Source of the DNA: a bacterium
GTDB taxonomy: Bacteria; SZUA-79; Acidulodesulfobacterales; Acidulodesulfobacteraceae
Length of the DNA stretch: 47,675 bases
Assembly: GCA_027319095.1 (NCBI GenBank)
Contig: DAHVNW010000013.1
Span: forward strand, 1 to 47,675
Direction: 5' to 3'
This document shows positions 1 to 47,675 of this stretch, one piece after another (positions within the stretch are counted from its first letter, which is position 1; the number at the start of each line of letters is the position of its first letter). The position numbers were made by a program, and so were the translations under genes. The notes below the pieces were generated by a model. The model had not been told where the DNA came from. It was given only the letters and a program-made list of their open reading frames with translations, and did not search any database.

Positions 1-2
1 TT

Positions 3-32
3 AAAATAAATAAATTATAATTTATTTATTTT
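3..32. repeat. 30-bp perfect A/T-only palindrome
   Basis: The first bases form a perfect palindrome made only of A and T, centred between positions 17 and 18. It could be the end of a terminator for a gene outside the window, or low-complexity sequence. The rest of the stretch up to trpS (33-228) is AT-rich and holds no ORF I can support. I could not place a convincing promoter there. Confidence 0.3.
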
Positions 33-228
33 TTAGGTTAATATGATATATATAATTATTTAAAAAAATTGTCAATATATTTTTTAGCCTATGTTTTTCC
101 TTAGATTTTCCCCTTTTTCCAAGCTCTTAAAATTACCCCTTGTTTATATGGGGACAACATATTATAATTTTATAATTTAAAACTTGAAATATTAAATAAC
201 GTCATACCAAAAAATATAAAGAAAAATT

Positions 229-1290
229 ATGGAACCCGAAAAAGAAAACAGCGGAACGTTAATAAACTCCGCAATAGCCGACGAATCAAAATTTGAATAC
301 AAACGAATTTTAACGGGCGACAGGCCGACCGGCCCGTTGCATTTAGGCCACTATGCAGGTTCGCTGAAAAACAGGATAAGGCTGCAGGATAGATACGAAA
401 CCTTTATATTGATTGCCGATATTCAGGCGTTAACTACAAATTTCGAACACCCGGAAAAACTTAAGGAAAATATTTTTCTCGTCGCCTTGGACTATCTTTC
501 CGCAGGTATAGACCCAAATTTATCTACGATAGTTATTCAATCCATGATACCGGAAATTTCCGAACTGACGACTTTTTTTTCCATGCTCGTTTCCGTAAAT
601 CTGCTTAAACATAATCCCACGATTAAAACCGAAGCCAAGGAAAGGGGATATAAGGAATTAACATACGGTTTTCTCGGTTACCCTGTAAGCCAGACCGCCG
701 ATATAGCTATTTTTAAAGCGGACCTTGTCCCGGTGGGCATAGACCAGCTCCCGCATATAGAAATTGCCAGAAAAATAGTCAGAAAATTCAATGAACTATA
801 CTGCGGCAAATTAATAGAACCTTTTGCGCTGATAGGTAAATTTCCCAGGTTAGTCGGACTTGACGGAAACCTCAAAATGAGCAAATATTACGGAAACGCT
901 ATTAATCTTTCAGACGATTTCGATTCCATAAAAATTAAAATAAGGTCGGCATTGACGGACAAAAACAGAATTCATCCTGCTGATAAAGGAAACCCGGATA
1001 TATGCACGATATATTCCTACCATATGGCATTTTCGGACGAAACCCTCGTTAATGAAACAGGATATAATTGCAGAAACGGAAAAATAGGCTGCGTAAAATG
1101 CAAAGAAAATCTATTCGCCGTTATTAAAAACCTTCTCGAACCCATGAACGAAAGAAGAGCGCGTTATTTAAACAACAAAGACGAAATATGGGACATTATG
1201 CTTACCGGAACTAAAAAAGCAAGGCTTACCGCTATTGAAACCATAAAAGAAGTCAAAGAATCGATGAAAATATTATACGCGCCAGAATAA
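229..1290 (+). CDS. trpS: Tryptophanyl-tRNA synthetase with a [4Fe-4S]-type cysteine motif
   Basis: Class I aminoacyl-tRNA synthetase that charges tRNA-Trp with tryptophan in the cytoplasm. The HIGH-type signature is GPLHLGHYAGS, following the typical TrpRS start RILTGDRPTG. The KMSKS-type signature is KMSKYYGNA. At 353 residues it is slightly longer than usual, because about 23 residues precede the conserved beginning. No clear Shine-Dalgarno supports the first ATG, so an internal start is possible. Near the C-terminal anticodon-binding region it has C-x21-C-x6-C-x2-C (in PDIC...NCRNGKIGCVKC). This is almost the spacing (x22, x6, x2) reported for the iron-sulfur cluster of Thermotoga maritima TrpRS, so a bound [4Fe-4S] cluster is inferred. 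The gene stands alone, and the next gene has its own strong ribosome site. Confidence 0.95.
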   Translation: MEPEKENSGTLINSAIADESKFEYKRILTGDRPTGPLHLGHYAGSLKNRIRLQDRYETFILIADIQALTTNFEHPEKLKENIFLVALDYLSAGIDPNLSTIVIQSMIPEISELTTFFSMLVSVNLLKHNPTIKTEAKERGYKELTYGFLGYPVSQTADIAIFKADLVPVGIDQLPHIEIARKIVRKFNELYCGKLIEPFALIGKFPRLVGLDGNLKMSKYYGNAINLSDDFDSIKIKIRSALTDKNRIHPADKGNPDICTIYSYHMAFSDETLVNETGYNCRNGKIGCVKCKENLFAVIKNLLEPMNERRARYLNNKDEIWDIMLTGTKKARLTAIETIKEVKESMKILYAPE

Positions 1291-1447
1291 ATTTAATTTT
1301 CCATTAGAATGGCTATTTATTATAAAGCCTGTAAAAAAGAATTGCCTGTTGCAAATAAGCCGTCCATAATGTTATTCTATATATAATCAACGGAATGGAT
1401 AATTAAAAATTAAATATTGATTAAATTAAAATGGAGGAATTTCTGTA

Positions 1448-1825
1448 ATGGCTAACAAACTTTTTATTATGCTTCAAAACACTTCCCCGTCTAATCCTCA
1501 TGTTCTTGGAGCCCCCTTTTTTCAAGCTACGGCGGCTGCGACAATGGATTACGAAGTAGAAGTCGTACTTACTGCGGATGCAGGTCTTTTAATGAAAAAA
1601 GGCATCGCCGAAAATTTAAAGGTTAAAGAAGGAAGCCCTAAAACCGTTTATGATTTTATTAAAGAAGCGTATGAAGCCGGCGTAGTTTTTAAAGTATGCA
1701 CCCCGGCTTTAGAACTGAATAATTTTTCCAAAGAAGACCTTATAGATGAATGCAGCGGCGTGGTAGGCGGCGCATATGTCGTCGAATTGATAATGGACGA
1801 TGACGTGAAAACTCTTTCGTACTAA
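1448..1825 (+). CDS. DsrE/DsrF-like (sulfur-relay type) protein
   Basis: Small soluble 125-residue protein with the DsrE/F fold pattern: an N-terminal strand (KLFIMLQNT), a helix rich in alanine (FFQATAAATM), a strand VEVVLTADAG, and a later strand ending in a cysteine (FKVCTPALEL, Cys84). A second cysteine is Cys102 (ECSGVVGGAYVVEL). In this family a cysteine at the equivalent place of Cys84 carries persulfide in sulfur transfer, and such proteins are common in sulfur-metabolising bacteria. The start is well supported by GGAGGA at about 1433-1438. It sits alone between trpS and a lipoprotein gene with no rhodanese or TusA neighbour, so its exact partner is unknown. Family assignment is by sequence pattern only. 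Confidence 0.75.
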   Translation: MANKLFIMLQNTSPSNPHVLGAPFFQATAAATMDYEVEVVLTADAGLLMKKGIAENLKVKEGSPKTVYDFIKEAYEAGVVFKVCTPALELNNFSKEDLIDECSGVVGGAYVVELIMDDDVKTLSY

Positions 1826-1877
1826 AATAAATACCAATTTATTAAGTTAATTTAGTTATTTATGGAGGACGTTAAAA

Positions 1878-3584
1878 ATGAAAAAGTATTTTAAAGTAAT
1901 GTTCTTGCTTACAATCCCTCTTATGCTCGCCTTTGCGTTATCCGGCTGCGGCAGTTCCGGCTCCTCAAGTTCGAGTTCGCCGGCATCGAGTTCTACCTAT
2001 ACTGTTACCCCTGCCGGAGGAGGAGCAATAACTGGAGCAACGGTTAATCTATTGGCAAACGGCTCAACTTATTCATGCGCAGAAACAGCCTCCCCGGGAA
2101 CTTATTCATGTACTGTTTCCCCTGCTTTGCCGTCAAATGCCCCTATTCCTATGGAAATAACCGTTAGCGGCGGCAGTATTAATGGAGCAGCCTCGTCTTC
2201 CGACGTCGTTCTTGTAGCCTTAGCTAATTCCGACACTCCAACCGCAACGTCGATTCCAGTTAACGAACTTACGACAGCCGTTGCCATTACTACATCGGAA
2301 CTAAGCGGTTACGCAATAAATCCTTCAACGGGCGCCATAACGATACCTTCTTCCGATAATTCAACTATCTTAAGTAAAATTGATACTCTGGAAAGCGAAA
2401 TGAATTTTAATAACGGCAACATAACCGCGTCGTCGTCTCCATCGGTTCTTTCTTATCAAGTTACTGCCTTAGATACAGTTGCTAACGATATGGCTACCTG
2501 CGTAGATAATTCCGGCGATTGCTCAGGTTTAATGACTGCCAGCGGCGCTTCCTCTACGCCTACTACCGTTAATGTGGTTATAAACTTGTATTTAAACAAT
2601 AAAATTACCTCAACGAATCCATTTACATTTACACCCTCTACGAACGAATTTGAACCAAGCAGCGGAAGCAGTTCCGCCTTGGCAGGCTCAATTTCTTACC
2701 CTTTAAGTTATATCCCCTATAATACGGTGGAAACAGGTACATACGCTGTCGGAACTAATCCTCTCGGCATTGCCATAGACAGCTCCGGGGATGCGTGGGT
2801 AACGAATACCGGAAACGGCGACATCACGGAGTTAAGCCCGACAGGCGCGACTATCGGCACATACGCCGTCGGAACCAACCCTTTGAATCCATCCATCGAC
2901 AGCGCCGGCAATATATGGGTGCCAAATAACGGAAGCGGTACCGTCACGGAGTTAAGCCCAAAAGGCGCGACTATCGGCACATATAGTACCGGCGGAACCG
3001 GTCCAATGGGTACGGCTATCGACAGCGCCGGAAACATATGGGTAACAAATAACGGAAGCAACAACGTTACGGAGTTAAGCCCAAAAGGCTCAATTATCGG
3101 CATATATCAAGTAGGAGTCAGCCCATGCGGCATAACCATAGACAGCTCCGGGGATGCGTGGGTGGCAAATGTCGGAAGCGACACCGTCACGGAGTTAAGC
3201 CCGACAGGCGCGACTATCGGCACATACGCCGTCGGAAAGGGTCCTCACGGCATAGCTGCAAATAGTTCGGGAGACATATGGGTAGCGAATATGGGAAGCG
3301 ACAGCGTCACGGAGTTAAGCCCGACAGGCGCGACTATCGGCACATACGCCGTCGGAACCAGTCCCGATAATATAGCCTTAGATACTTACGGAGACGTGTG
3401 GGTAACGAACACGGGAAGCGGCAATGTTACGGAGTTAAGCCCGACAGGCGCGACAACTACCGGTATTTATAACGTTGGAACGAGTCCTCATGGCATAGCT
3501 ATAGATAAAACAGGAGACGTGTGGGTAGCGAATAACGGAAGCAACAACGTTACGGAGTTGTTTGGCGTTTGTTGTCCGGTGTAA
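1878..3584 (+). CDS. Lipoprotein with a seven-unit NHL/Vgb-like beta-propeller
   Basis: A 568-residue exported protein. Residues 1-23 are a lipoprotein signal peptide with lipobox LSGC (Cys24), followed by a Ser-rich linker. Residues about 36-290 contain a Thr/Ser-rich region with Ig-like or prealbumin-like character (GGAITGATVNLLANG, ASPGTYSCTV). Residues 288-567 are seven units of about 40 residues. Each has the pattern TYAVG.-P-GIAIDSSGDAWV-N-GS--VTELSPTGATIG, typical of streptogramin-lyase-like or NHL propellers, so one closed seven-bladed propeller is likely. It probably faces the periplasm or the cell surface. The ligand is unknown, and I do not call it a streptogramin lyase because that activity cannot be inferred from the repeats. 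The start is supported by GGAGG at 1863-1867. Confidence 0.85.
   Translation: MKKYFKVMFLLTIPLMLAFALSGCGSSGSSSSSSPASSSTYTVTPAGGGAITGATVNLLANGSTYSCAETASPGTYSCTVSPALPSNAPIPMEITVSGGSINGAASSSDVVLVALANSDTPTATSIPVNELTTAVAITTSELSGYAINPSTGAITIPSSDNSTILSKIDTLESEMNFNNGNITASSSPSVLSYQVTALDTVANDMATCVDNSGDCSGLMTASGASSTPTTVNVVINLYLNNKITSTNPFTFTPSTNEFEPSSGSSSALAGSISYPLSYIPYNTVETGTYAVGTNPLGIAIDSSGDAWVTNTGNGDITELSPTGATIGTYAVGTNPLNPSIDSAGNIWVPNNGSGTVTELSPKGATIGTYSTGGTGPMGTAIDSAGNIWVTNNGSNNVTELSPKGSIIGIYQVGVSPCGITIDSSGDAWVANVGSDTVTELSPTGATIGTYAVGKGPHGIAANSSGDIWVANMGSDSVTELSPTGATIGTYAVGTSPDNIALDTYGDVWVTNTGSGNVTELSPTGATTTGIYNVGTSPHGIAIDKTGDVWVANNGSNNVTELFGVCCPV
2739..3560 (+). repeat. Seven tandem units of about 120 bp coding for propeller blades
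   Basis: Seven consecutive units of 120-123 bp lie in frame within the lipoprotein gene. Parts are nearly identical at DNA level, notably the segment ACGGAGTTAAGCCCGACAGG and the following GCGACTATCGGCACATACGC. These recur between units 1/2, 4/5 and 5/6. Units 3 and 6 carry one extra codon, and the last unit ends early with FGVCCPV. The DNA-level identity points to recent unit duplication or conversion, so copy number may vary between strains. Confidence 0.85.
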
Positions 3585-3597
3585 AATGCGTAAAATA

Positions 3598-3632
3598 AAA
3601 AAATGGCCAGATTGAAATCTGGCCATTTTTTT
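3598..3632. terminator. Bidirectional rho-independent terminator
   Basis: Perfect 16-nt arms (3598-3613 and 3616-3631; core ATGGCCAGATT / AATCTGGCCAT) are flanked by A-runs on the left and T-runs on the right. It lies between two convergent genes, the lipoprotein gene ending at 3584 and the activase gene ending at 3664, so it can stop transcription from both sides. Confidence 0.9.
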
Positions 3633-3663
3633 ATTTTACTTTAATTTTATATCCTTTTCCTTG

Positions 3664-4311
3664 CTAAATACTATTTAGCGCGTATTCTTTAACCCCTTCA
3701 AGCAGGGTAAACCTATCTAACGTAACAGTTTCGCAGGACATAGATTCGACAAAAAGCCTGTTTCTGACAAGCCCGCCGGTAAGATATATTTTTTTAGGCT
3801 TTCTTGCAAATCTATACATAGAAACACATACGCCCTTGATTAACCTTGCCGCCGCGATTTCCGGTTCGATGCCGCCGGCAACGAGGTCAAAAACGTGCCC
3901 CATTCCAAGAAGCCCGCAAGTCGCCGTTATAAATTCCTTTTGCGGCTCTATTTTAGAATAGTCGATGTTTAGATAATTTCCAAGAATTTCAATCGCCTGT
4001 CCGGTAAACGCCCCGCATTCCGTATTCCAATCGGAATGAATAAAATTCCCGTCTTCTAACACGACATATTTTGCGTCTCTGGAACCGACGTCCAAGAGAG
4101 TGAAAGAGCTTTCTTTTATAAGACTTTTGCCTGCATTCGCAAGAGCTATAATTTCATTGACGGAACGGTTAGCGAACCTGTTTATATTGTGTCCGGTACC
4201 TATATCGGCTTTAAAAGTTTTTTCCAGGTCGGACACTCTTTTTACCGTTTTTTCGTTCGTTTCGGTATTCAATATTTTTGCGTAGGTCGTTCCCGCATCG
4301 AGCAGTATCAT
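3664..4311 (-). CDS. Short BadF/BadG/BcrA/HgdC-type ATPase (CoA-enzyme activase-like)
   Basis: A 215-residue protein of the ASKHA-fold activase family. The phosphate-1 loop is ILLDAGTTYAKI at the N-terminus and a second phosphate/acidic loop is LLDVGSRDAKYV (residues about 72-83). A GG-containing adenosine motif is YLTGGLVRN near residue 180. Two cysteines, Cys99 (ECGAFTGQ) and Cys132 (ATCGLLGMG), fall where HgdC-type activases have the ligands of the [4Fe-4S] cluster bridging the dimer. It is shorter than typical activases (about 260 residues). Relatives use ATP to drive one electron into 2-hydroxyacyl-CoA dehydratase or benzoyl-CoA reductase. The upstream partner at 4394-5308 is 82 bp away on the same strand, so a two-gene unit is likely. 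The true target is unknown. Confidence 0.75.
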   Translation of the reverse strand: MILLDAGTTYAKILNTETNEKTVKRVSDLEKTFKADIGTGHNINRFANRSVNEIIALANAGKSLIKESSFTLLDVGSRDAKYVVLEDGNFIHSDWNTECGAFTGQAIEILGNYLNIDYSKIEPQKEFITATCGLLGMGHVFDLVAGGIEPEIAAARLIKGVCVSMYRFARKPKKIYLTGGLVRNRLFVESMSCETVTLDRFTLLEGVKEYALNSI

Positions 4312-4393
4312 TTCTTTTCTCCCGTTTATATCGCTTTAAACCTTAAATTCCGCCGTAAATTCAAATGCAAAATCATTGTCAATCCTCAAAATT

Positions 4394-5308
4394 TCAGATG
4401 ACTTTATTTAATTGCAAAAATGCCGTAAGTTTTGCAACCGTGCTTCGCGTCAGCCCTATGTCCATATCTATAAACATTCCCTTTGGATGCTTTCTGGCAA
4501 GATAAGACGCAATGCCGGCTTTCGGACAAAAACTTTGCGAAAAGAAAACGGTCGGAACATCGGGATCGAATTCTAATTCTAATTTAAGATCGCCTGGCGT
4601 AAGATTTTCTATGCATCTCGTCCAACCGTATATATGTGTTTCATCAGGAAAATAATTTGCTATGGAAAAATCGCCCCACGGAGGAGTTCCCCAAAAAGCG
4701 CATTTAGGCTTAACGTATTCCGGTCTGAAAGGTTTTTTCTTTTCCATATCCCGATAAAAATAACCGGCTATTTTACCGAATTTTTCGTCCAAAGGAATGC
4801 CGCTTTTACATATGAAATCCCCTTTTTTTTCCTTGTCTTTATTTTTTACGCGCCTTAATTTAATTTTAAGCTCGTTTTCTATAAAATCTGCCACAAAACC
4901 CATTTCATTGCATCTGCAAATCTCCGAATCCTCGATTATTATTTCGGAAATAGGGTTTCTTCCCACTAAAACGGAATCCATAACGTCTTCGTTCCAATAA
5001 TCGGTTACCGATAAAATATTGGCTATTATTCTTTTTATTTGGGCGCAGTATGCCTTAGGAAGTATATTGTCTGTGGGTTCGGTTATAAGCTGATCTACTT
5101 TATACATATCGAGCGATAGTATTACAGCGCTTTTTTTGACTAATTCCTCCATAACGTTTCTCGGAGGAATACCTATTATACCCACGAATGGCTTATCTTT
5201 AGGATTTTGAAGAAACGATTTTTCCTTTCCTTTAACGAACCCGTGCCTCGTTAAAACCATATCATGCATCGGGTTATAATTATTGTCGGAATTTCCGCCG
5301 TTTTCCAA
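4394..5308 (-). CDS. Protein of unknown function paired with a short activase
   Basis: A 304-residue soluble protein I do not recognise with certainty. It begins with TTG, preceded by an AGAGGTG ribosome site. It has dispersed cysteines: YCAQ, ICRCNEMG, FICKSG, PKCAFWG, TRCIEN and SFCPKAG. It also has the conserved-looking blocks FVGIIGIPPRNVMEEL, FWGTPPWGDFSIANY and GMFIDMDIGLTRSTV. No signal peptide or membrane segment is visible. It lies 82 bp upstream of the short HgdC-like ATPase on the same strand. One possibility is that it is, or interacts with, the Fe-S target of that activase, as 2-hydroxyacyl-CoA dehydratase subunits do, but the classical HgdA/HgdB sequence pattern is not evident. 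The functional link rests on gene order only. Confidence 0.6.
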   Translation of the reverse strand: MENGGNSDNNYNPMHDMVLTRHGFVKGKEKSFLQNPKDKPFVGIIGIPPRNVMEELVKKSAVILSLDMYKVDQLITEPTDNILPKAYCAQIKRIIANILSVTDYWNEDVMDSVLVGRNPISEIIIEDSEICRCNEMGFVADFIENELKIKLRRVKNKDKEKKGDFICKSGIPLDEKFGKIAGYFYRDMEKKKPFRPEYVKPKCAFWGTPPWGDFSIANYFPDETHIYGWTRCIENLTPGDLKLELEFDPDVPTVFFSQSFCPKAGIASYLARKHPKGMFIDMDIGLTRSTVAKLTAFLQLNKVI

Positions 5309-5466
5309 TTTGAACGCACCTCTATCCCTACTTAATCGACTATCTGCAAACCGCTCTATGTTGGTAAACCTGTTTAGTCCGCAAAAGTATTAAGTTCAAT
5401 TAACTAAAAACCATCTTATAGGATTTTAGAAAATTAATAAATGACTTTCGTCACAAAATCGGCAGA

Positions 5467-6381
5467 TTAACAAATCTGGCAAATAAACTCCATGGCGGAA
5501 GTCGCCGCTAATGCTCCTTCGCCTACCGCCGTAGCCACCTGCAGCAATTTTTTGGAATGAGAGTCTCCCGCACAAAATACGCCGGGCATGGAAGTCATAA
5601 GCGTATAAGGGTCTGTTTTTACAAATCCGTTTTCGTCTTTGTCTATGTTTTTTAAAAAAGAAGTCTGCGGTTTTATGCCTATAAAAATAAAAACTCCTTC
5701 TACCGGGATGGTTTTTCTTTCTTTAGTTTTAATAAGTTCTATTGTAATAGATTCGACCGTTTTATTGCCGTTAATAGAAATCGGAATATGCTCCAGCTCC
5801 ATAATAACGTTAGCTGCATTATGCAGTCTTTCTTGTATTATTTTTTCTGCCCTAAATTCTTTCCTTCTATGAATCAAAACTATGGATTTTACGATTTTAG
5901 TCAGATAGTTAGCTTCTTTTAACGCGGCATCTCCTCCTCCTATTACGGCAATATCTTGGTCTTTAAAAAACGGTCCGTCGCACGTCGCGCAATATGATAC
6001 CCCTCTTCCGGTAAATTCTCTTTCGCCGGGTATATTAAGCCTTTTCGGAGATGCTCCTACGGCAATTATAATAGTCTTTGCCTGATAACTTTGGTTAACG
6101 CCTCTTAGCGTCTTATATTCTCCGCTATCGGTTATGTCTTTTATTTCGTCGTATATAATATTTAAACTAAGCCCTTTTGCATGTTCTTCAAATTTTTGCA
6201 TAAGTTCGATACCGGAAAGCGAAGGGAATCCCGGATAATTTTCTATGTTGTCGGTAAGGGCTATCTGTCCTCCCACCGCCATTTTTTCGATTAAAACGAT
6301 ATTAAGACGCGCCCTAAGAGCGTATATTGCAGCAGAGAGTCCGGCAGGTCCGCCACCGATAATAATTAAATCGTAAACCAT
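5467..6381 (-). CDS. trxB: Thioredoxin-disulfide reductase (NADPH)
   Basis: A 304-residue flavoprotein of the low-Mr thioredoxin reductase family, which passes electrons from NADPH to thioredoxin. The N-terminal FAD-binding motif is IIGGGPAGLSAA (residues about 7-18) and the redox-active pair is CATC (Cys131, Cys134). A second Rossmann motif is VIGGGDAAL. HRRKEFRA provides arginines typical of NADPH selection, and GVFCAGDS is the C-terminal FAD motif. Family members usually have an Arg-Gln pair after that GD, but here the segment reads KKLLQVATAVGEGALAA. The last residues are ICQIC, an extra CxxC at the very C-terminus that is unusual for this class. GAGGAGG upstream supports the start. It is divergent from the permease at 6550, with an (AT)n tract (6456-6470) in the shared region. 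Confidence 0.93.
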   Translation of the reverse strand: MVYDLIIIGGGPAGLSAAIYALRARLNIVLIEKMAVGGQIALTDNIENYPGFPSLSGIELMQKFEEHAKGLSLNIIYDEIKDITDSGEYKTLRGVNQSYQAKTIIIAVGASPKRLNIPGEREFTGRGVSYCATCDGPFFKDQDIAVIGGGDAALKEANYLTKIVKSIVLIHRRKEFRAEKIIQERLHNAANVIMELEHIPISINGNKTVESITIELIKTKERKTIPVEGVFIFIGIKPQTSFLKNIDKDENGFVKTDPYTLMTSMPGVFCAGDSHSKKLLQVATAVGEGALAATSAMEFICQIC

Positions 6382-6549
6382 CCGATTTTACCTCCTCATT
6401 ATTTTATGGTTGCCTTATATAGAAATGATTAATATAATATAATAACTATTAAATCATATATATATATATAAATCAAACAGATTTAATTACGGGATTTCGC
6501 AAAAATTATATGGTAAAATTAACTAAAAACTAAGTAAAGCCGTTAAATT

Positions 6550-8121
6550 ATGAAAAAATCATTAAATATTATACAGCTGACGTTTGCTTCTACAAGCGCG
6601 ATTATAGGTTCCGGCTGGCTTCTCGGCGTTTACGAAAGCGCAAGGTACGCCGGTCCGGCATCCATATTTTCTTGGTTTATAAGCGGTTTTGCCGTCCTGC
6701 TGATAGCGTTGGTTTACAGCGAACTTGGAGCGATGATTCCGGCGGCAGGAGGTCTGGCAAGATACCCTAAATACACGCACGGAGCGTTTTTAGGATTTAT
6801 AACGAGCTGGTTATTGATAATATCCGGCGCCGCCGTAAGCACAATAGAAACTGAAGCCACGGTCCAATACCTTAATTTTTACGTTCACGGACTTTTTATA
6901 AACGGATCGCTTACGGCAGTAGGGATGTTTTTTTCGTTCCTTATACTTTTAGTTTTTTTCCTGCTCAATTTTTTTGGAGCTAAAATATTTGCAAAAACCA
7001 ATACTTTTCTTACATATTTTAAAATTTTAATCGTCTTGACGGCTTCCATAGCCCTTATTTATATATCGGTTAAAAACGGTAATATAAAAAACCTCTCGGG
7101 ATATAATTTAATGCCTTACGGTTATGACGGAATCATGAAAAGCATATCTATGGGTGGCGTCATATTTTCCTATCTCGGCTTCAGGCAGGCGATAGACCTT
7201 TCTGGCGAAGCAAAAAATCCCGGTACGGACGTTCCGGCAGCCACGATAATTTCCGTAGTTATCGGAATCATAGTTTATACTTTGCTTGCGTTCAGCTTCA
7301 TAATATCGGTTCCAGATATTCATAACAATTCTTGGAATTCTTTAAATTTATCCTCGCCTTTCGTAAACTTATTAAATTTATACGGATTTCCCGCATTTGC
7401 CTTAATGGTAATAATCGGAGCGGTTATTTCGCCTTTCGCGACCGGTCTCGTATATATGGGAACTACCTCGAGAATCACGTTCGCCATGTCTAAGATGAAA
7501 TTTATGCCGAAAGGTTTCTATTTAAACTTAAACAGATACGGAACCGCTTATTTATCGCTGATTTTTACGTTTATTTTATCGGCTTTATACCTGCTTCCGT
7601 TTCCGAGCTGGCAGTCTTTGGTAAGCATAATTACCTCTGGCATAGTATTCACATATATTCTTGGGCCTGTCGGCCTAATGACGTTTAGAAAATTAGACCC
7701 GAAAAAAAAACGCCCTTTTTACCTGCCTTTTGCAAACGCCGTATCTTTATCGGCGTTTATAGTGGGAACCCTCATTATTTACTGGTCCGCCTTCGATACT
7801 TTATATAAACTATCGATAGGCATCGTTGCAGGAATTATAATTTTTATTTTAACTAATTTTAAAAAAATAAAAACAAAATTTAAACAAACCGTAATTCCTG
7901 GATTGTGGTTTTTATGCTATATAGCGGTTATTCTGCTTATATCTTATTTTGGAAGTAAAAATTTCGGCGGAAACAATACCGTTAAATCGCCTTACGATTT
8001 GGCGGTTGTAATTTTAGCCGCCGTCCTATTTTATTTTTTAGCGATTAAAACTTCTATAAGCAAAGAAGAGATGCAAATGATTATCGAAGAGGAGTTTATC
8101 GGGGAAGAATTTGAAATATAA
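6550..8121 (+). CDS. APC-superfamily amino acid permease
   Basis: A 523-residue integral membrane protein with about 12-14 hydrophobic segments. The first segment carries the helix-breaking SAIIGSGWLLG motif typical of APC transporters. Further family features are SELGAMIPAAGGLARY in segment 2 and IFSYLGFRQAIDLSGEAKNP in the segment 6 region. The protein ends in an acidic cytoplasmic tail (KEEMQMIIEEEFIGEEFEI). Substrates of the family are amino acids or polyamines taken up by proton symport or exchange, and the exact substrate cannot be read from sequence. No clear ribosome site precedes the ATG. It is transcribed away from trxB and ends 3 bp from the stop codon of the convergent CDGSH gene. 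Confidence 0.88.
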   Translation: MKKSLNIIQLTFASTSAIIGSGWLLGVYESARYAGPASIFSWFISGFAVLLIALVYSELGAMIPAAGGLARYPKYTHGAFLGFITSWLLIISGAAVSTIETEATVQYLNFYVHGLFINGSLTAVGMFFSFLILLVFFLLNFFGAKIFAKTNTFLTYFKILIVLTASIALIYISVKNGNIKNLSGYNLMPYGYDGIMKSISMGGVIFSYLGFRQAIDLSGEAKNPGTDVPAATIISVVIGIIVYTLLAFSFIISVPDIHNNSWNSLNLSSPFVNLLNLYGFPAFALMVIIGAVISPFATGLVYMGTTSRITFAMSKMKFMPKGFYLNLNRYGTAYLSLIFTFILSALYLLPFPSWQSLVSIITSGIVFTYILGPVGLMTFRKLDPKKKRPFYLPFANAVSLSAFIVGTLIIYWSAFDTLYKLSIGIVAGIIIFILTNFKKIKTKFKQTVIPGLWFLCYIAVILLISYFGSKNFGGNNTVKSPYDLAVVILAAVLFYFLAIKTSISKEEMQMIIEEEFIGEEFEI

Positions 8122-8124
8122 TTA

Positions 8125-8301
8125 TTACGATGAAACGTTTTCCGCTCCATCGCCGTTTCGTTTATTTAACGGTTCGTCGCAGCCGTGCCTTCCGTCGCAA
8201 TAAGGCAGCCTCGACGACAAACCGCATTTACAAAAATATAACGGCCTTTCTTTGACTTTGATTTTTAATTTATTAAAGTCTTTTTTATTCGGATTATTCA
8301 T
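8125..8301 (-). CDS. CDGSH iron-sulfur domain protein, 58 residues
   Basis: A small ORF of 58 codons beginning at ATG 8301 with AAGGT just upstream. It carries a complete CDGSH-type motif, CKCGLSSRLPYCDGRH (residues about 24-39). The three Cys and one His match the C-x-C-x2-[ST]-x3-P-x-C-D-G-x2-H rule for a [2Fe-2S] cluster bound by 3Cys:1His. Such single-domain proteins (mitoNEET-like) are small redox or Fe-S transfer proteins in the cytoplasm. The remainder is charged and poorly structured (KRNGDGAENVSS). It is convergent with the permease gene, with only 3 bp between the two stop codons. The partner is unknown. Confidence 0.88.
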   Translation of the reverse strand: MNNPNKKDFNKLKIKVKERPLYFCKCGLSSRLPYCDGRHGCDEPLNKRNGDGAENVSS

Positions 8302-8430
8302 TTTTTACCTTAAATTAAGCGAATATTATATAATCTTTTGGTTTATCAGAATATTAACTCATTTTTAAAAACATTATTTAATTACGGAATTATTATAACA
8401 GCCTGCTAAAAAAAATAAAATAATAAAAAA

Positions 8431-8477
8431 AGCCTCTTAATAGTTCCCTAATAAATAAGGACAAACCATAAGAGGCT
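8431..8477 (-). terminator. Terminator-like hairpin after the diheme cytochrome gene
   Basis: Arms AGCCTCTTA (8431-8439) and TAAGAGGCT (8469-8477) enclose a 29-nt loop. On the minus strand the hairpin is followed by a T-run (A-run on the plus strand, about 8424-8430). It lies 32 bp past the stop codon of the cytochrome gene at 8509. The long loop is unusual for an intrinsic terminator, but the U-tract fits. Nothing else is seen between 8302 and 8508. Confidence 0.65.
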
Positions 8478-8508
8478 CATTTTATTGCCTGTTATATAAC
8501 CCGGCTAA

Positions 8509-9171
8509 CTATTTTAAAGATTTAAGATACCTTGCTATAGTATTAAGCTGCGAAGCGGATATGTGCTTAAATTCCGGCATTATAACAAGATAAGTTTTAC
8601 CGTTGATAGTTGTGGGAACTCCGTACGTAAAATGTACCTTAGGATCTACTATCTGGGTTTCTATCCATGACAGGCTTTTTGTCTTGCCTATATGCGAAAG
8701 GTCAGGTCCTACTTTTCCGCCGACTCCGTCTATGCGGTGGCACGCAATGCAATTATCCTCCCTGAAAAACGCTAATCCTGCAGGAGGTTTAGGATAAGCC
8801 AAGTTAGCCCTCTGATACGGAAAAGATTTAATATATTCGGCTAATTTGTCAACTGCCGAAGGCGGTATAGTTTTTTTAAATCCCGGCATTCTTGCAAAAT
8901 AAACCTTTCCGTCGATGTCCGTTTTCTTCCCTAAAATAAAGTGCGTAGCGGGATTTAATATCTGCGCTTTAATCCATGAAAGGCTTTTTGTTCTTCCGAC
9001 ATTTGAAAGGTCGGGCCCTACGGTTCCGCCTTCATGTCCTAAGGTATGGCAATCTATGCAATAGTATTTTTTAAATAGCCCGGGTCCTGATGCCGATGCA
9101 AAGGCGAAATTCGACGAAACGAAAAAAATAAATGTAAAACAAACGGATGCGATAAAAATAAACTTTTTCAT
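8509..9171 (-). CDS. Periplasmic diheme c-type cytochrome (duplicated domain)
   Basis: A 220-residue exported cytochrome. The signal peptide spans residues 1 to about 26 (ends FAFASA). Two cytochrome c domains follow, each with a heme motif and a downstream methionine likely to be the sixth ligand: CIDCH with MPGFK, then CIACH with MPEFK. The two halves are clearly duplicates, sharing GG-VGPDLS-(V/I)G-TKSLSWI--QI--P--HF. They also resemble the monoheme proteins at 20568 and 20970 and the broken gene at 20164. Likely role: periplasmic electron carrier. GGAGGAAC upstream gives a good ribosome site. Upstream lie a large hairpin (9222-9275) and a copy of the shared bipartite element (9351-9407), so it probably belongs to the same regulon as the d1/molybdoenzyme operon. 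Confidence 0.92.
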   Translation of the reverse strand: MKKFIFIASVCFTFIFFVSSNFAFASASGPGLFKKYYCIDCHTLGHEGGTVGPDLSNVGRTKSLSWIKAQILNPATHFILGKKTDIDGKVYFARMPGFKKTIPPSAVDKLAEYIKSFPYQRANLAYPKPPAGLAFFREDNCIACHRIDGVGGKVGPDLSHIGKTKSLSWIETQIVDPKVHFTYGVPTTINGKTYLVIMPEFKHISASQLNTIARYLKSLK

Positions 9172-9221
9172 TTTTAGTTCCTCCTTAATTTTTTAATAAT
9201 AAAAAATTAATTTAACATTTT

Positions 9222-9275
9222 AAATTATCTCTCCCTAATTAAAGGGGGGTTCCTAAAGAAAGGGAGAGATAATTT
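9222..9275 (-). promoter_or_regulatory. Strong hairpin in the leader of the diheme cytochrome gene
   Basis: Perfect 15-nt arms (9222-9236 and 9261-9275; core TTATCTCTCCC / GGGAGAGATAA) enclose a 24-nt loop containing GGGGGG. It lies between the response-regulator gene ending at 9432 and the cytochrome start at 9171. A strong U-run is lacking on the minus strand, so it may be an mRNA leader structure or a weak terminator for the regulator gene. Confidence 0.6.
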
Positions 9276-9350
9276 TACGAACCGACATGATGTATTGTAT
9301 TACTGAATTCTTAATTAAAATTATATTTATAATTTTCCTAAATTTATGCA

Positions 9351-9407
9351 GGAAAAATCCTGATTTTTGTAAGGAAAATTAAGAAAAAAATGTAAGAAAA
9401 AAACTTA
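9351..9407 (-). promoter_or_regulatory. Bipartite operator-like element, copy A
   Basis: Part 1 is a 21-bp block (9351-9371) read on the minus strand as TACAAAAATCAG followed by GATTTTTCC. Part 2 is the 15-bp palindrome TAAG-N7-CTTA (9393-9407). The parts start 42 bp apart. The same two-part arrangement is found at 19992-20049 and 21435-21492, each time upstream of a cytochrome transcription unit. Here it precedes the diheme cytochrome gene by about 180 bp. Likely binding site for the linked LuxR-type regulators (inference). Confidence 0.7.
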
Positions 9408-9431
9408 TATATAATATTTAAATATAATAAA

Positions 9432-10091
9432 TTATTTTTTTAGAATTTTAAGTTTTATTATAATAAAATCTACCAGTTCGGATTTCTTTTTAAAACCTAA
9501 TTTTTCCATTCCTCTTAAACGATACGTTTCAACAGTTTTTTCGCTCAAAAAATGCCTTTCCGCAATTTCTTTATTTGTGAAACCGTGCGCTATATCGGTT
9601 ATAACCTCCTGTTCTCGAGAACTTAAGCTGTTCCACAGAAATTCTTCTTCATTCAACTTATCTTTCTTGATTTTAGGCTGTTTATCGTTTATGTAGCTTT
9701 TAACCATCGAAGGGTATATATATTTTTCTCCCCTTGCTACCGTTCTTATGGCATATATCAAATCATAATCCATAGCCTTTTTCACTAAAAAACCGGAAAC
9801 GCCGAGATCAAAACCTTTTTGAATATATAAGGCGTTCCCGTCTATCATCATAATTAATATTTTTGATTCAGACGATAATTTTTTAAACTTTGAAATTAAA
9901 AAAAATCCGTTTATTTCCAAAAAAGATATATCGAGGAGTATGACATCGGGAGCTTTTGATTTTACGAGTTCAAGCGCCGCTAACGAGTCTCCGGCCGTGC
10001 CGATAACCCTTATATCTTCCTGACTATCAAGCAAAGCCTTTAAAGCGGAAAGCAAAATGAAATGGTCATCGACTATGCACACGGTTATCAT
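9432..10091 (-). CDS. LuxR/NarL-family response regulator with an atypical receiver
   Basis: A 219-residue two-component regulator. The N-terminal receiver has the acidic pair Asp8/Asp9 (IVDDH), phosphoacceptor Asp54 (LLDIS) and the conserved lysine (VKKAMDYD). Two usual features are changed: the MP after the phosphoacceptor region is FL, and the switch Thr/Ser (Thr82 in the paralogue at 21514) is Met82. Phosphorylation signalling may therefore be altered. The C-terminal LuxR HTH is LSSREQEV...GFTNKEIAE...SEKTVETYRLRGMEKLG. Its recognition helix is nearly identical to that of the paralogue, so both probably bind the same DNA element. No kinase gene is adjacent. No clear Shine-Dalgarno precedes the ATG. 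It sits between the molybdoenzyme gene and the diheme cytochrome gene. Confidence 0.93.
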   Translation of the reverse strand: MITVCIVDDHFILLSALKALLDSQEDIRVIGTAGDSLAALELVKSKAPDVILLDISFLEINGFFLISKFKKLSSESKILIMMIDGNALYIQKGFDLGVSGFLVKKAMDYDLIYAIRTVARGEKYIYPSMVKSYINDKQPKIKKDKLNEEEFLWNSLSSREQEVITDIAHGFTNKEIAERHFLSEKTVETYRLRGMEKLGFKKKSELVDFIIIKLKILKK

Positions 10092-10161
10092 ATTATAAGA
10101 AACACTTTTATAATAATACCGATTTAAATACCTTATTGCTTTTTTTATTTTGTAAAACTTT

Positions 10162-10188
10162 TTCCCCTTCCTTTTTAAGGAAGGGGAA
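10162..10188. other. Strong hairpin between molybdoenzyme and regulator genes
   Basis: Perfect 12-nt arms (TTCCCCTTCCTT and its complement) with a TTT loop lie between the molybdoenzyme stop (10232) and the regulator start (10091). On the minus strand the sequence after it is AAAGTTTTACA, not a U-run, so it is not a standard intrinsic terminator. It may still end the operon or stabilise its 3' end. Confidence 0.5.
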
Positions 10189-10231
10189 TTATAATCTGCA
10201 AAAACTTATTTATAACATAAAAATTCTCGGT

Positions 10232-13200
10232 TTATACTTTTTCTATTTTAACCGGCGCGTAATAATAAACCATAGAGCCTCCCACCGGATCGGTTAATAC
10301 CGTAGTCCAGCCGTCTTTAGCGGCTATAGAGTCATCCAGCAGGAACAGGGCGTTAGGATGGACGCCCTGATTCCTTGCAGGGTCGCCGGTATATTTTTTT
10401 CCGTCTATGTACCATTCTCCCGAGCCGTAAAGCCATCTGCCGAATGCGGTTGCCGCCGTAATTACGCCGGGTCTCAACGAAGGCATTATCCTTACCCTGT
10501 GCGTAATACCCTTAGAATAGGTAGGCGATATTACCCTTATAGTATCCCCGCCGGATAAGCCCAGCTTTTTCGCGTCTATTGCGCCTATCTCCCAAAAAGC
10601 GTCCGGCAAAAGTTCCTGCAGCCACGGGTCGGCCATCGTTCTAGACTTGGAATGGATAGGTTGTCTGTGGGTTGAAACCATAAGCGGATATTCCTTTCTC
10701 GAGTATATCTTATCTAAAATTTCGCCCTTCATATTCCTATGCGGCAATAGTATCGTAGTTCCGTTAAATCTTTCGCCCGAAATTGCGTTGTGCGCGGTAG
10801 CCACCTCTTCGTTATATAAATGAACAGGCGTATCCGGCGACCAAAGGTGCGTTACCCATTTCGGCTTTCCCCACGGCAGATACCCTACGTCGTAATCCTC
10901 AAACCTGCCGCCTCTCGAAATAACGTAAGCCGCTTTTTTCCATTCCGAAGGCTTTAGCGCTTTTCCGTGCTTTTTTATATATTCTTTTACGTATTGCATT
11001 TCATACGCATTTGCATCCGGCACAGGCCCTAAATGAATAAACCTCTTTCCTTTCTTTTTTAAAAAAGTTTTACCGTCGTATGCAATGTTAGCCGCCATTT
11101 TAAGATAAAAATCCTCCCTTTCATTTAAATTACCGCCTTCGAGAAATGCATTCTCGCCGAATCCCGGCAATTTAATAGCCTTTGCCACGTCTATCAAAAA
11201 ATTCTCGACGCATATCGGCTTTCCGTCGTTAGTTTTTTCGGTCATAGGTTCTACTATAGGCTGCCTGATCGAAGTCCTGGCGGTAGGGTAAGTCGGAAGA
11301 TTGCCGAGAAAACCCCATCCTTCCAAGTAAGTCGTATCGGGAACTATATAATCCGCATAAGCGGAACTTTCGGAAATTAAAGTGTCGGATGCTATAAATA
11401 ACGGAACTTTACCGGTATCTTTAATCATCCGCATCCAAGGCTTGGTTTCGTCGTTTACGCCTCCCATAGCCGGCATAGACCACGCCGGATTTGCCTCCTG
11501 CTGAAGCATTATCTTTACCGGATACGGATACTGGAAATACGTTCCTCCCCATATCTCCTGCCATATGCCGAAACCGAACGGAAACCAAGGTCTTTGCGCT
11601 GCAAAAGGCGACTCGCCTTTTGCAACTTTTTCCTTATATTCTAAAGTATCTTCATAATACGAGCCCTCTCTCGAAATTTTTACGCCTTTTGCGGGAACGA
11701 ACCCCGGCCATTTGCCTAAATCGTAAGGATAACCGCTTCCGCCCATAATATTAGCGCTTCCCCCGCCGTTAATATATCCTCCCTGCCAGTTTATATTGCC
11801 GACCATAACGTTTAAAAACTGTATCGCCCTGCCGTAATAAAATCCGTTGGTATGCTTTACCGGACCCCTGTAGTAATCCGCAACGGCTTTTTTCCCGTAC
11901 GAGGTAAATTCTTTCGCAAGTTCGGGTATTATTTTCGGCGAAAGTCCGGCTTCGTTTGCATATTCGTCTATGCCGAATTTTTTGATTTCGCTCCATAGCA
12001 TTTGCATGCCGGTCATGCAGTTTACTCCGTTTACGTTAACGGGGGTTAAAGATAAAAATCCGGTCGGCCATAAATTGCCTTTAGTTCCGGTATCGGATAA
12101 AACAGGTTTTCCGGTTGCTTTATCTATGGCGTAAAAAGATTCTCCGCTCTTCAAGAGCTTGGCAAAATCGGGATTGCTTTCGTCAACGACGACAAGATAG
12201 GATGCGTTGGAAAAATTCGGCTCTCCATAGGCATTTGCCGCTTTATGGTTAAGATTCGTAAGGAAATTCTCGTCGTACCTTTTGTTTTCTATTATCCACC
12301 TTAACATGCCCATAGCCAAAGCTCCGTCGCCGCCGGGTTTAACCGGTATATATTTATCGGCATGTGCAACCATATTACCAGCCCTGACGTCTATTACGGT
12401 AACCTTTAGCTTGCCTGATGACGTAGCGGCTACCGTTCTTCTGGCTAAAGTCTGCATGGGAAAATTGGCTTCTAAGTAATTGGCTCCAAAAATCAAAAGA
12501 TGTTCGCAGTTAGGCAAGTCGGGCTTTAGCATATTAGTCCCGGGAAACGTCCTGAACGTCGATACATGATGAGATAAATCGCAGATTGAAACATGGGGCA
12601 ATGCATTTACCGAACCGAGCGCGTTTGCAAACCGGGTTATAAAATTTGCTATGCCTCCCTCTCCTCTGCCCCAGTAAGCCACAAACTGATTGGTTTTAGG
12701 ACCGAAATCGGGATATTTTGAATTTGCCGGTATAAACCTGTTCCTGCCTTCGTTCCAAAGGTGCTTAAAACCTTCGACGAACCTCTTTTCTTCACCGGGA
12801 ACATCCTTAAACAGATACCCGCCGTTTACGACTTCGCTTATCAACTGTTCGTAGGAAATTACCTTAAACTTTCTGGAGCCTCGCTCGTCGACCCTTTTTA
12901 ACGGCATATATACCCTATAAGGGTCGTAAACCGTCTGGGTTCCCGCCGCACCTCTGGGACATGCGGAATGCGCCCCGTCCACATACGGCTTATCCGCCGA
13001 ATAATAGTTTCCGGTATAAACTATGGAGTCTTTTACGGAAGTAGAATATTTTATATTAGGCTCCGTAGTCTGAATATCGTAGGGGTTACCGAAAATATTC
13101 AGAAGCGTTCCGTTAAACATCCTCGTCATTATACCGCAATCGCTGTGGCATTGCTTGCATGTGGAATATTTCACGATTTCGCCCGGCCATGTTTCGGGTC

Positions 13201-13348
13201 TGCACGGAAACGTATATTTACCCTGATATCCCAATAATCCTCCCGCCCATTGCGTTAAACCCGCTCCCGTAGCGACCGCCATAGCTCCGAATGTTCCTAT
13301 TTTAAGAAAATCCCTTCTATTCATTTTATTATTTTTATTCTTTGCCAT
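10232..13348 (-). CDS. Periplasmic molybdopterin oxidoreductase, sulfur/tetrathionate reductase-like catalytic subunit
   Basis: A 1038-residue DMSO-reductase-superfamily enzyme. The N-terminus has a twin-arginine motif (NRRDFLKIG), so the folded enzyme should be exported. An N-terminal [4Fe-4S] motif follows: Cys64, Cys67, Cys71 and Cys130 (STCKQCHSDCGI ... HSACPRG). A probable Mo-coordinating cysteine is Cys256 (VSICDLSHH). Later blocks such as ADYIVPDTTYLEGWG and the C-terminal molybdopterin dinucleotide-binding domain (EIGAIDAKKLGLSGGD) fit the group containing TtrA, SreA/PsrA, ArrA and SrdA. Length and Tat signal favour TtrA-like or SreA-like enzymes, but the oxidised substrate (tetrathionate, sulfur, polysulfide or other) cannot be told from sequence. 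It is the last gene of a six-gene operon, 12 bp after the membrane subunit gene. Confidence 0.9.
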   Translation of the reverse strand: MAKNKNNKMNRRDFLKIGTFGAMAVATGAGLTQWAGGLLGYQGKYTFPCRPETWPGEIVKYSTCKQCHSDCGIMTRMFNGTLLNIFGNPYDIQTTEPNIKYSTSVKDSIVYTGNYYSADKPYVDGAHSACPRGAAGTQTVYDPYRVYMPLKRVDERGSRKFKVISYEQLISEVVNGGYLFKDVPGEEKRFVEGFKHLWNEGRNRFIPANSKYPDFGPKTNQFVAYWGRGEGGIANFITRFANALGSVNALPHVSICDLSHHVSTFRTFPGTNMLKPDLPNCEHLLIFGANYLEANFPMQTLARRTVAATSSGKLKVTVIDVRAGNMVAHADKYIPVKPGGDGALAMGMLRWIIENKRYDENFLTNLNHKAANAYGEPNFSNASYLVVVDESNPDFAKLLKSGESFYAIDKATGKPVLSDTGTKGNLWPTGFLSLTPVNVNGVNCMTGMQMLWSEIKKFGIDEYANEAGLSPKIIPELAKEFTSYGKKAVADYYRGPVKHTNGFYYGRAIQFLNVMVGNINWQGGYINGGGSANIMGGSGYPYDLGKWPGFVPAKGVKISREGSYYEDTLEYKEKVAKGESPFAAQRPWFPFGFGIWQEIWGGTYFQYPYPVKIMLQQEANPAWSMPAMGGVNDETKPWMRMIKDTGKVPLFIASDTLISESSAYADYIVPDTTYLEGWGFLGNLPTYPTARTSIRQPIVEPMTEKTNDGKPICVENFLIDVAKAIKLPGFGENAFLEGGNLNEREDFYLKMAANIAYDGKTFLKKKGKRFIHLGPVPDANAYEMQYVKEYIKKHGKALKPSEWKKAAYVISRGGRFEDYDVGYLPWGKPKWVTHLWSPDTPVHLYNEEVATAHNAISGERFNGTTILLPHRNMKGEILDKIYSRKEYPLMVSTHRQPIHSKSRTMADPWLQELLPDAFWEIGAIDAKKLGLSGGDTIRVISPTYSKGITHRVRIMPSLRPGVITAATAFGRWLYGSGEWYIDGKKYTGDPARNQGVHPNALFLLDDSIAAKDGWTTVLTDPVGGSMVYYYAPVKIEKV

Positions 13349-13360
13349 TATAAATCCTCC

Positions 13361-14635
13361 TTATTTATTGTTATCCGTTTTTATTTCTTCAGTTTCGCGT
13401 TTCGTTCCGTTCCATTCAAACTTGTATTCCGGCTTTGGCGGCACGCTTAATTCTTCGGGGTCATGTTCCCATCCCAAAAAATAACCGAAAATGAATATCA
13501 GGAGAATGCCCATTCCAAAGAGCCCTATGCCCGTTAAATATCCGTCGTAACCTAAAAACGGAATATGTAAAACGGCCAGTCCTTGTCCGATTTTGACAGG
13601 AAGCTGACCGCCTATTACCGTATCAAACCTCATTTCGAATACGCCTACCGTAACGATAAAATCTAAAACTAACGTCCAAACTAACGATCTTCTAATTTTT
13701 TTAAAGATAAGGAATAAAAACGCCGGAATTATAAGTCCAAGCCCTATCTGCAAAACATGGTAATTGAACCATAACGGGCCGTGTCCCGCGAAACTATATA
13801 CGGCGTGCCAGTTGTCGTACACAGCTTTAGAGTTATACCCCCTTACAGAATAGAGCCATTCTATCAAATCGAAAAAAAGGTCCGCAAATATCGCGTAAAC
13901 TAAAGATTTATTAAGAACATCCAATGTATCCGGTTCGACTTTGTTTTTATTCGAAAATAAAGGAAAACCGACGCCGTACAATAAACCTACGAAGGCGATG
14001 CCGGATACGACCGCCGACGCTATAAACATAGGGGGTATGACCGGATCCGACCAAAGCGCCCTTGCCTTTATAGCGCCGAATAAAAATCCGACATAACCGT
14101 GAAAGAGCACGGATAAAATAATTCCAAGAATAGATATAATCCAGAGCGCTTTATGGTCCCTCGAAATACTTTTCTTAGATAAATCCATATTCCCTAACGT
14201 TAGAAGCCGGGACACTTTGCCCCTTATCCCCTTATCTTCGAGAGCCCTTTTAATGTTGTGCTCTCTAAAAAGATAATAAAGTTCAAAAAGAAAGGCTACG
14301 ACGAATATCGTCCATATAATGATAAACATGCCTAAAGGAGAATATGGAAAATGGTCCCTGAAATATAATTCCCATACGGCTCTGGATGGCTGCAACGCAT
14401 CCGCCAGGGGCGCCATTGCCGCAAGTAAAAGCATAGCAAAGCTTGCTATTAAAGAAAGCTGGGAAACGGGCTTAAGCTTTTCTATATTAAAAAGGTGGTA
14501 TAATGCCCCGACTACGAAAGAGCCCGCCAACAGCCCCGAAAGAAACGGGTAAATCACTATCGGAAGCCCCCAGTAAATATTCTCGAGAGTTCCGTAGGTA
14601 CCGTTAATTGAAAGAGGATTCACATATTGAAACAT
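13361..14635 (-). CDS. NrfD/PsrC-family membrane anchor subunit
   Basis: A 424-residue integral membrane protein with about nine to ten hydrophobic segments. The start NPLSINGTYGTLENIYWGLPIVIYPFLSGLLAGSF is typical of NrfD/PsrC/TtrC-type quinol-oxidising (or quinone-reducing) subunits. An acidic and basic C-terminal tail (PKPEYKFEWNGTKRETEEIKTDNNK) is cytoplasmic by prediction. In such complexes this subunit exchanges electrons with the quinone pool and passes them through the Fe-S subunit to the molybdoenzyme. Genes for both partners flank it directly (39 bp upstream, 12 bp downstream) on the same strand, which makes the three-subunit assembly very likely. Confidence 0.9.
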   Translation of the reverse strand: MFQYVNPLSINGTYGTLENIYWGLPIVIYPFLSGLLAGSFVVGALYHLFNIEKLKPVSQLSLIASFAMLLLAAMAPLADALQPSRAVWELYFRDHFPYSPLGMFIIIWTIFVVAFLFELYYLFREHNIKRALEDKGIRGKVSRLLTLGNMDLSKKSISRDHKALWIISILGIILSVLFHGYVGFLFGAIKARALWSDPVIPPMFIASAVVSGIAFVGLLYGVGFPLFSNKNKVEPDTLDVLNKSLVYAIFADLFFDLIEWLYSVRGYNSKAVYDNWHAVYSFAGHGPLWFNYHVLQIGLGLIIPAFLFLIFKKIRRSLVWTLVLDFIVTVGVFEMRFDTVIGGQLPVKIGQGLAVLHIPFLGYDGYLTGIGLFGMGILLIFIFGYFLGWEHDPEELSVPPKPEYKFEWNGTKRETEEIKTDNNK

Positions 14636-14674
14636 AATATAAACTCCTTATTTTAAAAATAATTAAATAATTAC

Positions 14675-15871
14675 TTAACCCGCATAAGGATATTCCCTTT
14701 CTTCCAAATACGGAAGCACGGGTTTTTTGCCAAGTTTTTCATAAGACGTGGTCGTTAGTCCCATCGCATAAGTGTAAACCATTTTAACTTTATCGGGATT
14801 AGTCGGATTCATCAGTTCATCGTCAAAGCCGATATAATAAACTTGCGGGTCGGTACCGAACTCGAGATTTAATCTCGAAGTCCTATGCGTTGCGATTAAC
14901 TTTGATACCTCGCTTTCGGGATCGTTTGTATCCCCGAATTTCATAGCCCTTCCGACGCATGTAGTAACGCATACGGGTAAAAGCGGCGTATAAGACTTTT
15001 CATGCGAAACCGCCGCCCTGCCGGCGCACATATTGCACTTATCTGCCGTATGCTGTATCGGATTTGCAAACCTCATATCGTAAGGACAAGCCTGAACGCA
15101 GGTAAGGCATCCTATGCACAAATCGTAATCTATTTCAACTTGTCCCGTTTGTAACTTATACGTCGCTTTCACGGGACAAACCTCGACGCACGGCGGATGG
15201 TCGCAATGATTGCATGTTCGGGGAAGAAAAACTCTTTTTACGTTAGGAGCGTAATTTCCATCATCCGTTACGACTATACCCATTGCGTCCGGAGCCATTT
15301 CTCCCGTTTCCATAACGTCCACGACCCTCCTGAAAACTCCTAGAGGAACGGTATTTTCGTTTTTGCAGCTAACTACGCAAGCCTGGCATCCTACGCATTT
15401 GTTAATATCTATTACGAAAACAAAATGATGTATCTTAGGTCTTATTTTTTTTATCATGTAAAACTTATCGTGAAAAATCCGCGCATGAAGCGGATTTTGA
15501 ATAGTATTCTGCCAGTGGTCCCAACCGTCTTTTATATACTGGGAGGGGTTCATCCAGCTCATCCACCTGTGATTTTTTAAAGGGCCGGTAGGAACTCCCG
15601 TCCCTTTTTCCGGCGTATTTAAACCGCCGCCTTTTCCTTTAATTTTTTTCAAAGGAGCCGCCGCCAAAACTTCTTTAGATTTAGATAAGCCTAATATTCC
15701 GAAAGCCGACGCCGCGAGTCCTCCCAAACCCAGCATTTTAAGGAACTTTCTTCTGCCGGTTTTTTCGTTATTCTTTGCGTCCCCGCCGGCTTCATCCCTG
15801 ACGCCTGTCTTTTCGGCGTTTTTTTCGTTTTTAATTAAATTTTCGCCTGTTTTTCCTTTGTTTCTCTTCAT
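14675..15871 (-). CDS. Four-cluster ferredoxin-type electron transfer subunit with Tat signal
   Basis: A 398-residue DmsB/TtrB/PsrB-type Fe-S subunit. After a long charged leader (about 40 residues) comes a twin-arginine signal, GRRKFLKMLGLGG, so the subunit is exported with or beside the catalytic subunit. Four cysteine groups are visible: CVGCQACVVSC, CNHCDHPPCVEVCP, CIGCLTCVQACP, and a split CNMC ... CVTTC. Together they fit four [4Fe-4S] clusters. The chain is longer than the usual 190-250 residues because of the leader, an insertion before the first cluster (residues about 75-150) and a C-terminal extension. It transfers electrons between the NrfD-type anchor and the molybdoenzyme. The operon position is between nirF (32 bp upstream) and the anchor gene. 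Confidence 0.92.
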   Translation of the reverse strand: MKRNKGKTGENLIKNEKNAEKTGVRDEAGGDAKNNEKTGRRKFLKMLGLGGLAASAFGILGLSKSKEVLAAAPLKKIKGKGGGLNTPEKGTGVPTGPLKNHRWMSWMNPSQYIKDGWDHWQNTIQNPLHARIFHDKFYMIKKIRPKIHHFVFVIDINKCVGCQACVVSCKNENTVPLGVFRRVVDVMETGEMAPDAMGIVVTDDGNYAPNVKRVFLPRTCNHCDHPPCVEVCPVKATYKLQTGQVEIDYDLCIGCLTCVQACPYDMRFANPIQHTADKCNMCAGRAAVSHEKSYTPLLPVCVTTCVGRAMKFGDTNDPESEVSKLIATHRTSRLNLEFGTDPQVYYIGFDDELMNPTNPDKVKMVYTYAMGLTTTSYEKLGKKPVLPYLEEREYPYAG

Positions 15872-15903
15872 TTAATTCCCCCTGCGTTAATTTTTTTTTA
15901 CGG

Positions 15904-17097
15904 TTATTTATCTAATTTATAAGGCACGCGGAATATTCCGGAAGGACTCCTGACCGGAATTACCGCAACCTCTTTGCCTGTATGGGCGTTAAAGACGTTT
16001 ACGGAATTGCCGAAATAATCCGATGCGTAAATTAATCTGCTATTTCCCGAAAAAGCCATGAACATAATTCTTCTTCCGGCTTTTATGTTTTTTATAACCT
16101 TCAACCCCTTTGCGTCTATATCTATAAGGGTTAAATAGTTATCGGCGGAACCGCTGTAATTGACGGCTATCGTTTTACGGTTCGGAGAAAATATTATAAA
16201 AATAGGATAGCCTATAAGATTAACGGAACGGATTTCCCTTTCGGTTTTTAGGCTGACTACGACTATCTTCTTTTCCCCTACGGCGGGAATATATGCCCCG
16301 CCGTTAAATATCGAATAGATTCCGTAATGGGGTATCTGGCGTGGAAAACTTCCCTTTTCGCCGTAATCAACGATACGGTATTTGAAGTTTTTTAAATTTA
16401 ATACGCCGAACTTTTGACCTATAAGAAAAGCCGCTATGTAATCGTGTCCGGAAACAAGAGCATCTATAGGGAACTTCCCTATTTGCCTTACCTTTTTTAT
16501 AATCTTAAAATTATTCAAATTAACTACCCATATCTGGTTTTTGTCCATAAGCTCGAATATAATATAATTTTTGTAGAACTCTACCCCTATATTTCTCGAG
16601 CCGGTATATATCGTTTTCAATATTTTAAATTCTTTATTAAGGATTACTATATTTTTAGGTTTATAATCCGCAACGGCTATAAGGTTTTTCGACAGGCAAA
16701 AATCTACGGTATCTTTCGATATCTTTTTTTGCAGGACGATTTTACCGGTTGCGGGGTCTATTTTAGAAAGATAGCCGTTTCTGCTTATCGCGTAACCGTA
16801 ACGATTGCCGAAATAGACTATTACGTGCGTTCCGTTCCCTATGTTTTTTATACTTCCAGTCAATCTGCCATGCGATATTACGCCTAAAGAACCGCCTGCC
16901 CTTTCTACTACGTAATACTTTGATGCGAAAACCGGCATACAATAAATTGCCATTAGTAAGGAAATTGCCATAAATAAGACTACCGCCGAAAAGATACAAA
17001 CTATATAAAACAAGCCGGGTCTTCCTGAAAATAATCTCCAGAAACGGAATAAGCCCTCGCCCTCGAACCGCCGTTGCAGATTCTTAAATAATCGCAT
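15904..17097 (-). CDS. nirF: NirF-like heme d1 biosynthesis protein, membrane anchored
   Basis: A 397-residue protein. Residues about 30-60 form one hydrophobic segment (probably an anchor or uncleaved signal), followed by an eight-bladed d1-type propeller. Diagnostic NirF-like blocks are YVVERAGGSLGVI at the start of the propeller, FPIDALVSGHDYI, IPHYGIYSIFNGGAYIPAVG and the ending SPSGIFRVPYK. NirF acts late in heme d1 assembly in denitrifiers. I chose the ATG at 17097 because GGGAGG lies 8 bp before it; a GTG at 17106 in the same frame is too close to that site. This start overlaps the nirJ 3' end by 97 bp in another frame. An ATG near 16971 would avoid the overlap but has a poor ribosome site. 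Confidence 0.85.
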   Translation of the reverse strand: MRLFKNLQRRFEGEGLFRFWRLFSGRPGLFYIVCIFSAVVLFMAISLLMAIYCMPVFASKYYVVERAGGSLGVISHGRLTGSIKNIGNGTHVIVYFGNRYGYAISRNGYLSKIDPATGKIVLQKKISKDTVDFCLSKNLIAVADYKPKNIVILNKEFKILKTIYTGSRNIGVEFYKNYIIFELMDKNQIWVVNLNNFKIIKKVRQIGKFPIDALVSGHDYIAAFLIGQKFGVLNLKNFKYRIVDYGEKGSFPRQIPHYGIYSIFNGGAYIPAVGEKKIVVVSLKTEREIRSVNLIGYPIFIIFSPNRKTIAVNYSGSADNYLTLIDIDAKGLKVIKNIKAGRRIMFMAFSGNSRLIYASDYFGNSVNVFNAHTGKEVAVIPVRSPSGIFRVPYKLDK

Positions 17098-18098
17098 TTT
17101 TCGCACCTCCCTTTTAATTTTCTCGGCTTCTGCCTTAATTCAAAAAATAATTTATCGTTATTTATTATTTCAACAAAATCTCTTTCTTTTATATTTCCGG
17201 CTCTATACTGAAAAAACGGATCCGGCTTGACAAATCCGGAATAATCTATATTTATTATTCTGTCGCCGGATTGGTTCCCTCCCCAATTTAAAATTTTGCT
17301 ATGCATATCTTTATAAAATTCAGGATAAAAGCATTTAAACATAGCAAGCAACAAAATAGCGTCGGTTTCGTTATTACCGGTAACTATACTAACAGGAACG
17401 GCTCTTTTAATATAATTAAATGCAGTTCCTATAATGCATAAAGATATTTCTTTATGAACGGCTTTATTTATTTCTGACATATTGCCGCCTCTGCCTGAAT
17501 AAACTAAATGGGAAATATATACCTTCTTTACGCCTTCCGTTTCCGCCAGTTTAAATATAAATTCTATATCTTTGTAGTTATAAGAAGTGAGGGACATTCT
17601 TAAACCAACGTTTATTCCGTTAGCTTTAAGCATTCTTAAAGATTTGACGGAAGCGCCGTACGCTCCTTCTTTCTGTCTGAATCCGTCGTGAGTTTTTTCG
17701 GTTCCGTCTATGCTGATTCCGACATAATGAAACAGCGATTTTATATCTCCTACATTCCTTTCGTTTATCATGGTACCGTTTGTAGAAAGACTGACGGCAA
17801 AACCTTCTTCTTTAAGAATTTTTGCTATATCGAAAAGATACGGCGACATAAGCGGTTCGCCGCCGGAAAGTATAACGGCTTTTACGCCTGCTTTTTTTAA
17901 AGATTTTACGGTAGATAATACTAATTCCGGCTTTATATTTTCGTCTTTTTCTCTTTTTCCCGATGAAGAATAGCAATGTTGACAGGAAAGATTGCAATCG
18001 TTAGTAATGTTCCATATAAGCATTTTTCCTGTATTGTGCTTACTCGCATGGAAATCGGGGTCTAACGAATTTTTAATATAATCGGTTATCCTTAACAT
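17001..18098 (-). CDS. nirJ: NirJ-like radical SAM heme d1 biosynthesis protein
   Basis: A 365-residue radical SAM enzyme. The cluster motif is CNLSCQHC (Cys35, Cys39, Cys42), inside WNITNDCNLSCQHCYSSSG. The SAM-binding GGEP is in VILSGGEPLM. Many blocks match NirJ of denitrifiers: YVGISIDGTEKTHDGFR, VTGNNETDA, WGGNQSG and NIDYSGFVKPDPFF. The C-terminal cysteine region is GRCEKCDYLRICNGGSRARA ... DPACFI, which holds an auxiliary Fe-S cluster. NirJ replaces two propionate side chains of didecarboxysiroheme by oxo groups on the way to heme d1. It starts 1 bp after the stop of the c-d1-c gene, so the two genes are tightly coupled. No nirE or nirDLGH genes are in this window, so earlier pathway steps must be encoded elsewhere. 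Confidence 0.92.
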   Translation of the reverse strand: MLRITDYIKNSLDPDFHASKHNTGKMLIWNITNDCNLSCQHCYSSSGKREKDENIKPELVLSTVKSLKKAGVKAVILSGGEPLMSPYLFDIAKILKEEGFAVSLSTNGTMINERNVGDIKSLFHYVGISIDGTEKTHDGFRQKEGAYGASVKSLRMLKANGINVGLRMSLTSYNYKDIEFIFKLAETEGVKKVYISHLVYSGRGGNMSEINKAVHKEISLCIIGTAFNYIKRAVPVSIVTGNNETDAILLLAMFKCFYPEFYKDMHSKILNWGGNQSGDRIINIDYSGFVKPDPFFQYRAGNIKERDFVEIINNDKLFFELRQKPRKLKGRCEKCDYLRICNGGSRARAYSVSGDYFQEDPACFI

Positions 18099-18099
18099 T

Positions 18100-19857
18100 T
18101 TAATTTCCGTTCCTCCAAAAATTCCTGTTCCCGGAATCTTTTATAAAAGCTATAAGCGCTTTGATTTCATTCCAGTTAAGATTAAACTTAGGCATGGCGT
18201 TATGCTTATATCCAAGTTTTTTGGAAAACCTTACAGGGTCGGCTATTTGCTCTTTAATTCCCCAGACGTTAAGATGCGACGCTATATAAGAAAAAGAAGG
18301 CCCTATGGACGCAAGCGTCGGATTATGACAACCCCAACAGTATGTAAAATAGACCTCCTCGCCGAGAAGAGCGGCATCGTTCATTCTTTGATAATTCACG
18401 TAATTATATTTGCCTATTACGTCGTCCGCCGGTATCGTTTTTATTACTTTAAGAGAATTCGTCGAGACTATGTCCAGCGCTCCGTGCGCGCCGTAAAGGC
18501 TTATATACGCTAATTTCTCATTGCCGGAAAACTGGGTATGAATAACGATACCTTTATGCTTAAAAAATATCTTTTTAGTATTATAATTATATTTATTAAC
18601 GAGGATACAGGGGTTTGAACTGTCATCTACCCAAAGATATTCGGTATAAGGGTTTGTTTTAACGAAAAAACCCGGGCCTCCCGTATATATGCTTTTTACA
18701 AACTTCCAGTCGTACATTCTCCATATGGAAACGTAAGGAACGTTCAAACTTGTAAGGGCAAAGTAAAATTTTCCCTTGTGAAACCAGAACCCGGCTCCGG
18801 CAGGGTGGGCTATCCCGTATGCCTTATGGCGCCATACAATTTTTTTATCTTTAAGGCTGAAAACATACAGTTCTCCTTTATCGAAAGAGCCTCCTACGGC
18901 ATATTCGTCCAGCGGGTCAACAAAAAAATCCTGAAAAGGAACGGGGATTTTATAATAAGATACGTTTAACGTATCGGTGTTCAATACGCCTATATAGGAC
19001 TTATGCATAAAGGAAAATACGGCTACGTTATTTCTGAACAATCCATAGATTACCGATACTCTATGTTTTAGCGGTATTATTTTTACTGGTTCGAGATTTT
19101 TAGCGCTTAAAATAACTATGGATTTAGGAAGCCAGCAGGCGGCTAAGACGTACCTGCCTCCTTCGGAAAGAGAAATGTTTCTTAGGTAGCGGCAGGCTCT
19201 TACTTTATAGGCAAACCTGCCCGTGTAAAAATCGTATTTGCCTATATACCCTGTATTAGATGGAAGATAAAGGTATCTTCCCGAAGGAGAATATTTTAAC
19301 CCCCCGTGTATATCTCCGAAATTGAATTTATTCAATATCTTCGTTCCTTTCATTATCCAGACCTTTCCGATGCCGCTTACCACGACCGCCATAAGGTTTT
19401 TGACGGCTACAGGTTTGACGGCAATATCGCCTGTATTTGTATTCCCGTATCTAAAAAGGGAGGCTTGAATGTCGTGTTTTGTCCATCTGACATTCGAGGA
19501 CGGTTTTTTTAAATAGCTTATCAATGCGGATAAATTTTTACGGGATAATTCTTTAAACGCAGGCATAGGAATTGGAAATAAGCCTTTTGTTATAATAGTT
19601 TTAAGCCTGCCGTAATGAATACTGCCGATAAACTGAGGAATAAGTGGCGGGGCGGACTTTCCCAGCCTGTGTTCTCCGTGACATACGAAACAGCCGGTTC
19701 GAATATAAATTTTATGCCCTAAAACTTCTTCTGCTACGCCCGCGGCTGGTTTGATTTTAAGAATATTCCGCGCATCCGTCGAAACGGCGGAAGCAACCAA
19801 ATAATATACCGTAAAAACCGAAATTATTGTCAAAAATATAATTTTAAAGAATTTCAT
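18100..19857 (-). CDS. Cytochrome c - heme d1 propeller - cytochrome c protein (NirS/NirN-related)
   Basis: A 585-residue exported protein and first gene of the operon. After a signal/anchor (residues 5-24) comes a cytochrome c domain with CFVCH (Cys56, Cys59, His60) and PMPAF (Met98). The d1-type eight-bladed propeller (about 150-485) keeps the residues expected for heme d1. His184 lies in IHGGLKYSPSGRYLY, equivalent to the d1 axial His of cytochrome cd1. His285 (FMHKSY) and His351 (AHPAGAG) match the two active-site histidines. A further NirS-like block is WLPKSIVILSAKNLEPVKI. A second cytochrome c domain follows, with CWGCH (507-511) and AMPKF (Met555). NirS and NirN have only one cytochrome c domain, so this arrangement is unusual. 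It probably carries two c hemes and one d1 heme in the periplasm. The substrate is unknown and nitrite is not assured. Confidence 0.88.
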   Translation of the reverse strand: MKFFKIIFLTIISVFTVYYLVASAVSTDARNILKIKPAAGVAEEVLGHKIYIRTGCFVCHGEHRLGKSAPPLIPQFIGSIHYGRLKTIITKGLFPIPMPAFKELSRKNLSALISYLKKPSSNVRWTKHDIQASLFRYGNTNTGDIAVKPVAVKNLMAVVVSGIGKVWIMKGTKILNKFNFGDIHGGLKYSPSGRYLYLPSNTGYIGKYDFYTGRFAYKVRACRYLRNISLSEGGRYVLAACWLPKSIVILSAKNLEPVKIIPLKHRVSVIYGLFRNNVAVFSFMHKSYIGVLNTDTLNVSYYKIPVPFQDFFVDPLDEYAVGGSFDKGELYVFSLKDKKIVWRHKAYGIAHPAGAGFWFHKGKFYFALTSLNVPYVSIWRMYDWKFVKSIYTGGPGFFVKTNPYTEYLWVDDSSNPCILVNKYNYNTKKIFFKHKGIVIHTQFSGNEKLAYISLYGAHGALDIVSTNSLKVIKTIPADDVIGKYNYVNYQRMNDAALLGEEVYFTYCWGCHNPTLASIGPSFSYIASHLNVWGIKEQIADPVRFSKKLGYKHNAMPKFNLNWNEIKALIAFIKDSGNRNFWRNGN

Positions 19858-19902
19858 AAGCTAACCTTTAAAATACGTGGCGCGTTAACGTTATTTAATT
19901 CA

Positions 19903-19924
19903 TTGCCCCGCCGAAACGGGGCAA
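19903..19924 (-). promoter_or_regulatory. Leader hairpin upstream of the d1/molybdoenzyme operon
   Basis: Perfect 8-bp GC-rich stem (TTGCCCCG / CGGGGCAA) with loop CCGAAA, about 45 bp before the start codon of the c-d1-c gene. It lies between the start codon and operator copy B, so it is probably in the transcribed leader, as is the hairpin before the diheme cytochrome gene. A role in mRNA stability or translation is inferred. Confidence 0.45.
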
Positions 19925-19991
19925 AGGAGGTAAAATTTAAACTTACATTTTATAGTTTTAAGTGTAATACGCCTTTTATTTATTTTAAATA

Positions 19992-20049
19992 GGGGAAAAA
20001 CTGATTTTTGTAAGATAAATTTTGAAATTAAATGTAGGGGAAAAACCTA
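19992..20049 (-). promoter_or_regulatory. Bipartite operator-like element, copy B
   Basis: Part 1 (19992-20012) reads on the minus strand TACAAAAATCAG followed by TTTTTCCCC. Part 2 (20035-20049) is TAGG-N7-CCTA. The parts start 43 bp apart. Compared with copy A both arms of the palindrome changed together (TAAG/CTTA to TAGG/CCTA), which supports a real two-fold binding site. It lies about 135 bp before the six-gene operon. Confidence 0.72.
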
Positions 20050-20086
20050 TATCGTATTATTCATCAAAAAATTACGGCAAGATAAT

Positions 20087-20114
20087 AAAATAGCGGGAAA
20101 TTTCCCGCTATTTT
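20087..20114. terminator. Palindromic terminator after the small cytochrome cluster
   Basis: A 28-bp perfect palindrome (core TAGCGGGAAATTTCCCGCTA) is flanked by A-runs and T-runs on both sides. It lies about 50 bp past the end of the broken cytochrome gene (20164) and before operator copy B. It therefore separates the small-cytochrome transcription unit from the d1 operon. Confidence 0.75.
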
Positions 20115-20163
20115 ATTGAAATTAAAAAAATTTATAATTTTATAATTTAGATGTCTCTAAAGT

Positions 20164-20532
20164 TTATTTTTGCGATTCTAAATAATTTGCTAACGCGTTA
20201 AGCTCCGTCCCGCTCAGCATATTTTTGAACGCCGGCATCATAATTATATAATCCTTCCCGTTTATAACGGCGCTGCCTCACGGATTAAAATAACTATCAG
20301 GATTTTTAATAAAATCTTTTAGCTATATAACACTTTTTTCGGCTCCTATATTGCTCAGGTTAGGACCTGCCTTTCCGCCGGCGCCGTTTATCGTGTGACA
20401 GTTTATGCACCCTTTGGATTTAAAAACAGCTCTTCCGGATATAGCAAAAACCGCATTGCATCCATATAAAATCAAGAAAAAAATAAATATGCCCGATAAT
20501 GCAATTTTATATCTTTTCATTTCCATATCCAT
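20164..20532 (-). pseudogene. Monoheme c-type cytochrome interrupted by two in-frame stop codons
   Basis: The reading frame codes for a signal peptide, a CINCH heme motif and the family block GGKAGPNLSNIG. It then meets TAG at 20325-20323 and TGA at 20280-20278, yet continues in the same frame to a normal family ending (IMMPAF ... ELNALANYLESQK) and a TAA at 20166. The TAG stands exactly where all four related domains in this window have Trp (SWI, LWI, KWL), so it is one base from TGG. No frameshift is present. Either this is a young pseudogene, or the stops are read through, or the assembly has errors. GGAGG at 20536-20540 is better spaced for the ATG at 20526 than for 20532. It is the last member of the cytochrome cluster starting at 21308. 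Confidence 0.85.
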
Positions 20533-20567
20533 ATACCTCCGCTTATTAATAGCAAGTTCTTTTATAG

Positions 20568-20918
20568 TTATTTTAAAGATTTTAAATATCCGGCGAGTTT
20601 ATTAAGATTATTAGCGCTTATTTTTTTATTTGCCGGCATAATAGATTCATATATCTTTCCGTGAAAAATAACAAAAGAGTTGGGCGTAAAAAAATTTAAT
20701 TTAGGATTTCTTATCTGGCGCCTAATCCATAAATACGACCTGATTTTGCCGATGGCGGAAAGATTCGGACCCATCGTTCCTCCTTTTTTATTAATGGTAT
20801 GGCATAAAATACATTCTTCTTTCTTAAATAATTGCTTGCCTGCAATAGCATTGCTATTAGGAGGATTTAAAGCCACAGCCGCAATTATAAGAATTATCGA
20901 CAACAGCAACTTTTTCAT
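20568..20918 (-). CDS. Monoheme c-type cytochrome
   Basis: A 116-residue exported cytochrome. The signal peptide spans residues 1 to about 24 (LLLSIILIIAAVAL ... SNAIA). The heme motif is CILCH, followed by HTINKKGGTMGPNLSAIGKI. The likely axial Met is in SIMPANKK, and the protein ends AGYLKSLK. It shares the pattern GPNLS-x-G-(x)-W-x-x-x-QI-x-x-P with the neighbouring cytochromes and both halves of the diheme protein at 8509. Small cytochromes of this kind shuttle electrons in the periplasm. The upstream gene ends 51 bp away, so it is probably co-transcribed from the promoter region at operator copy C. Confidence 0.9.
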   Translation of the reverse strand: MKKLLLSIILIIAAVALNPPNSNAIAGKQLFKKEECILCHTINKKGGTMGPNLSAIGKIRSYLWIRRQIRNPKLNFFTPNSFVIFHGKIYESIMPANKKISANNLNKLAGYLKSLK

Positions 20919-20969
20919 AATTTATTCTCCTTCGTTATCCAACTTATATCGAGTATAAACTTCTTACGT

Positions 20970-21308
20970 TTATTTTAACGATTCGAGATATTGGGCAACC
21001 TCGTTAAGTCGTTTCGCATTTAAATTAAACTGAGGCATTATGCTCCCCGGAAAATGCTTGCCGGGATCGGCAATCTGCACCTTTAACCACTTGACCGAAT
21101 GTCCGCTTAAGCCCTCTTTAGAGAGGTTCGGACCGACGGAACCTCCGGAACCGTTTATCGTATGACAACTCAGGCAACCTTTAGCTTTAATAATTTTCAT
21201 AGCTTTTGCAGAATTAGGCGTCATAGCTTTTGCTCCGTTAATGGCGAAAATAAAAACGGCAAATAAAAAAACCGAGAAGATTAAAGCCGTTATCTTGAAA
21301 TTTTTCAT
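20970..21308 (-). CDS. Monoheme c-type cytochrome
   Basis: A 112-residue exported cytochrome and the first gene of the small-cytochrome cluster. The signal peptide spans residues 1 to about 28 (ALIFSVFLFAVFIFAINGAKA). The heme motif is CLSCH followed by HTINGSGGSVGPNLSKEG. The probable sixth ligand is the Met in GSIMPQFN, and it ends AQYLESLK. It lacks the insertion before MPxF that the relatives have (a (I/H)(D/N/H)GK-Y segment), so it is the most compact member. AGGAGG just upstream supports the start. Operator copy C lies about 127 bp upstream. Role inferred: periplasmic electron carrier for the redox system encoded next to it. Confidence 0.92.
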   Translation of the reverse strand: MKNFKITALIFSVFLFAVFIFAINGAKAMTPNSAKAMKIIKAKGCLSCHTINGSGGSVGPNLSKEGLSGHSVKWLKVQIADPGKHFPGSIMPQFNLNAKRLNEVAQYLESLK

Positions 21309-21434
21309 TTTTGATTCCTCCTTTGTTTATTTAAATTAAATTTAAGTAAATTAATTTAAGTTAAGCATAAAATTTTAACCCGTAAATTAATTTTTATAAT
21401 TTAAATTTAATATATGCAAAGAGGTTTTAAAATA

Positions 21435-21492
21435 GGAAAAATGCTGATTTTTGTAGTATAAATGCTGAATTATATCGTAGGAAAGAAACTTA
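21435..21492 (-). promoter_or_regulatory. Bipartite operator-like element, copy C
   Basis: Part 1 (21435-21455) reads on the minus strand TACAAAAATCAG followed by CATTTTTCC. Part 2 (21478-21492) is read on the plus strand as TAGG-N7-CTTA. The parts start 43 bp apart, as in copy B. It lies between the second response regulator gene (ends 21514) and the small-cytochrome cluster (starts 21308). An AT-rich stretch (21309-21434) with TATA-like sequences follows. Confidence 0.7.
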
Positions 21493-21513
21493 CGGGAAAA
21501 GACTGCGCCGTTA

Positions 21514-22170
21514 CTATTTCTTCAAAATTTTCAAATTAAAGTAAATTAAATCTATAAGTTGTGATTTGCTTGAAAAACCTAATTTTTCCATGCCCCTCGA
21601 ACGATACGTCGCTACGGTTTTTTCGCTTAAAAAATGCTTTTCTGCAATTTCTTTATTTGTAAAACCTTGCGCAACTCCTATCATGACCTCTTTTTCCCGC
21701 TTGCTTAAAGCTTCCCATAGCGTTTCTTCCCTGCTAAAAACATCATCGGAAGCGCTGCTTTTATTTGCAATAAAATCCTCGAGCATGGAAGGATGCACAT
21801 ACGTTTCCCCTCTGGCAACAGTTTTTATTGCGTAAACTAAATCGTAATCCATTGCCTTTTTTACTAAAAACCCGGAAGCTCCGGCTTCAAGCACTTTTTG
21901 CATATACTGTTTATCTTCGAACATGGTTAATATTAGTATTTTTGAGTTAGGCGAAATTTTTTTGATTTTTGGAATTAAGTCGATTCCGCTTATTTTCGGC
22001 ATGGATATATCGAGTAGAACTACATCCGGAGTTTTTACTTTAATGAGTTCGACCGCATGTAAAGCATCGTTTGTCGTTCCCGAAACGTTGATGCCCTCTT
22101 GTGTATCTAAAAATATTTTTAAGGTAGAAAGCAATATGGAGTGGTCGTCAACTATTACTACCGTTATCAT
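21514..22170 (-). CDS. LuxR/NarL-family response regulator
   Basis: A 218-residue regulator, 23 bp after the histidine kinase gene and clearly its partner. The receiver is canonical: Asp8/Asp9, phosphoacceptor Asp54 in LLDISMP, Thr82 in ILTMFED and the lysine in FLVKKAMDYD. The C-terminal HTH is LSKREKEV...GFTNKEIAE...SEKTVATYRSRGMEKLG. The protein is a close paralogue of the regulator at 9432, differing mainly in receiver switch residues. An AAGGGGG ribosome site precedes the ATG. Given the shared recognition helix and the three bipartite elements before cytochrome units, it likely activates or represses those units when phosphorylated. The site assignment is inference. Confidence 0.95.
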   Translation of the reverse strand: MITVVIVDDHSILLSTLKIFLDTQEGINVSGTTNDALHAVELIKVKTPDVVLLDISMPKISGIDLIPKIKKISPNSKILILTMFEDKQYMQKVLEAGASGFLVKKAMDYDLVYAIKTVARGETYVHPSMLEDFIANKSSASDDVFSREETLWEALSKREKEVMIGVAQGFTNKEIAEKHFLSEKTVATYRSRGMEKLGFSSKSQLIDLIYFNLKILKK

Positions 22171-22193
22171 TTTGCGTTATGCCCCCTTTTTAA

Positions 22194-23654
22194 TTAATTA
22201 ACAATATCGGGAATATAGAATTTGACCATCGTCCCTAAATTTTTTTCGGATTCTACGGTCAGTTCTCCGCCGAACAGTTTTGCCCTTTCTTTCATGCCGT
22301 CTATGCCGAAATGCTCATAATCTCCTTCACAGCATCCGAAGCCTTTTCCGTTATCCTCGACTATGCCCCTTATTTCCCCTTTATATCTATCGAGTATTAT
22401 GGTGATGCGATTGGCGCAGGCATGGCGGATAACATTCAGCACTGCTTCCTGAATTATTCTATATATATTTACTTCCAAATTTTTTTCCAATGCGACTTCT
22501 CCAAAATTTAACGGATAAAAATCTATTTTTATGTTTGGATTATTTTTAACGATGTCTGTAATATATTGCTTTACAGCATTAATTAATCCAACCTCGTCAA
22601 GCAGGCTTGGTCTTAAATTTTTGACCATATCGCGTATAAGATTGAACCCTTCCGTTAAATCGTCCCTTATCTGACGGGTTTTATTTTTAACTTCGGCTTC
22701 GTCGCCGGCGCAATCCTCAAGCATCTTAAGCCTTATTTTTAATGAGGAAAGAAATTGTCCGAAGCTGTCATGCAGTCTTCGCGATATTTTTCCCCTCTCC
22801 TCTTCGTGCGCGTTAATTATTTTTTTTATAAAATCTACCCTTAGCTCTTCGTTTTTTATTCTCTCCTGCTCTACGTCTTTTAATATTAAAGCCATTTCTG
22901 TAAACGAATTTGAAAGTTTTCCTATTTCGTCGTCTCCTTTAGTGGTTATTTGGACGTCGTAATCGCCGGATTTAATCTTCTGAACGGCCATATGCAGTTT
23001 TACGACCGGAGTTAAGAACCACCACGCTATAATCTTAAATATTAAATATATAAAAACAAAAGTAAATATTAAAATAAAAATAATATTTTTTAAAAAAATC
23101 GGCGATTCTTCTTTAAAAAAGGAATCTTTCATACGTTTTAAAGAAATTCCGACTATTATAGTCCCAAGTTTGCCCTTGGATATCGGAAAAGACGCATCAA
23201 TAATTTTCCCGTAAACGTCGTTACTATATTTAACTATCGATATGCCGTTCCGATTATTGTCGGTTTGATGGACGTTGATCGCAATATTCGGATAAAAGCC
23301 CTTATGAAGGTCATAAGCAATAATTTGACCTTTTTTATTTCTATAAAATATATATAGAATATTTTTATTATATTTAATCTCTTTCTTTAACAATAAATTT
23401 AGCTTACCGTAATTTTTACCGGCAATAAAACTTGCCGAACTTTCCTGAATATGCCTTACTATAACCATACTCATATATTCCGCGTCATGGGAAATTTCGC
23501 CGTTATAAAAAGATGATATAAAATATATAATTATAAACGCTAAAAAAATGGTGGTAAGTATAGCAAGCCCGATTAATTTAATCCTTATCGAGATATTAAT
23601 AAATTTTTTCCAAATGTTTATTATAATATCCGGCGCATTTAACTTCATTTTCAC
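22194..23654 (-). CDS. NarX/LiaS-type sensor histidine kinase with periplasmic sensor domain
   Basis: A 486-residue membrane kinase. It has TM1 (about 27-48), a periplasmic domain of about 135 residues (sCache-like, with LYIFYRNKKGQIIAYD and GKLGTIIVGI), TM2 (about 187-210), HAMP (about 212-262), a HisKA_3 dimerisation domain with phospho-acceptor His295 in RRLHDSFGQFLSS, and a HATPase domain (EAVLNVIRHA, VEDNGKGF, FGIDGMKERA). The periplasmic part contains no cysteine pair or heme motif, so the signal is not evident. It starts at GTG 23654, overlapping the MFS gene by 4 bp; a downstream ATG at 23648 is an alternative. It is followed by its response regulator. It probably senses a periplasmic small molecule relevant to the cytochrome and molybdoenzyme genes (inference). 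Confidence 0.94.
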   Translation of the reverse strand: MKMKLNAPDIIINIWKKFINISIRIKLIGLAILTTIFLAFIIIYFISSFYNGEISHDAEYMSMVIVRHIQESSASFIAGKNYGKLNLLLKKEIKYNKNILYIFYRNKKGQIIAYDLHKGFYPNIAINVHQTDNNRNGISIVKYSNDVYGKIIDASFPISKGKLGTIIVGISLKRMKDSFFKEESPIFLKNIIFILIFTFVFIYLIFKIIAWWFLTPVVKLHMAVQKIKSGDYDVQITTKGDDEIGKLSNSFTEMALILKDVEQERIKNEELRVDFIKKIINAHEEERGKISRRLHDSFGQFLSSLKIRLKMLEDCAGDEAEVKNKTRQIRDDLTEGFNLIRDMVKNLRPSLLDEVGLINAVKQYITDIVKNNPNIKIDFYPLNFGEVALEKNLEVNIYRIIQEAVLNVIRHACANRITIILDRYKGEIRGIVEDNGKGFGCCEGDYEHFGIDGMKERAKLFGGELTVESEKNLGTMVKFYIPDIVN

Positions 23655-24811
23655 TCTTTTTTTATTCTAATTATTAAAAAATAGCATATTATTGAAGATA
23701 TAATTAAAACAGCCGGTATGAATCCGTAATAACGCCCGTACAATAAACCGGCTATGCTTCCGCCGAAAAAACTTCCCGAAAATTGCAGGGTATTGTAAAC
23801 GCCCATAGATGTTCCTACGAAAGATTTATCCGACGAAGACGAAACCAAAGAAGGCATTATAGGCTCGGTAATAGAAAAACCCGTGAAAAAAAGAATGCCT
23901 CCGATAATTATTACGGGCAGGGCATAATTACCCGTCCCCGAAAAAACGAAAATGCTCGAAATGCCCATTAATATAAAACTGAGCTTTAAAAGATGGACTT
24001 CATATCCCATATCCGCTTTTTTCGACGCTTTCATCATCGCAAAAAGCGAAAAAACGACCATAGGGATTAACACCTTGTAATAATACCCCGTTCCTAGTTC
24101 GCTTTTAACTATGAGCGGCAGGCCGAAAAAGAAAACGGTCATAAAAAAAGACAGCAAAAAACCCTGCGCCGAAAGATTTGCCAAAGTTTTATTTTTTAAA
24201 ATCTTTGCGGCGTCTTTAACGGAAACTTCTATTTCTTTTAACATCTCTTTGCTTTTAGGTTCTTCAACCCAGACAAGAATCAAAAGCGCCGAAATTATTC
24301 CAAGGATGCCCGAAAAGTAAAATAAAAAAGGGTAGCCGAAATAATACGAAAGAAGAGGACCGGCAACGATGCCGACGACAAAACTTAAGCCTATCGGAAT
24401 ACCGAGGAATGCCAGCGCTTTTGCCCTGTCGCTCTCGGAAACCGTATCGGACACTAAAGCAAACGCCACCGAACTTTCTGCAGCAACGCCCTGCAAAAAT
24501 CTTAAAGAAATAAGCTCGTAAATATTAGAAGAAAATCCTATTATAAAAGTTAATATTCCGAATAGCAGCATGCCGAAAAATAAGACGTTTTTTCTTCCTA
24601 TTTTATCCGAAAGATAGCCGAAGGGGATTTGAAATATAGCCCTTGACAATCCGTAAATCCCGAATGCGATTCCGATTAAAATAAAATTCGAAGAAAATTG
24701 TTTTGCGAAAAGAACAAAAACCGGCAGAACCAGAAAAACCGCCAACATCCTCAAGCCTACCACGGAACTCATAGCCGCAATCGTTTTTTTTTGGGTTTTA
24801 TTAAAAGCCAT
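23651..24811 (-). CDS. Major facilitator superfamily transporter
   Basis: A 386-residue protein with 12 hydrophobic segments. The MFS motif A is GYLSDKIGRKNVL between segments 2 and 3, and LRFLQGVAAESSVAFALVSD is the motif found in segment 4 of drug-exporter-type members. It is closest in appearance to the short (12-TM) drug:proton antiporter group (YajR/Bcr-like). The substrate is unknown. It starts 1 bp after the uppS stop and overlaps the kinase start by 4 bp, so uppS, this gene, the kinase and the regulator look like one transcript. Whether its transport role relates to the redox genes is not clear. Confidence 0.88.
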   Translation of the reverse strand: MAFNKTQKKTIAAMSSVVGLRMLAVFLVLPVFVLFAKQFSSNFILIGIAFGIYGLSRAIFQIPFGYLSDKIGRKNVLFFGMLLFGILTFIIGFSSNIYELISLRFLQGVAAESSVAFALVSDTVSESDRAKALAFLGIPIGLSFVVGIVAGPLLSYYFGYPFLFYFSGILGIISALLILVWVEEPKSKEMLKEIEVSVKDAAKILKNKTLANLSAQGFLLSFFMTVFFFGLPLIVKSELGTGYYYKVLIPMVVFSLFAMMKASKKADMGYEVHLLKLSFILMGISSIFVFSGTGNYALPVIIIGGILFFTGFSITEPIMPSLVSSSSDKSFVGTSMGVYNTLQFSGSFFGGSIAGLLYGRYYGFIPAVLIISSIICYFLIIRIKKE

Positions 24812-25705
24812 TTATTTTCCAGCCCTTATTTGCCTCGACTGATAGCTTCTTATAGCCCTTAAAAAATCTATTTCCCTAAATTCCGGCCAATAAGCATCGC
24901 AAAAATAAAACTCGCTGTAAGCGCTCTGCCATAAAAGAAAACCGGACATCCTTATTTCGCCGCTGGTTCTGATAATTAAATCCGGGTCCGGGGAACCTTT
25001 TGCATAAAGATATTTCGATATATTTTCGACCGTAATGATATTGGACAAATAATCGTAATCGTCGGTAAAACTTACATGGGCAAGGCGATTATCGTTTACG
25101 CAGTCCGGCAAAGCGGCGGATGCGGTTTTTTCCGGATAACCGCTTACGTTTCCCGCTTCAGGTTTAAGTCTTGTTTTAACGTAAATATTATCGGAGATAA
25201 AATTTATTATAGCATCGCATATCTCTTGCCTTCCCCCGTATCCTATGGCAATATAAAGTTTTAAATCGGCATAATCTTTAGTTTTATTTTCGAGCCTGTC
25301 TATAACCGATAATAAGTCGTCGGGCAGAAGCTCTCTTTTTCCTATAACCTGCGCCCTTATTTTATTGTCGTTTATAAATTTTGAATTTATATAGAACTCC
25401 AGCTGGGACTTTATTATTTTAAATAAAGCTTCTACTTCGGATTTGTTTCTTTTGAAATTATCGGTCGAAAATGCCCAGACGGTAACAACTTTAATGTTTA
25501 ATTCCATGCACCACGATAAAACTTGATACAGCTTGTCTGCTCCTTTTTCATGACCCTTAGATGCGTCTTCCAATCCGCACTTTTTTGCGTATCTCCTGTT
25601 TCCGTCGAGTATTATGCCTATATGCTTGGGGATTTTATTCTTTAATACTTCTTTTTTAAGCTTATTTTTATAATAAAAATAAGCTAATTTTTTAATGAAA
25701 GACAT
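24812..25705 (-). CDS. uppS: Isoprenyl transferase (undecaprenyl diphosphate synthase family)
   Basis: A cis-prenyltransferase that extends farnesyl diphosphate with isopentenyl diphosphate to make the lipid carrier for cell-wall precursors. The catalytic block is GIILDGNRRYAKK with the Asp near residue 34. Other conserved blocks are GHEKGADKL, VVTVWAFSTDNFKR, YIAIGYGGRQEI and the C-terminal LIIRTSGEIRMSGFLLWQSAYSEFYF. At 297 residues it is longer than the usual 230-260. The extra length is an insertion after GGRQEICDAIINFI (KPEAGNVSGYPEKTASAALPD...), just before the VENISKYLY segment. It is the first gene of the minus-strand run ending in the two-component pair, and is divergent from the hydrolase gene at 25810. 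Confidence 0.93.
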   Translation of the reverse strand: MSFIKKLAYFYYKNKLKKEVLKNKIPKHIGIILDGNRRYAKKCGLEDASKGHEKGADKLYQVLSWCMELNIKVVTVWAFSTDNFKRNKSEVEALFKIIKSQLEFYINSKFINDNKIRAQVIGKRELLPDDLLSVIDRLENKTKDYADLKLYIAIGYGGRQEICDAIINFISDNIYVKTRLKPEAGNVSGYPEKTASAALPDCVNDNRLAHVSFTDDYDYLSNIITVENISKYLYAKGSPDPDLIIRTSGEIRMSGFLLWQSAYSEFYFCDAYWPEFREIDFLRAIRSYQSRQIRAGK

Positions 25706-25809
25706 TGTCTATTATGCTATAATAATTACCCGGGATAATTCCGTATTATTATAAAATCCAATTTTTATTATTCTAAATATACCGCATTTTTAAAAATTTT
25801 TCAATTTAT

Positions 25810-26667
25810 ATGCCTTATATCGAACTAAACGATATTAAACTTTTTTACGTTTTGCATAAGCTTTCCGAAAACGGCATTAATTATGAAGATGCAAAAAATA
25901 TAGTTTTAATTCACGGAGCCGGAGCAAATCATCTTTCCATGCTTTCAATCTTTAATTATATTAAAAAAAAATTCGGCAAATCATGCAATATACTTGTCCC
26001 AGACCTTCCTTTCCATTTCAGGTCCGCGCGCAAAAGCGCCGCCGGCGTTAATTCTTTTATTTCCGAAAAAGAAGGGATGCCGCTCTATGCCGAAACCGTT
26101 AATGTTCTTGCGTCTAAACTGTTCGAAAAAAATAAAAAGGTTCTTCTTATAGGACATTCCATGGGCGCTCAGGTCTGCATGAAATACGCCTTCTTATTCC
26201 CTGAAAACGTAGAAAAAATTATGGTCATCGCCGGCTGCCATAATACAGGCATAAGCGGCGCTTTTATAAAAAGTTTGGAAAGCTCTTTCGATAGGACCAT
26301 CATGCTTTTTTTAAAAGATGCGCTTAATTCGAGAGATAAAAATATTTTAAACAACGCGTTATCGGATATAAAAAGAACGCCGGACGAAACAGTAATTAAC
26401 GATTTTAAATATTCCAAATATTACGGCGACTATTGCCGCGAAGACTTAGACGAGATTAACCGTCGTAAAATTTTTTTTCATATTATATATTCAAAAAAAG
26501 ATTTAATCGTCGCCGGCGAATGCGCCTTAGAACTGCATAAAAAGCTTGAAAATTCTACTATCGACGAAATCACGGCAAAAAATCACGTCGATTTTTTATA
26601 CGGAAATTATTGGACGGAAAAAGAGATAGATAAATTTTTATTGACACAAACGCCTATAAAATTATAA
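25810..26667 (+). CDS. Alpha/beta-fold hydrolase
   Basis: A 285-residue cytoplasmic hydrolase. The oxyanion-region motif is VLIHGAGANH (about 32-41). The nucleophile elbow is GHSMG (Ser117), the probable acid is Asp231 (YSKKDLIV) and the probable base is His259 (NHVDFLY). All members of a Ser-Asp-His triad are present and in the right order. A helical cap lies between residues 145 and 215. The substrate is not predictable, since esterase, lipase or thioesterase-like activities occur in the family. It is separated by 76 bp from aspS and may share a transcript with it. Upstream 25706-25809 is AT-rich and should hold divergent promoters for uppS and this gene. Confidence 0.85.
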   Translation: MPYIELNDIKLFYVLHKLSENGINYEDAKNIVLIHGAGANHLSMLSIFNYIKKKFGKSCNILVPDLPFHFRSARKSAAGVNSFISEKEGMPLYAETVNVLASKLFEKNKKVLLIGHSMGAQVCMKYAFLFPENVEKIMVIAGCHNTGISGAFIKSLESSFDRTIMLFLKDALNSRDKNILNNALSDIKRTPDETVINDFKYSKYYGDYCREDLDEINRRKIFFHIIYSKKDLIVAGECALELHKKLENSTIDEITAKNHVDFLYGNYWTEKEIDKFLLTQTPIKL

Positions 26668-26743
26668 ACTTAAAAATTGAATTAAAAAATCCTATACTAT
26701 TAATTTAATTATAAACCATAAATTTTGGAGAAAAACTATAAGA

Positions 26744-28522
26744 ATGCGGACATTTTGCGAAGCAATTAAAGAATCCGATATGGGCAAAGATTTCACGTTT
26801 AAAGGCTGGGTTATGCATTACCGCGATCACGGCGGTTTGATATTCATCGATTTAAGGGATTATTCCGGCATTCTTCAGATGGTTTTCGACGAAAATATAG
26901 ATAGCAAATCTTTTAAAACGGCAAAAAAATTAAAAAACGAATATGTGGTTTCAGTTACCGGAACGGTTAGAAGAAGACCTGAAGGAACTGAAAACCGGTC
27001 TTTAAAAACCGGCAGTTTAGAAATTATTGCAAAATCAGTTTTAATCCTGAACGCTTGCGAAGCCTTGCCGTTTCAAATAGACGAAGAAAGTGAGGTTAAC
27101 GAGTTTACAAGACTAAAATACAGATATATAGACTTAAGAAGTAAAAGGTTGAAAGAAAATTTAATATTCAGGTCGCGATTTACGCATCTTATAAGAGAAT
27201 TCCTTAACGGCAAAGGTTTTTTCGACATAGAAACCCCTTTTTTAACAAAAAGCACTCCCGAAGGCTCGAGAGATTTTTTGGTCCCTTCGCGGCTAAATCA
27301 TGGACAATTCTTTGCGCTGCCGCAATCTCCGCAGCTTTTCAAACAAATACTTATGGTAAGCGGATTCGAAAGATATTATCAAATAGTAAGATGCTTCAGG
27401 GACGAAGATTTAAGGGCGGACAGGCAACCCGAATTTACCCAGCTCGATATGGAAATGTCGTTTGTAGAAACAAAGGAGATAATTTCTTTGACCGAAGAAC
27501 TTTTCATATCAATATTTAAAAACCTTTTAAACATTTCTATAGAGCAATCGTTCAAAGTAATGGATTACGATAACGCTATGGATAAATACGGCAGCGACAA
27601 ACCGGATACAAGATTCGGGCTTATTCTTATCGATTTAACCGATATTTTTAAAAACTCTTCATTTAATCTTTTTAAAGAAAATATTCAAAAAGGCGGAATA
27701 ATAAAAGCAATTTGTTTGGAAAACGGCGCAAATCTTCTTTCGAGAAAAGATATAGACGAACTTTTAAACATCGTCAAAGATTTTGGAGGAAAAGGCCTTG
27801 CCTGGACTAAGGTAAGCCAAAACAATATGCTGGAAGGCGGAATTTCTAAATTCGTTTCCGGCGACGAAGGAAATGCCTTGATTGCAAAATTAGAAGCTAA
27901 AAACGGGGACATAATTTTTTATCAGTCGGATTCTAAAAAAACCGTAGAAAACGTTCTCGGCAGGCTTAGACTTTATCTTGCTAAAAACTACGGGCTTATC
28001 GGCGAAGACAATTTTAACTTTTTATGGGTCGTTAATTTTCCTTTGTTCGAATATTCCGAAGAAGAAAAGAAAATAGTTGCAGTACATCATCCTTTTACTT
28101 CCCCTGCCCAAAAAGATTTAGACCTTCTCGAAAAAAACCCGCTTGCCGCAAAATCCGACAGCTACGATCTCGTCCTTAACGGGGAAGAAATAGGCGGAGG
28201 AAGTATAAGAATCCACAATTCCGGGTTACAGAGAAAAATTTTTGAAATTCTTTCAGTATCTCCGGAAGATACAAAACATAAATTCGGATTTCTTTTAGAC
28301 GCGTTAAGTTTCGGCGCCCCGCCTCACGGCGGGATAGCATTCGGCTTAGACAGAATATTGATGATTCTAAGAAAAGAGGAGTCAATAAGGGACGTCATAG
28401 CTTTTCCGAAAACGCAAAAGGGTTACTGTCCTCTATCGGATGCTCCTTCACCCGTAAAAGAAAATCAGCTCAGGGAACTCGGTATTAAAATTAATCAAAC
28501 GCCGCTAAAAAATATAATATAA
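26744..28522 (+). CDS. aspS: Aspartyl-tRNA synthetase (bacterial type)
   Basis: A 592-residue class II synthetase. The N-terminal anticodon-binding OB domain contains GWVMHYRDHGGLIFIDLRD. Motif 2 is FRDEDLRADRQPEFTQLDMEMSF. The bacterial GAD insertion domain follows in the middle, and motif 3 is GIAFGLDRILMIL near the C-terminus. The ribosome site TTGGAG precedes ATG 26744. Length and domain order are normal for bacterial AspRS. I cannot tell from sequence alone whether it is discriminating or also charges tRNA-Asn; the presence of asnS or gatCAB elsewhere would decide. Confidence 0.97.
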   Translation: MRTFCEAIKESDMGKDFTFKGWVMHYRDHGGLIFIDLRDYSGILQMVFDENIDSKSFKTAKKLKNEYVVSVTGTVRRRPEGTENRSLKTGSLEIIAKSVLILNACEALPFQIDEESEVNEFTRLKYRYIDLRSKRLKENLIFRSRFTHLIREFLNGKGFFDIETPFLTKSTPEGSRDFLVPSRLNHGQFFALPQSPQLFKQILMVSGFERYYQIVRCFRDEDLRADRQPEFTQLDMEMSFVETKEIISLTEELFISIFKNLLNISIEQSFKVMDYDNAMDKYGSDKPDTRFGLILIDLTDIFKNSSFNLFKENIQKGGIIKAICLENGANLLSRKDIDELLNIVKDFGGKGLAWTKVSQNNMLEGGISKFVSGDEGNALIAKLEAKNGDIIFYQSDSKKTVENVLGRLRLYLAKNYGLIGEDNFNFLWVVNFPLFEYSEEEKKIVAVHHPFTSPAQKDLDLLEKNPLAAKSDSYDLVLNGEEIGGGSIRIHNSGLQRKIFEILSVSPEDTKHKFGFLLDALSFGAPPHGGIAFGLDRILMILRKEESIRDVIAFPKTQKGYCPLSDAPSPVKENQLRELGIKINQTPLKNII

Positions 28523-28541
28523 AAAAATAGGGGGTATTAAA

Positions 28542-30038
28542 TTGGAAAAAAGGTCTTCGTTTCCTCATCCATACTTTGAATCTCATCCTAACTGGAAATG
28601 GTTTATTCTGGCGACGGTTTTGGTCGGCGCTACGATGTCTGCTTTGGACGTAAGCATAGTTAACGTTGCCATGCCCACAATGGAGCACAGCTTTAAAGTC
28701 AGGATGGCAATCATAGAATGGGTTGCAATGGCGTATATGCTTACTTTAACGGTATTCCTGCCTCTTTTCGGCAGGCTGGCCGATATGTTCGGAAGAACAA
28801 AAATGTATAATATCGGATTTATTGTTTTTACAATAGGTTCGGCTCTTTGCGGCATTGCTCCTAACGCTAATTTCATAATATTTTCCCGCGTCATTCAAGC
28901 TGTAGGAGCCGGCCTTCTTCAGGCAAATTCAGTCGCCATAATCACGCAGGCTTTTCCTTCTAACGAACTTGGAAAAGCGATAGGACTTCAAGGTTCCGTT
29001 CAAGCAATCGCAATGTCTATAGGGCCGTTTGTCGGCGGAATGCTCATTGCCGCTGTAAACTGGCGCTTAATATTTTATGTTAACGTCCCGATAGGAATAA
29101 TCGGCACATTTATGGCCCTTTTTATACTTCCGTCCAGTAAAGCCAAATTGAGCGAAAAAAAAGAAAAAATAGATTATTTCGGCATATCTTTTTTTGCGGC
29201 AGGACTTGCTTTTCTTGTTTTAGCGGTTAACAAAGGCGCTCAATTAGGCTGGTCTTCCCCGATTATTCTTCTTTATTTCCTAATAGCAATTATTTTCCTG
29301 CCGCTTTTTATATATACGGAACTTAAAGTCGAACATCCTATGATAGACCTTAAGCTTTTTAAAAAATGGGGATTTTCGGCAGGCAACGTCACGGGCATGC
29401 TATCCTATTATGTTTTATTCGCCGTTTTATTTTTGATGCCTTTCTACCTGGAAAACTTACTGCACTATAACGCGGCAGTTACAGGTTCTATTTTAACGCC
29501 TATTCCGCTCTCCATGGCTATAATTGCGCCGTTTGCCGGAGCCATATCTGATAAAGTAGGTTCGAGGATAATGACTACCGCGGGAATGGCTGTCTGCGCC
29601 GTAGCCACGCTTTTATTATCTTTTCTGGGAGCGTCCATAAATATATACTTCTTAATATTCGAGTTTATAATCCTTGGCATAGGAATGGGCATATTCACCC
29701 CGCCTAACAACAGCGCCATTATGCTTTCGGCTCCGCCGGAAAGACTGGGGGTTGCCGGAGGAATACTTAACATGATGAGGGCGCTTGGGCTTATATTCGG
29801 GGTCGATATTTCCGGATTAATTTTTACTTCGTTAAAAAATGGTTATTCGGCGGCGCGGGGATATAAAATTCCTTCGCAGGCTCCAAAGCATATATTAGAT
29901 TCAGCGTTTTTACACGGCTTTGCTATAGTAATGATTACCCTTTTGGTAATAAATATTGTTGCTACTATTCTATCGGCAGCCAAGAAAAACGTTAAAATTA
30001 AAAAAATAGAAGGCGCCGAACCTATAGATTTAATGTAA
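28542..30038 (+). CDS. EmrB/QacA-family (DHA2) multidrug exporter
   Basis: A 498-residue MFS protein with about 14 hydrophobic segments. The typical DHA2 beginning LVGATMSALDVSIVNVAMPTM carries motif D1. GRLADMFGRTKMY is motif A, and VIQAVGAGLLQANSVAII with SMSIGPFVGGML-type segment 5 sequence (AIAMSIGPFVGGML) is motif C, the mark of antiporters. The start is a TTG preceded by AGGGGG. It follows aspS by 19 bp. No membrane-fusion protein (EmrA) gene is next to it. Substrate unknown; export of hydrophobic or cationic compounds by proton exchange is the family role. Confidence 0.92.
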   Translation: MEKRSSFPHPYFESHPNWKWFILATVLVGATMSALDVSIVNVAMPTMEHSFKVRMAIIEWVAMAYMLTLTVFLPLFGRLADMFGRTKMYNIGFIVFTIGSALCGIAPNANFIIFSRVIQAVGAGLLQANSVAIITQAFPSNELGKAIGLQGSVQAIAMSIGPFVGGMLIAAVNWRLIFYVNVPIGIIGTFMALFILPSSKAKLSEKKEKIDYFGISFFAAGLAFLVLAVNKGAQLGWSSPIILLYFLIAIIFLPLFIYTELKVEHPMIDLKLFKKWGFSAGNVTGMLSYYVLFAVLFLMPFYLENLLHYNAAVTGSILTPIPLSMAIIAPFAGAISDKVGSRIMTTAGMAVCAVATLLLSFLGASINIYFLIFEFIILGIGMGIFTPPNNSAIMLSAPPERLGVAGGILNMMRALGLIFGVDISGLIFTSLKNGYSAARGYKIPSQAPKHILDSAFLHGFAIVMITLLVINIVATILSAAKKNVKIKKIEGAEPIDLM

Positions 30039-30060
30039 TATTAAATAAGAGCAAAAAAAT

Positions 30061-31845
30061 ATGGGGATTTTTCAAATAAATAAAAATAAGGGGGGCGCAA
30101 ACCAGGATAATGGATACAAAATAATCTCCGGCTTAGAATCAATATTAGAAAGAGCGGTGAATAACGGAATAAACAACTTATTTCTGGAAAGTAAACTTAT
30201 AGAAAAATTGCCGGAGGTTCCGGTATTCCCTTCTTTCAATATTGAGGCTGATTTGAATTTTTTATGGACATCCGTTTATTCTCTCAGCATAACTAATCGC
30301 AGGAGCCTTGCGTTTACTTACGAACAGTCATTTTTAGACTTTATTGGACTTGAAAAATACTTTATAGGCAATAAAAGTATTACAGGCGGTATCGTTTTAT
30401 TTTTTTTTAAAAATTCGTCCATAAAAAAAGTCCCTTTTGCTTTCGAAAAGATTTTCCCGATTTATAATTATTATAAATTATCAGGTTTTTTAGACAATCT
30501 TCCTTATTATTTCGAACTGTCGGAAAAATTAAAGCTTCCGGTTCTAATTTATTTAAACGATTCGGTCATGAACGAATATTACGCGTATGAAAAAAAAGAA
30601 TATACGGAAAGAACGGCGGCTAAGATTGATTTTTCTTTTGCAAATTTCGGCGATAACAACGATAAAGCAAATATTATTTGCGATTTAAGTCAAAACGTTC
30701 AATTATTTAAAAACACAGGAAAACATGTTGAGTTTTTTAAAGGAAACTCTCAAAGCAATCTCATTTTTACCGACTCTAAATATTTCCACAGGATTATGGA
30801 AAACCGAACTTTTTCGGAAAATTCCGATATTATTTTATTTAACCTCATTAATCCGGTGGACTATTCGCATTTAACCGAATTAGTAAAATCTAATTGCGCA
30901 AATTTTTACAAAAATATATTTATATTTGATGATTATGCGCTATTAAGATATCAGCTTGCGGATTTTTTAAAAAACAATAAAGAATTATTGCAATATGAAA
31001 ATTTAAAACTTATCGGCGGCGAAATTAAAAACGATAAATTAATAGAACTTGGATTTTGCTCGGACGAATTTACGCTTGCCGAAACAAAAAATTTAAAATC
31101 ATTTTGTCCGGGTTGTACATTATTTACTTTCCTGCAAGCTTTAGAAAAAAAATTGGGCGGCAGGGAAAATTGCGTTTTAATAGGCGACGAAGGTTGTTTT
31201 TCCCTTATAAAATTCAGCTCTTTAAAATTTTCTTTTCAAAATATAATCGTTACCGAAAATCCCATTTTTTTCTCTTATAATTTGCGTTCGAAAAACCCGG
31301 ATAGAAGCTTTTATATTTTTATTTCATCCGAAAAATTTTCTGAACACTTCGATAAATTTATTAAAATGCAAAAAGAACCGAATTTTAACGGCAATATTAC
31401 CGTCGTCGCATATAAGTCCATTCTTGATTTTGATTATAACTTTAATTTAGAAAGCTTAATTTTAAATCCTCTGCTAAAATCCTTCAAAAAAATTTCGATA
31501 AAAAACGGAACCAGGCTTAAAGATTTAAATTCCGAAATTAATTCTCCATTGATATTTATAGATAACAACTGCGTCAAATCGGCAAAAACCGGACGTAATT
31601 TGAATTATATTTCATATCTGACCGTTAATAATTCAATATGCAATAAATTAGAATGCAGGCTGTGCTATCAAAAAACTAAATGTCCCGCTATTAAAATTAA
31701 AGAAAACAAAGATATATTCATAGAGCCTGAGATTTGTAATTTATGCAGATTGTGTATAGACATATGTCCTAATAATGCCATAAAATCGAAAAGAAGAAAA
31801 AAAATAAAAATAAAAAAATCTTTGGAGAGCAAAATTAATCTTTAA
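30061..31845 (+). CDS. Divergent indolepyruvate:ferredoxin oxidoreductase alpha-like protein (IorA-like)
   Basis: A 594-residue protein laid out like IorA. The N-terminal 2-oxoacid oxidoreductase domain has KIISGLESILERAVNNGINN and NRRSLAFTYEQ where IorA has its substrate and loop motifs. The middle has a thiamine-diphosphate-domain remnant (SFCPGCTLFTFLQALEKK, LIGDEGCFSL). The C-terminal ferredoxin domain has CRLCYQKTKC and CNLCRLCIDICP. Key signatures look lost: the PGTP-type loop, the DIGCYTLG form (here DEGCFSLIKF) and the GDS...N Mg-TPP motif. IorA normally turns aryl pyruvates into acyl-CoA with ferredoxin. This version may be inactive, altered in cofactor use, or decaying. The IorB-like gene follows 20 bp downstream. 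It is very AT- and Lys/Asn-rich. Confidence 0.7.
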   Translation: MGIFQINKNKGGANQDNGYKIISGLESILERAVNNGINNLFLESKLIEKLPEVPVFPSFNIEADLNFLWTSVYSLSITNRRSLAFTYEQSFLDFIGLEKYFIGNKSITGGIVLFFFKNSSIKKVPFAFEKIFPIYNYYKLSGFLDNLPYYFELSEKLKLPVLIYLNDSVMNEYYAYEKKEYTERTAAKIDFSFANFGDNNDKANIICDLSQNVQLFKNTGKHVEFFKGNSQSNLIFTDSKYFHRIMENRTFSENSDIILFNLINPVDYSHLTELVKSNCANFYKNIFIFDDYALLRYQLADFLKNNKELLQYENLKLIGGEIKNDKLIELGFCSDEFTLAETKNLKSFCPGCTLFTFLQALEKKLGGRENCVLIGDEGCFSLIKFSSLKFSFQNIIVTENPIFFSYNLRSKNPDRSFYIFISSEKFSEHFDKFIKMQKEPNFNGNITVVAYKSILDFDYNFNLESLILNPLLKSFKKISIKNGTRLKDLNSEINSPLIFIDNNCVKSAKTGRNLNYISYLTVNNSICNKLECRLCYQKTKCPAIKIKENKDIFIEPEICNLCRLCIDICPNNAIKSKRRKKIKIKKSLESKINL

Positions 31846-31865
31846 TCTTTAATCGTTAATGAATA

Positions 31866-32474
31866 ATGGAAAACATAAATTATAATATTATAATAAACGG
31901 CGCCGATTTTAAAGAAATTAAATACTTATCCAAGTTTATTTATTTTTCGTTAAAAAATGAAAATTTTAACGCTTCGCTTTTAATAAAGCCTTCGTCTAAT
32001 ATATCGAATTATAGCATGGCATACGCCATTATTAAGGTAGGAAAATTCGAATCTATAAGCTGCCTTCAAAATATAGACGCCATAATCAGCTTGGATTATC
32101 AATCTATTTTAAATTATCTTCCCTTTATCGGCAAAAACACCCTTATATTTTCTGATTACTCGGCGTTCAACGTATGCGATTACTGGCTTGCCGACAACGA
32201 TACGGTTACAGGCAGGTTAAAAGAAAAAACCGAAAATATTTTCAAAATACCTCTTAAAGATATAATAGATACCGACGGCATGGGTAAGAACAAAGTAAGC
32301 GCATATATAGCGCTAATAGGAGCCTTCATTTCGAGGAGCAATTTGCTTGAACTCGATTCCATATTAAGACAAGCGGCTTCGTTTTCAAAGAACGATTTCG
32401 ATAAGAAAAATGCAATCCACGCTATTCTAAAAGGATATGACTATGTTTCGGAAACAGCAGGGTCGGCGGTATAA
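31866..32474 (+). CDS. Divergent IorB-like (pyruvate-ferredoxin oxidoreductase gamma) protein
   Basis: A 202-residue protein with the strand-helix order of the IorB/POR gamma subunit: YNIIINGADFKEIKYLSKFIYFSLK at the start, YAIIKVGKFES and DAIISLDYQSILNYLPFIGKNTLIFSD in the middle, and a helical tail with RSNLLELDSILRQA. The gamma-subunit glycine loop (GxGGQG) is replaced by GADF, and the RGG-type loop is missing. Position directly after the IorA-like gene supports the assignment more than sequence does. Its end overlaps the end of the convergent Fur-family gene by 34 bp. Confidence 0.6.
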   Translation: MENINYNIIINGADFKEIKYLSKFIYFSLKNENFNASLLIKPSSNISNYSMAYAIIKVGKFESISCLQNIDAIISLDYQSILNYLPFIGKNTLIFSDYSAFNVCDYWLADNDTVTGRLKEKTENIFKIPLKDIIDTDGMGKNKVSAYIALIGAFISRSNLLELDSILRQAASFSKNDFDKKNAIHAILKGYDYVSETAGSAV

Positions 32475-32905
32475 CAATAGTCGCATAAACCGTAAAATTC
32501 GACTCCGTAATTATTTATATGATAATTTTCCGTTAATCTTCCTTTTATCTTATTTTCGAAAAATTTTTTGAAATCCGGTTCGTTTATTTGAACGTCGATA
32601 ATTTTTCCGCAATTTTCGCATATGGCGTGGCCGTGAAGCGAAACGTCGCCATCGTAATGCACGGAATTCTGCATAGTTTTAATTTCTTTTACTTCATGCA
32701 AAGATGAAAGCATGGAAAGATTTTTATAAACGGTATTTAACGAAACCATAGGATACGATTCTTTAATCTTATTATACACTTCCGCCGCGGAAGGGTGGCT
32801 TTTAGATTCCGATACGATTTTTATAATTTCAACCCTTTGGGGAGTTAAACTATAGCCCATTTTTTTAATTTTCGATACGATTTGATTTAAACGCGAATCA
32901 GTCAT
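32441..32905 (-). CDS. Fur/PerR-family metal-dependent repressor
   Basis: A 154-residue regulator. The winged-helix domain is MGYSLTPQRVEIIKIVSESKSHPSAAEVYNKI ... VSLNTVYKNLSML. The dimerisation domain has the metal motif HGHAICENCGKI and a second CxxC in GLCDYC, the two pairs of the structural zinc site. The HxH before CENCG and the general arrangement resemble PerR-like proteins, but the peroxide-sensing residues cannot be confirmed by eye. A 26-bp A/T palindrome (32964-32989), 60-85 bp upstream of the start, resembles Fur/PerR-type boxes and may be its own operator. The neighbour genes (IorA/B-like, activase) rely on Fe-S proteins, which would fit metal or oxidative control. Confidence 0.9.
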   Translation of the reverse strand: MTDSRLNQIVSKIKKMGYSLTPQRVEIIKIVSESKSHPSAAEVYNKIKESYPMVSLNTVYKNLSMLSSLHEVKEIKTMQNSVHYDGDVSLHGHAICENCGKIIDVQINEPDFKKFFENKIKGRLTENYHINNYGVEFYGLCDYCYTADPAVSET

Positions 32906-32963
32906 AAATATAAATCTCCAAAAAAAACTAAAATATTAAATTTAAAGAATTTAATCTATATAG

Positions 32964-32989
32964 TATTTATTATTATATAATAATAAATA
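32964..32989. promoter_or_regulatory. 26-bp A/T palindrome upstream of the Fur/PerR gene
   Basis: The sequence is a perfect palindrome centred at 32976/32977, with core TTATTATTATATAATAATAA. Fur and PerR boxes are A/T-rich palindromes (PerR: TTATAATNATTATAA), so autoregulation is plausible. It lies between the activase stop codon and the regulator start. Plain AT-rich low complexity remains an alternative. Confidence 0.45.
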
Positions 32990-32993
32990 AATG

Positions 32994-35900
32994 TCAAATA
33001 TTTTCCGGTTTAAAATCTTTAATGCTGTCGAAAAAAGCTTCAAGGCGGGTAATGTAACCTGCGTCGGCATTATGTTCGTCTATCTCTATTTCGAGATACG
33101 GTTTATATTTCATATAATCGGCAAAAAAAGTCTTAATAAACGAATCCGGTCCGCATGAATAATTAGTTAAGTAAACAGCATTAAGTCTAGGATTTTCCAT
33201 AATTATTTTTGCCGCAGATAAAATCTTATGTCCTGAATGCCAGAACATATTGTCGTGCTCACCATAAATAGAAACTTCTTCTATATCTAAAAAATCCATA
33301 GGTATTACGGTTATCCCAAGAGATGATATTTTATTCGAAATAGCCAGATTAATGCCGTCGTCTTGAGTATTATACGGTCTTCCGACCAAAACCGTTATGT
33401 CGCCATATTTTTCTAATATCTCTTTCCCTTTTATCTTTAATTTTTTATAAAAATCCCTTTGCTTATTTAATGCCGACTCGAATGCATTTGCAATCTTCTT
33501 TCTCGAAATGCCGTATCCTTTAAGATATTTAAATATGCCGCTTACGGTTAAATCGTAATCGCGCTTGTCGTCAAACAATCTTATTTCCGGCGAAATAACT
33601 TGTATTTTACCAAACTCCAACAAGGATTTGGCGATATAAGGAACGCCCTGAATATACGGACACTGATAAGTGTTTCCTTGAAAATCGTGGTTTTTTTCCC
33701 TGTTCACCAAGGCCGGCAGAAAAACCGCATCCACTTTTTTATCTATAAGATTTTTTACGTGTCCGGTTACTACTTTTACGGGGAAGCAAGTATCCGTTAC
33801 CGAAAGCATATTTGACGAGTTTATAATTGGCCTATTGGTTTCTTCAGACAAAATAACGTTAAAACCTACTCCCGTCCAAAATTCGTTGTAAAAAGGAAAG
33901 AGGTCGTATGTTTCCAGACAAAGAGGTATACCAACGCGCAACTTCGAGTAATCGGCTTCGTTTTCCCCAGCATTATAGCCGTCCAATAGAATCTCTCTCC
34001 TGTATTTAAAAAAGTTTTCTCCTTTTTTTGCTTTACTTTTGTCTATTTCAAAAATATCGCATCTTGCTCCGTAATAACGTGGAAGCTCCCGCTCTACGGC
34101 AACTTTATTAACGTCGCATAAATTAGAACACTTTAAACATTCAAAAGACTCGTTAGTATATTTTCGGTCCCTTAAATCGAATCCCACGAATTTCGACCCC
34201 TTTTTATTTTGAAAAGCAATAAGAGCGCTGCCTATAGCTCCGGTTACTTCATTGTTTTCGGGAACAATTATTTTCTTGCATAAAATAGTTTCGAAGGCAC
34301 TCACCACGGCCTTGTTCAGGGCGACTCCGCCCTGAAAAAGTATGCGGTCGCCTATAGGTTTGCCAAGAACTACTTTATTTAAGTAGTTTTCGACTATGGA
34401 ATATGCAAGCCCTGCAATAAGCTGGTCTTTATTTGCTCCTTTTTGCTGATGGGAAACAAGGTCCGATTCCATAAATACGGTACATCTGTCTCCAAGATTA
34501 CATGAAGTAGAAGCATTGAAGGCTTTATCCGAAAATTCTTTAATAATATCTATATCTAATTTCTGCGCTTGCTCTTCCAAAAACGAACCTGTTCCTGCGG
34601 CACATGCTTTATTCATTTCAAAATCTATTACTACGCCGTTTTTAATCCTTATATATTTTGAATCCTGTCCGCCTATTTCAAAAACCGTATCCACGTCTTT
34701 ATCGATAAAAATAGAAGCCGCCGCCTGCGCTGTTATTTCATTCTTTACTATATCCGCCCCTATATAGTCTCCTATTAAATATCTTCCGGAACCGGTAGCA
34801 CAGACTCCCTTAACCAGAACATCTATATTAAAATTTTTTAATTCTAAATATATTTCATAAAGAGTATCTCTAACGACTTCTATCGGCTTGCCGTTAGTTT
34901 TTTTATACTTTTTTATTAAAAGCTTTTTGTCTTCGTCTAATAAAACGACATTCGTAGAAACAGAACCGGTATCGACGCCAATATAAGCCGGAACGGTATT
35001 GCCGGAACGAATTTTAAGCGCTGTTAAATAGTCTAACCCGGAATTATTTCCTCCAATGCCGTCATCGTAATAGCCTTTAAGTCTATCCCGGTATCTGCCA
35101 GTTAATTTATTTTTTTCTATAAATTCTTTAAGTGGCCCTAATCCATTAAATTTAAAATTCTTTTCATTTCTGGAAATTATAGCTATCCCGATAGCCGACA
35201 TAACCGTATGATGTTCCGGTATGATAAGTTCGTTATCTTTCAGTTCCAAAATATCTTTAAACGCCCTTACCATTCCAAGATTGAACGCTACCCCTCCTTG
35301 GAAAATAACAGGTTTTTCAAATTTCTTTCCCTTCGCTATAGTTCCGATAAAAGTTCTTGCCACCGCATAACACAATCCGGCGACGATGTCCTGAATAGGA
35401 GTAGAAACCTGCTGAAGGTGAATCATGTCTGATTTAGCGAATACTGTACATCTTCCTGCAATTTTTGATGGATTTTTAGATTCTAAGGCAAGCTTCCCGA
35501 ATTCATTTTCTATATTTATGTGCAGTCTTTCAGCTTGTTGGTCAAGAAAAGAACCGGTACCGGCAGCGCATAAATCGTTTAACCCGAAATCCTCGAGGAA
35601 AATCTGCCCGTTTTCTTTATTTTTATTAAGCATAAGGAACTTCGAATCCTGACCGCCCATCTCGATAATCGTCTTTACGTCCGGATAAAAATATTTTACG
35701 GCTTCGGTCTGTGCGACGAGTTCGTTTATGTTTGGAATTCCTAATACTTCCCCGACCGTCCGCGAACCTGAGCCAGTCGCTCCTATCCCTGCAAACGAAT
35801 CCCGGGAAAATTCGTCGAAAATGCGCTTTAAAACATTATAGGCGGTCTTAATCGATTCGCCGTTAGACCTTATATAATCTTTTTTTACGACCTTCAAATC

Positions 35901-36128
35901 TTCGTCGAGAATTGCAAATTTTACGGTAGTAGAACCGATATCTATTCCCAAATACAGTTTCTTATCGAAATTTTTAACGCTTTGCCATTTCCAGCGCGCA
36001 TCCAAGGCATGCTCCGATAAACGCTTGCTTCCGATATAGTCTTCGGCATCTCCTTCACTGCAGGACGGCGTGCGCCCCTCAACGCGTGCCGAAGATGAAG
36101 ATATGTGAAGTTTCTTTGAAACTTTCAT
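32994..36128 (-). CDS. Large two-domain CoA-enzyme activase (BadF/HgdC type) with C-terminal DUF2229-like region
   Basis: A 1044-residue protein with two consecutive activase ATPase domains. The first has LYLGIDIGSTTVK, EMGGQDSK, CAAGTGSFLDQQ and GRCTVFAKSDM. The second has YIGVDTGSVSTNV, EIGGQDSKYI, CAAGTGSFLEEQ and DRCTVFMESDL. Each keeps the phosphate loops and the pair of Fe-S cysteines of the HgdC family. The C-terminal third (about 690-1044) begins with CLKCSNLC and includes IPLCLETYDLFPFYNEFWTGVGF, the part related to the dehydratase subunit. I start it at ATG 36128, which overlaps the MoaDE stop by one base (TAATG) and has AGAGG before it. Residues 11 to about 50 are an unusual, GC-richer insert ahead of the conserved start. 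Substrate unknown. Confidence 0.88.
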   Translation of the reverse strand: MKVSKKLHISSSSARVEGRTPSCSEGDAEDYIGSKRLSEHALDARWKWQSVKNFDKKLYLGIDIGSTTVKFAILDEDLKVVKKDYIRSNGESIKTAYNVLKRIFDEFSRDSFAGIGATGSGSRTVGEVLGIPNINELVAQTEAVKYFYPDVKTIIEMGGQDSKFLMLNKNKENGQIFLEDFGLNDLCAAGTGSFLDQQAERLHINIENEFGKLALESKNPSKIAGRCTVFAKSDMIHLQQVSTPIQDIVAGLCYAVARTFIGTIAKGKKFEKPVIFQGGVAFNLGMVRAFKDILELKDNELIIPEHHTVMSAIGIAIISRNEKNFKFNGLGPLKEFIEKNKLTGRYRDRLKGYYDDGIGGNNSGLDYLTALKIRSGNTVPAYIGVDTGSVSTNVVLLDEDKKLLIKKYKKTNGKPIEVVRDTLYEIYLELKNFNIDVLVKGVCATGSGRYLIGDYIGADIVKNEITAQAAASIFIDKDVDTVFEIGGQDSKYIRIKNGVVIDFEMNKACAAGTGSFLEEQAQKLDIDIIKEFSDKAFNASTSCNLGDRCTVFMESDLVSHQQKGANKDQLIAGLAYSIVENYLNKVVLGKPIGDRILFQGGVALNKAVVSAFETILCKKIIVPENNEVTGAIGSALIAFQNKKGSKFVGFDLRDRKYTNESFECLKCSNLCDVNKVAVERELPRYYGARCDIFEIDKSKAKKGENFFKYRREILLDGYNAGENEADYSKLRVGIPLCLETYDLFPFYNEFWTGVGFNVILSEETNRPIINSSNMLSVTDTCFPVKVVTGHVKNLIDKKVDAVFLPALVNREKNHDFQGNTYQCPYIQGVPYIAKSLLEFGKIQVISPEIRLFDDKRDYDLTVSGIFKYLKGYGISRKKIANAFESALNKQRDFYKKLKIKGKEILEKYGDITVLVGRPYNTQDDGINLAISNKISSLGITVIPMDFLDIEEVSIYGEHDNMFWHSGHKILSAAKIIMENPRLNAVYLTNYSCGPDSFIKTFFADYMKYKPYLEIEIDEHNADAGYITRLEAFFDSIKDFKPENI

Positions 36129-36811
36129 TATAACCTCTTCCATTTGCCGCCTTCTTTAAAAATCTCTTTTTTCCAGACCGGCACCTTTTCTTTTATATTG
36201 TCAATCAAAAACTTGGATGCGAGATAAGAATCCTCTCTGTGTGGACTTGAAACTCCTATAGAGATGGAAACCTCTCCGATATCCATCTTTCCTGTCCTAT
36301 GTATTATGCAAACTTTTGCGATACTATATTTATTAAACGCTTCGCCTATTAATTTCTTAATTTCCTTAACCGCCATTTCCTCATAAGCTTCGTAAAATAA
36401 ATATTCTACCGGCTTACCGCCGTCATTGTCCCTGACAGTTCCGTTAAATAAAAGAACTGAACCGGCGCAATGGCTTGAAACAAAATCGAGGACCTTGTCT
36501 AAATCGATTTTTTTTTCCGTTATTTCGACATATGAACCGTCTTCCTGGACAGAACATGCTCCCCCGCTCACGGGCATAATAATAGTTATTTCATCTCCTT
36601 CTCTAAGCTTTTTTCCGTCGTTTATATCGATATACTCCATATTAACCGCATATTTAGAAATTTCGATTATTTTTTTTACGGAAGGATATGTTTCGCCTAT
36701 AAACATAACTGCATCTTTTAAGGACGAACCGTCGTTAAGTTCCAAATCTAACCGGTTCTTACCTATTATTTCTTTGAAAGCGGCAAATAATCTGACTTTT
36801 ATATTTATCAT
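36128..36811 (-). CDS. MoaD-MoaE fusion (molybdopterin synthase)
   Basis: A 227-residue fusion. Residues 1-84 are MoaD: VRLFAAFKEIIG at the start and TIIMPVSGG at the end, with Gly83-Gly84. Residues about 92-227 are MoaE: LLFNGTVRDNDGGK, FYEAYEEMAVKEI, HRTGKMDIGEVSISIGVSSPHR and the active-site lysine block PVWKKEIF. Molybdopterin synthase adds the two dithiolene sulfurs, and MoaD normally needs a free C-terminal Gly-Gly for thiocarboxylation. In MoaX-type fusions cleavage after Gly-Gly is known, and the same is expected here between Gly84 and Ala85 (inference). The cofactor serves enzymes such as the one at 10232. The stop overlaps the activase start by one base. Confidence 0.92.
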   Translation of the reverse strand: MINIKVRLFAAFKEIIGKNRLDLELNDGSSLKDAVMFIGETYPSVKKIIEISKYAVNMEYIDINDGKKLREGDEITIIMPVSGGACSVQEDGSYVEITEKKIDLDKVLDFVSSHCAGSVLLFNGTVRDNDGGKPVEYLFYEAYEEMAVKEIKKLIGEAFNKYSIAKVCIIHRTGKMDIGEVSISIGVSSPHREDSYLASKFLIDNIKEKVPVWKKEIFKEGGKWKRL

Positions 36812-36881
36812 ATTTTAATTTTGTTAGGTATTTCATTTGAAATCGGATACTTTTCCTTTTATTTATTTTTATAGTTACAAT

Positions 36882-37406
36882 CTATAAATGTTTAGAGATT
36901 TCGTAGGAAATATGGCCTATCTCGTTCAAAATTATTTTATCCATAGCCAATCTTACTGCATTTAAAGAACCGGGTATCGAAAAAATTATCCTGCCGTTAT
37001 ATATTCCGGCCGAAGCGCGAGACATCATAGCGGAAGGTCCTATTTCAGCGCAGCTTAAACTTCTGAATAATTCTCCGAAACCGTATAATTCTTTGTCATA
37101 CAAATCTTTCAACGTTTCGTAGGTTATATCTTTAAAGGAAATGCCGGTCCCTCCGTTTACAATTAAAGCGTCGGTATTTTTTCCGGCATCGTGAAGGCAG
37201 GTTTGGACAATAAGATTTTCCAACAAATATCTGTCGTCTTTTATGATATTATAACCGGACACCTTGTGCGAAGCCGATAAAAGCGCTTTTTTAATATAAT
37301 TTCCGCTCTCGTCTTCGCTTTCTTTTCTCGTATCGCTTAAAGTTATGACATAAACGTTTAAAGGCCTGTTTGCCTTTTCATTTTTTTTATGTTCGACATG
37401 CCCCAT
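36882..37406 (-). CDS. moaB: MoaB/MogA-family molybdopterin adenylyltransferase-like protein
   Basis: A 174-residue protein of the MoaB/MogA fold. The molybdopterin-binding motif is VNGGTGISFKDITYETL. A second conserved block is SIPGSLNAVRLAMDKII near the C-terminus. The preceding region has YVITLSDTR at the first strand and MMSRASAGIYNGRIIFSIPG. The family activates molybdopterin by adenylation before molybdenum insertion, although some MoaB proteins lack this activity. It lies 70 bp upstream of the MoaD-MoaE fusion on the same strand, which supports a cofactor role and a common transcript. Confidence 0.9.
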   Translation of the reverse strand: MGHVEHKKNEKANRPLNVYVITLSDTRKESEDESGNYIKKALLSASHKVSGYNIIKDDRYLLENLIVQTCLHDAGKNTDALIVNGGTGISFKDITYETLKDLYDKELYGFGELFRSLSCAEIGPSAMMSRASAGIYNGRIIFSIPGSLNAVRLAMDKIILNEIGHISYEISKHL

Positions 37407-37465
37407 AATAATCGAATTTTAAACTATTGCGTCAAAAAAGTCAATCGGCAAGCATACCCAAATCA

Positions 37466-37545
37466 CGATTTAGAAATTTATTTTCTGGATTAGCATCTTT
37501 GTCTGCGTTATTTAGCATTAAAACTTATAAATATTTTCTAAATCG
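37466..37545. repeat. Widely spaced inverted repeat, 11-nt arms
   Basis: CGATTTAGAAA (37466-37476) and its exact complement TTTCTAAATCG (37535-37545) enclose 58 nt between the moaB start and the groEL terminator. The loop contains no ORF. Function unknown. Confidence 0.4.
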
Positions 37546-37571
37546 CAATCCGTGCATAACTTAAAAATAAA

Positions 37572-37601
37572 AATGCCGAAATACCGGATATTTTCGGCAT
37601 T
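37572..37601 (-). terminator. Rho-independent terminator of groESL
   Basis: Arms AATGCCGAAA (37572-37581) and TTTCGGCATT (37592-37601) have a 10-nt loop, followed on the minus strand by a T-rich tract. A further copy of TTTCGGCATT (to 37610) lies beside it. It lies about 50 bp after the groEL stop codon at 37654. Confidence 0.8.
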
Positions 37602-37653
37602 TTCGGCATTAATATTCAAAAATATTAATTATAATATTTTAAACCTTCATTTT

Positions 37654-39315
<1,662 letters not shown>

Positions 39316-39366
39316 TTAAATTATTAACTTAAAATAAAAAACATACAATATTAGACCTCTATTTTA

Positions 39367-39657
39367 CTATTTTTCGACTATAGCTAAAATATCGTCTTCT
39401 TTCATGATAAGATATTCTTTGTCGTCGATTTTAACGTCATTTCCTGAATACTTCGCAAATAAAACAACGTCTCCCACTTTAACGTCCAAAGGCATTTTCT
39501 TTCCGTCTTCGGTAATCCTGCCGCTTCCGGCGGCGACAACCTTTCCCTGCATGGGTTTTTCTTTTGCGGAATCAGGTATGAATAAACCACCTTTGGTTTT
39601 TTCCTCTTCTTGAAGTCTTTCCACTAAGACTCTGTCTTGCAACGGCTTAACTTTCAT
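39367..39657 (-). CDS. groES: Co-chaperonin GroES (Hsp10)
   Basis: A 96-residue lid protein for GroEL. Conserved sequence: [14 protein letters not shown] at the N-terminus, the mobile loop with [16 protein letters not shown], and [33 protein letters not shown] at the C-terminus. I chose the ATG at 39657, because the AAGGAG ribosome site lies 9 bp before it but directly abuts the other candidate ATG at 39666. It is the first gene of the groESL operon, with the CIRCE element 46 bp upstream. Confidence 0.98.
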
Positions 39658-39703
39658 AAATTTCATCTCCTTATTTTAGTTAATTATTAATTTTTTATAA
39701 TGG

Positions 39704-39730
39704 TTAGCACTAATACCGTTTGAGTGCTAA
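39704..39730 (-). promoter_or_regulatory. CIRCE operator (HrcA binding site)
   Basis: TTAGCACTA-N9-GAGTGCTAA, one mismatch from the CIRCE consensus TTAGCACTC-N9-GAGTGCTAA, placed just before groES. It indicates heat-shock control by an HrcA repressor encoded elsewhere. The rest of the gap (39731-39932) is AT-rich and contains no ORF I can support. It should also hold the promoter of the divergent ABC gene. Confidence 0.95.
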
Positions 39731-39932
39731 CCCTTTTAATATACACTTATGCTTTTAAAAAAACAATTCTGTAAATCTTTTAAATATTAAGAGAAATTTA
39801 GTATAATTTTCAAAATAAATTTATTTAACTTCATTTTTCTTTATTTTTATCCTTAAATTGTTATTTTAATCTTTTTTTATTCATTTTATATTTTTATTTC
39901 AAAGGTAAAATTAAAATGATATAATAAAAAAA

Positions 39933-40667
39933 ATGGAAGAGAATATTTTATCTATAAAGAATTTAACTAAAAGTTTTGGAGAAACTGCAGCTTTAAACAA
40001 TATTTCCTTTAATATAAACTACGGAGACTTTTTTGGGCTCATAGGACCTAACGGGGCTGGAAAATCTACGCTTTTAAAAATTCTTTACGGCATAGTCGTT
40101 CCTGACTCCGGTACTATAAATATAAAAGGTTTGAGCTTTCAATCCGCCGATTATACGAAAATAAAAAAAATAAAATACGACCTGGGCGTCGTGCCGCAAG
40201 ACGATAATTTAGACGAAGATTTAACGGTTTACGAAAATCTTTTGATATATTCGATGTATTTCGGGTTGCCAAAAAAGGAGTCGTCGAAACGGTCGGACGA
40301 ACTTCTCAATTTTTTTAATTTAAACGATAAAAAATTTTCAAAGGTTGCCGATTTATCCGGAGGATTGCGAAGGCGCGTTATGATTGCGCGGGCATTAATA
40401 AATAATCCATCGTTAATTATATTGGACGAACCTACAAGCGGATTAGATCCGGAATACAGGCAGAACATATGGAACAAGCTTAAGGCGTTAAACGAAAACG
40501 GCGTTACGGTGCTTATGTCCACCCACTATATGGAAGAAGCCGAAAAACTTTTTAAAAATATGATTATATTGCATCGCGGAAATATCGTATTGAGAGGAAA
40601 GATTAGCGATATTACTTTAAATAAAAAATCTTTAGAAGAAATTTTTCTCGATATTGCTAAAAACTAA
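39933..40667 (+). CDS. ABC transporter ATP-binding protein (ABC-2/NodI type)
   Basis: A 244-residue ATPase. Walker A is GPNGAGKST, the Q-loop region is VVPQDDNLDEDLTVYENL, the signature is LSGGLRRRVMIARAL, Walker B is LIILDEPTSGLDP, and the switch histidine is in STHYMEEAE. It most resembles NodI-like or drug-exporting ABC-2 ATPases. It pairs with the permease gene that begins directly after its stop codon. Substrate unknown. It is transcribed divergently from groESL. Confidence 0.93.
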   Translation: MEENILSIKNLTKSFGETAALNNISFNINYGDFFGLIGPNGAGKSTLLKILYGIVVPDSGTINIKGLSFQSADYTKIKKIKYDLGVVPQDDNLDEDLTVYENLLIYSMYFGLPKKESSKRSDELLNFFNLNDKKFSKVADLSGGLRRRVMIARALINNPSLIILDEPTSGLDPEYRQNIWNKLKALNENGVTVLMSTHYMEEAEKLFKNMIILHRGNIVLRGKISDITLNKKSLEEIFLDIAKN

Positions 40668-41465
40668 GTGAAATTATTAAAAAAAATAATCGATATAAAT
40701 TTAAGCTTAAGTTTAAAGTCGTGGACGGTTTTTTATAGAAACTATACGGTCTGGCTTAAATATTACAAGCCGGGCATAATAGGGGATATTCTCGAACCTC
40801 TTTTATATTTAGCCGCTCTCGGATTAGGAATAGGCACATTTATACATAATATAGACGGCATATCTTACATCCAATATATCGTTCCGGGAATAATTGCGTC
40901 GTCGTCGATGTATGCCGCAGCTTTCGAGTCCACTTTTGGAGCATATACCAGAATGGTTACCAAGGGAATATACGGGGCAATTTTGATTACGCCCGTCGGC
41001 ATAGAAGACATAGTTTCGGGAGAAATTCTATGGGGCACGGCAAAAGCCTTTATGAGCGGAGCGGCAGTTCTAATAATCGGAACGGTTTTTGGGTGGATAA
41101 TATCCCCTTTTGCATTGCTTATACCGGTCGTAATCATATTAAACGGCATTTTATTTTCTTCGCTGTCGCTTTTAATAACGTCGTTTTCACCGTCTTACGA
41201 TTTTTTTTCCTATTATTTTACAATAGCAATATCTACTATGTTCTTATTTTCGGGAGTATTTTATCCGGTTTCTTCGCTTCCGCATCTCGTAAAATATTTC
41301 GTATATATTATGCCCCTCTTTTATACGGTAAATATAGTTAGAATGCTTGACGAAGGCAGGATTAACACCGCAGTCTTATTGTCGTACTTATCGGTTATAA
41401 TGCTATTTGCGCTTATATTTTTTTACGCTTCGGTCTTTTTTATAAGAAAAAGAATAATAAAATAA
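40668..41465 (+). CDS. ABC-2 type permease (NodJ-like)
   Basis: A 265-residue membrane protein with six hydrophobic segments. It contains ILEPLLYLAALGLGIGTFI, the YIVPGIIASSSMYAAAFE block after the first loop, and the ABC-2 signature region TMFLFSGVFYPVSSLPHLVKYFVYIMPLFYTVNIVR. It starts with GTG immediately after the ATPase stop codon, so translation is coupled. Together they form an exporter. Members of this group export lipo-oligosaccharides, polysaccharides or drugs, and which one applies here is not clear. The gene ends 2 bp before the convergent dcd stop codon. Confidence 0.9.
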   Translation: MKLLKKIIDINLSLSLKSWTVFYRNYTVWLKYYKPGIIGDILEPLLYLAALGLGIGTFIHNIDGISYIQYIVPGIIASSSMYAAAFESTFGAYTRMVTKGIYGAILITPVGIEDIVSGEILWGTAKAFMSGAAVLIIGTVFGWIISPFALLIPVVIILNGILFSSLSLLITSFSPSYDFFSYYFTIAISTMFLFSGVFYPVSSLPHLVKYFVYIMPLFYTVNIVRMLDEGRINTAVLLSYLSVIMLFALIFFYASVFFIRKRIIK

Positions 41466-41467
41466 TT

Positions 41468-42013
41468 TTACAGGCGCGGAAGCGTTATACCCACCTGCGA
41501 CTGATATTTTCCTTTTTTATCCTTATATGACACTCTCGGCTCTTCTCCTTCGAAAAAAAGGACCTGGGCAATGCCTTCGTTGGCGTAAATTTTTGCCGGC
41601 AGCGGCGTCGTATTAGAAATTTCCAGAGTAACGTATCCTTCCCATTCCGGCTCGAATGGAGTAACGTTAACCACTATGCCGCATCTTGCGTAAGTAGATT
41701 TTCCCAGACATATAGTTACAACGTTTCTTGGAATTTTAAAATATTCCACGGACCTGCCTAAAGCAAAAGAATTTGGAGGAACGATACAAACATCGGATAC
41801 TAAATCTATAAACGATTTTTGGTCGAAATTTTTAGGATCTACTACGGTATTATTTATGTTGGTAAATATTTTAAACTCGTTAGAAATCCTAAGGTCGTAT
41901 CCGAAAGAAGAAACTCCGTAAGATATAACCCCGTCCCTTACTTGAGAGCATTCAAACGGATTTATCATTCCGTCTTGAGCCATTTTTTCTATCCACTTAT
42001 CGTTCTTAATCAT
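41468..42013 (-). CDS. dcd: dCTP deaminase
   Basis: A 181-residue enzyme that deaminates dCTP to dUTP for thymidylate synthesis. The trimeric dUTPase-fold motifs are present: [42 protein letters not shown] (with the catalytic Glu of EWEGYVTLE) and [12 protein letters not shown] at the C-terminus. Length is normal. Whether it is monofunctional or also hydrolyses dUTP cannot be told from sequence by eye. Convergent with the ABC permease. Confidence 0.95.
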
Positions 42014-42065
42014 TTTATAAACTGGAATTTATTTTCATTGGATTTAATTAATAGTAAAAACAGTT

Positions 42066-42749
42066 TTATAAATTAAAATTTAATATAAAATCGACCATTT
42101 CATCGGAATCATCCATTATTTTAAGTATATCGAAATCTTTTTTAGAAATAAAAGAATTCTTAAGCGTATTGCTTTTAACCCAGTCTATTAATCCGGTCCA
42201 ATAGTTAGAATCGTATAATATTACCGGAAACGGCTTTGTTTTTCCGGTTTGAATCAATTCTACGGTTTCAAAAAGCTCGTCTAAAGTTCCAAACCCTCCC
42301 GGCATCATTATATATGCCGAAGCATATCTGACAAGCATTACTTTCCTTACGAAAAAATATCTAAATTCAAGAGTGACGTCGGCAAATCTGTTTATGGTCT
42401 GTTCATGCGGAAGTTTAATATTCAAACCTACCGAACTTACGTTTAAATTATGCCGTTCTTTCGCTTCCCTGCAACCTCTGTTTGCCGCTTCCATAACGCC
42501 TGGACCGCCTCCGGAAATTATGGAAAATCCCTTTAGGGCTAACTTATAAGCTAATTCTTTAGTATTTGTATATAACGCATCGTCTTCTTTTACCCTTGCG
42601 CTCCCGTAAATAGTTACGGCAGGACATATAGAAGGTAAAATATCGAAACCGTCGACGAATTCTCCCATTATTCGGAAAAGACGCCATGGTTCGGATTTAT
42701 CTAAAGAGTTTAGTTCGTATCCTTTTATATTTTCTTTTTTTATAGACAT
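42066..42749 (-). CDS. LOG-family protein (TIGR00730-like)
   Basis: A 227-residue Rossmann-fold protein. It has the family motifs SGGGPGVMEAANRG (LOG phosphate-binding loop) and MPGGFGTLDELFE. In plants and some bacteria these proteins are cytokinin riboside 5'-monophosphate phosphoribohydrolases, and many bacterial members split nucleoside monophosphates such as AMP. It lies 52 bp upstream of dcd, so the two may form one transcript of nucleotide-related enzymes. Confidence 0.92.
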   Translation of the reverse strand: MSIKKENIKGYELNSLDKSEPWRLFRIMGEFVDGFDILPSICPAVTIYGSARVKEDDALYTNTKELAYKLALKGFSIISGGGPGVMEAANRGCREAKERHNLNVSSVGLNIKLPHEQTINRFADVTLEFRYFFVRKVMLVRYASAYIMMPGGFGTLDELFETVELIQTGKTKPFPVILYDSNYWTGLIDWVKSNTLKNSFISKKDFDILKIMDDSDEMVDFILNFNL

Positions 42750-42852
42750 ATATAAAAAATAAAAAATTAGAGGAAGGAAATATTAAACGATATATTTTTA
42801 GTATGATCCGCCCTCCCTCTATTAGAATAAATTCAATGCAAGTTGCGAATTT

Positions 42853-43131
<279 letters not shown>

Positions 43132-43175
43132 TTATATATTAAAATTAAGCCGCTCCGCGACTTTTAAAATAAACA

Positions 43176-43222
43176 TATTCTTCTGCTAAAAAGCAGCGCT
43201 TTTTAATGTCCGCAGAAGAATA
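43176..43222 (-). other. Nested hairpin between enolase and ferredoxin genes
   Basis: Outer arms TATTCTTCTGC and GCAGAAGAATA (11 nt each) enclose an inner hairpin (AAAAAGC / GCTTTTT, 43188-43204). It lies after the enolase stop and before the ferredoxin start, both on the minus strand. A terminator or leader structure is likely, though a long U-run is absent. Confidence 0.5.
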
Positions 43223-43293
43223 CATGTCGATCTCGCATTTATTTATTGTTAATGTTTTATTACTCTGTTATTGAATGTTTGTTTCCCTTAAAT

Positions 43294-44595
43294 TTAACTT
43301 AAACGGCTGCCTGCCCCTTTAAACGCTTTAAGCCCTTTATAAGCGGAATTAGAGCCTAATTCTTCTTCGATTTGTAAAAGCCTGTTATATTTTGCCACCC
43401 TTTCGGAACGGGCAGGAGCGCCGGTTTTAATCAATCCTGAATTCACGGCCACCGATAAATCCGAAATAAACGTATCCTCCGTTTCTCCCGAACGGTGGGA
43501 AATAATAGCGCTCATATTGTTTTTTTGGGTAAGTTCTATCGACTCTAACGTTTGAGACAAAGAACCTATTTGGTTTAATTTGATTAAAACGGAATTTATA
43601 GAGTGGGAATCTATAGCTTTTATTATCCTACTAGGGTTGGTTACGGTGAGGTCGTCGCCGACTATTTGAACTTTATCGCCGATTTCTTTCATTAAAAGCG
43701 AAAACCCGTTAAAATCATCCTGCGCCATGCCGTCTTCTATCGAGATAATAGGAAATCTTTCGACATAACCGGCATACATCGCAACCATCTCGTCTGCTTC
43801 GAGTTCCGTCCTTTTTCCAGCCTCTTTAAGGATATATTTACCGTTGGAATAAAATTCGCTTGACGCAGGATCCAAGGCTATAAAAATATCCTTGCCGGGC
43901 TGATACTTCGCTTTTTCTACGGCTTCCATTATTAATATAATAGCTTCCATATTGTTTTGCAAGTGCGGAGCAAAACCGCCTTCATCGCCAACCGACGTAG
44001 GCATATTTTTTTCATCTAAAATCTTTTTAAGTTTCTGATAAACTTCCGCTCCCATTCTTAGAGCTTCTTCAAAAGATTTAGCGCCTGCAGGAACTATCAT
44101 AAACTCCTGAAAATCAAGCATATTATTGGCATGTTTTCCGCCGTTTAAAATATTCATCATTGGAACGGGCATAACATGAGCGCTTAAGCCGCCAAGATAG
44201 CGGTAAAGGGGCATTTCCAATTCATTTGCCGAAGCGACGGCGGCTGCCAAAGAAACCGCTAGAATTGCATTAGCGCCTAAATTAGACTTATTTAGCGTGC
44301 CGTCGAGATTCATCATTATGTCGTCGATAAGCCTCTGCGAATAGCTATCTATCCCGTTTAGAGATTTTGCGATAATATCGTTGATTCCTTCTATTGCGGA
44401 ATGAACCGATTTTCCGCCGTAAAGGGAACTGTCGTTATCTCTTTTTTCGTAGGCTTCATATTCCCCAGTGGATGCTCCCGAAGGAACGCAGGCCGTTCCG
44501 CTCATGCCGCTTTCCAAAGAAACTTTTACGCTTATAGTAGGATTGCCTCTTGAGTCTAATATTTGTCTGCCTTTAACATCGATGATTTCGCTCAT
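43294..44595 (-). CDS. eno: Enolase
   Basis: A 433-residue glycolytic enzyme (2-phosphoglycerate to phosphoenolpyruvate). Signatures: ILDSRGNPT, GGKHANN in the lid region, VGDEGGFAP, IEDGMAQDDFNGF, VGDDLTVTN, IKLNQIGSLSQT and SHRSGETEDTFI. Metal-binding Asp/Glu and the catalytic Lys in IKLNQ are present. Length and motif order are normal. It is followed by the ferredoxin gene and preceded by the hexomutase gene, all on the minus strand. Confidence 0.98.
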   Translation of the reverse strand: MSEIIDVKGRQILDSRGNPTISVKVSLESGMSGTACVPSGASTGEYEAYEKRDNDSSLYGGKSVHSAIEGINDIIAKSLNGIDSYSQRLIDDIMMNLDGTLNKSNLGANAILAVSLAAAVASANELEMPLYRYLGGLSAHVMPVPMMNILNGGKHANNMLDFQEFMIVPAGAKSFEEALRMGAEVYQKLKKILDEKNMPTSVGDEGGFAPHLQNNMEAIILIMEAVEKAKYQPGKDIFIALDPASSEFYSNGKYILKEAGKRTELEADEMVAMYAGYVERFPIISIEDGMAQDDFNGFSLLMKEIGDKVQIVGDDLTVTNPSRIIKAIDSHSINSVLIKLNQIGSLSQTLESIELTQKNNMSAIISHRSGETEDTFISDLSVAVNSGLIKTGAPARSERVAKYNRLLQIEEELGSNSAYKGLKAFKGAGSRLS

Positions 44596-44686
44596 TTTTA
44601 AAATGTCCCCTGAAAAATATATTAGATTTAAAATTTTGAAATAGCGTAAATATTATAACATTTTTTTTTATTTATAAAAATAATTT

Positions 44687-46141
44687 TTACAAGTTGTCTA
44701 TTTCATTTTTTACCTTATTTATCAGTAATCCGGTTTTATTTTCGTCTTTGCTTTCGGCATATATCCTTAAAACAGGTTCGGTTCCGGACGGACGTATTAG
44801 AAGCCATGAATTATCGTTATATTCAAACTTAAATCCGTCTATAAAATTAGAAGCGCAAAGGTCTTCTTTAAAAGGAATATTAAAACTGCCCTCTTTTAAT
44901 TTTTCTATTAGCCGCCCCTTTTTATCTTCTTCGATATGCAAATCGTCTCTTTTATATATATAGGGGTAAGGCTCATTGTATATATCGTCTAAAAGCTCGT
45001 TTAAATTTTTTCCTGTCGTAATTATAATTTTAAGAAGCATTAAAGCGTTAAATATGCCGTCCCTTTCGGGTAAATGCGAAGTTATGCCGATACCGCCGGA
45101 TTCTTCGCCGCCTATAAAAACGTCGCTTCCTTTTTTAATCATTAATTCCGCAATATTTTTAAACCCTATAGGCGTTTCATGCAGCTTTATATTATGTTTT
45201 CTACATATATCGTCGACGGATTTAGACACGGAAACCGTCTTGACCACGCTTCCCGAATATCCTTCCTGTATTAGATAATTTAAAATTATAGAAAAAATTT
45301 TATGGGAATCGATAAAATTGCCTTTATAATCCACGGCGCCAATCCTATCGGCATCTCCGTCTGTAGCAAAACCGACAGAAAATTTATTTTTAACTCCCCT
45401 TTTGGTTAAAATAGACTTTAATGCGCGCAAATTATGGTCTATAGGTTCAGGATTTAATCCCGGAAAATTCGGGTTCACTTCACAATTAACGCAGCAATAA
45501 TCCAAACAAAGCGATTTTAATAAAGGAGGCAAATATCCGATTCCGGCTCCAAACATCGGATCGATTATAACGTCTATCGATTTTAATAAATCTTTGCCGG
45601 CATTTTCTAAAGCCCTATGTATTCCGGTAAATTTAATTATATGGCTTATGTAATCGTCTTTAAAATTTTCGCGCTTCAAATTACCGGCAGGCTTTGTTTT
45701 GCTATGTAAATTTTTATTTTTTTCGTTAGAATTTTCTATATTATTATTTAATATTTTTTCTATTTTTTTTACTTCAGATTCAAGCATCGAGGCGCCAAAA
45801 CGGCTTTTAAATTTTAATCCGTTAAATATAAAAGGGTTATGGCTTGCGGTAATCATAATACCCGCATCGCATTTATTTTTTTTAACAAAATACGATAAAA
45901 CGGGAGATGGACAAAAATCATCGCTAAGTATCACGTTTATTCCTTTAGAAACAATAGCTTCGGCAGCTGCAACAGCAAATTCTTTGGATAAGAAACGGGT
46001 ATCATAACCTATTGCGACCGTCTTAGGAGAGCCGTCGTTAAAATATTCGGCTAACGATAAACTAATGCGTTTGACTATATCAAAGTTAAAATTATCGCCT
46101 ATAATACCTCTATAGCCGTCCGTTCCAAATTTTATATACAT
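44687..46141 (-). CDS. Phosphohexomutase (phosphoglucomutase/phosphomannomutase family)
   Basis: A 484-residue alpha-D-phosphohexomutase. The active-site serine loop is ITASHNPFIFNGLKF, the metal loop is TDGDADRIGAVD, the sugar-specificity loop is GGEESGGIG and the phosphate-binding loop is RPSGTEPVLRIYAES. The family interconverts hexose 1- and 6-phosphates. The GGEESGG loop suggests a glucose/mannose-type mutase rather than GlmM. It may supply sugar nucleotides or glycogen metabolism. The region between this gene and enolase (44596-44686) is AT-rich, and I saw no obvious terminator in it. Confidence 0.93.
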   Translation of the reverse strand: MYIKFGTDGYRGIIGDNFNFDIVKRISLSLAEYFNDGSPKTVAIGYDTRFLSKEFAVAAAEAIVSKGINVILSDDFCPSPVLSYFVKKNKCDAGIMITASHNPFIFNGLKFKSRFGASMLESEVKKIEKILNNNIENSNEKNKNLHSKTKPAGNLKRENFKDDYISHIIKFTGIHRALENAGKDLLKSIDVIIDPMFGAGIGYLPPLLKSLCLDYCCVNCEVNPNFPGLNPEPIDHNLRALKSILTKRGVKNKFSVGFATDGDADRIGAVDYKGNFIDSHKIFSIILNYLIQEGYSGSVVKTVSVSKSVDDICRKHNIKLHETPIGFKNIAELMIKKGSDVFIGGEESGGIGITSHLPERDGIFNALMLLKIIITTGKNLNELLDDIYNEPYPYIYKRDDLHIEEDKKGRLIEKLKEGSFNIPFKEDLCASNFIDGFKFEYNDNSWLLIRPSGTEPVLRIYAESKDENKTGLLINKVKNEIDNL

Positions 46142-46198
46142 ATATATATTTATATATTTATTACTTTTTTTGTAATTTACATTGTATCTTTATTTTAC

Positions 46199-46275
46199 TG
46201 GTGTGTCCGGAGGGATTCGAACCCTCTACCTCAGGAGTCGGAGTCCTGAACTCTATCCATATGAGCTACGGACAC
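46199..46275 (-). tRNA. tRNA-Arg (anticodon CCG)
   Basis: A 77-nt cloverleaf on the minus strand. The acceptor stem is GTGTCCG / CGGACAC, the D-arm begins GCTC, the anticodon stem CAGGA / TCCTG has loop CTCCGAC (anticodon CCG, reads CGG), and the T-arm is GAGGG-TTCGAAT-CCCTC. The discriminator A is followed by an encoded CCA. Between it and the next gene (46276-46415) there is only a small hairpin-capable stretch (TTAGGC at 46301 and GCCTAA at 46326). Confidence 0.97.
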
Positions 46276-46415
46276 ATAAAGTGGTAAAATGACTTACTTT
46301 TTAGGCTTGCAAGCTATCGAATCTTGCCTAAGGTTTATTCTCTGCAACCTGCGCTAGTATTCCAATGTACGCAAACTCAAAATCAACTTATTTTTAAATA
46401 TTATATAATATATAA

Positions 46416-47168
46416 ATGGAAAAACAATATATAAAAGACGAAAGGTTGAATTTGCTAAATTCAAAAGCTATTGAATTTTCTAATATAATAGAACAAAACT
46501 TGGAAATCGTCCTAAACGAGCTTATTACAAATAATTATAAGCAGTATCGCTACGATGAAAGCAATTTGATTAAAAATGAAAATTCCGTTTATATTTTATA
46601 TAAAGACCTTAACGAATTATCGGATAAATTATTATCGTCTTCCAAGATTAGAAAAACAACTTCTTTAAAATTACTAGTCTTGCGCATGGTAAAATTTGCC
46701 TGCCATTTATATAATATACACAACAGTCTTGAATTAATAAAAATTAACATCAATAAACTTTATAAATATCCGGCAATTAGAAAACAGGCGTATATACCTG
46801 AATTCTGCCTGGCTTTAAGCTCCTTTTTTAAAGAAAATATAGATACATTTTTTATGATGGCCAACCAAACCGGCGAAATGCAAATTAGCACTAAATCGGA
46901 ACTTCATAGAATTATTTTGCTTGGAAATCAAATAATAGATGAATTTTTTAAAAATATAACCTCTGAAATATATTCGCGAACTTTAGGCGAACTGCCTAAA
47001 ATTCCAAATTCAGATATCTCGCAATTTACTTCAGAAGTTCCGGGTGAGTCACACGAAATTAAAAACAATGAAATTAAATATCCTGAAGGCCATGTAGTTT
47101 ATTATTCAAACATAATATCGTTTTTAAAGTTAATTGCCATAAATAGCGTTGAGTTTACAATTATATAA
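46416..47168 (+). CDS. Helical protein of unknown function (possibly PhoU-like)
   Basis: A 250-residue protein that I do not recognise with certainty. It is predicted largely alpha-helical, very rich in Leu, Ile, Asn and Lys, and without signal peptide or TM segment. Long helices such as KTTSLKLLVLRMVKFACHLY and SELHRIILLGNQIIDEFFK have the look of a helical bundle, and a PhoU-like regulator is one possibility. No catalytic motif is visible. The tail (about 195-250) is Pro/Ser/Asn-containing. No strong ribosome site precedes it. It is convergent with the partial gene at 47170, with 1 bp between the stops. Confidence 0.65.
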   Translation: MEKQYIKDERLNLLNSKAIEFSNIIEQNLEIVLNELITNNYKQYRYDESNLIKNENSVYILYKDLNELSDKLLSSSKIRKTTSLKLLVLRMVKFACHLYNIHNSLELIKININKLYKYPAIRKQAYIPEFCLALSSFFKENIDTFFMMANQTGEMQISTKSELHRIILLGNQIIDEFFKNITSEIYSRTLGELPKIPNSDISQFTSEVPGESHEIKNNEIKYPEGHVVYYSNIISFLKLIAINSVEFTII

Positions 47169-47169
47169 A

Positions 47170-47675
47170 TTATTCATTATTTATAAATTTTATTTTCCCT
47201 TTACTGGAATAGCCTATTCCCGATAAATCAATTTTCAATATAAATAATCCTTTAATATTCTCTCCTTGGCGAACGTAATATTTTTTATTTTTTATCTTAA
47301 TAAGCGCTGTTTTGCCGCTTATAAATATAACCGAAGGCACAATGTTTTTATTTTTTGAAAATCCCTTAAATTTTAAATTTTGAATAAAATCAGGTAAATG
47401 ATTTGCGCCTAAGGATATGGCTGGAAGCGCATCTACTTTATTATTTCGATCTCCGTCGGTTTTTATGGAAGAGATAAATATTCTGTTATATTTTTTATAT
47501 TTTGCATCCGAAAAACTAAAAATGTCTTTTAGGTGATTTTTTGAATATTTTTTTAAAAATAGCATAGGGGCTTTATAAGCATCGGGATATTTATCTTTTT
47601 TTAAAACGGCGCTAAAAACTTTGCGACTTTTTGATTTAAAATCTTTTTTTTGCAATTTTAATATCAAAATTAATA
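47170..47675 (-). CDS. Partial gene, PilP-like pilus assembly protein (tentative)
   Basis: About 165 residues are visible. The reading frame stays open to the window edge, so the N-terminus is probably outside the window (a TTG at 47667 is the only candidate start here). The chain is Lys-rich. Its C-terminal block (PSVIFISGKTALIKIKNKKYYVRQGENIKGLFILKIDLSGIGY) has the strand pattern of PilP/GspC-type homology regions (A-I-I---YYV-xGE-I---I-KID--G). A periplasmic lipoprotein of the type IV pilus inner-membrane complex is a possibility, but the evidence is weak without neighbours. Confidence 0.45.
   Translation of the reverse strand, partial: LILILKLQKKDFKSKSRKVFSAVLKKDKYPDAYKAPMLFLKKYSKNHLKDIFSFSDAKYKKYNRIFISSIKTDGDRNNKVDALPAISLGANHLPDFIQNLKFKGFSKNKNIVPSVIFISGKTALIKIKNKKYYVRQGENIKGLFILKIDLSGIGYSSKGKIKFINNE

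Follow-up and report, generated by a model that had tools for sequence, protein, structure and literature searches.

In the literature read, the one role described for heme d1 is that of cofactor in cytochrome cd1 nitrite reductase (PMC13168839), which raises the question of what it would do in an operon that lacks nirS and joins genes for late heme d1 biosynthesis to those of a tetrathionate reductase-type molybdoenzyme complex. Such an operon lies on the stretch of 47,675 nucleotides analysed here (the window; G+C 37%), which corresponds to contig C44 of a MAG of 1.78 Mb (G000; 97% complete, 168 contigs). Size, G+C, the presence of dsrA and the grouping of the related genomes in one family all agree with Ca. 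Acidulodesulfobacterales, an acid-mine-drainage order (PMC6776010), as the probable source. The original prediction, made from the window alone, held that heme d1 serves a reaction other than that of NirS at this locus, perhaps with a sulfur compound. The comparison set comprised 30 genomes of the phylum, all of them fragmented MAGs from one family.

All six open reading frames were found on the minus strand and closely packed (Table 1). Domain searches assigned PF13442, PF02239 and PF00034 to the c-d1-c protein and identified the other five products as a radical SAM/SPASM protein, a stand-alone d1 propeller, an Fe-S subunit, an NrfD protein and a molybdopterin enzyme, in agreement with the original prediction; as it had also stated, no nor, nirE or nirDLGH gene is present within the window. 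Here and in relatives, nirJ shares about 100 bases with the listed nirF frame, whose GTG start lies within nirJ; the true nirF start is uncertain. A search of relatives for the same gene set, which the prediction had proposed as a check, recovered the identical six-gene order in 10 other genomes from one family and at least three genera (11/11 carriers; the L021 contig breaks off inside ttrA), mostly with the same flanking small cytochromes, histidine kinase and response regulators. Thus, the arrangement is not due to chance and the operon is a stable unit. In the window, two in-frame stops interrupt a third gene for a small cytochrome c, located upstream of nirNC; intact counterparts of 120–124 aa occupy the same place in L021, L022 and L023. 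Only two genomes encode an extra radical SAM protein immediately upstream of nirNC (L028, 15117-16223; L030, 15802-16860).

Table 1. Genes of the operon and neighbouring features in the window.
Feature	Coordinates	Strand	Length	Description
di-heme cytochrome c	8509..9171	minus		conserved neighbour
LuxR-type response regulator	9432..10091	minus		directly downstream of ttrA
ttrA-like	10232..13348	minus	1038 aa	molybdopterin catalytic subunit, Tat-exported
NrfD/TtrC-like	13361..14635	minus	424 aa	membrane anchor, quinone-interacting
ttrB-like	14675..15871	minus	398 aa	4Fe-4S subunit, Tat-exported
nirF	15904..17106	minus	400 aa	stand-alone d1 propeller, exported N-terminus
nirJ	17001..18098	minus	365 aa	radical SAM/SPASM protein
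nirNC	18100..19857	minus	585 aa	NirN-type c-d1 protein with C-terminal NirC-like cytochrome c
gap upstream of nirNC	19858..20567	minus		holds the broken third small cytochrome c gene
small mono-heme cytochrome c	20568..20918	minus		exported
small mono-heme cytochrome c	20970..21308	minus		exported
response regulator	21514..22170	minus		adjoins histidine kinase
histidine kinase	22194..23654	minus		membrane protein (HAMP, HisKA_3)

Judged by its sequence, modelled fold, active-site residues and phylogeny, the c-d1-c protein belongs to the NirN type and not to the NirS type: it is a predicted dihydro-heme d1 dehydrogenase that ends in a NirC-like cytochrome c domain. It carries two heme motifs (C56-x2-C59-H60 and C507-x2-C510-H511), scored 161 bits against NirN of P. 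aeruginosa (6rtd) and 46 bits against NirS in a phmmer search of the PDB, and gave an AlphaFold model (mean pLDDT of 88) for which Foldseek returned NirN as the best PDB match (E 7e-36) and NirS as the second. The equivalents of the NirN d1-pocket residues, computed from chain 6rtd, are H184, H351, H440 and Y484, which are invariant in 37 aligned NirN(C) proteins and align with what we take to be His147, His323, His417 and Tyr461 in NirN numbering. NirS binds nitrite through His327 and His369 (P. aeruginosa numbering; PMC7278500). The first of these lies in an FLHDGG motif that was present in every NirS compared; it is missing from all 10 aligned proteins, its equivalent being Q or K, while the equivalent of the second is present as H351. 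In the tree, NirNC fell outside NirS, the branch of which had a support of 100. Residues, tree and fold together rule out NirNC as a NirS.

For the C-terminal domain we use the term NirC-like only, since PDB searches with it were unspecific, returning general cytochromes c without recognising P. aeruginosa NirC. At L163, a locus of another genome, the gene immediately preceding nirJ encodes a stand-alone cytochrome that shares 39% identity with this domain. In heme d1 synthesis, NirC and NirF act together to introduce the keto groups, and NirN forms the final double bond (PMC13168839); fusing NirN to NirC would thus bring two late steps together in one protein.

The assignments of NirJ and NirF in the original prediction were borne out. 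NirJ has a CxxxCxxC motif (C35/C39/C42), and its best NCBIfam model was TIGR04051 at 358 bits, under the cut-off of 515 bits that no genome among the 30 of the phylum reached. In the tree it was nested within the NirJ proteins of nirS operons, apart from AhbC, and it can be ruled out as the AHB enzyme AhbC, as true AhbC and AhbD are encoded on contig C55 and form a separate clade. Histidines, an arginine and a lysine are essential in NirF (PMC13168839); matched to P. aeruginosa by alignment rather than from a numbered source, these correspond to H94 and H260, invariant in 20 NirF proteins, R171, which is R or K, and K115, which is conserved within the lineage and variable elsewhere.

The original prediction had regarded absence of nirE and nirDL from complete genomes as evidence against its own reading. 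That argument does not hold, as the AHB/siroheme route can provide the precursors of heme d1. Contig C55 groups AhbC, which exceeds its cut-off, AhbD, which narrowly misses its own, a SUMT-HemD fusion and a probable hemC/hemA, and a siroheme decarboxylase frame, of which the domain tested was AhbB-like, was found in 26/30 genomes of the phylum, though not in the window's own MAG (97% complete). The fusion in this genome and the decarboxylase in relatives mean that the lack of nirE and nirDL(GH) is no objection, and exclude an incomplete pathway on that ground; judging from these genes, didecarboxysiroheme, the substrate of NirJ, is likely available to the cell.

A PF02239 search over the 30 genomes did not find NirS, the only matches being NirNC, NirF and propellers of low similarity; NirS was thus absent in all 11 carriers, six of which have a completeness of 91% or more (G000, G013, G015, G023, G011 and G027). 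A search of the Cu-oxidase family over the same genomes found no NirK-type multicopper protein, leaving no copper nitrite reductase as a substitute for NirS. The dN/dS ratios were about 0.08–0.13 for NirNC, 0.09–0.16 for NirJ and 0.16–0.24 for NirF, which together with the unbroken d1 pocket argues against decay and indicates that the three genes are in use. The window's genome (G000) has two copies of dsrA (L245 and L246, on C168 and C108), one of which carries an in-frame TAG as assembled.

Outside the lineage, this trio is tied to nirS. NirNC matches were found in 52/136 genomes of the phylum to which the Aquificaceae match (L041) belongs, where NirS lay directly upstream at 38 of the 40 loci read, the remaining two beginning at a contig end; five loci from other groups likewise had NirS directly upstream. 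Combined, nirS preceded the trio at 43/43 outside loci with upstream sequence (Aquificota and others), the fullest order being nirS-nirN(C)-nirJ-nirF-nirE-nirDL. The domain layout given for the c-d1-c protein in the original prediction was correct, but by its sequence the protein is not a free-standing new cd1 reductase, being rather a NirN-NirC fusion that elsewhere trails nirS as a protein of d1 biosynthesis. In the window lineage, nirS, nirE and nirDL are absent from the operon and the trio lies between the small cytochromes and ttrB-nrfD-ttrA. Since NirJ and NirNC of the lineage each form one clade, nested among relatives from NirS operons and with the same sister pair (G416/G418), the simplest reading of the trees would be a single gain by transfer, together with loss of nirS, nirE and nirDL from the unit. 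One NirS from a large-genome group (f128; L155, 4374-6743) has 789 aa and three CxxCH motifs, and thus additional cytochrome segments.

The three remaining genes had been predicted to encode a complex of the sulfur/tetrathionate reductase type. TtrA was the best NCBIfam model for the catalytic subunit (NF011567, 555 bits over the whole length) and TtrB the best for the Fe-S subunit, but the curated cut-offs were not reached (1750 for NF011567; the Fe-S subunit was far under its own). The catalytic subunit retains the 4Fe-4S cysteines and a candidate Mo ligand, C256. Homologous ttrB-nrfD-ttrA operons free of d1 genes also occur in the phylum; a TorD-type chaperone accompanies them, and some additionally have a phosphonate-type binding protein next to a kinase pair. 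Some genomes hold both kinds of ttr operon. TtrABC therefore does not need d1, and d1 is an addition to one ttr copy rather than a requirement of the complex. Only five residues, all minor, mark the d1-linked TtrA copies, and these give no clue to function. Near the TorD-type gene, ttr operons also encode an exported-looking protein of about 540 aa (L122, 9474-11090; L124, 13929-15524; L125, 4418-6112), a possible clue to the substrate; the one tested had no Pfam match. Elsewhere in the window (36128-37406) are a MoaD-MoaE fusion and a MoaB/MogA-type molybdenum cofactor gene.

Loss of NirS with retention of the late d1 genes implies either a second heme d1 protein or a biosynthetic enzyme that has taken on that role. 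In the scheme that we favour, an Aquificota-type nirS operon would have become a NirS-less d1 assembly line (NirJ, NirF and the NirN/NirC fusion) joined to a TtrBCA-type operon. AHB enzymes would decarboxylate siroheme, NirJ would then act in the cytoplasm and NirF with the NirC-like domain in the periplasm, and the NirN domain would complete the d1-type heme last. With no NirS as recipient, NirNC would most likely keep this heme as a working d1 protein and exchange electrons with the periplasmic TtrABC-like complex via the co-encoded small cytochromes, a reading to which we assign a probability of roughly 0.45. Four elements of this scheme are inferred: synthesis of true heme d1, its retention by NirNC, cooperation of NirNC with TtrABC, and the substrate. 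The proposal that heme d1 serves a reaction not of the NirS type was strengthened by the operonic link to a TtrABC-type complex across the lineage and by the absence of NirS and NirK from the phylum genomes, whereas a role in sulfur chemistry is suggested by the ttr neighbours. It is a more doubtful step to suppose that the fusion has become a second type of d1 enzyme, with a c-d1-c layout and acting together with a TtrABC-type sulfur-compound complex, which would be the first use of d1 outside nitrite reduction.

Nine positions set NirNC of the lineage apart from all 27 other NirN(C) proteins in the alignment, and three of them (P352, G354 and F359) follow the distal His351 within 8 residues. 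In this small sample and chosen post hoc, the clustering of changes near the pocket gave a Fisher P of 0.002 for His351 alone and 0.04 for all four residues. Likewise noted post hoc, a switch from HLAS to HPAG at the distal histidine might be expected if the pocket had taken on a new task. To our knowledge, no NirN acts as a terminal enzyme. NirN is known as a biosynthetic protein that hands d1 to NirS (PMC3694632, PMC13168839), which counts against NirNC as the final holder of the heme. The ttr copies free of d1 genes and the missing decarboxylase frame in the window's MAG also weigh against the favoured scheme.

The main alternative is that NirNC with d1 is a weak nitrite reductase or binds NO or nitrite for detoxification, with a quinol NO reductase removing NO and the ttr genes merely co-regulated. 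Nitrite reduction is the sole established chemistry of heme d1. Contig C55 does encode a quinol NO reductase, which scored 596 bits against 3ayf; its gene, that of a cytochrome c and that of a ScdA/RIC-type hemerythrin protein form a locus close to the AHB heme genes (L130, 348-4362) that is probably for NO defence or detoxification. The original prediction had named nor and denitrification genes as evidence against it; this was found in part, as the reductase is present, but on another contig and in a genome with no NirS. The reductase was more common in d1 carriers than in other genomes (7/11 compared to 3/19, Fisher P = 0.015), but co-occurrence within the genus was not significant (P = 0.13) and the 99% complete G027 has d1 genes and no such reductase. 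Moreover, it lies outside the operon, whereas the ttr genes are always inside, and the nitrite-binding His327 is missing from all 10 aligned proteins. We consider this alternative unlikely.

NirNC might instead have stayed biosynthetic and pass a d1-type heme to an unrecognised protein other than NirS. Its catalytic NirN residues are all intact, as would be expected if the dehydrogenase step matters, and NirN does pass d1 to NirS (PMC3694632). However, within the operon only NirNC and NirF have a d1-type domain, and other PF02239 matches in the genome are weak propellers, with the C83 family also present in relatives that lack the trio, so that such an acceptor seems rather improbable. Although the MAGs are fragmented and the trio clearly descends from nirS operons, a missed NirS or a relic of a lost denitrification operon is nearly refuted, because NirS adjoins the trio everywhere else and would have to have been missed 11 times, and because the genes are under purifying selection in an order kept across genera.

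That NirNC may retain the heme as a working d1 protein is the reading that we prefer. The individual parts of the operon all belong to known families or are closely related to them, and what is new within the literature searched is a NirS-less d1 assembly line in a Ttr-type operon; text searches, which covered few subscription papers, gave no report of d1 genes without nirS or with tetrathionate. Late d1 genes that are under selection without NirS, kept across a whole lineage, allow a second job of heme d1 to be tested directly, on specified genes and a probable partner complex. They also caution against taking nirN, nirJ or nirF in a metagenome as evidence of denitrification.

Compared to known systems, the window resembles each in part. 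NirNC shares its fold and active-site residues with P. aeruginosa NirN (PDB 6RTD/6RTE), which has HLGS rather than HPAG after the distal histidine, has no C-terminal cytochrome domain and has NirS as acceptor. AhbC and AhbD of the AHB pathway, which the window's genome also encodes and which are related to NirJ as radical SAM proteins, differ from it in clade and contig and are present with or without the d1 operon. Tetrathionate reductase TtrABC is matched in the best family for the catalytic and Fe-S subunits, the NrfD-type anchor and the adjoining two-component system, but the TtrA-like catalytic subunit of the window scores far below the curated cut-off and is joined to a d1 operon. The Aquificota operons (L205-L244) have the same trio, in the same order and with the same NirN-NirC fusion; they have nirS directly upstream, mostly nirE/nirDL downstream and, in some, a heme-copper-type gene nearby, whereas the window operon has none of these and carries ttrB-nrfD-ttrA instead.
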